Shown: one piece after another, positions 1 to 26,399 of the stretch
Layout: each line of letters starts with the position of its first letter
Position numbering within the stretch: the first letter of the stretch is position 1
Source of the DNA: a virus
Strand: one strand, 5' to 3'
Virus record (IMG/VR): IMGVR_UViG_3300044712_000361
Span: 1-26,399 of that record
Length of the DNA: 26,399 bases
Program-made: the position numbers and the translations under genes
The notes under the pieces: model-generated
Database searches by the model: none
Told to the model about the DNA's origin: nothing
What the model saw: the letters and a program-made list of their open reading frames with translations, nothing else

Positions 1-18
1 TTATTTTGTCTAGTCCAG

Positions 19-65
19 ATGGCTACACGCACTCACCTAGTAGGGAAGGATATGGCTACACGCAC
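19..65. repeat. Two-copy 14-bp direct repeat
   Basis: The sequence ATGGCTACACGCAC occurs at 19-32 and again at 52-65. The offset of 33 bases is exactly 11 codons, and both copies lie in the same open frame (reading MATRT each time) that ends at the TAG at 70-72. This could be an internal duplication in the tail of a gene entering from the left. With only two copies there is no basis for calling it an iteron array or attachment site. Confidence 0.5.
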
Positions 66-93
66 AAGATAGCATCGGTGTATCTGGAGTATT

Positions 94-111
94 ATTTAGG
101 CTTGCCTAAAT
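94..111. repeat. Palindrome with CTTG loop
   Basis: ATTTAGGCTTGCCTAAAT is two perfect 8-base arms around TT, or as RNA a 7-bp stem capped by a CUUG tetraloop, a loop known to be stable. No T-run follows, so it is not a typical intrinsic terminator. It could be an operator or an RNA hairpin. Confidence 0.45.
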
Positions 112-371
112 CTTAGCCGTCCAACTTGTGCAAGCCCCGCCCGATCCATGTACTAGTCCACCCCTACCACCGCCCCGCCAACTAGTATATATCAGCCCCA
201 ACTCTCACACTCCCGCTTCCTGTTCCCTTATTAGTACGGGTAGGTATCCGTTACCACTACGGTAAGCTATGCTTTTGGTACCCCCGGAAATTCCTGCGCG
301 TATTACGGGTAGCTTTGATAGGAATTCCTGCCCTCTTTCCAGGGATTATGGCGGGTGGGGTTTAGGAAGGG

Positions 372-380
372 TGGTATACT
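372..380 (+). promoter_or_regulatory. Putative extended -10 promoter for the small-gene cluster
   Basis: TGGTATACT matches an extended -10 element (TGn followed by TATACT, one mismatch from TATAAT), and AGGGGG follows. No good -35 hexamer lies 16-18 bases upstream. It sits 25 bases before the first well-supported start codon. The TATAcT-AGGGG pattern recurs at other intergenic sites in this window (2146, 7592, 24527). Confidence 0.4.
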
Positions 381-404
381 AGGGGGAACAGGAAGGAGTA
401 CTTT

Positions 405-572
405 ATGGCCAACTTTAAGCGTAAACGACCGAAAAATAGACGTGCGGGCTGCTTGTTCTGTAAACCCTGGAAGGTAAATGGAACTAGCTCGAAGGATCGT
501 TTGCGGTGGTCGGAATTAAAAAATAAAACCAGGGATGGGGTAGGAGAGAAATATGGCAAAGACGTTCTTTAG
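405..572 (+). CDS. Small basic CxxC protein (55 aa)
   Basis: The ATG at 405 follows an excellent GGAAGGAG site (391-398). The product begins with a Lys/Arg-rich stretch (MANFKRKRPKNRR) followed by AGCLFCKPWK at about residues 14-23, so one CxxC pair followed by a KPWK motif. I recall small phage and bacterial hypothetical proteins with this basic N-terminus plus GCLLCKPxK pattern, but no function is known to me. The basic charge suggests nucleic acid binding, and the single CxxC could bind metal only as a dimer or with other ligands; both are inference. Its 3' end overlaps the next gene by 20 bases in another frame. It is the first gene after the promoter-like element at 372. Confidence 0.75.
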   Translation: MANFKRKRPKNRRAGCLFCKPWKVNGTSSKDRLRWSELKNKTRDGVGEKYGKDVL

Positions 573-753
573 TACTGCCCCTGACCCAAGGTTTGCTGTC
601 GATTTCGTCTGGGTAGAGGGGGTTTTCGTTACTATTCACGATGATGGGGAGATTGAGTTCTCGGGTGATCCTGATTTTGTGATTTCGAGGGAATCGTTAC
701 AGAGACTCTTATTTCGGGTTAATAACTTTATCGAGATGCGGAGAGGAAAATAA
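553..753 (+). CDS. Hypothetical protein (66 aa)
   Basis: The start ATG follows GGAGAG (543-548) at close spacing and lies inside the end of the previous gene, suggesting translational coupling. The product is acidic in its middle (HDDGEIEFSGDPDF, residues about 29-42) and looks like an alternating beta-strand segment followed by a short helix ending in a basic tail (EMRRGK). No motif or signal peptide is seen and I do not recognise the family. Strand, ribosome site and tight packing with its neighbours are the support that it is expressed. Confidence 0.65.
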   Translation: MAKTFFSTAPDPRFAVDFVWVEGVFVTIHDDGEIEFSGDPDFVISRESLQRLLFRVNNFIEMRRGK

Positions 754-755
754 CG

Positions 756-839
756 ATGGAATTAATTATGTTCGCCCTTTTGGTGTTTCTAACGTTGGAA
801 GACGGATGGAGGTATGTATATGATTGGCTTAAGTCATGA
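756..839 (+). CDS. Tiny hydrophobic peptide (27 aa), tentative
   Basis: The ATG at 756 lies 3 bases after the previous stop, with GAGAGGA (741-747) as a plausible ribosome site. The product starts with a hydrophobic run, MELIMFALLVFLTL, followed by EDGWRYVYDWLKS. The first 14 residues are too short for a comfortable transmembrane helix but could associate with membrane. It overlaps the next gene by 20 bases, like the 405/553 pair. It may be a real small membrane-associated phage peptide or only leader translation for the following gene. Confidence 0.4.
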   Translation: MELIMFALLVFLTLEDGWRYVYDWLKS

Positions 840-987
840 AGGCTTGGACAACTACAAGAAGGGGAGATTGAAATTGGATATTGAGCCGCCCGATTTTTGG
901 TGGTTTTGTCCGACCTGCAAGGAATTTCACCCAGGTTACAACGATAAACTGATTATGTGTGATAAGGAGGAGGAGCGAAATGGATAA
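820..987 (+). CDS. Small CxxC protein (55 aa)
   Basis: The ATG at 820 is placed 7 bases after a GGAGG (808-812), a near-ideal ribosome site. The product contains the segment DFWWFCPTCKEFHPG (about residues 25-39), with a CxxC pair, a nearby His and a later single Cys in IMCDKEEER. Together these could make half of a treble-clef or a small zinc ribbon; the metal-binding claim is inference. The C-terminus is highly charged. The stop at 985-987 overlaps the start of the next gene by 8 bases. I do not recognise a family. Confidence 0.65.
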   Translation: MIGLSHEGLDNYKKGRLKLDIEPPDFWWFCPTCKEFHPGYNDKLIMCDKEEERNG

Positions 988-1240
988 CAAAATGACGTAC
1001 AAGGATTTTATGGATAGCATTCAAAAACTGGAAAAAGAGAATGTGACTCCAAAGGATAAAAATTTCTATCTGATAATTGCTCCTTACATATGGAATGGCT
1101 TCTGGTATATCAAAGAACGCAGTAAACTGCTTCGTTGGGTAGGACGCAGGCTTCACAACAAATATATTTATGCCCTGGGACTTCATGTGGAGTGGATAGG
1201 TGGGTTGAAAGAGTTTATAAACTTGGAAGGAATAGACTGA
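980..1240 (+). CDS. Hypothetical protein (86 aa)
   Basis: The ATG at 980 is chosen over an upstream in-frame ATG at 959 because AAGGAGGAGG (964-973) lies at ideal distance from it. The product opens with a charged helical segment (residues 1-25), then a hydrophobic aromatic stretch reading NFYLIIAPYIWNGFWYI (about residues 28-44), then a basic part (KERSKLLRWVGRR) and a C-terminal amphipathic segment. The aromatic stretch could sit at a membrane interface, but no clean transmembrane helix is evident. The function is unknown. It ends one base before the methyltransferase start, consistent with one operon. Confidence 0.7.
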   Translation: MDNKMTYKDFMDSIQKLEKENVTPKDKNFYLIIAPYIWNGFWYIKERSKLLRWVGRRLHNKYIYALGLHVEWIGGLKEFINLEGID

Positions 1241-1241
1241 G

Positions 1242-2012
1242 ATGGGCTATAGAGAGCTTACTGCGTGTCCGATATGCGAGTACAGTGGAAAGTTTGCCCA
1301 GGTACGTGCTGCCTTTGGGCCTACATTCGTGACGGAGAGCGGTTTCAACGCTGCGTACTACTCTGCTTACTCGATCTGCCCGGTCTGTGGCGACATGTTT
1401 CAGAACCCAATGCCGAATATGACTGGGTTTTATGAGTCTGGAGACTATCGTGAGTCTGTCAATGCTTCTACAGAGGCGATGGATGCAGACGAACTGGCAA
1501 GGTCTGAGCGCGTTTTTAAGACGATCAAGGAATATTTGCCCGCTCCGACCAGTTTTTTGGACGTAGGGGCCTCCAGGGGCTATCTGTTGGACAAAATTAA
1601 GGAAGGTTACGGAATACTACCGATAGGAATTGAGCCAAACTTTTCCTATGTGACCAATTTACATGTAGTTGCCAGGGATATAAGCGATGTCGGTGGGCCA
1701 TTCGACCTGATAACCTGTATTCACGTCCTTGAACACGTCCCAACTCCCGTTTACACGCTCAGGCAGATGTATAACAGGCTGACCAGGGATGGAACGCTGA
1801 TGATAGAGGTTCCTACAATAGCTTCCCCAGCCTCTCCCTTCCGTTTGCCTCATTTACACGTCTTCGATACCGGCTCTTTGGAGACAGCGGCTCGAAAAGC
1901 GGGGATGAGGATCGACCGGCTCTTCTTCGGAACCGACCTGATGGTGACTTTGAAGGGATTGACACAAGATTCCAAGATTGGGTATACTCATATTCAAGGA
2001 GATATACCATGA
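1242..2012 (+). CDS. Zinc-ribbon class I SAM-dependent methyltransferase
   Basis: At 256 aa this is a class I methyltransferase of the Methyltransf_23 style. Two cysteine pairs, CPIC (C9/C12) and CPVC (C46/C49), form an N-terminal zinc ribbon. The SAM-binding glycine loop is FLDVGASRGYLL (residues 105-116), GIEP (129-132) is the acidic end of strand 2, and HVLEHV (161-166) is the typical post-motif II signature. PHLHVF (203-208) also fits this family. Such enzymes with N-terminal zinc ribbons often act on sugars, lipids or small metabolites; the substrate cannot be read here. A phage copy could modify nucleotides, DNA or a surface glycan. A GGAAGG site precedes the start, and the last bases overlap the next gene as ATGA, implying coupled translation. 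Confidence 0.85.
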   Translation: MGYRELTACPICEYSGKFAQVRAAFGPTFVTESGFNAAYYSAYSICPVCGDMFQNPMPNMTGFYESGDYRESVNASTEAMDADELARSERVFKTIKEYLPAPTSFLDVGASRGYLLDKIKEGYGILPIGIEPNFSYVTNLHVVARDISDVGGPFDLITCIHVLEHVPTPVYTLRQMYNRLTRDGTLMIEVPTIASPASPFRLPHLHVFDTGSLETAARKAGMRIDRLFFGTDLMVTLKGLTQDSKIGYTHIQGDIP

Positions 2013-2143
2013 ACCTACCGCTCGGAAAGATCGCATATTTGTGTTTCGCCTGGACGGTGTTCATCCTCTTGGGAATAGCCCTCGGACTGAACCTGCCGTT
2101 CATCCTGGCCGTAATTGGTACTGTACTGTACCTTATCGGTTAG
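2009..2143 (+). CDS. Small two-segment membrane protein (44 aa)
   Basis: The ATG overlaps the methyltransferase stop (ATGA) and follows a textbook AAGGAGATATACC ribosome site. The 44-residue product is nearly all hydrophobic: one segment spans about residues 8-25 (IAYLCFAWTVFILLGIAL) and a second about residues 28-44, split by GLNLPF. This looks like a helical hairpin in the inner membrane. Holins of this size exist and a muramidase gene lies 2.5 kb downstream, so a holin or antiholin role is possible, but nothing in the sequence proves it. It precedes the promoter and leader at 2146-2233. Confidence 0.7.
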   Translation: MNLPLGKIAYLCFAWTVFILLGIALGLNLPFILAVIGTVLYLIG

Positions 2144-2145
2144 GT

Positions 2146-2151
2146 TATAAT
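2146..2151 (+). promoter_or_regulatory. Perfect TATAAT -10 element
   Basis: TATAAT followed by AGGGG sits directly after the 44-aa gene. The nearest TTG-type -35 (TTGGTA, 2115-2120) is too far away at 25 bases; TGTACT at 2122-2127 has the right spacing of 18 but matches poorly. A start about 7 bases downstream (near 2158) would place the left arm of the long hairpin (2161-2172) at the very 5' end of the message. The same TATAAT-(T)AGG form appears at 7592 and 24527. Confidence 0.45.
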
Positions 2152-2160
2152 AGGGGTAAT

Positions 2161-2233
2161 CGGAAGGGCGGGGAGCCAGCTTACTTAAAGCGTCTGGTAA
2201 CACCCGCCCTTCCGTCTATTTGGGAGGGCTTTT
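2161..2233 (+). promoter_or_regulatory. Structured leader with two competing hairpins
   Basis: Two mutually exclusive RNA structures share one strand. Hairpin A is a perfect 12-bp pairing of CGGAAGGGCGGG (2161-2172) with CCCGCCCTTCCG (2203-2214), with a 30-base loop containing a small CCAG/CTGG inner stem. Hairpin B pairs GCCCTTCC (2206-2213) with GGGAGGGC (2222-2229), 8 bp including one G-U, with an 8-base loop, and is followed by TTTTG. Hairpin B resembles a short intrinsic terminator and also hides the only good ribosome site (GGGAGGG) of the next gene. Hairpin A, when formed, frees it. This is the architecture of an attenuator or translational switch; what would trigger it is not visible. 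Confidence 0.55.
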
Positions 2234-2639
2234 GTTAAAGACATTCTTAAGTATCCTGGCAGAACTTCGCTGGCCCCCTATTTATCTAGTCTCACCAAGA
2301 CAGTTCGAGAATACGCAGGGTATCAAGCGCCACGGAGAGCGAGTTAAAGGGAATTGGGGTATATCCGCTGATTTCTATCCGATGATTAGTACCGTCAGGG
2401 GTATGAGGGGAAAGATGCTAAAAAACACCCTCTGGCATGAGATTGGCCATAAAATCCATTCAAGCAAGCCCCATTGGTGGATATACCTGTTCGGAGACAT
2501 CATGGCCGATGGCGGTAACCAACAGACTGAAAGGTCTGTTTATTATGGACATACACGGGATGAACTGCCCTCTCGTGAACGTCTGCTCCATCTTTCCATA
2601 TTGGCAGCCAAACGCTATAACAAGAAAATAGAACAATAG
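2232..2639 (+). CDS. Small HExxH metallopeptidase-like protein
   Basis: I chose the TTG at 2232 because GGGAGGG lies just upstream; a TTG at 2220 is also in frame but has no ribosome site. The 135-residue product contains LWHEIGHKIHS with the zinc-binding HExxH pattern (H69, E70, H73). A glutamate about 27 residues after the second His (E100, in QQTERS) is a possible third ligand, which would make it a gluzincin-type fold, though this is unproved. There is no signal peptide. Small HExxH proteins in phages include anti-repressor-type peptidases and wall or capsid proteases, and the sequence does not discriminate. Expression is probably controlled by the leader hairpins at 2161-2233, which cover its ribosome site. 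It leads the adhesin and lysin block. Confidence 0.7.
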   Translation: MLKTFLSILAELRWPPIYLVSPRQFENTQGIKRHGERVKGNWGISADFYPMISTVRGMRGKMLKNTLWHEIGHKIHSSKPHWWIYLFGDIMADGGNQQTERSVYYGHTRDELPSRERLLHLSILAAKRYNKKIEQ

Positions 2640-2648
2640 GAGAAGAAC

Positions 2649-3077
2649 ATGGCAGCTACGTATAACAAGTATCAACAATTCATGGAGGATACCTTCAAGG
2701 GTGTCCACAACTTCACATCGGACGCAACCTGTACCGTCACCGTCGCCCTGTCTAATACAGCCGGAGATGCAGATGCAACTAAGGCAACCCTGAGCCAGAT
2801 TACGCAGGTTTCGTATACCAACTGCTCTTCACGGGTTGTGACCGGGATTACCGCTGAACACACGACCGGTACTGTCCACCTGACGGGAACGGATTTGGTT
2901 TTGACCGCCTCTGGTGGAGCCATTGGGCCATTCCGCTATGTCATTTTCTACAATGACGACCCTACATCTCCAGCAGACCCGCTGATGTGTTGGTTTGATT
3001 ATGGTTCAGCGGTAACCATTAATGATGGTGAGACATTTACAATCGATCTTCAAACTGACATTGCAACGGCAGTATAG
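2649..3077 (+). CDS. Phage structural protein, beta-rich (142 aa)
   Basis: The start follows AGGAGAAG. The opening MAATYNKYQQFMEDTFKGVHN and the following TVALSNTAG pattern match a family seen next to tail or head genes in many tailed phages, where proteins begin with a short helix and then 'NKYxxFxEDLxxGVHN...VALSNTAP'. The rest is Thr/Ser/Gly-rich alternating strands, including RYVIFYND (about 97-104) and WFDYGSAVTINDGETF (about 114-129), a typical small beta-sandwich. No catalytic motif is seen. It is probably a virion component; whether head, tail or fibre-associated is unclear. The next gene starts 4 bases later. Confidence 0.65.
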   Translation: MAATYNKYQQFMEDTFKGVHNFTSDATCTVTVALSNTAGDADATKATLSQITQVSYTNCSSRVVTGITAEHTTGTVHLTGTDLVLTASGGAIGPFRYVIFYNDDPTSPADPLMCWFDYGSAVTINDGETFTIDLQTDIATAV

Positions 3078-3080
3078 CGT

Positions 3081-4298
3081 ATGGCTACTACCTGGGTGCA
3101 GACTCACGCTCGGTTTCGTAATGACGACGGGAGTCAGACTACTGCAACATGGAAAGCCGCTCTCGATACCAACATTTCTGTGGATGTCGGTGCTGGGAAT
3201 GTAAATTTACGTATCCGTATATCCAGTTCGCAGACAGGTACAACGGGAGCCAAAGTAACTGGAACCCTGTACCTGTCTAAGAACGGGGGAGCGTATGCCG
3301 CGGTAACCGATGTGACATCCTCTGTTAAGGCAATCGCTTCCGCCAATTTTGCAGACGAAGATGCTACGACTCAGCAGATCAGTTCCGGAACATTTGTAGC
3401 GGGGAAGATGGATGAAGTAAACGGTGCTTGTACAGCAACGGGAACGATTGCTCAAAATTCTGTTACAGAACATGAATTCTCCGTACAATTGATTTCGGCT
3501 GACTTGGCCAGTGGAAACACGCTGGACTTTCGTATGAGAAATGGCTCGACTGCGTATACAACGTATACGGTGACTCCCAGGATAACCGTTCTCAAATCAT
3601 CCTCACTAACCATGAATGTCGGGTCGTATGCTGTAACGGGGGTCAATCAGGTCTTAAAGTCCGCCCACAAGATAACGTCAGATGTAGGCTCTTATTCACA
3701 AACGGGGATAAATATCAATCTGCTCGTTTCCAGAGGGCTGTTGGCTTCCGTAGGCTCATACCTGTCGACCGGTGTAAATACTCCAATCCTGGCTCAACAT
3801 AAGGTAACAGGAGCGGTAGGAAGCTATTCCCTGACCGGAGTCTCTACCCCCCTGGTTATGGCCAGGAAGATTGTGGCGGCTGTTGGTTCATACATTCAGA
3901 CTGGTATCGACGCAATTCTAGGTCTTCAAAAGAGATTAACGGTTTCTGTAGGTAGTTATTCGCTGACGGGAGTGGATACCCCGCTCCTGTCTGCTCACAA
4001 GATTATTTCGTCTATTGGAAGTTACGGGCTGACGGGGAACGAAGCAACGTTTACTATACAGACTCTCCTCCACGATTACGTCATGACCGTGAACGTTGGA
4101 GTTTACAATCTAACTGGGCATTTTATCGGCCTGTCAAAATATCCACCGGACATTTTCAAGTCTTCCTCTCAACCATTCGATTCCTTATCAGAAGGCAATT
4201 CAGTTATAATTACTAATGTAAAAGAAAAGCATTCTCCTAATATCAATAGCCGATCTTCTAGTATGGCTATTAATAGGAATCGAGGTAAGAGTGAATAA
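3081..4298 (+). CDS. Virion surface protein with GSYxxTG tandem repeats
   Basis: This 405-residue protein has three parts. Residues 1-175 are beta-rich and begin with THARFRNDDGSQTTATW, a motif found in small phage and metagenomic structural proteins ('RNDDGSETTATW'). Residues 180 to about 351 hold eight copies of a roughly 22-residue repeat with core VGSYxxTGxxxxLxxxxKI, the seventh longer. The last 50 residues are Ser/Asn/Lys-rich, probably disordered, and their DNA is more A+T-rich than the rest. A repetitive beta structure such as a fibre or adhesin shaft fits, but no receptor-binding domain is recognised. The gene lacks a strong ribosome site and follows its neighbour by 3 bases, so reinitiation is likely. 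Its end overlaps the next start by 8 bases. Confidence 0.7.
   Translation: MATTWVQTHARFRNDDGSQTTATWKAALDTNISVDVGAGNVNLRIRISSSQTGTTGAKVTGTLYLSKNGGAYAAVTDVTSSVKAIASANFADEDATTQQISSGTFVAGKMDEVNGACTATGTIAQNSVTEHEFSVQLISADLASGNTLDFRMRNGSTAYTTYTVTPRITVLKSSSLTMNVGSYAVTGVNQVLKSAHKITSDVGSYSQTGININLLVSRGLLASVGSYLSTGVNTPILAQHKVTGAVGSYSLTGVSTPLVMARKIVAAVGSYIQTGIDAILGLQKRLTVSVGSYSLTGVDTPLLSAHKIISSIGSYGLTGNEATFTIQTLLHDYVMTVNVGVYNLTGHFIGLSKYPPDIFKSSSQPFDSLSEGNSVIITNVKEKHSPNINSRSSSMAINRNRGKSE
3618..4130 (+). repeat. Eight-copy ~66-base protein-coding tandem repeat
   Basis: The segment encodes repeats starting at residues 180, 202, 224, 246, 268, 290, 312 and about 339 of the 405-aa protein. Six intervals are exactly 22 residues (66 bases) and one is 27. 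The invariant core is GSY-xx-TG; between cores lie a hydrophobic stretch and a basic KI/KV/RL. The DNA copies have diverged strongly while the protein core is held, indicating old repeats kept by protein-level selection rather than recent slippage. Confidence 0.85.
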
Positions 4299-4605
4299 AT
4301 ACTATTGTATGAGCGAAGTTGAGTTGGCTGTTTCATTCGTAAACAATGCAGCCTATTACGATCCGGATGGAGGGGTTACTTTATTGGTTAAAGAGCCGGG
4401 TAAGCACTTTGCTACATATACCTATCCGGCAGATATAACAAAGGACTCTACTGGACATTACAGCATGAGCCTGACAGTTAATTCAGTAGGTATATGGACT
4501 TATGTTTGGGTTTCAGACGATGCTTCAAAGGGCCACGTAGAGTCTGGGGACAAGATTCAAGTTCAGCCTGCCCTGAGCCATGTGTTAAAGGAGCTTCCTA
4601 AATGA
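4291..4605 (+). CDS. Ig-like/BppU-like beta domain protein (104 aa)
   Basis: The GTG at 4291 follows GAGGT closely and overlaps the previous gene by 8 bases; an ATG at 4309 is an alternative without a ribosome site. The central pattern, with VTLLVKEPG, YTYPADITKDSTGHYSMSL and GIWTYVWVSDD (about residues 29-78), is the common single-domain phage fold in which a strand pair 'DPxxVTLxVxxPxG', then 'ITKDxTGxYxxxxxxxxxGxWxYxW', is repeated across baseplate, fibre and minor tail proteins. It is probably a small beta-sandwich attached to the baseplate or fibre. Its last base pairs overlap the lysin start as ATGA. Confidence 0.65.
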   Translation: MNKYYCMSEVELAVSFVNNAAYYDPDGGVTLLVKEPGKHFATYTYPADITKDSTGHYSMSLTVNSVGIWTYVWVSDDASKGHVESGDKIQVQPALSHVLKELPK

Positions 4606-6074
4606 GAATACGTTATCCGATGATTATAGACTCCGCCTACAATAATTTGGGGGCGGACTGGACAAAGATGGGGGACAGCCTATGGGGAATGTATGTGAAG
4701 GCTACAGAAGGTCAGTTTACCCGCGATCCGCAGTTTCCTGCTTCCTGGGCGCAGTTACGGAATATGGGAAAGCCGCGTGCTGCCTACCACTTCTATCGTG
4801 AGAGCTGGTATGGTATGCCGCGTGACCCGATTGCACAGGCGAACTTCTTCTATAATCGAGTTAAAGAGTTTGGAATCATTCCTGGCGACAGATTCGTATT
4901 GGATGCAGAAGACAATAGTATGACCATCCAGAAAATCCTGGCATGTGCCAGAGAGATACGTCGTTTGAGTGGCTACTGGCCGATTTTGTACTCCGGGTTC
5001 TATTATTTGAAGGATAATACCAAGGGCTACGAGCTTCTGACGGATGCAGAGATAGACGACCTTAAGAAGCTTCCGATAATCATTTCGGCTTACCTAACAG
5101 ATGGAGATAACTATGAATTCCTTCCAGGTACTTTGGTTCCGGATCAAAGATATTTCGGTAGTGTCGTGGGCTGGCAGTATGCTGGAGACGTCAAGCCAGA
5201 GGTTCACAAGCTTCCCGGCCTTAATCCCTATTACAACAACGACTTGGACTTCAACGTATTCTTACCGGAGTTTTTAGAGGATTGGAAGACTGGCTACTAT
5301 ATGCCGGAGCCTGAACCCGAGCCTCTTCCGGAACCCCCTGCTCCAGATACCGGAACTTCCTTTACTCTTCGCCACTTTGATGTGGTTAACTACTACGGTA
5401 ACTCCACTCGTGTTCATGTAGCAAGTTTCAACTTGGCTGAATTCGATGTCATACTGGACAACCGCCTTAACTTCATGACGACAGACCGGTGGGCGGAGCA
5501 GATGAATGTGGATTATGCAGTCAATGGCCTCGCAGGTTGGTATCCAGGCCCCAAAAAGCGTGGAATTGTACAGACAATACTGGATGGTATGGCTTTCTTT
5601 CACGGAACAGGAGTTATGGGAACCGGCTACCAGAACCTGTATATCGATCAGAATAATAGGTTCTCTGTCTTCCGCCCTGTTCATATCTGGAATGCTCATG
5701 GCTTCCCCAATGTCCTGCTTAGGGATTTTGTTGTGCAGACCTTTAAGAAGACTCTGGACGACCTGCGAGCGCGTACGGCTGTAGGAGTTACAGAAGACCA
5801 GACTCGCCTGTATGTAGTAACAGTAGATGGCAAGGACTATGCTATGAAAGAGGGGCTTAACTTCCCGCAGACGGCGGAGATTATGAAGTCCCTGGGATGC
5901 AAAGACGCCTGGATGGCAGATGGCGGCGGAAGTACGACTGCTATATTGAAGACTGCCGATGGGAAGTATGAAGTCGTAGGAACCCCCTGGGGAGAGGAAA
6001 CTCGTATAGTAAATGGATCGGTCTACAAGATGAGGCCGGTTGCAGTTCACTTTGGTTTGAGGAGAAAATCATGA
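4602..6074 (+). CDS. GH25 muramidase fused to phosphodiester-glycosidase-like domain
   Basis: This 490-residue protein has two enzyme-like domains. Residues 1-228 are a GH25 lysozyme: D10 in MIID, the DxE catalytic pair D101/E103 in FVLDAEDN, VKATEG (32-37), AAYHFYR (60-66) and the closing WQYAG...NNDLDFNVF (191-220) are all family signatures. A Pro/Glu linker (about 235-249) follows. Residues 255-485 match the phosphodiester glycosidase (NAGPA/DUF2233) domain, with FNL, YAVNGLAGW, RTAVGVT (391-397), LYVVTVDG (403-410) and the hallmark DGGGSTT (440-446). GH25 cleaves peptidoglycan; NAGPA-like domains remove phosphodiester-linked sugars, so the second domain may trim wall-polymer or glycan phosphodiesters (inference). 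There is no signal peptide. AAAGGAG sits upstream, and the start overlaps the previous gene. Confidence 0.85.
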   Translation: MRIRYPMIIDSAYNNLGADWTKMGDSLWGMYVKATEGQFTRDPQFPASWAQLRNMGKPRAAYHFYRESWYGMPRDPIAQANFFYNRVKEFGIIPGDRFVLDAEDNSMTIQKILACAREIRRLSGYWPILYSGFYYLKDNTKGYELLTDAEIDDLKKLPIIISAYLTDGDNYEFLPGTLVPDQRYFGSVVGWQYAGDVKPEVHKLPGLNPYYNNDLDFNVFLPEFLEDWKTGYYMPEPEPEPLPEPPAPDTGTSFTLRHFDVVNYYGNSTRVHVASFNLAEFDVILDNRLNFMTTDRWAEQMNVDYAVNGLAGWYPGPKKRGIVQTILDGMAFFHGTGVMGTGYQNLYIDQNNRFSVFRPVHIWNAHGFPNVLLRDFVVQTFKKTLDDLRARTAVGVTEDQTRLYVVTVDGKDYAMKEGLNFPQTAEIMKSLGCKDAWMADGGGSTTAILKTADGKYEVVGTPWGEETRIVNGSVYKMRPVAVHFGLRRKS

Positions 6075-6922
6075 GGCTTTTACCTGCACCACAGATTTGG
6101 TCATTGAAGTCCTGGGACGAGGTTCCCGCGGGTGAAATAGATAATCCCCCTAGCAACACCTGGGCCATGATACGAACGTGGGATCAAGAGGTCAACGGTA
6201 CTGCTGGAACTAGTGTCAAGGTCAATCTGGAACTAAGGGAAATAAATTTCTGCAAAGCCGTCAACGACCAAAACCCTGGTTTTTGGAGATGGGCAGACCA
6301 TCCTGCCGGTACAGTCTATTTCGGCGAGGACTGGAAAACGGATATACGGGTTAAGTGGGCAGTCATTATGATGGCCTCTTCGTCCCGCTTGAATGTTAGA
6401 AACTTTGTAATAGTTGATGCGTTCTCCGATGATGGCTCTTTGGTGAGAGTACAGGCTATTCCCAGGTCTACGGACTATTCCAGGTATCTGCATGACCCCA
6501 ATTATGTACAGAGAGTATTCGACCAGGGTGGGTACAATGCCTGCGATGGTCTGCCTACCAGTATGCCTATGTTTGACCCTACTAGTGGGTTTGTGAGCAA
6601 CGCAAAGGGTATCTGGTTCCGTCCCATTTGGAAGTACGCTCTGATTGGCGAACTGCCCCTCTCTACGTCAATTCCTGGGGTTGGAGAAGTAATAATTTCT
6701 TATCGAGGTACGGATTGGATAGGCCGCGTGAAGAATCTGAATATACGTCCTACCCCGAGTATGTATAATACGGAGGTAGGTTACGTGTATCCTGCCACCC
6801 ACATTGACTTGGATGCGATTGTGGAGACGACAGAGGGCGTCTGGGGGAAGATTAGCAATAAGCTATGGATAGCCCTGTATTTGAAATCCAACAACACGTA
6901 CTACACAACATGGCGACCGTAA
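6071..6922 (+). CDS. Protein with C-terminal SH3b-type cell-wall-binding domain
   Basis: The ATG overlaps the lysin stop (ATGA) and follows GGAG. Residues 1-215 are an unrecognised, Trp-rich beta-like region (for example NPGFWRWADHPAG near 68-80, IWFRPIWKYALIGELP near 181-196). Residues 221-283 fit a bacterial SH3 (SH3b) domain: VKNLNIRPTPSMYNTEVGYV, then a hydrophobic strand, then GVWGKIS (256-262), WIALYL (266-271) and a terminal YYTTW. SH3b domains bind peptidoglycan cross-bridges or wall polymers. Coupling to the catalytic protein suggests a two-gene lysin or wall-targeting system. No catalytic motif is visible in the N-terminal part. Transcription may end or be interrupted downstream, where the HNH island begins. 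Confidence 0.65.
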   Translation: MRLLPAPQIWSLKSWDEVPAGEIDNPPSNTWAMIRTWDQEVNGTAGTSVKVNLELREINFCKAVNDQNPGFWRWADHPAGTVYFGEDWKTDIRVKWAVIMMASSSRLNVRNFVIVDAFSDDGSLVRVQAIPRSTDYSRYLHDPNYVQRVFDQGGYNACDGLPTSMPMFDPTSGFVSNAKGIWFRPIWKYALIGELPLSTSIPGVGEVIISYRGTDWIGRVKNLNIRPTPSMYNTEVGYVYPATHIDLDAIVETTEGVWGKISNKLWIALYLKSNNTYYTTWRP

Positions 6923-6951
6923 AAAGTGAACCCCCACCAAAAAAGAAGCCC

Positions 6952-6993
6952 TTGAAAGAAGCCCCTCCCCTATGATAGTATATAGGGGAGGAG
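6952..6993 (+). promoter_or_regulatory. Hairpin hiding a ribosome site, with a promoter inside it
   Basis: CCTCCCCTAT (6964-6973) and ATAGGGGAGG (6982-6991) are perfect 10-bp arms around an 8-base loop. The right arm is the Shine-Dalgarno region (GGGGAGGAG, 6985-6993) of the HNH gene that starts at 6999, so read-through transcripts from the lysin would have it masked. A promoter lies across the same hairpin: TTGAAA (6952-6957) is 18 bases from TAGTAT (6976-6981), with TATGAT or TATATA as alternative -10 boxes. A transcript starting near 6985-6988 would lack the left arm and expose the site. This arrangement is known for T4-family homing endonuclease genes such as I-TevI. Confidence 0.6.
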
Positions 6994-6998
6994 TTCTT

Positions 6999-7349
6999 AT
7001 GGGAAAAGCTATACATAGAATATCAAATGTGAATGAACAAACCAAGACCGCCGATTGTGCTTCCTGTGGAAGAGTTACAGTTATAAAGAAGAGAACTAGA
7101 CCCAATTATTATAGGTGGGCGTGTAAAGTCGCTATTGCTCAACAGAAGCATCCTAAACAACCAAATAAGGGATATAGTAAAGGGAAATGCCCCATTTGTG
7201 GTATCGAAACTGATAAATTAGTTTACGATCATAATCACAAAACTGGGGCATTTCGTGGGTGGATATGTAATCCCTGCAATATGGGACTAGGAAATTTCAG
7301 AGATGATCCCAAATCCTTAATGAGAGCCGCTACTTATTTGAGTCAGTAG
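6999..7349 (+). CDS. Endonuclease VII-like HNH nuclease
   Basis: The ATG at 6999 is selected because GGGGAGGAG ends 5 bases earlier; an in-frame ATG at 6972 would place the start inside the hairpin. The 116-residue product has an N-terminal CASCG-type Cys pair (about residues 18-21), then the recombination endonuclease VII/HNH core: CPICG (about 57-61), LVYDHNHKTGAFRG with the DHxH catalytic motif (about 67-80), WICNPCNMGLG (second zinc pair CNPC), and FRDDP near the end. Family members cut branched or specific double-strand DNA; free-standing copies next to terminase may be mobile homing enzymes or act in packaging. The coding DNA is visibly more A-rich than its neighbours, consistent with a separate origin. 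The 3' end overlaps the minus-strand gene by 20 bases. Confidence 0.85.
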   Translation: MGKAIHRISNVNEQTKTADCASCGRVTVIKKRTRPNYYRWACKVAIAQQKHPKQPNKGYSKGKCPICGIETDKLVYDHNHKTGAFRGWICNPCNMGLGNFRDDPKSLMRAATYLSQ

Positions 7350-7554
7350 GGGGTTCTTCTTTAGGTAGAGCTTGTAGCTCCATCGTCACTCTGAGCTTTA
7401 CACCCTTGGGTTCTAGGGGCGTATATGTGATGTTCAAGGCCTGAATCAGAACGCTTAGGTTCGGGTCTTGTTTCATCACAATGACCTTAAGACCATCTCG
7501 AATGGCCTTTTCCAGGGCCGGGCCGTCAAATGTGTATGTCTTTTTTCCTAACAT
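7330..7554 (-). CDS. Minus-strand hypothetical protein (74 aa)
   Basis: This is the only convincing gene on the minus strand. Read in its own direction, the ATG at 7554 follows a strong ACGGAGGTACT ribosome site. The product reads as strand-helix-strand: KKTYTFDG, ALEKAIRDGLKVIVM (about residues 13-27), then SVLIQALNITY and KGVKLRVTMELQAL, ending in an acidic Pro-rich tail. No DNA-binding motif or known family is recognised. It is divergent from the 7625 gene and convergent with the HNH gene, overlapping the latter's end by 20 bases. A regulator is possible from this position, but the sequence alone does not show it. Confidence 0.65.
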   Translation of the reverse strand: MLGKKTYTFDGPALEKAIRDGLKVIVMKQDPNLSVLIQALNITYTPLEPKGVKLRVTMELQALPKEEPPTDSNK

Positions 7555-7569
7555 AGTACCTCCGTTTCC

Positions 7570-7597
7570 TTATATTCTATCACGTTTCGTGTATAAT
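7570..7597. promoter_or_regulatory. Divergent promoter region with operator-like palindrome
   Basis: On the + strand TATAAT (7592-7597) followed by TAGGAG points to the packaging genes; TTATAT (7570-7575) is a weak -35 at spacing 16. On the minus strand TGATAGAAT (complement of about 7574-7582) is an extended -10 aimed at the 74-aa gene. Between and overlapping them is CACGTTTCGTG (7581-7591), a perfect 4-bp inverted repeat with a TTT centre. The two promoters and the palindrome overlap so closely that the two directions could compete or share one regulator. Confidence 0.5.
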
Positions 7598-7624
7598 TAG
7601 GAGAACATTAAAGGAAGGTGAGAA

Positions 7625-7846
7625 ATGGCTAAGAAGAAATGGGCAACTAAAGCTTTCGACAAGGCCAGCGAAGGCTCCTTGGGCAGTTTGAGTAATCCCG
7701 CAGCTATAGTAGCCAAAGCTCGCAAAAACCGAGGCGGAACAGTGAGGAAACTGTTACTTCTGGCGAACGGTAGTGGAGATGCCGCAACCAGGGCCAAGGC
7801 CAAGTCAATCATCAGCAGGATTAAAAGGGAATTAGGAGAGGCTTAG
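7625..7846 (+). CDS. Small basic helical protein, candidate small terminase
   Basis: The start follows AAAGGAAGGTGAGAA. The 73 residues are Lys/Arg/Ala-rich and predicted helical: MAKKKWATKAFDKASEG, then a Gly/Ser/Pro break, then KARKNRGGTVRKLLLLAN and a C-terminal helix TRAKAKSIISRIKRELGEA. Position directly before TerL, with a 1-base stop/start overlap (TAGTG), is where a small terminase is often found. However, at 73 aa it is shorter than usual TerS and no helix-turn-helix is obvious. It may be a TerS, a packaging-associated DNA-binding protein, or an unrelated nucleoid-like protein. Confidence 0.6.
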   Translation: MAKKKWATKAFDKASEGSLGSLSNPAAIVAKARKNRGGTVRKLLLLANGSGDAATRAKAKSIISRIKRELGEA

Positions 7847-9441
7847 TGAAAGAGTATCTTGAATGGATAAAGACCGCAGGATTTTGGGCAAGAGAAACGT
7901 GGGACATAGAAAAGGGGAGAATGAAGGGGGCTGGAATAATGGAGCTTTTCCCTCACCAGGAGAAAATCCTGGGTTCTGCGCTGAAATTCAACGAGGAAGG
8001 ACTGTTGGATTTTGAGACGGTGATTTACTCCTGTCCAAAGAAGTCCGGTAAGACGGCAATTGCTGCCTCTGTGGGCTGTTGGTATGCGGAAGAAGGTCGT
8101 CCTGGTACAGAGATTTATGTTATCGCTAATACCCAGGAGCAGGGAGCCGGTCTGGTCTTTCGTGACATTATCTACCACTTCAAGCACAAACAGGAGACTG
8201 ACCCGCTCGGAAAGAAGTACTGCAAAATCCACGAGTTCCGAATTGACTTTCCCAATGGAACGTTCATACAAGTTCTCGCGCAGTCGTTCAAAAGTGTAGC
8301 CGGTAGCCGACACGCTCTCACACTCTGGGACGAACTCTGGGGCTACACATCGGAGTTTGATAGACGTGTATGGGACGAAATGGTTCCGATTCCTACAGTT
8401 CAGAACTCCCTGCGCTTCATCACGACATACGCAGGATTTGAGAACGAGTCCGACCTACTCTGGGAGATGTTCATAAGAGGTATTGGAGAAGACGAAGGCT
8501 CCGAACATGAAAGCAAGGGTCAGGGTACAAAAATCCCAGACCTGGAAGACTTGCCGGTCTGGTCGAACGGACGTATGTTTACCTACTGGGATCATGAACC
8601 CAGGATGCCCTGGCAAACAGAGAAGTACCTGGACGAGCAGAGAGCATCTGAACGTCCGGCGGCGTTCATGCGTCTTCACATGAACCATTGGGTGACCAGT
8701 CACGAGGAGTTTATCCCTGTGTCTTGGTGGGAGAGGGCTACCAAGAGTTATGAAAATCCTGCAACTCTGTGGATTGACCATCCCTTCCGATATTGGCCAA
8801 TCACCATCGCTGTAGATGCAGGAATTCGTCGAGACTCTACTGCAATCGTCGGAGTTGGATATGATGCTCACAGGGGCAAAGTTGGAATTGTTTTTCACTG
8901 GGTATGGTCGCCACAGACGGACGACCCAATTGACCTGGAGGAGACAGTAGAGAAAGAGTTGCGCAAGATTGTGAGACAGTTTAATGTTGCTTCAATCGTA
9001 TATGACCCTACTCATTTAATTACGATCATGAACCGACTGAAGAGGGAAGGTTTGCCTACCAGAATGTATGAGCAGACACTCCCTAACATGACAGCCGCCT
9101 CGCAGCTCTTGTACGACCTGTTCAAGAACAACAACCTGGAAGCTTATCCTGACGACACTCTGAAGCGTCAGATACAAATGGCGGTCGCAGAGACTACCAG
9201 TCGTGGCTTCCGGATTGTAAAGACCAAGATGTCCAAGCGCCATCACATTGATGCAGCTATCGCCCTGGCGATGGCCTGTTATGAAGCAGTTCAGAATGGC
9301 GGCGTAGACATCTCAATTCCAGTCATGATCCGCTCCCCGTACTACGATATGACCGCATTGGAGCCGGAAGAGGACATGAGTGTACCTTTTGAGCTACGAG
9401 GAGAAGTAAATGACAATTCGCCTATCTCATATAACGAATAA
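7846..9441 (+). CDS. terL: Terminase large subunit (TerL)
   Basis: TerL is the DNA packaging motor, an N-terminal ATPase plus a C-terminal RNase H-like nuclease. Start GTG at 7846 is preceded by AGGAGAGG. In this 531-residue protein the Walker A is CPKKSGKTA (residues 63-71), the Walker B with catalytic acid is LTLWDE (158-163), and RFITTYAG (190-197) fits the coupling motif. The nuclease domain shows three acidic centres: D324 in IAVDAG, D387 in IVYDPTH, and D469 in HHIDAAIALAMA. This is the full length expected of the family with all key residues present. It probably cuts the concatemer and pumps DNA through the portal encoded next, 11 bases downstream. Confidence 0.95.
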   Translation: MKEYLEWIKTAGFWARETWDIEKGRMKGAGIMELFPHQEKILGSALKFNEEGLLDFETVIYSCPKKSGKTAIAASVGCWYAEEGRPGTEIYVIANTQEQGAGLVFRDIIYHFKHKQETDPLGKKYCKIHEFRIDFPNGTFIQVLAQSFKSVAGSRHALTLWDELWGYTSEFDRRVWDEMVPIPTVQNSLRFITTYAGFENESDLLWEMFIRGIGEDEGSEHESKGQGTKIPDLEDLPVWSNGRMFTYWDHEPRMPWQTEKYLDEQRASERPAAFMRLHMNHWVTSHEEFIPVSWWERATKSYENPATLWIDHPFRYWPITIAVDAGIRRDSTAIVGVGYDAHRGKVGIVFHWVWSPQTDDPIDLEETVEKELRKIVRQFNVASIVYDPTHLITIMNRLKREGLPTRMYEQTLPNMTAASQLLYDLFKNNNLEAYPDDTLKRQIQMAVAETTSRGFRIVKTKMSKRHHIDAAIALAMACYEAVQNGGVDISIPVMIRSPYYDMTALEPEEDMSVPFELRGEVNDNSPISYNE

Positions 9442-9452
9442 GGAGCCTAAAC

Positions 9453-11327
9453 ATGTTAACTGAGGCCGATCTTGTTAAGGTTTCCGGTACTAGCGATTTC
9501 AAGGACTTGATGAGTCGTATCAAACGGGCCGAAGAGTATACAGAGAAGTGGCATCAGAACATTCGACGCTGGCGTAAACTGTATAACCTCGACCATTATC
9601 AGCGTACTGGCAAGACGAGCGAAGTCCTGTACAGCGACCCGACTTACACCAACACGGTCGATCTCTCTGTCGGCATCATGCTAGGTAACGACCTGCGCTG
9701 GCACGCTTATGGAATGGCTCCATCTGCCGGTGAGCAGAAGGCTACTGGAAAGCTGGAGAAGTTGATTGCCGGTACTTTGGAGATTAACGGAGAGCGTGAG
9801 GAAGAGCATCTTCCCTACAAGCTTTTCCTAAATTTCAACAGAGATGCCGCTGGGGTTATTTATTCTGTTTACGACCCTGCTCTGACCGAGGACAAGGAAG
9901 TAATGGAAGTACCCAATGGGACGGATGGTGTTGTAAAGAAGTGGAAGTTTGCAGAAGTCCCGATTAGAACCAAAATCATTGATCCCCTGCAAACTATTTT
10001 CCTTCCTGGAGGCCCGAAGAAATGGTTACTTATCGGACGTAAGGAAAGCCGTTCTATCCTGGATGTAGAGACTACGTACGGCGTCAAGTTTGAGAAGTAC
10101 GCTACCTGGAGCCAGGAAATGAAGTCCTCAACGATGGGTATTTTCTACGACATATGGGATTATGCCTGGATTACTGAGGGCCAGCAGAATTCAACAGAGG
10201 TCACCGATACCCTTCCTGACGTTGCACAGCGAAAACTCATAGTTCGCAATACTCGTATCTTCGATGGACGTCCTGTGGTCGGGCCTAAGGTTATGACCGG
10301 CTATGTTGATTTACCCTACACTGTACAGTTCTTCAAGCCTGTCGGTGACGAGTCGGGCGACTGGCACAACATCATGACCCCTCTGGAGACTTCAGTCAAC
10401 ATGCTGGAGCGTTCCTTTAACCGCAGAGCCAAGCAGATTGACATCTACACGGCCATGCCATTGATTGTAAAGACCCAGCCCGGTCGAAAGGTCGTTGTAG
10501 ACCCCGGTCTGTACAATTCAGTCACGATTACTCCGGATGAGTCAATTGAATTCCCTCGCTGGCCTGGAAATGCGCCGGACGTACAGGAACACATGGACAT
10601 GCTGAGGTCAAGAATTCAGCAGTCCGGCTTCTCTGACGTCATGTTTGGTTCCGGATCGAGCCAAATTGCAGGGTATGCCCTGTCACAGCTTGGTGACCAG
10701 AACCGGATACGTCTACAGCAGCCAATTCAACACCTGGAGTTACTGTTGACCTCCTGGGCTAAGAAAACGATGAGAATGCTTCAAACGTTCGCCCCCGGAA
10801 CCATTATGTGCGTGTATGGCCACCAGAAGGGCGAAGATTACATGGATTACGTCGATATGGATGAGTTGAAGGGCTTCTCGATACGTGCAGAGATACGCCC
10901 CAACTTCCCGAATGAGGAAATGCGACGGGTTGCTATGTCCACGCAGGTCAAGGGAACCATCTCTGACTACACCCGCCGAGAGAAGTACCTGGGTATTGAG
11001 CAGCCGGAAGACGAAGAGAAGAGAATGCTGATTGAAGCCGCTCAGCGCCACCCAGTCGCCCAAATGTACGCCCTGATGTCAGTACTCAATGAGGCCGCCC
11101 AGGCCGGAGACGAAGTAGCCGCCATGACACTACAGACTATTCAGCAACAGGGTATTCCTGGGCAGGCAGGACGTCCTGGGGAACCTAATAAGCCGGAGCA
11201 GTTGACCGGTACAGCTTCTCCGACCGGCCAGGAGCCTGCACTAGCTGCCGGGCCTAACGGTTCATCCGCTATGGCACAGCAGGAGAGTATGTCGAATGCA
11301 GCACCCAACCTCAGTGGAGGGATGTGA
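9453..11327 (+). CDS. Portal protein
   Basis: AAGGAG overlapping the terL end serves the ATG at 9453. The 624-residue protein fits a phage portal: helical N-terminus (EEYTEKWHQNIRRWRKLYNL, about 27-46), an N-terminal beta/helix region (TYTNTVDLSVGIMLGNDLRW, about 64-83), a central wing and stem (residues about 280-430), with LYNSVTITPDESIEFPRW and the loop and helix reading QSGFSDVMFGSGSSQIAGYALSQ, then RIRLQQPIQHLELLL, typical of portals (about 386-440). The last 80 residues are Gly/Pro/Gln-rich and likely flexible. Portals form dodecameric rings at one capsid vertex and bind TerL. The stop overlaps the following ATG (TGATG). Confidence 0.9.
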   Translation: MLTEADLVKVSGTSDFKDLMSRIKRAEEYTEKWHQNIRRWRKLYNLDHYQRTGKTSEVLYSDPTYTNTVDLSVGIMLGNDLRWHAYGMAPSAGEQKATGKLEKLIAGTLEINGEREEEHLPYKLFLNFNRDAAGVIYSVYDPALTEDKEVMEVPNGTDGVVKKWKFAEVPIRTKIIDPLQTIFLPGGPKKWLLIGRKESRSILDVETTYGVKFEKYATWSQEMKSSTMGIFYDIWDYAWITEGQQNSTEVTDTLPDVAQRKLIVRNTRIFDGRPVVGPKVMTGYVDLPYTVQFFKPVGDESGDWHNIMTPLETSVNMLERSFNRRAKQIDIYTAMPLIVKTQPGRKVVVDPGLYNSVTITPDESIEFPRWPGNAPDVQEHMDMLRSRIQQSGFSDVMFGSGSSQIAGYALSQLGDQNRIRLQQPIQHLELLLTSWAKKTMRMLQTFAPGTIMCVYGHQKGEDYMDYVDMDELKGFSIRAEIRPNFPNEEMRRVAMSTQVKGTISDYTRREKYLGIEQPEDEEKRMLIEAAQRHPVAQMYALMSVLNEAAQAGDEVAAMTLQTIQQQGIPGQAGRPGEPNKPEQLTGTASPTGQEPALAAGPNGSSAMAQQESMSNAAPNLSGGM

Positions 11328-11533
11328 TGGATATGACTTTGCTTAAAAATGCCGCCCGAGAAGGACTTAAAAGAGTAGCAAGTAGCTCCGGCCATACGAT
11401 GGATCAAGACCTTCTCCTGTATAAACAACTCAAGCCCTCTGACTTTCCCAAGATTATAGAGAAGTATGGGGTCGAGGGAACGCTGGATTACATCAAAGCG
11501 ATGGAAGCCAAACTGAAAGAAAAAGGAAAGTAG
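11327..11533 (+). CDS. Small hypothetical protein between portal and head genes
   Basis: The ATG at 11327 overlaps the portal stop and follows GGAGGG (11315-11320). An upstream in-frame GTG at 11324 is possible but less well placed. The 68-residue product is helical: LLKNAAREGLKRVA (residues 5-18), then a linker, then LLYKQLKPSDFPKIIEKYG and a C-terminal amphipathic helix TLDYIKAMEAKLKEKGK. No domain is recognised. Small helical proteins in this position can be head-associated or chaperone-like, but there is no motif to decide. Confidence 0.65.
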   Translation: MDMTLLKNAAREGLKRVASSSGHTMDQDLLLYKQLKPSDFPKIIEKYGVEGTLDYIKAMEAKLKEKGK

Positions 11534-11539
11534 GATACC

Positions 11540-12094
11540 ATGCCCGGTGCATTGAATGAACGCGATGATTATGTAGCCCCTACCCCAACCCCGGTTTCTA
11601 CAACGGCCATACTACCCAAGGCAAATGCGGACGTTAAGAAAACTCTGAAGTCCCTAATGCCATTCCTGTCGCCGGAAGATCAGCAATCACAGGCTACTTT
11701 GTATGGTCTTACGGCAGGAAAAGGCAAAGTACCGTCCGAGATTACCGGAACTATCCGGAATTCATATCTTAGCCAGAAACGAGCCTCTCAGGCGCTATTG
11801 GCTTTGAATCGGTCTGGAGCAACAGCAGGCCCAGGCTTAACCTTTCTGAAGAACGCTGTCAACCTGCTAAAGACATTCGGAGGAGGTGGTGGTTCAGAGG
11901 GTATGAGCCGAGAAGCCTATGCTCTGATGGCTACCCAGCTTGGTGCTTTGGTAGAAGGAGCCAAGCAGGATGCTAGTACCAAGCCGTATGCTGCCCTGGC
12001 CCAAATGTTCCTGAATCCCAAGTTCACGGCAGGGCAATTAAATGAGACGACCAAGTCGGGTGCTCCTGTTCCGACGTCGAAACTATACGTATAA
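11540..12094 (+). CDS. Hypothetical head-region protein (184 aa)
   Basis: The ATG at 11540 is 6 bases after the previous stop; the ribosome site is weak (GTAGGA), so reinitiation may contribute. The product has an extended N-terminus with TPTPVS, then helices (about 31-60), RNSYLSQKRASQALLALNRS (about 73-92), a glycine run (114-118) that looks like a hinge, and a second helical part (about 121-160) ending in a disordered Thr/Ser/Pro tail. No family is recognised. Its position between portal and the giant protein suggests a virion or assembly role; that is inference from context alone. Confidence 0.6.
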   Translation: MPGALNERDDYVAPTPTPVSTTAILPKANADVKKTLKSLMPFLSPEDQQSQATLYGLTAGKGKVPSEITGTIRNSYLSQKRASQALLALNRSGATAGPGLTFLKNAVNLLKTFGGGGGSEGMSREAYALMATQLGALVEGAKQDASTKPYAALAQMFLNPKFTAGQLNETTKSGAPVPTSKLYV

Positions 12095-12105
12095 CGGAGG
12101 TAATA

Positions 12106-12324
12106 ATGATCTACAAGATGATAATTGTTTCTATGGTTGGGCAGAATCCCAGTGGGATTATGTCGTCAGCCGAAGCGATGATGAACACGGCCTCAGTCGA
12201 TGGTTATCGGTTTGTTCATGGCTTTGAGTCAGATAATCGTGTATACATTGTGATGGGCAAGAGTCTTGAGAAGAGGGGTCGCCCGCGCAAGGATAATGAG
12301 GAAGTCGTTGAATTGGAGGGCTAA
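12106..12324 (+). CDS. DUF4177-like small protein (72 aa)
   Basis: The ATG at 12106 follows CGGAGGTAATA, a very good ribosome site. Residues 1-50 resemble the short DUF4177-type fold: two strands (MIYKMIIVSMVG and FVHGFESDNRVYIVM) bracket a helix (SAEAMMNTASVDGYR), with the typical DGYRFVH and RVYIVM. The C-terminal part is basic and contains GRPRKDNEE, resembling an AT-hook core (GRP with Arg and Lys), so weak DNA binding is conceivable. The function is unknown in this family. It ends 2 bases before the giant gene. Confidence 0.6.
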   Translation: MIYKMIIVSMVGQNPSGIMSSAEAMMNTASVDGYRFVHGFESDNRVYIVMGKSLEKRGRPRKDNEEVVELEG

Positions 12325-12326
12325 CC

Positions 12327-15300
12327 ATGCCTACAAGAATCGGTTTAAATACCGAGAAGTATCGTAAGTGGTTACAGGGCCAGGGTGCTGGCTACCAGGG
12401 GAAAGATTTACTGGCGGCAGGTATTGCCAAGGATTGGCAGAACAGACAAGATCGGGCAATACCTGCCAGTATGCTTCACCTTGCCCAGCCCTACGATACG
12501 TTTGAGGCCGGTCTTGCTGCGCCTCCTATAACTCGCGCTCCTACCGTTCTGCCCCAGCGTCTGCAAATAGCCAGGGAGTTCTGGAGTACTCCGGAATTCG
12601 GACAGTATGTGCAAGAGATTATTAAGAGCAGGAATATTGCGGATAACTCCCTGGATGCAAATTCCCGCCATCCCTCTCCTGGACTTACTGGTGTAAGCAG
12701 GGTGCAGGAGCTATATCGTGCTCCCAAGGTAGCCCCGGTAGGTGCTCCCAAGGCTGGAATATCTGCAAATCTGGCCGCCGTATTAGTTGGTCAGCGTCAG
12801 GAGGCTCCTGGATTTGGAGGTAAACCTTACTTATCTCCCAAGGAGTACGCCGCCCTAGTAGCGAAACAGAACCCAGCTTCCGCTATCCCTGCCGGAATTA
12901 AGCAGCCACGTTTTGTTTTTGATATGAGTGGCAATCCCCTGGAAATCTATCGCTCTTATGCGGAGATAGTGGCTCAAATCCGTGCCGACAACATAGGCCA
13001 TCCGATTCGTACATGGTGGAACATTGTAAAGTACAACGCAGCCCTGGGTCTTGCGGAAGGCGTAAAAGTTTTTGCGGGCCCTGCTACCGGTGTCATGGAG
13101 ATTTCTCCCAAGACTATAGTAGGCGCTGTTCGAGACTTAGTCTTTAATGCGATTATGAGCGGAGTGAGCGGATACGCATCTCTTGGCGCAGGTATCATGG
13201 CCAGCGATGAAGCTGCTCTTAGCATGAAACAGCGAGCCTATAACATCAGACAGGAGGCTCAGCGCATGGCTCTGGATGGGGATACGAATGCTACCCCCGC
13301 CGAAATTAAGTCCATGTTGTCCTATGCGGATAGCCTGGATGCCAACGCTACCAGGATTATGGCAACCCGAGCCTGGGCTATTGCCAGCTTCTCAAAGTAT
13401 TCAACCGGCCTAAAGAACTCCTGGAATAATATGATGGGGGTAGTATCTGGCAAGGATAAACTTCCAGAGCGTCCTACGCCGATTGCCGCCCGCGACCCTC
13501 AGGCCGCTAAGATGGAACTGTATCATGATCCGGAAAGCGGATTGAATTACGAGGCCGGAGCCTGGAAGAAGTGGCAAGAAACGATTGCTTCTCAAAAGGG
13601 AATAGAAGCTGATAGCCATGACTTAGCTCTTCAAAGTTATGGAGAGATTGAAACTGCTACGTCTCAGGAAGAGGCTAATCTTCTGGCCCTTAGGGCTGTT
13701 GATCAACAGGCTACTTCTATAGAAGCTCGCTATAGCCTGGAAATTATAAATCCTCTGGACTCTTATACTTGGGCATCAGAGCCGGATAAGCGTATCGGGA
13801 TGATGAAGGACTTGGCCGTCTTTGAACTTCAAGTCGGTCGTCCTGTCACCATGTCTGAGCTTCAGAATATTAAAGACCACTGGGTCAATCCCTGGACAGA
13901 TGGCATTGGACAGGCTATTTTTGATCCCCTCTGGTTAGTTCCAGAAGCCGCCTGGGAAAAGGTATTTGCCCCAGTTAAGCTTCTGGCAGGTAAGGGAGCC
14001 GCCGCTATTAAAGGCTCCGAGTTCATGCAGAAATTCTTTTTTGCCGAAGCCCACACCTCTGTTGCTAACCGCCTTGGAAGAATGGTCTACGATACTGTCG
14101 GAATGATGCGTGGCGGATATACCGGCGGCATAGAGCATCTTATTGACGATATGCCCAAGGTCGGCTCCATTGCTTTGGAAGTAGACCGTAGAATGGGAAC
14201 CGCCGCTGGAGTTGAAGCGGCCAGAGAGTACTACGAAGTCGAGAAGTTGACAGTAGAAGGCTTGAAGCGAGTGAACTTTGACGACTTCCTGAAGTTTCAG
14301 AAATCCTTTAAATCTGCTGATGGTGCATTCCTGCTTGACCCTGCCGAATGGGGAAACCTGATGCGAAGTGGTGAAGAAAACGCTATCAAGGCTTATCGGG
14401 ATCGTGCTTTCACGCAGTTCCGCAGACAGGGTATGTCTGTAGATGAGGCTTGGACAGAGGTAGAGAAGAATGCCAATCTCTTCAAAGAGCATGTCGGTAA
14501 GACTGATGATGCGATTAATTATTTCCGCAGTAAGATTGAGAGCGCCTATCTTGACCCCCACAAGTCCTTCCCCGGTAGTCGCTTGATTGACGATACTCTT
14601 ACTGGAGCCTGGGCCAAGGCAGCAGTTAAGGGAGGGAACAGAGGGCTTGCCCAGACTCTGGACACTGGCAGCATGGTACTGAGTGCGTTCAGGAACCTTT
14701 GGTCTTCAGCCGTCTTGAACCTGAACCCGTCTCGTATTATTCGTAACTTGATCGACTCTACCTTCCGTGACGTAGTGTACGGAGGGAATGTTATCGACGA
14801 CCTCGATACTCTTCTGAGAAACACCCACCTTATGTTCGCCGACGACGTTGGATTCATTCCGGTTGAATTCGGTCAGTCCCTGGCTCGTGCTGGCCTGGAT
14901 ATGGATCAGAGCGTTCCTTTCAAGCTTCTGTATGACGAAAAGAACAAGCCGCGCTTCGGTCTGTACTCTTACTGGAGACAGGAAGTAGACCGACTTGGAT
15001 TAGTTGATTCTGGAAAGATTGCTGCCGGTATTGGAGAATCCATGTCTCCACAGGGCAGTCGTCTCTTTAAGAATATATGGAATGGCATGAAGGCAGTTCC
15101 ATCCGCATTCGCTGATGTCAACACAGCAATAGAATTCACACTTCGTCTTCGTATGTTCCATCGTGAATACTTCAATCTACTCAGGACAATGGAGCCTGAA
15201 ATTTTGAGGACAGTTATGGCAGATTTGTCTCCTGAAGCTAGAAGGCTAGCTCAGGAGGCGTGGGATGTAGGTGGCGGAAACGCAGCCAAAATGGCCTCCT

Positions 15301-18300
15301 ACATTGACAGTGCTACCCTGCGGGCCGATTTTATTGACAAGGCTCACCCTGCTTGGTCATACAGCCTTCCTGACAATTTTGGCGGCAAGATGTCAAACCC
15401 TGAGCTATTCATCTCTCACGTCCGTAGCAATACAGACCAGTGGATTGAAGGCGTATACAAGAAGACTGGCAAGCGCCCAACCAATGAGATGATTGATAAG
15501 TACATCGCAGACAGCATTGAAAGCTTTGAACATGCAACAGCAGACCAGATTTCTCAGACTGCCGGACATCGTGGCGTCTCCGGTCAAATGGGTTCGGATG
15601 TATCCGATATGCCGCTGCCCGACGACCTGGGAGGCTCTGCTCCCGTATTCGAGCGCGCGCATCCTGCAACAGTCGTAAAGGTTAAAGAGGCCCCCAAGCC
15701 CCTGATTCCTCGCGGCAGAGTTAAGTCAATGGATGTTATCAACAACTATCGTGACGAAATGCTACCGATTGCCAGTGTCAACCGCTACTCTGGAAATGTA
15801 CCCCGTGTTCACATAGGAGAACAGGGTAGGATTTATATTGACATCCCCGATACTCTCAAGCAAAGCAAGGTCGCGGATGTACTTCACGATTCCACAATAC
15901 AGGCCTTTTCTATTCACGACGAGCAGTTCATTCGTGAAGTTGCAGAGGCGTCTCGTCGCCCAGGCTCCATTCCTGTAAGTTGGACGAACAAGGAAGAGTG
16001 GGTGACTGGGTTTAAAAACTTCCTGAAAGACCCGCTCAAAATCTACAATGAGAAACCCGCCGACTTCCTGACCTATGTACGTCAGATGGAGCGGAACCCA
16101 GAGATGTTCGACGTGATAAGCAGGACTGGTATCGGCAAGAACCGCGTCCAGAGCTACGAGCAGGCCGCTATCGTTATGCGCCGCCACGGATACCTGGAAG
16201 AGGTTCGGGAGATGCCAGCGAATAAATATTTCGGCCTTCTGGAACACGAAGAGCAGATTGCCCACCCAAGGCCGCTCTCGTATCTACAGAAAGGCGATGA
16301 GTCCTCCTATGCGACCGGCAAGTTCTCTGAGGCTATCATAGTCAAAGAGGGCGACCCGAATGCTACGATTATGTCCCAGATAAGCCATGAAGGCAGCACT
16401 CTGATTGACCGCCTTGGCTCTCTACGGGATAAATATCGTGACTACCTGCGCCTTATTGAGCCGGGGCCTCACCGCTCTGGTGTCGAAGGCTCTCTGGCTC
16501 AGCGTCTGTGGGATAAGTTTTTCCAGATACGTGGCCTGGAATATGAATCACGGGGACGTATCCTGAACCCTATTCGCAAACTCATTGAAGATAAGAGATT
16601 CACAGACGCCCTGGAAGACCTACAGAAGCTTACTAAGGGTAACCTTCCTGAGTTGTTTCTACAGAAGCAGGGCTATGCGTTCGAGTGGAATGACGACGCT
16701 ACCAAGATTGTTCGTGGAACTCTGATGGATGATGGCGTCGAGCGCGCTTTGAGCGAAATGGAAATTACCGGCTTACAAAAGCGTTTCTTTGAATACGATC
16801 CTACTCCTCACGACCCAGTCCGAACTCTGGATATAACGGGTGCTGAGATGTCTGTAGGTAAGCAAATCAAGGAAGCCCTGGTAGGTACGTTCGGCTTCAA
16901 AGACCGGACGGCTGGAACTATTACCGGAATGATTAAGTCCCAGGCAGACTGGGGCGTGCAGTTCGGTCGTACAGCCGATGAGTTCTATGAGGGTCTTGGC
17001 TTTACCAAAGTATCCAAGGGCTGGCAGGTCAAGAAGATTGGCGAAAATCTGGAGGCCCTCAAAAAAGGCCTGATTATGAAAGACCCTCTGACTGACCGTA
17101 TCATGATGATGGGTGTTGGCAGCAACAATCTGTCAGAGTTTGCGCGCCAGTATACCGTTCTGCTCTATGACGACTGGGCTAAGATTGCAGCCAAGAATCC
17201 TACATTTAAGACAGAATACTTCGACCCAATTCTGGAAATCATGGGTTCCAAAGGTGGAACTCCAACCGTCGAACAATTGAACAAACTGGCAGATACGTTC
17301 GTTGCCGTGATTGCGGGTGGCCGTCCATCTACTGTTAGGATTGCTCGTCCTTTCGACGCGTACAGCAAAATCCTGGCTAACGCATACGAGGGTATTCTCC
17401 GCAACCAGGACTTGCTAGACCTGCCGCCGGATGTGGTTGCAGCAATAAATAAGATGTTCATTAGCTCCAAGATGTCTGCTCCTCCAGTCAGCGCTGCTCC
17501 CCGAGTAGCCAAGATGATCTCCAAGGAGCTTGGCGTCAATGTCAGCGAAGAGCAGATTATCGCCATGACATTCGACTCGATGAGGAAGAAAGCTGCCTTC
17601 ATCCATGACCCGTACAACCCCAACAAGTTCCTGGAGTGGGCAAAGACCAACAAGGGTATGTCTACTGAGGACGCCTACAAAGCCTGGGTCAATGCCGGAC
17701 GCTCTGAGCTTGACAACCTACATCCTGTAGTTCAGGAATACTTCGCTGACGATGCCTTCTGGGGAGAGGGTGGAGCTTTCGCACTTCGTCCCGCAGAGGA
17801 AGCGGAGAAGATGTTCCCCTACAAGACGATTGCAGAGTTTACTCCCAATATGGATTGGAATACTGCTCTAGAAACTCTTAGGAGCCGGGCTAAGAATACC
17901 AATCAGGAAGTAATGCTTACTAGCCAGATGGAAGCAGGCTTCAATGAATGGAAGCAGGGCCGCTTCTCTGGGTTCCCCGACTCAGCTACTACCGATCCGG
18001 ATACCCTGATTAAGTATCTGAAAGACCGCTCTCTGTCTACTACCGATACGGAACTGAAGCAGCAATACCAGGACATGGTCTGGACTGTTGAACAGTTCCA
18101 ACAGGACATGACTACCCACTTCTCCGGTCGAAACCTGATGGGTAAAAGGAAGGCCTGGGACGAATATGAAATCCGTCTGAATGAGGAGATGAAGAAACTC
18201 TCTGAACTTATAGATAACCCCGAGACGGAAGAGGCGGCACGATACGAAGCTCGTACGAGAATGTCCATGATACGGCGAATTCGTGATACGGGCGAGGCTC

Positions 18301-21300
18301 CCGAAGAGCTTATGCCAATCTACCGCGCCACTGAACGCAATCTACAAACTCGTGGAAATTGGTGGACAACGAATCCCAGCGTAACTAACACGCGGGCTGG
18401 AATGACGACCAGGACTGCTAATGTAGATATTGCTTACATTCCCAAGAGTGAGTGGGAAGCCGCTCAGCAGAAGGCTATTGCTGAGAATGCCAGGAGAGGT
18501 ACAACCGGTATCGATCCGGAAGAAGGAATTATTGAAAGCCTTCCCTATGGATTCTTCACCGAAGCCGACCTTCCCGGCGGACGTCTTACATATGAAGGCG
18601 TAAAGCCTCTGACTTGGACGGAGAAGGTTCCTACAAGAATTACATCTAAAGACCTGATTGCCCCCGTCTTGTCTCCACGAGTACCTGAGTCTGCGATTGA
18701 TGATGGTGTTGTGACATGGATACGTAACAATGTCGCAAATACTAACTCCCTGGAGGCCGGGCGAACAGAACTGAAGCGTCTTGGTGAACACCTCAAGAGT
18801 GGTGCAGGATTCAGCCGAATACTTCCGAATGACATCAAGTCAGAACTACAGGCCTGGAAGCTTAAGGCTATTAATGAAAAGAACGGCCTCGTCTCAAAGG
18901 CTATGAACGGAGACGGAGCAGGCTTAGAAGGAGCTATTGCCAAGGTTAACCGCGTCATGCTGGACTACAACTACCGGATGCGGATTGACAACGTCATGAG
19001 GAACATCATTCCCTTCTGGCAGTTCCCCTCTCGATCATTCCCGTTTTGGGCAGAAGCTCTGGCTACCCACCCGCAGATTATCGCCGGGTATCAGAAACTA
19101 CAGAACCTGTCCAGACAGACACGCTTCCAGGCGGGCGCTATAACCTCCAGTGGTAGACCTCTACCTTCTCTGGATGGCTTTATACCCGTTCCTGGTACAG
19201 ACCTCTGGTTCAACCCAGTGGCTCCCCTGTCATTCATATACATGCTGGGCGCTGGACAGTCACCGGAAGATGTGCTTAATCAAACTCAGAATGCTCATGA
19301 CGACGTACCTCCAGTCGCCGCCGTAGCTCAGGAGTTCCTGAGTATGTCCCCTGTTTACGGTATCTCCCCGGCCCCCTGGATTACAGGCCCACTGAAGAAG
19401 TGGCTTGGACTATCCGATGCCGTAGCACCACCCTGGCCTATCACTCCCCAGATTCCTCTAATGCCGAGATGGTGGGAGCAGGAACTGGTGCATAAACTTA
19501 ATGATGTCTTCGCTCATATTGGCTACCCCCACGCTGCGGATTGGATGAACAGTGTCTACCCGGAAGTCTCCTGGCATGATTATCTGGTTGAGCGTCAGAT
19601 GTTAACAGACCTCAAAGCACGCCTGGGAACCCTGAATAACGTAGACCAGATGTATCTGGCAAATCAGGTAGCTCGGGCTATCAAGGAAAAGGGCAAGAAT
19701 GCACTATGGCAGGAAGCCTATCGGACATATACCGAGTCCGAGGCCAGCAGGAGCCAGGGAGCATTCCTGACAGGCTTTTACACCAAGCCATTCACGGATG
19801 CAGACGCCGACATGCTGGCCCTGCGAAATCAGAACAACCTGATGAAATCGACTATGAACAGCAAGTTTCAGTCGGCTCTCTTCGACATTCCTATTGATGC
19901 TAACCAAGCCTGGAGCAAATACCTGGATGCCCAGAATACTCCAGAAGGCTGGATATACAAGCTCTACACCGAAGTTGGCTACGTGCGCAATCCTGGCGGA
20001 CTGATTGAAACAGACCCCGCGAAACGCGCCCAACTTCTGGCTCAGAGAATACAGCAGGATGAGAATGAAGCCCTTTACTATCAGAAGGTGACAAGTCTAC
20101 AGCAGACGCTACAGGCTAAGCTCAAAGCTGCTGGCGTGGGTGCTCCGTTCGATGTAATCTCACCGATATACGATGAATATTATGCCGGACTGGGCAGTAT
20201 TCAACATCTTAGCAACTATCAGACCGGCTTCGGAACTAACAAGCCAGCCGCGATAATTGAGCAGCAACTTACGGACAAGTGGTTCCGGATGATTAATCAC
20301 ACCAAGCCCGTCTGGGACGCCCAAGGCGGAGAGACGTATGACCAGTGGCAAATGAGGGTTGACGTCTGGAAAGAACAGCTTCCCGAGACAGGAAAGTTTT
20401 TCCTTCACTTCTTTACAACACAGGGAGACGTTGAGGACATTGTTCACAACCTGCGTCCTGATCAACAGCTAAGTAACAATTTCTTTGGTATGTTGGTAGA
20501 AATGACCAACGCCCAGGGATTGGATCAGTGGCAGTTGGGGCGCGACTCCATCTTCGATGCGATGAATAAAGCATACGAGGAACTGTACTGGAAGCCGTAC
20601 TGGGAAGCTTTAAAAGACCCGACCTCCGATACTGGATGGAAAAAGGGTTCTGCATACGAAGCCGGAATTCAGGACTTCGCTGCCGCCCATCCGGATGGCC
20701 CCCCTACTTCTGAGGAGATGTTCGCGTATATGTCCCAGATTTACGGAACCAAGTTCACTCTGGATCAAATCAGGGTATATGCTGAAGGTGGAGAATTGTG
20801 GAGTATTCAAAAGCGCCTGGAGCAGATGCACGCTAACGACCCGCTGTATCAGACCAAGCAGGACATCTATCACTACCTGTCATTCGCTGGCCCAGGCAAG
20901 GGGCGCAGTCTAATTATGCAATCCGTGTCTGCATCGGTCAGTACAGACATAGACAATTGGCTATCGAGTCAGGGTACGTTGTATGACGACGACCCAGAGG
21001 CTTTGGCGGCCCTGCGTGACGCCCTTAAAACTACAGTTGAGCGCCTGCAAAAAGAGCAGGGCTTATTGGAACCTACTCGCGACGACTTGGCTGTTTTTGT
21101 GGAGGCGGAGGAACAGAACCGTCAATTCCAGGATTTGTTCATCGAGAACCTCAAGCAGAAGGGGGTTATCACGGACTGGGATACCGCCTCCAAAGTACTG
21201 TCCAAGTATTATAACGACCAGAAGTACTTCTCTACCTCCTACAAGGCGGACTACAACAACATCGTCCTGCCTTATATCCAGGCGCGTAGTGTATGGGCAA

Positions 21301-21674
21301 GCAAGAACCCAGTTTGGGCCTCCGTATATATGTGGGCGCAGAGTGGTAAGTACTATGGTAATTACCTAAATTACCTCTCCCACAAGAATGACATCCGGAT
21401 ACCTACGATGAATTTACTTGGAAATGCCAGCGCACTAACTCCGCCCGCCTCTTTCCAGTCTGGATTTGGCCCAGTCCACTATGAGAATTACGGTGGGGTT
21501 AACTGGCCGGTAGGTATGAGGGAAGCAGTCAGCCCGTACATGGTAGCAGAGATACAAAATGTCTCTCTCCACCCAGGCAACTACAGGCTTTCCAACTCTG
21601 CTACTGCCGCATTAAATACTTTGAAAAACATACACCCAGAGTGGGAGGATTTCATTAATCCCCTCCTGCCCTAA
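12327..21674 (+). CDS. Giant virion-associated (polyvalent) protein, 3115 aa
   Basis: One uninterrupted 9.3-kb reading frame with a good GGAGG site, in the head module between portal and scaffold. I see no complete enzyme domain. Motifs resembling large phage polyvalent proteins occur: SAVLNLNPSRIIRNLIDS (about 791-810), a helix with DVNTAIEFTLRLRMF (about 928-943), and NVMRNIIPFWQFPSRSFPFW (about 2221-2241), similar to 'HxRN' and 'FPFxxxP' motifs of large polyvalent-protein-associated domains. Residues about 1997-2040 (IYRATERNLQTRGNWWTTN...VDIAYIP) weakly recall ADP-ribosyltransferase-like phage domains. A Gly/Ala-rich hydrophobic stretch lies at about 260-290. The C-terminal third is Trp/Tyr-rich with long helices. 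It is probably packaged in the head and perhaps ejected with DNA, like other giant internal proteins; this is inference. Confidence 0.8.
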   Translation: MPTRIGLNTEKYRKWLQGQGAGYQGKDLLAAGIAKDWQNRQDRAIPASMLHLAQPYDTFEAGLAAPPITRAPTVLPQRLQIAREFWSTPEFGQYVQEIIKSRNIADNSLDANSRHPSPGLTGVSRVQELYRAPKVAPVGAPKAGISANLAAVLVGQRQEAPGFGGKPYLSPKEYAALVAKQNPASAIPAGIKQPRFVFDMSGNPLEIYRSYAEIVAQIRADNIGHPIRTWWNIVKYNAALGLAEGVKVFAGPATGVMEISPKTIVGAVRDLVFNAIMSGVSGYASLGAGIMASDEAALSMKQRAYNIRQEAQRMALDGDTNATPAEIKSMLSYADSLDANATRIMATRAWAIASFSKYSTGLKNSWNNMMGVVSGKDKLPERPTPIAARDPQAAKMELYHDPESGLNYEAGAWKKWQETIASQKGIEADSHDLALQSYGEIETATSQEEANLLALRAVDQQATSIEARYSLEIINPLDSYTWASEPDKRIGMMKDLAVFELQVGRPVTMSELQNIKDHWVNPWTDGIGQAIFDPLWLVPEAAWEKVFAPVKLLAGKGAAAIKGSEFMQKFFFAEAHTSVANRLGRMVYDTVGMMRGGYTGGIEHLIDDMPKVGSIALEVDRRMGTAAGVEAAREYYEVEKLTVEGLKRVNFDDFLKFQKSFKSADGAFLLDPAEWGNLMRSGEENAIKAYRDRAFTQFRRQGMSVDEAWTEVEKNANLFKEHVGKTDDAINYFRSKIESAYLDPHKSFPGSRLIDDTLTGAWAKAAVKGGNRGLAQTLDTGSMVLSAFRNLWSSAVLNLNPSRIIRNLIDSTFRDVVYGGNVIDDLDTLLRNTHLMFADDVGFIPVEFGQSLARAGLDMDQSVPFKLLYDEKNKPRFGLYSYWRQEVDRLGLVDSGKIAAGIGESMSPQGSRLFKNIWNGMKAVPSAFADVNTAIEFTLRLRMFHREYFNLLRTMEPEILRTVMADLSPEARRLAQEAWDVGGGNAAKMASYIDSATLRADFIDKAHPAWSYSLPDNFGGKMSNPELFISHVRSNTDQWIEGVYKKTGKRPTNEMIDKYIADSIESFEHATADQISQTAGHRGVSGQMGSDVSDMPLPDDLGGSAPVFERAHPATVVKVKEAPKPLIPRGRVKSMDVINNYRDEMLPIASVNRYSGNVPRVHIGEQGRIYIDIPDTLKQSKVADVLHDSTIQAFSIHDEQFIREVAEASRRPGSIPVSWTNKEEWVTGFKNFLKDPLKIYNEKPADFLTYVRQMERNPEMFDVISRTGIGKNRVQSYEQAAIVMRRHGYLEEVREMPANKYFGLLEHEEQIAHPRPLSYLQKGDESSYATGKFSEAIIVKEGDPNATIMSQISHEGSTLIDRLGSLRDKYRDYLRLIEPGPHRSGVEGSLAQRLWDKFFQIRGLEYESRGRILNPIRKLIEDKRFTDALEDLQKLTKGNLPELFLQKQGYAFEWNDDATKIVRGTLMDDGVERALSEMEITGLQKRFFEYDPTPHDPVRTLDITGAEMSVGKQIKEALVGTFGFKDRTAGTITGMIKSQADWGVQFGRTADEFYEGLGFTKVSKGWQVKKIGENLEALKKGLIMKDPLTDRIMMMGVGSNNLSEFARQYTVLLYDDWAKIAAKNPTFKTEYFDPILEIMGSKGGTPTVEQLNKLADTFVAVIAGGRPSTVRIARPFDAYSKILANAYEGILRNQDLLDLPPDVVAAINKMFISSKMSAPPVSAAPRVAKMISKELGVNVSEEQIIAMTFDSMRKKAAFIHDPYNPNKFLEWAKTNKGMSTEDAYKAWVNAGRSELDNLHPVVQEYFADDAFWGEGGAFALRPAEEAEKMFPYKTIAEFTPNMDWNTALETLRSRAKNTNQEVMLTSQMEAGFNEWKQGRFSGFPDSATTDPDTLIKYLKDRSLSTTDTELKQQYQDMVWTVEQFQQDMTTHFSGRNLMGKRKAWDEYEIRLNEEMKKLSELIDNPETEEAARYEARTRMSMIRRIRDTGEAPEELMPIYRATERNLQTRGNWWTTNPSVTNTRAGMTTRTANVDIAYIPKSEWEAAQQKAIAENARRGTTGIDPEEGIIESLPYGFFTEADLPGGRLTYEGVKPLTWTEKVPTRITSKDLIAPVLSPRVPESAIDDGVVTWIRNNVANTNSLEAGRTELKRLGEHLKSGAGFSRILPNDIKSELQAWKLKAINEKNGLVSKAMNGDGAGLEGAIAKVNRVMLDYNYRMRIDNVMRNIIPFWQFPSRSFPFWAEALATHPQIIAGYQKLQNLSRQTRFQAGAITSSGRPLPSLDGFIPVPGTDLWFNPVAPLSFIYMLGAGQSPEDVLNQTQNAHDDVPPVAAVAQEFLSMSPVYGISPAPWITGPLKKWLGLSDAVAPPWPITPQIPLMPRWWEQELVHKLNDVFAHIGYPHAADWMNSVYPEVSWHDYLVERQMLTDLKARLGTLNNVDQMYLANQVARAIKEKGKNALWQEAYRTYTESEASRSQGAFLTGFYTKPFTDADADMLALRNQNNLMKSTMNSKFQSALFDIPIDANQAWSKYLDAQNTPEGWIYKLYTEVGYVRNPGGLIETDPAKRAQLLAQRIQQDENEALYYQKVTSLQQTLQAKLKAAGVGAPFDVISPIYDEYYAGLGSIQHLSNYQTGFGTNKPAAIIEQQLTDKWFRMINHTKPVWDAQGGETYDQWQMRVDVWKEQLPETGKFFLHFFTTQGDVEDIVHNLRPDQQLSNNFFGMLVEMTNAQGLDQWQLGRDSIFDAMNKAYEELYWKPYWEALKDPTSDTGWKKGSAYEAGIQDFAAAHPDGPPTSEEMFAYMSQIYGTKFTLDQIRVYAEGGELWSIQKRLEQMHANDPLYQTKQDIYHYLSFAGPGKGRSLIMQSVSASVSTDIDNWLSSQGTLYDDDPEALAALRDALKTTVERLQKEQGLLEPTRDDLAVFVEAEEQNRQFQDLFIENLKQKGVITDWDTASKVLSKYYNDQKYFSTSYKADYNNIVLPYIQARSVWASKNPVWASVYMWAQSGKYYGNYLNYLSHKNDIRIPTMNLLGNASALTPPASFQSGFGPVHYENYGGVNWPVGMREAVSPYMVAEIQNVSLHPGNYRLSNSATAALNTLKNIHPEWEDFINPLLP

Positions 21675-21693
21675 AGTAGTATGTTTCCAACCC

Positions 21694-21723
21694 TTGAATA
21701 TTAGATACTCTAACTATTAGAAT
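21694..21723 (+). promoter_or_regulatory. Sigma70-type promoter before the scaffold gene
   Basis: TTGAAT (21694-21699) and TAGAAT (21718-21723) are separated by 18 bases, each close to the consensus hexamers. The 82-base gap between the giant gene and the scaffold is visibly A+T-rich and has no long hairpin. A start near 21730 gives a leader of about 27 bases containing AAAAAGGAGAAAA. This would let scaffold and capsid be made in greater amounts than the giant protein. Confidence 0.5.
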
Positions 21724-21756
21724 TAACTCATAATCGAATAAAAAGGAGAAAATACA

Positions 21757-22515
21757 ATGTCACCCGAATCAATGGTTCCTGGTGAACCAAATAAGGATGG
21801 GGTTGCCAAAGCGACGCCCACCCAGAGCACCTCGGTTGCAAATGCGACGCCCGGTGCATCACCTGTGGACGCTGAAGCTATGAAGCAGCTTAAAGCGGCA
21901 AATGCTAAACTGCAAGACGATTTGAACCGTATGAAGTCGGCTTCACAGCGTAGGGAATCTGAGCTACAGCGCGCTGCCCAACAGCGAGAGCGAGAGTTCC
22001 AAGATGAGTTGCAGAAGAAAGCGATGGCTGGGATGGACGATGAGACTCGCAAGAATTATGAGCGGGAACTCGCATTCGAGCGGCTTGAACAGATGCAGCA
22101 AGAACTGGAACAAGCTCGAACGGAAAAACAGGCTCTGGAAGCGAAACATAATTCCTATATGTTCTTCCTGAACAAAGGTGTTCCGCGAGATAAGCTCGCA
22201 CTGGATGCCGACTTGGAAACACTTGTTCAAAGCGGCTACGAATATTTAGCAGACCGCAGCGCACAGTTGGAACAGTTGCTGTCTCAGCAATCGACAACTC
22301 CTCAAGCTCCACAAGCACCTGCTGCTCCTGCCTCACCGGCTCCCTTGCCACAGGCTCCCGCAGTTGATCTAGGTGCAGGGGCAACTCCTTCCGCCCGCCC
22401 GTCCTGGCCGGATATTGATAAGGAGTACGCAGATAAAGGTGGACGGGAAACATTTTATCGTGAATATGAACAGGGTCTAATCTCCCCAGATCGCATTCCT
22501 ATGAAAGAGGAATAA
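21757..22515 (+). CDS. Capsid scaffolding protein
   Basis: Scaffolds direct capsid assembly and leave or are degraded before DNA filling. This 252-residue product has a disordered Ser/Pro/Ala N-terminus (1-45), a long continuous coiled coil (about 46-130: MKQLKAANAKLQDDL, then Arg/Glu/Gln-rich RRESELQRAAQQREREF and MQQELEQARTEKQALEAKH), a short globular part (MFFLNKGVPRDKLALDADLE, about 134-153), a Pro/Ala/Gln-rich linker (about 186-220), and a charged C-terminus (RPSWPDIDKEYADKGG, about 209-224, then FYREYEQGLIS). That layout, and the location just before the capsid gene, are typical. The ribosome site is AAGGAG. Confidence 0.85.
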   Translation: MSPESMVPGEPNKDGVAKATPTQSTSVANATPGASPVDAEAMKQLKAANAKLQDDLNRMKSASQRRESELQRAAQQREREFQDELQKKAMAGMDDETRKNYERELAFERLEQMQQELEQARTEKQALEAKHNSYMFFLNKGVPRDKLALDADLETLVQSGYEYLADRSAQLEQLLSQQSTTPQAPQAPAAPASPAPLPQAPAVDLGAGATPSARPSWPDIDKEYADKGGRETFYREYEQGLISPDRIPMKEE

Positions 22516-22557
22516 TCTCGGAAGAGAGACTCAACCAACTAACTAAGGAGAATTTCA

Positions 22558-23559
22558 ATGGCTAATCTGAACACGACCACTCTGGCGAGTGCCGTGAAGA
22601 CCGAGTACGAACGACGCCTCCTGACCCGCGCCCTGCCTCGCTTGGTGCATGGTCGCTGGAGCAACATTGCTCGTCTTAATAAGTATGGGACTTACGAACT
22701 TCGCCGGTATGAGTCTCTCTCGACAGTGACGACCGCTTTGACTGAGGGTACTTCCCCCGCAGAGCAGGCCGCGCCCTCTTTGACCGTCATTACTGTGACT
22801 CCGTCGTTCTACGGCGCTTGGATTGGTCACAGTGACGTCTTGGATATGGTTGCTTTTGACCCGATTATCATGGAAGCTTCAAGCATCCTTGGTGAGCAGG
22901 CTGGCCTTTCCGCAGACGTAATTATCCGAAATGCCCTGACCGACAACGCAACCAAGGATTATTCCGGCGGCGCGTCCGCTCGTACATCCCTGGCCGTTAA
23001 TACCCATCTGCTCTCCTATGCTGATTTCGTTCGTCAGATTGCAGCGTTGGAAGCCGCCAACGCTCTTCCTCTGGAAGGCGATAACTTCGTTTGCATTATG
23101 CACCCGTACACGTGGGCTACTATCATGCAAGACCCGACCTTTGTGAACCTGTTCCTGGAAGAGTCTGGCAACAGCGCTGCTTCTGCACTTCGCACCGGCT
23201 ATGTCGGTCGCCTCATGCGCTGCAATATCTACGTGACAAGCAATGCTCGTTCCTATGTGGACGGCGGCGCTGCTAATGCGGATGTTTACTCGATGCTGTT
23301 CCTTGGCCGTGAGGCTTATGGTACGGTAGGCATCGCCAACACGACTCCGGACGTTGTGGATCGTGGTGGGGACGGCTACTCGAACAACACTGGTCAGTCA
23401 GTTCGTCCGGTTGAGATTATCGTCAAGCCGCTTGGCTCGTCCGGTGCTCTTGACCCGCTGAATCAGCGTGGTTCTATCGGTTGGAAGATGTCGCTCGCCA
23501 TTCAGGTATTGCAAAGCTCCTGGATTCGCGACCTCGAACATATCAACGCCTTCAGTTAA
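22558..23559 (+). CDS. Major capsid protein, N4-gp56 type HK97 fold
   Basis: The 333-residue protein fits the N4-gp56 family of HK97-fold capsid proteins: N-terminal helix TEYERRLLTRALPRLVHGRW, then TYELRRYESLSTVTTALTEGTSP (about 42-64) typical of the E-loop region, SFYGAWIGHSDVLDMVAFDP (about 83-102), LGEQAGLSADVIIRNAL (about 111-127, spine helix), and the P-domain part FVCIMHPYTWATIMQDP (about 177-193). The end SIGWKMSLAIQVLQSSWIRDLEH also fits. No N-terminal prohead-protease extension is seen. The ribosome site is AAGGAG. Codons look more favourable and G+C-rich than those of neighbours, as expected for an abundant protein. Confidence 0.92.
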   Translation: MANLNTTTLASAVKTEYERRLLTRALPRLVHGRWSNIARLNKYGTYELRRYESLSTVTTALTEGTSPAEQAAPSLTVITVTPSFYGAWIGHSDVLDMVAFDPIIMEASSILGEQAGLSADVIIRNALTDNATKDYSGGASARTSLAVNTHLLSYADFVRQIAALEAANALPLEGDNFVCIMHPYTWATIMQDPTFVNLFLEESGNSAASALRTGYVGRLMRCNIYVTSNARSYVDGGAANADVYSMLFLGREAYGTVGIANTTPDVVDRGGDGYSNNTGQSVRPVEIIVKPLGSSGALDPLNQRGSIGWKMSLAIQVLQSSWIRDLEHINAFS

Positions 23560-23571
23560 GGAGAAGAAGAA

Positions 23572-24003
23572 ATGTCCCTGACTCATAATATCCCCGAGAT
23601 CGGTGAATTCGGCTCCGCTGACCGCACTCCTATGAAGCGCCAGCTTGCCCACGTTACAGTTGGGCCTGCTACGACCAATGATCTAGTTGTCACCTCGACG
23701 ACTACCTACGTCTTGTTCAATGTGGACGAGCCGATTGTTGTGTTCTCGCTTTATACCCAGGTCACGACCCCCTTCACCGCTTCTGTTGCCCTCGACATCG
23801 GCGACTCAACTAACCTTGAGCGCTTCAGCGGGTCAGCAACAATTGGCGCAACGACCTCTGGTGCTGTGCTAGTCAGCGCTACCGGTCTAACCGTTCCGTA
23901 TGCCTATGCGGCTGCCCAGGACATCACGATTGATGTCAATGGCGCTACTGCTGCGGTTGGTGTCCTCGATGTGTATATCGAATACGCCCTACTGTCCGAC
24001 TAA
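23572..24003 (+). CDS. Beta-rich head protein, possible decoration protein (143 aa)
   Basis: AAGGAG at the capsid stop drives this gene 12 bases downstream. The product is almost all alternating hydrophobic/Thr/Ser/Ala strands with few charges: TTYVLFNVDEPIVVFSLYTQV, TASVALDIGDSTN, then GATTSGAVLVSATGL and ITIDVNGA. A FNVDxP followed by VxVxxxFTASV/ALxIGD is a small beta-sandwich pattern often seen beside capsid genes. It is probably a head decoration, stabilisation or head-completion protein. It resembles the next gene in layout (strand, VxxxFxAS, short loop, xxG...), so the two may share one fold. Confidence 0.6.
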   Translation: MSLTHNIPEIGEFGSADRTPMKRQLAHVTVGPATTNDLVVTSTTTYVLFNVDEPIVVFSLYTQVTTPFTASVALDIGDSTNLERFSGSATIGATTSGAVLVSATGLTVPYAYAAAQDITIDVNGATAAVGVLDVYIEYALLSD

Positions 24004-24016
24004 AGGATGGTGAAAA

Positions 24017-24466
24017 ATGGCGATTCAGACTAGAGACATCAAGCCCGTTAAAGGCGAATTTAATATCGGCGCTCAGCAAACCGAGAAGAATCGCAGGTCG
24101 TCTCACTGGTACAAATCCGATCTGATTTCTGTTGGCGGAGATACCTCCAACACGCTGTTCCGTCTGCCCAACAACTGTATCGTAGTCGGCGGCTTCGTCT
24201 CTGTGGAGACAGCTTTCGACGCTTCCGGTACTTCCACCGCAGCGACAGCGACAGTAACAGTTACCAACAGCACGGGTACTGAAACCATTTACGACGCAGC
24301 CAACACTGGCTTGCAGTCAACAGGCCTTCACCCCGCAACTGGCTTTGCCATTGTCTCCGACACTGGTGGAGCACCGGTAGCCTTGTTCCTGTACGACCCT
24401 GGTACTACGACAGGCGGCGCGGCTCGCGTCTACCTAGAAGTAGTCCACTTGGATGATTTGCTGTAG
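24017..24466 (+). CDS. Beta-rich head protein, possible decoration protein (149 aa)
   Basis: AAAGGATGGTGA provides the ribosome site. After a basic N-terminus (IKPVKGEFNIGAQQTEKNRRSS) the product has LFRLPNNCIVVGGFVSVETAFDAS (about 47-70), ATATVTVTNSTGTETIYDA and a C-terminal strand RVYLEVVHLDDLL. The LPxxxxVVGxxVxVxTAFDxS pattern is a common phage beta-sandwich start and parallels that in the preceding gene. No catalytic residues are evident. It is the last gene before the terminator at 24486, so probably the end of a head-gene unit. Confidence 0.6.
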   Translation: MAIQTRDIKPVKGEFNIGAQQTEKNRRSSHWYKSDLISVGGDTSNTLFRLPNNCIVVGGFVSVETAFDASGTSTAATATVTVTNSTGTETIYDAANTGLQSTGLHPATGFAIVSDTGGAPVALFLYDPGTTTGGAARVYLEVVHLDDLL

Positions 24467-24485
24467 AGCCTGCTCTAAGCATAGA

Positions 24486-24516
24486 AAACAGGAGAGCGAA
24501 AGTGGCTCTCCTGTTT
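24486..24516 (+). terminator. Strong intrinsic terminator
   Basis: AAACAGGAGAGC (24486-24497) and GCTCTCCTGTTT (24505-24516) make a perfect 12-bp stem around the 7-base loop GAAAGTG. A C/T-rich tract (CTCTTTCT, 24517-24524) follows, including TTT. It lies just after the decoration-type gene (stop at 24466) and just before the promoter at 24524, so it closes the scaffold-capsid unit. The 12-bp length is unusually strong for this window. Confidence 0.8.
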
Positions 24517-24523
24517 CTCTTTC

Positions 24524-24532
24524 TGCTATAAT
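24524..24532 (+). promoter_or_regulatory. Extended -10 promoter after the terminator
   Basis: TGCTATAAT is a perfect extended -10 (TGn plus TATAAT), followed by TAGAGA. No -35 is visible since the upstream positions are the terminator stem. A start near 24540 would give a leader of about 37 bases that carries GAGGAGG. The promoter directly restarts transcription after the terminator. Confidence 0.6.
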
Positions 24533-24576
24533 TAGAGATACCTTAAAATAAGATTAGAGGAGGCTTAGAATTATTC

Positions 24577-25665
24577 ATGGAACCGTTTAAGAGAGGCAAA
24601 GACAAGGTCGCGCTCGTAGGGTTCTCTACCCGTACCAGGAGCTTGGCTCCGTTCGACGACCCAGATTTTGAAATCTGGGGTTTGAACGAGGAGTACAACT
24701 GGTTCCCCAAGAAGGTAGAAGGGGTATTGACAATGGAATCCTGGCTCAAGCGTTACGAGCGTTGGTTCCAGATGCACCCCGTGAACGACTACATGCGGGC
24801 AAACAATACTAACGACCGCAACCATCCCATGTGGCTGCTGAACGTATCTGGCAAATGTATGGCCTGTAACGGTACGAAGGAATGGGAGAACTACATGAAT
24901 GCGGGAAAGAAGGAGAAGTGTCCCTTCTGCCAGGATGGTGTCTATCATCCCCCAGAGGCCCGCAAAGACTTGATAATCTATATGCAGGAAGCCCATCCTG
25001 AAATCCCCGGCTCTGTCAAGTATCCTCTGAATGAGATTGTATCCAATATGATGCCAGAGGGTATGAGAAAGACGGGCAGAGGTAATTACTTCCGAAGCTC
25101 CCCAGCGTTCATGCTGGCCCTGGCTATCTCAATGAGATACAAGACAATCGGTGTCTATGGCTTCGAGATGGGTACGGATACCGAGTACCACTACCAGAGG
25201 GCCAACTTCGAGTACTGGGTTGGTCGCGCCCACTCTCTGGGTATCGAAGTAATCCTGCCTAACGAGTCGTCCCTCCTGCGTGGAGAACTATACGGCTATG
25301 AAACTTTGAAGGTTGGGTATCGTCAAGACCTGGAGATGAGGAAGACATTCCTTGAGATGAGAGTTAAGCTGGCTCAGGAGTTCGCTAAGATTAAAGAAGG
25401 CGCTCACGAGGCTCTCAATGCCCTGCTCAAATCGGGTAAATTCTCTGAAGAAGATTTGAAGGCGGCAGTGAAGGCGGCTAAGATAGAACATTCCAAAGCT
25501 CAGGCCATGAGCAATTTCAAGCGCGGCGCTCAGCAGGAAGTGGAACTTCAACTCAAGATGTTCGATGCTTATTACAATGCAGAAACTCGCGAAACGGTTG
25601 TCAAAGCGGAGGAGCTTATCAATACAGACTATACCTTTGACGCCCCTAAGAAGGAGGAAGAATAA
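24577..25665 (+). CDS. Rossmann-like phage protein with inserted zinc ribbon
   Basis: The 362-residue product starts with VALVGFSTRTRSLAPFDDPDFEIWGLNE (residues 11-38), a glycine-turn strand-helix followed by an FDDPDxEIWGLNE motif found in a family of phage proteins of unknown function. The C-terminal half of this domain has IGVYGFEMGTDTEYHYQRANFEYWVGRA and IEVILPNESSLLRGELYG (about 191-240). Between them, C94/C97 and C115/C118 form a four-Cys zinc ribbon. Residues about 250-362 are a long Lys/Glu/Ala-rich helical or coiled-coil tail. The pattern recalls nucleotide-sugar or sialyl-type transferase folds, but this is weak. GAGGAGG lies 13 bases from the ATG, longer than usual. The next gene overlaps the stop. 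Confidence 0.65.
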   Translation: MEPFKRGKDKVALVGFSTRTRSLAPFDDPDFEIWGLNEEYNWFPKKVEGVLTMESWLKRYERWFQMHPVNDYMRANNTNDRNHPMWLLNVSGKCMACNGTKEWENYMNAGKKEKCPFCQDGVYHPPEARKDLIIYMQEAHPEIPGSVKYPLNEIVSNMMPEGMRKTGRGNYFRSSPAFMLALAISMRYKTIGVYGFEMGTDTEYHYQRANFEYWVGRAHSLGIEVILPNESSLLRGELYGYETLKVGYRQDLEMRKTFLEMRVKLAQEFAKIKEGAHEALNALLKSGKFSEEDLKAAVKAAKIEHSKAQAMSNFKRGAQQEVELQLKMFDAYYNAETRETVVKAEELINTDYTFDAPKKEEE

Positions 25666-26399
25666 TGCCTAGGAAGAAAGCAATCACCAATTCTACCGAA
25701 GCTCTGAACTCCAAGGTTAACAAGAGTGGAGCAGGAGAAGACGCTGTAGTTAAGGACTTAATGCAGGGAAAGATGGCTACGGCCAGCGACAGTGAAGCCC
25801 TGACGATGGCCCTGGCTCTACAGAAAATACTCAAGGGACAGGACTCCATCCTGGAAATGCAGAAGAATCAAGGAGAGTTAATCTCCAAGCTACAGGCAGA
25901 GGCGGCTAAGAGGGACGAGGCCGACCGCCAGTTCAAGGAAAACCAGGAGAAGTTTCTACAGGATGTAATGGAGAGAGCCGAAAACCTTAAGGTCAAAGGC
26001 GACGCCCTGGATAAGATTAAAGCCAATGCTGCTAATGATGCTGCTACTGCCTACAAGAGCGCTATGGCCCAGGCTAAGGCAGACAATTTAAAATTTGAGC
26101 AAGACCTGGCTACAATGAAGAAAGTAACTATTACTTCCGGAGGCGTCCCCGTCCTGACTACAGAGGGTGGGCGTCCTGCTGTCAAACTAATGCCGGAAGA
26201 GGTTCATATCAAACACAAGACCTGGAGACTTCAGCCAGGAGTACCCCAGGAAGTACCCGAAGTCGTAGCTAAGGTATTGGAAGACCGACGTAAGGGTCAA
26301 GCACAAACTCAGAAATTGGAACGCGCCCTGCAATCCGACCTGGAGATGGGCGAACTTAATCGCAAGATGAGAGAAATTCGATCTGAAGCGGAAGCTCCA
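25665..26399 (+). CDS. Coiled-coil protein, incomplete at window edge
   Basis: The ATG overlaps the previous stop (TAATG) and follows AAGGAGG. The reading frame stays open for all 245 codons to the edge, so the C-terminus is missing. The N-terminus is basic (MPRKKAITN). A long helical region rich in Gln/Lys/Glu/Ala (about residues 45-150) is a likely coiled coil. Then comes a beta-like stretch KKVTITSGGVPVLTTEGG (about 151-168) and more helix (VAKVLEDRRKG onward). No enzyme motif is visible. It is co-transcribed with the zinc-ribbon protein, which also ends in a coiled-coil tail, so the two may interact. A structural or assembly role is possible. Confidence 0.75.
   Translation, partial: MPRKKAITNSTEALNSKVNKSGAGEDAVVKDLMQGKMATASDSEALTMALALQKILKGQDSILEMQKNQGELISKLQAEAAKRDEADRQFKENQEKFLQDVMERAENLKVKGDALDKIKANAANDAATAYKSAMAQAKADNLKFEQDLATMKKVTITSGGVPVLTTEGGRPAVKLMPEEVHIKHKTWRLQPGVPQEVPEVVAKVLEDRRKGQAQTQKLERALQSDLEMGELNRKMREIRSEAEAP

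Follow-up and report, generated by a model that had tools for sequence, protein, structure and literature searches.

The window analyzed here (26,399 nt, the whole of a 26.4-kb virus record) carries late phage genes, with a GH25 endolysin, a terminase and a portal-like protein all encoded on the + strand. Between an ORF for a 44-aa membrane-type protein (2009–2143) and a 135-aa ORF with an HExxH motif and a TTG start (2232–2639, + strand) lies an 88-nt gap (2144–2231), hereafter the leader. Its first hairpin, H1, consists of a 12-bp inverted repeat without mismatch (2161–2172/2203–2214) that encloses a 30-nt loop, and its second, H2 (2206–2213/2222–2229), has eight pairs, one of them G–U, with a ninth G–U possible. 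The two are mutually exclusive, as the + strand segment that forms the 3′ arm of H1 (2203–2214) is common to both, with 2206–2213 doubling as the H2 strand that pairs with the Shine–Dalgarno (SD) sequence. The SD, GGGAGGG (2222–2228), lies 3 nt upstream of TTG 2232 in the 3′ arm of H2 (2222–2229, + strand), an assignment based on the sequence and the computed folds. The 5′ arm of H1, CGGAAGGGCGGG (2161–2172, + strand), contains a seven-of-eight copy of the SD strand (GGAAGGGC at 2162–2169 versus GGGAGGGC at 2222–2229), and either can therefore pair with the one shared strand; we term this arm anti-sequestering. The loop (2173–2202, + strand) holds an inner CCAG/CUGG plus GC stem and, in the alternative state, pairs with the gene start. 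An earlier note on this DNA had described two competing hairpins, an SD within the second and a CCAG/CTGG stem within the 30-base loop. Our analysis confirmed the coordinates and exclusivity of the two stems and the position of the SD, and the inner stem is present in the predicted fold.

That an HExxH gene follows the leader, as also proposed, is borne out by five homologues, by conservation of the HExxH motif and by a predicted zincin fold. The homologues (L012/L025, L026, L027, L028 and L029) show 25–40% identity where measured, their alignment begins at codon TTG 2232, and they have in common an HExxH...HWW(I/V) signature, of which HExxH and H-W-W are invariant in alignment A3. The phrog_87 metallo-protease family was matched by three of four members (best E 3.4e-4). 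Judged from these homologues, the gene is real, and they support its start at TTG 2232. A model derived from a four-sequence alignment reached a pLDDT of 85.5, and single-sequence AlphaFold prediction gave 39. The model aligned with abylysin, selecase and IrrE over 75–88 residues (VIA-align Z 5–6, rmsd 2.9–3.9); Foldseek alone returned no significant match for it. It shares with the minigluzincins (abylysin, jannalysin) and IrrE/PprI a small HExxH zinc-peptidase fold, whereas there is no significant sequence match to these proteins, and at Z below 8 the resemblance defines the fold class only. The gene product is thus predicted to be a putative zinc peptidase of the minigluzincin/IrrE-like type.

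These relatives were reached only through a terminase alignment and afterwards with profiles; single-protein searches of viral and genome contigs with the HExxH gene gave no relatives, and the terminase profile did not find the host among genome contigs. No leader precedes any of the five homologous genes, each of which abuts or overlaps its upstream gene: L012 and L026 each start on a codon that overlaps the upstream stop, L027 leaves a gap of ~6 nt, and in L028 and L029 the homologue starts within the upstream gene. In L028, a GH25-type lysozyme gene (judged by eye) lies directly 3′ of the HExxH homologue. Relatives of the next gene (L003–L008) have neither the HExxH gene nor the leader at that position; among them, L003, related by terminase, portal and next gene, is without the HExxH gene there. 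The terminase large-subunit gene is split at the same residue (~167–170) in two relatives, L003 (6423–7171) and L023 (2966–3456), with inserts of ~750 and ~490 nt, respectively, that had no Rfam intron match, and the portal gene of L014 is likewise split.

Blastn with the leader and gene against phages and plasmids gave no match, the exact H1 arm pattern was not found among viral contigs, and the window holds no further leader copies. As far as the collections searched show, the leader appears restricted to this lineage. Rfam 15 had no match across the window at gathering scores; the best sub-threshold hits in 2100–2300 (E 0.31–0.5) were to unrelated miRNA and Spot 42 models, and the search for tRNA and tmRNA found none. 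Neither a homologous leader nor a conserved aptamer with covariation was present in viral contigs, phages, plasmids or before the five homologous genes; covariation is absent because no gene homologue has a leader, which leaves the leader a single sequence. The earlier suggestion of a riboswitch whose 30-base loop could act as the sensor found no support in these searches, given the lack of an Rfam match and of any sensor.

We then considered the signals that could define the transcript. A candidate −10 element, TATAAT, matches exactly at 2146–2151 (+ strand) and would place the RNA start near 2158, with both arms of H1 included. The hexamer occurs 11 times in the window (10.9 expected), and three of its six + strand sites fall in gaps, which make up 4.6% of the window. 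An extended form, TATAMTWRGRR, was found four times (375, 2146, 7592 and 24527), always on the + strand, in intergenic sequence and 30–86 nt before a gene; the motif was derived from these four sites themselves, and it showed no enrichment in relatives. The best −35 match at 16–18 nt spacing has three of six bases, and the site is absent from the promoter scan list. The previously proposed promoter is plausible, with an RNA that would hold both arms, but is short of a good −35. The motif context gives moderate backing to a promoter at 2146, possibly of a phage type without a clear −35. A ribosome-stalling leader peptide was also considered and dropped, as 2144–2219 contains no ATG, GTG or TTG. 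Elsewhere in the window, a perfect 12-bp terminator-like hairpin is followed directly by TGCTATAAT (extended −10) at 24486–24532, before the gene at 24577, an arrangement with the appearance of a terminator–promoter junction.

To assess the balance between the two hairpins, we computed folds for RNAs with different ends. For RNAs ending at 2240, H1 is favored by about 4–5 kcal/mol and has a probability of ~1; no other local fold up to that point comes near it in stability, and it accounts for −33 of −34 kcal/mol. For the RNA named in the earlier note (2158–2240), folding put H1 ahead by ~5 kcal/mol, so that this pair by itself would not switch. The 3′ side of H2, however, runs on into the coding sequence, and H2 is the tip of a ~135-nt nested hairpin that the earlier note had missed. 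The helices that extend it are 2149–2156/2275–2282, 2171–2180/2269–2278, 2175–2188/2247–2260, GUCU/AGAC and UAACA/UGUUA. The 5′ strand of the basal helix, AATAGGGG (2149–2156, + strand), is complementary at all eight positions to CCCCTATT (2275–2282), and the coding segment that pairs with the leader spans 2247–2282 (+ strand; 2247–2260, 2269–2278 and 2275–2282). Because 50 nt of coding sequence add helices to the H2 side, the two folds come into balance: over 2144–2285 their computed ensemble energies are equal (−59.1 and −58.9 kcal/mol), with probabilities of 0.57 for H1 and 0.43 for H2. This gap is far smaller than the parameter error, and the balance moves with the chosen RNA ends; it holds from 25 to 55 °C. 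When the RNA starts at 2173, the probability of H2 is ~1.

The same folds were evaluated for access to the ribosome site. With H1, the site costs 8.7–9.0 kcal/mol to open, which is ordinary for the phage (seventh of 26 gene starts). Deleting 2144–2172 raised the cost from 8.7 to 20.9 kcal/mol, and RNAs starting at 2173, 2190 or 2203 required 16–21 kcal/mol, compared with 9 with the arm. An ordinary cost with H1 and an exceptional one without it mean that the 5′ arm offsets the SD-burying fold. In the computed folds, the SD is therefore paired in one state and freed in the other, to an extent beyond chance.

The comparison with chance rests on several sets of shuffled sequences. The window contains three perfect stems of at least 12 bp with loops of at most 60 nt, versus 0.06 expected per dinucleotide-shuffled window. 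The span 2144–2285, picked after its fold was seen, has a fold z-score of −3.8, with none of 200 shuffles as stable, and ranks among the lowest of the scanned windows. The lowest scanned value (−4.7) belongs to a 20-nt, 85% inverted repeat at 3223–3287, inside a 405-aa gene (3081–4298). We also generated 1,000 shuffled leaders that preserved dinucleotides and held the SD and gene start fixed. None reached the minimum free energy of the native leader (−35.2 versus −21.0 ± 3.1), the cost of opening its ribosome site once the 5′ arm is gone (20.9 versus 9.1 ± 2.0 kcal/mol) or its arm-dependent rise in opening cost (12 kcal/mol). The leader is a single genome's sequence without conservation and was picked out of many windows read, as a functionless chance structure might be; that explanation is nevertheless quite improbable in our view, set against 0 of 1,000 shuffles on three measures and a position in the lowest-energy tail of the window. 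The folding of the leader is non-random. Synonymous recoding of codons 2–18 (n = 300) weakened the long H2 fold by 8 kcal/mol on average relative to the native sequence; only three of the 300 recodings were as stable in this fold and six as balanced. For a span picked post hoc, this result is suggestive of a native codon choice that favors the long hairpin.

Together, these data lead us to read the leader, tentatively, as a cis-acting translational on/off element with two exclusive folds, and we infer that the phage uses it to set peptidase expression. A simpler account is that H1 is a static intergenic RNA element that also shields the anti-SD strand, with no regulated switch, for instance as an RNase III-type processing site or an mRNA-stabilizing 5′ hairpin. 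In T7, such processing or stabilizing hairpins stand between genes. H1 dominates the folds up to 2240 and arises first, and the intact leader has ordinary accessibility, both in keeping with a static hairpin. The complementarity between the shared strand and the SD, unmatched by any shuffled leader, and the codon-level bias toward the long hairpin would then remain unexplained, and we regard the static account, including its processing and stabilizing forms, as somewhat unlikely.

H2 could instead act on transcription, with H1 as antiterminator and H2 plus TTTTG as an intrinsic terminator, a reading to which the earlier note had pointed in naming attenuators and the TTTTG. The tail 3′ of H2 reads TTTTGTT, and hairpin and tail together fit a simple terminator pattern. 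Exclusive stems are present; the tail is short, and terminator-like sites are no commoner in 1–12400 than in shuffles (11 versus 9.4 ± 3.1). Moreover, the stem covers the SD at a distance of 3 nt from the start codon, as SD sequestration predicts, and H1 would prevail in the RNA synthesized by that stage. We consider attenuation decidedly improbable.

The SD of a second gene in the window, one for an endonuclease VII-like protein (PF02945, E 7.5e-19; window positions 6952–7349, start ATG 6999), is enclosed in an 11-bp hairpin, with an opening cost of 20.7 kcal/mol, the highest of the 26 starts. A promoter-like site with an extended −10 (TTGAAA-18-TAGTAT) lies across this hairpin, and in RNA from 6988 the SD would be open at a cost of 5.8. 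RNA structure at the start site is therefore not unique to the HExxH gene in this window, and the layout is that of the classical T4 gene 49 (also e and I-TevI). Downstream, a 275-nt gap with no gene assigned (7350–7624) precedes the terminase region and is strongly structured at 7400–7480. Late-gene control of the T4 type, in which read-through RNA hides the SD and RNA from an internal promoter frees it, is documented in T4, for the genes e, soc, 49 and I-TevI (PMC3014915; PMC2988022), and the endonuclease VII-like gene makes it conceivable for the HExxH gene. Here, however, the logic is inverted: loss of the 5′ arm closes the site rather than leaving the SD open, TATAAT 2146 lies upstream of both arms, and the site would be open only in RNAs that start after ~2210. 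Such control is very improbable for this leader.

For the translational on/off element, we propose the following mechanism. In the ON fold, H1 would lock away the anti-SD strand (2203–2214), leaving the SD and start codon about as accessible as those of the phage's other genes. In the OFF fold, the same strand would pair with the SD, and the start codon would be buried too, in a structure reaching to codon 17. H1 is complete once the polymerase is at 2214, ahead of SD synthesis, and the refolding barrier, estimated with a path heuristic that gives an upper bound, is ~23 kcal/mol. With H1 formed ahead of its rival and so high a barrier between them, the two folds should not interconvert readily; the choice would fall during transcription, and the untreated transcript is probably ON by default. 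The OFF fold might be entered by two routes, either because the 5′ arm is missing, after the RNA has been cleaved or has begun within the leader, or because a protein, small RNA, ligand or ribosome holds the arm during RNA synthesis. A ribosome on the upstream stop codon (2141–2143) would, given its footprint size, cover roughly to 2156, and so would reach the basal helix and not H1. A more specific version, which we think unlikely when all its parts are taken jointly, is an orphan switch that is ON by default, turns OFF upon capture of the SD-mimicking 5′ arm by a ligand, protein or small RNA at the transcriptional stage, times the zinc peptidase of the lysis region and has its OFF fold partly written in synonymous codons. 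If the two-state reading is true, the gene would have gained a small unit of 140 nt in one phage lineage, with its relatives relying on overlap with the upstream gene.

Leaders of related design allow the element to be placed. Riboswitch and attenuator leaders (Rfam classes) likewise have alternative folds with one common strand; unlike them, the leader studied here has no Rfam family match, lacks a conserved sensor and has a weak terminator. The Helicobacter pylori aapA3 mRNA forms metastable SD-sequestering hairpins (PMC6733600), and two of its traits resemble what we compute here: its folds exclude each other, with an anti-SD lying within the ORF in one of them, and co-transcriptional folding order matters. 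In aapA3 (PMC6733600), however, the early hairpins close the site, whereas the hairpin that forms early in the phage leader holds it open, and no antisense RNA is known for the phage leader. The seg43 leader of Aeromonas phage 25 has a very stable hairpin just upstream of the ribosome-binding site, which stays outside it; the passage on it describes no competing SD-burying hairpin (PMC2988022). The closest parallels are the hairpins that sequester ribosome-binding sites in T4 e, soc, 49 and I-TevI and in Aeh1 mobE (PMC3014915, PMC2988022). There too, a phage SD can be buried in a leader hairpin, with the outcome set by the 5′ sequence of the transcript; in those genes the site is shut by the 5′ arm and open in late RNAs without it, whereas here the arm opens the site and armless RNAs are closed. 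We tentatively place the leader in a kind already known, that of translational leaders with competing folds, from whose phage examples it differs in sign, with an upstream arm that frees the site. Should it function in the way computed, its logic is the reverse of that of the T4 lysozyme and I-TevI hairpins, with the upstream arm protecting translation.

Follow-up and report, generated by a model that had tools for sequence, protein, structure and literature searches.

Hairpins that mask a ribosome-binding site and are relieved by an internal promoter are documented for a handful of T4-family genes. The T4 genes e, soc, 49 and I-TevI are listed with a sequestered Shine-Dalgarno (SD) sequence or start codon in PMC3014915, and late promoters shorten the transcripts of T4-family homing genes according to PMC2988022, which supports the precedents (I-TevI and mobE) invoked by a first-pass annotation of the locus studied here. 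In I-TevI, I-TevII, I-TevIII, segB and Aeh1 mobE, as predicted for the present locus, the SD hairpin is formed only by transcripts initiated upstream (PMC2988022), but these genes belong to other nuclease families, use T4 late promoters and reside in T4-like phages. No report of a wider use of the hairpin/promoter switch outside T4-like phages was found in the open-access literature. The F-CphI/DHHRN nucleases resemble the one described here in being free-standing and in having a C-terminal EndoVII catalytic motif, but F-CphI is tied to a psbA intron, and the word "hairpin" occurs 0 times in the text of PMC6083498.

The closest precedent is T4 gene 49 (endonuclease VII, EndoVII), which the first-pass annotation missed. 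Folding of the T4 sequence places a hairpin, ACCCTTATC...GGTAAGGGT, before its ATG. Gene 49 is served by a T4 late promoter, whose motif is TATAAATA, and by a phage sigma factor. It shares with our locus its protein family, a hairpin immediately 5′ of the gene whose right arm holds the SD, and AT-rich promoter-like sequence at the left arm. The two differ in the cost of opening the SD, which is 6.2 for gene 49 versus 16.0 kcal/mol here, and in the position of the catalytic motif, which is N-terminal in gene 49 and C-terminal in our nuclease.

Hairpin, Shine-Dalgarno sequence and candidate promoter

The window, by which we mean the whole stretch of DNA analysed, is a 26,399-base virus record. 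The nuclease gene lies between an endolysin gene and a terminase gene, with the following features:

4602-6074: GH25/NAGPA endolysin gene, directly 5′ of the gene at 6071-6922
6071-6922, + strand: upstream gene with no assigned function, the presumed source of read-through RNA
6952-6957, + strand: -35-like hexamer TTGAAA (5 of 6), from the promoter scan and shuffle test
6964-6973, + strand: left arm of the hairpin, CCTCCCCTAT, within the promoter spacer (sequence read, fold and perfect-stem count)
6976-6981, + strand: -10-like hexamer TAGTAT (4 of 6), located in the hairpin loop and its closing wobble pair
6982-6991, + strand: right arm of the hairpin, ATAGGGGAGG (sequence read, fold and perfect-stem count)
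6985-6993, + strand: SD, GGGGAGGAG, 5 nt 5′ of the ATG, its final AG just beyond the arms
6999-7349, + strand: 116-aa EndoVII-motif (PF02945) nuclease gene, motif at residues 60-115
7330-7554, - strand: small convergent gene covering the last 20 nt of the nuclease gene
7625-7846: small gene between the nuclease and the terminase large subunit
7846-9441, + strand: terminase large subunit, the 3′ neighbour after the small gene at 7625-7846

The hairpin with the SD inside it is real. Sequence, fold and shuffles all confirmed the earlier claim that perfect 10-bp arms bury the SD; on reading the sequence, G6974-U6981 adds an 11th pair atop them, and AAGAA/TTCTT outside the arms lengthens the fold (MFE -27.3, z -3.74, with 0 of 200 shuffles equally stable). 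Perfect stems of at least 10 bp with loops of at most 12 number 2 in the 26.4-kb window, this hairpin and the one at 24486-24516, compared with 0.2 per shuffle. Opening the SD costs 16.0 kcal/mol, the highest value among 587 genes scored alike, versus 8.5 ± 2.2 in shuffles, none of which (0 of 1000) reached 16.0. A wider start-region measure (-16 to +5) is unexceptional, being reached by 150 of 1000 shuffles, probably because the upstream sequence is C-rich. When the 5′ end of the RNA was varied, the computed SD opening cost was 11-12.6 kcal/mol for ends from 6880 to 6962, 5.6 for an end at 6966 and about 1 from 6970 on, the SD letters opened in this series differing slightly from those in the 16.0 calculation. 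By this computation RNA started upstream masks the SD, as had been proposed. An in-frame ATG at 6972, in the left arm and loop, has no SD of its own and was absent from the first-pass annotation.

The candidate promoter TTGAAA-18-TAGTAT straddles the left arm as originally described. It scores 9 of 12, with a TG one base 5′ of the -10 hexamer; the alternative TTGAAA-16-GATAGT scores equally. Promoters scoring at least 9 of 12 with a start at -35 to -3 arose in 27 of 2000 shuffles of the same 100 nt, and a scan of 3 kb found 7 promoters versus 3.8 expected, a mild excess. TTGAAA-18-TAGTAT is plausible as a working promoter on the basis of its sequence, and the transcript would be predicted to start at about 6986-6989, in the right arm. 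The proposed geometry, by which a message from the gene's own promoter loses the left arm, holds, such ends falling in the range where the computed cost is about 1. The predicted leader is ~11 nt long and has the SD at its extreme 5′ end, which is poor for initiation. The promoter is sigma70-like, not T4-late-like, and the T4 late motif TATAAATA is absent from 6940-6999 on reading the sequence.

In our reading, with a probability of roughly 0.6, the hairpin at 6964-6991 insulates a free-standing EndoVII-motif nuclease gene and is self-unmasking. In the computed fold of RNA coming from the lysis genes, the SD is paired with the left arm, and translation would be shut. The gene's own sigma70-like promoter, with its -35 hexamer before the left arm and its -10 hexamer in the loop, would if active produce a transcript that starts in the right arm, is without the left arm and has its SD left open. 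The likely purpose would be to silence a selfish DNA-cutting gene on an abundant late operon message, and transcription by host RNA polymerase would let the nuclease be made in modest amounts, perhaps early. The hairpin may also terminate transcription weakly, which would strengthen the insulation. Judging from gene function, the setting of the nuclease, from endolysin to terminase, is probably late-transcribed. The operon of T4 gene 49 is early/middle and its own promoter late; here the timing is probably the opposite, because a sigma70-like promoter is combined with a late neighbouring operon (lysis, packaging). The earlier interpretation is partly supported, and is widened below.

Nearest homologues and the terminator question

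The closest homologues of the nuclease are 45% identical over 1-114 (L282/L283), 33% identical (L284) and 36% identical over 1-78 (L285/L286). At these five loci, which hold three distinct sequences, a terminator hairpin lies upstream and no SD is masked; the U-tract scores of the terminators before the three distinct homologues are 2.25-5.16. The first-pass annotation had proposed looking for the same stem in related phages and would have taken its absence from relatives carrying the gene as refuting the proposal. The outcome is half each way: the five nearest loci have terminators without a masked SD, and more distant EndoVII-motif genes have covarying SD-masking stems.

Given the terminators before the nearest homologues, the window hairpin may have evolved from a terminator or may also act as one. 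We consider it somewhat unlikely that the main function of the hairpin is intrinsic termination, possibly in both directions, of the lysis operon and the convergent gene at 7330-7554, with a right arm that is incidentally the SD of a nuclease gene settled beside it. Terminator hairpins precede all three distinct nearest homologues, and a terminator (score 4.12) also lies 5′ of a reverse-strand gene in a terminase relative, L006; moreover, the AAGAA/TTCTT flanks of the window hairpin resemble a bidirectional terminator, and the scan lists the hairpin on both strands. A G+C-rich stem is present, but the U-tract is poor, scoring 0.99 from the end of the 11-bp stem and 2.75 only from 6994, and TTCTT is paired with AAGAA in the fold. 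The arm also holds a complete, correctly spaced SD, a feature missing from the terminator-type relatives, and terminator-like sites in the scan number 3 versus 2.4 expected. In either reading, insulator or terminator, the hairpin separates the nuclease from transcription that comes from upstream.

Several other sites in these sequences look like terminators or lie close to one. By eye, a TTGAAA-16-TATAAT pair at L282 overlaps the terminator and would yield a nearly leaderless message; at L282 (1440-1503), L284 and L285 the terminator is followed by a -10-like box and almost at once by the ATG, so that messages are possibly leaderless. Elsewhere in the window, a 12-bp perfect hairpin with a T-rich tail at 24486-24516, after the gene at 24017-24466, is an ordinary terminator by its look, and a hairpin at about 2203-2231, CCCGCCCTTCC...GGGAGGGC followed by TTTTG, is terminator-like and lies just 5′ of the ORF at 2232-2639.

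Type and setting of the nuclease

The gene had been called HNH; it is instead of the endonuclease VII type, matching the PF02945 profile at 67.9 bits versus a curated cut-off of 23.6 (E 7.5e-19). Five PHROG EndoVII families also match, phrog_2633 with an E of 1.8e-22. Translation and alignment place D77, H78, N79, H80, R86, C64, C67, C90, C93 and N94 in the protein, so that it keeps every catalytic and zinc position listed for T4 EndoVII and F-CphI in PMC6083498, and the D-H-x-H, R, N and two cysteine pairs of the DHHRN homing endonucleases are all there. The motif is C-terminal (residues 60-115 of 116), as in DHHRN/F-CphI, and the N-terminal catalytic motif of T4 EndoVII-type resolvases was not found in the protein. 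According to Fang et al. (PMC6083498), C-terminal motifs belong mostly to a homing/restriction clade and N-terminal motifs to resolvases. By this criterion a homing-type nuclease is more likely, and the free-standing mobile nuclease of the first-pass annotation is a likely identification. An imperfect inverted self-similarity (74%) lies within the gene at 7184-7254.

A blastn search of 6 kb of the window against 50,697 phage records gave no match, Rfam and tRNA scans of the window gave none, and a scan of genome contigs for close relatives of the nuclease gene yielded no homologue. Among the terminase and portal relatives (26 loci in 25 records), the nuclease lies outside the shared backbone. 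A relative of the small gene at 7330-7554 precedes the terminase in L091 (36% over 56 aa), and 12327-21674 is a single 3115-aa ORF in the 26-kb record, parts of which match relatives at 20-44%.

An unlikely possibility is that the gene encodes a phage Holliday-junction resolvase whose switch is timed to packaging as in T4 gene 49, a view that differs from ours in the role of the protein and not in the masking. The PF02945 family, the like masking of gene 49 and the adjoining terminase all fit such a role. The C-terminal motif does not, being tied by Fang et al. to the endonuclease rather than the resolvase clade, and a PF02945 match is present in 1 of 25 portal-related records, many of which are fragments. 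The upstream genes in these records differ. One portal-related record, that of L096 (G011), has three PF02945-like matches, one of them at 85 bits.

Recurrence among EndoVII-motif genes

In a first scan of EndoVII loci, several had an SD-masking hairpin whose left arm is enclosed by a promoter-like pair. Four of these loci (L060, L081, L063 and L076) were used as the query for 80 more, the query having been chosen after hairpins had been noticed in its members, which introduces an ascertainment bias. From these we aligned 14 distinct HNH_3+EndoVII upstream regions of the 31 listed (of 80 loci), excluding near-duplicates as well as L138-L148 and L155, which are more diverged. Pairing holds in 96.4% of the stem cells, and in 43-53% with slid partners. 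Compensatory, two-sided change occurs in 9 of 12 pairs (31 cells), no shuffle of 500 matches any of the measures, and RNAalifold recovers the identical stem unaided. Across the same 12 pairs there are 17 cells of G-U type versus 4 of A-C type, an imbalance that points to a structure kept as sense RNA rather than one in DNA or antisense. The best promoter score in these regions averages 9.07 of 12 versus a maximum of 7.71 among 300 shuffled sets; it is at least 9 in 8 of the 14 members, and only 8 of 12 in the other 6.

For the class as a whole, 1616 scripted genes were reduced to 1216 by 70% clustering, 90 of them EndoVII; a usable SD was present in 49 EndoVII genes and in 538 controls, taken from the other genes at these loci. 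A script assigned the start codons, and the controls include some artefacts, such as an antisense ORF over the L117 hairpin. An SD opening cost of at least 7 was found for 18/49 EndoVII genes versus 26/538 controls and 42/588 shuffled EndoVII upstreams, and a cost of at least 10 for 13/49 versus 4/538 and 8/588. A promoter combined with unmasking was present in 9/49, 5/538 and 6/588, respectively. When only loci fetched before the biased query and with a gap of at least 30 nt were counted (the window included), costs of at least 10 were reached by 5/18 versus 2/262, and unmasking by 4/18 versus 4/262.

Without the SD requirement, EndoVII genes and controls could not be told apart by the start-region measure (p=0.12; 90 vs 1126), with p=0.029 at gaps of at least 30 nt; the poor separation is due in part to the lower G+C of EndoVII upstreams. 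A shuffle-corrected version, comparing 61 EndoVII genes with 300 controls drawn randomly from those with a gap of at least 30, gave z of at least 3 for 16/61 versus 3/300 and of at least 4 for 13/61 versus 0/300; the window is not among the best 22 z-values listed. EndoVII genes that overlap or abut the upstream gene are mostly unmasked (2/8 reach 5 kcal/mol and 0/8 reach 7). Among the named EndoVII-motif genes (KLB12, VAC1, the Bas58 terminase intron, SS120-1 and DE7), no SD was detected for VAC1, and the SD-bearing ones cost 1.6-3.3, which shows that not every such gene is masked; those named genes that are coupled to an operon or carried by an intron lack masking. It is very improbable that the window hairpin has no regulatory role, a C-rich stretch facing a strong purine-rich SD by chance with translation starting regardless: the upstream sequence is C-rich and 150/1000 shuffles reach the wider start-region cost, but perfect stems of this size are expected at 0.2 per window, 0/1000 shuffles reach the SD-only cost, and the arrangement recurs and covaries in related genes.

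Genes of the L060 type lie directly behind a major-capsid-like gene (the capsid call is a reading of the sequence). We collected 80 loci of the capsid-like gene and examined 79 downstream, since L204 ends within the gene; seven have at most 300 nt downstream. An EndoVII-motif match follows in 13 of the 79. Nine of these are directly behind the capsid-like gene and fall into three types (L202/L203/L210; L236/L245/L246/L273; L268/L270); the other four (L211, L221, L263 and L267) lie further on, and the three that were read are coupled to the preceding gene. L209 and L213 have the 3′ flank common to L202/L210, but are without promoter, hairpin and nuclease. An optional free-standing insertion with empty-site relatives was thus found for the L060 family, and the empty L209/L213 against the occupied L202/L210 imply that the gene is gained and lost together with its promoter and stem.

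A broader proposal, to which we give even odds, is that in many unrelated phages the free-standing EndoVII-motif homing genes come with a portable cassette in which a sigma70-like promoter is interlaced with an SD-masking hairpin. The cassette would have arisen several times in different topologies: the left arm may fall within the spacer or cover the -10 or the -35, and the right arm may cover the SD or lie immediately downstream of the start codon. The gene could then reside in late operons with heavy transcription, following capsid or lysis genes, and yet be translated from no promoter but its own, probably early, with the T4 timing reversed. Covariation, empty sites and the excess across the class suggest that the hairpin-and-promoter solution of T4 is widespread in a large non-T4 family of mobile phage nucleases. 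If true, this would explain how nuclease genes invade late operons without being overexpressed, would allow annotated "HNH/EndoVII" genes to be tested for autonomous expression from their sequence, and would make the timing of free-standing homing gene action directly testable.

The remaining capsid-associated types were read by eye. L268 has TTGACA-17-TATATT over a long hairpin. In the L236/L273 type the codons after the ATG are masked, with changes on both arms; in L236, L245, L246 and L273 the upstream arm that pairs with the post-ATG codons overlaps a TTTACA box.
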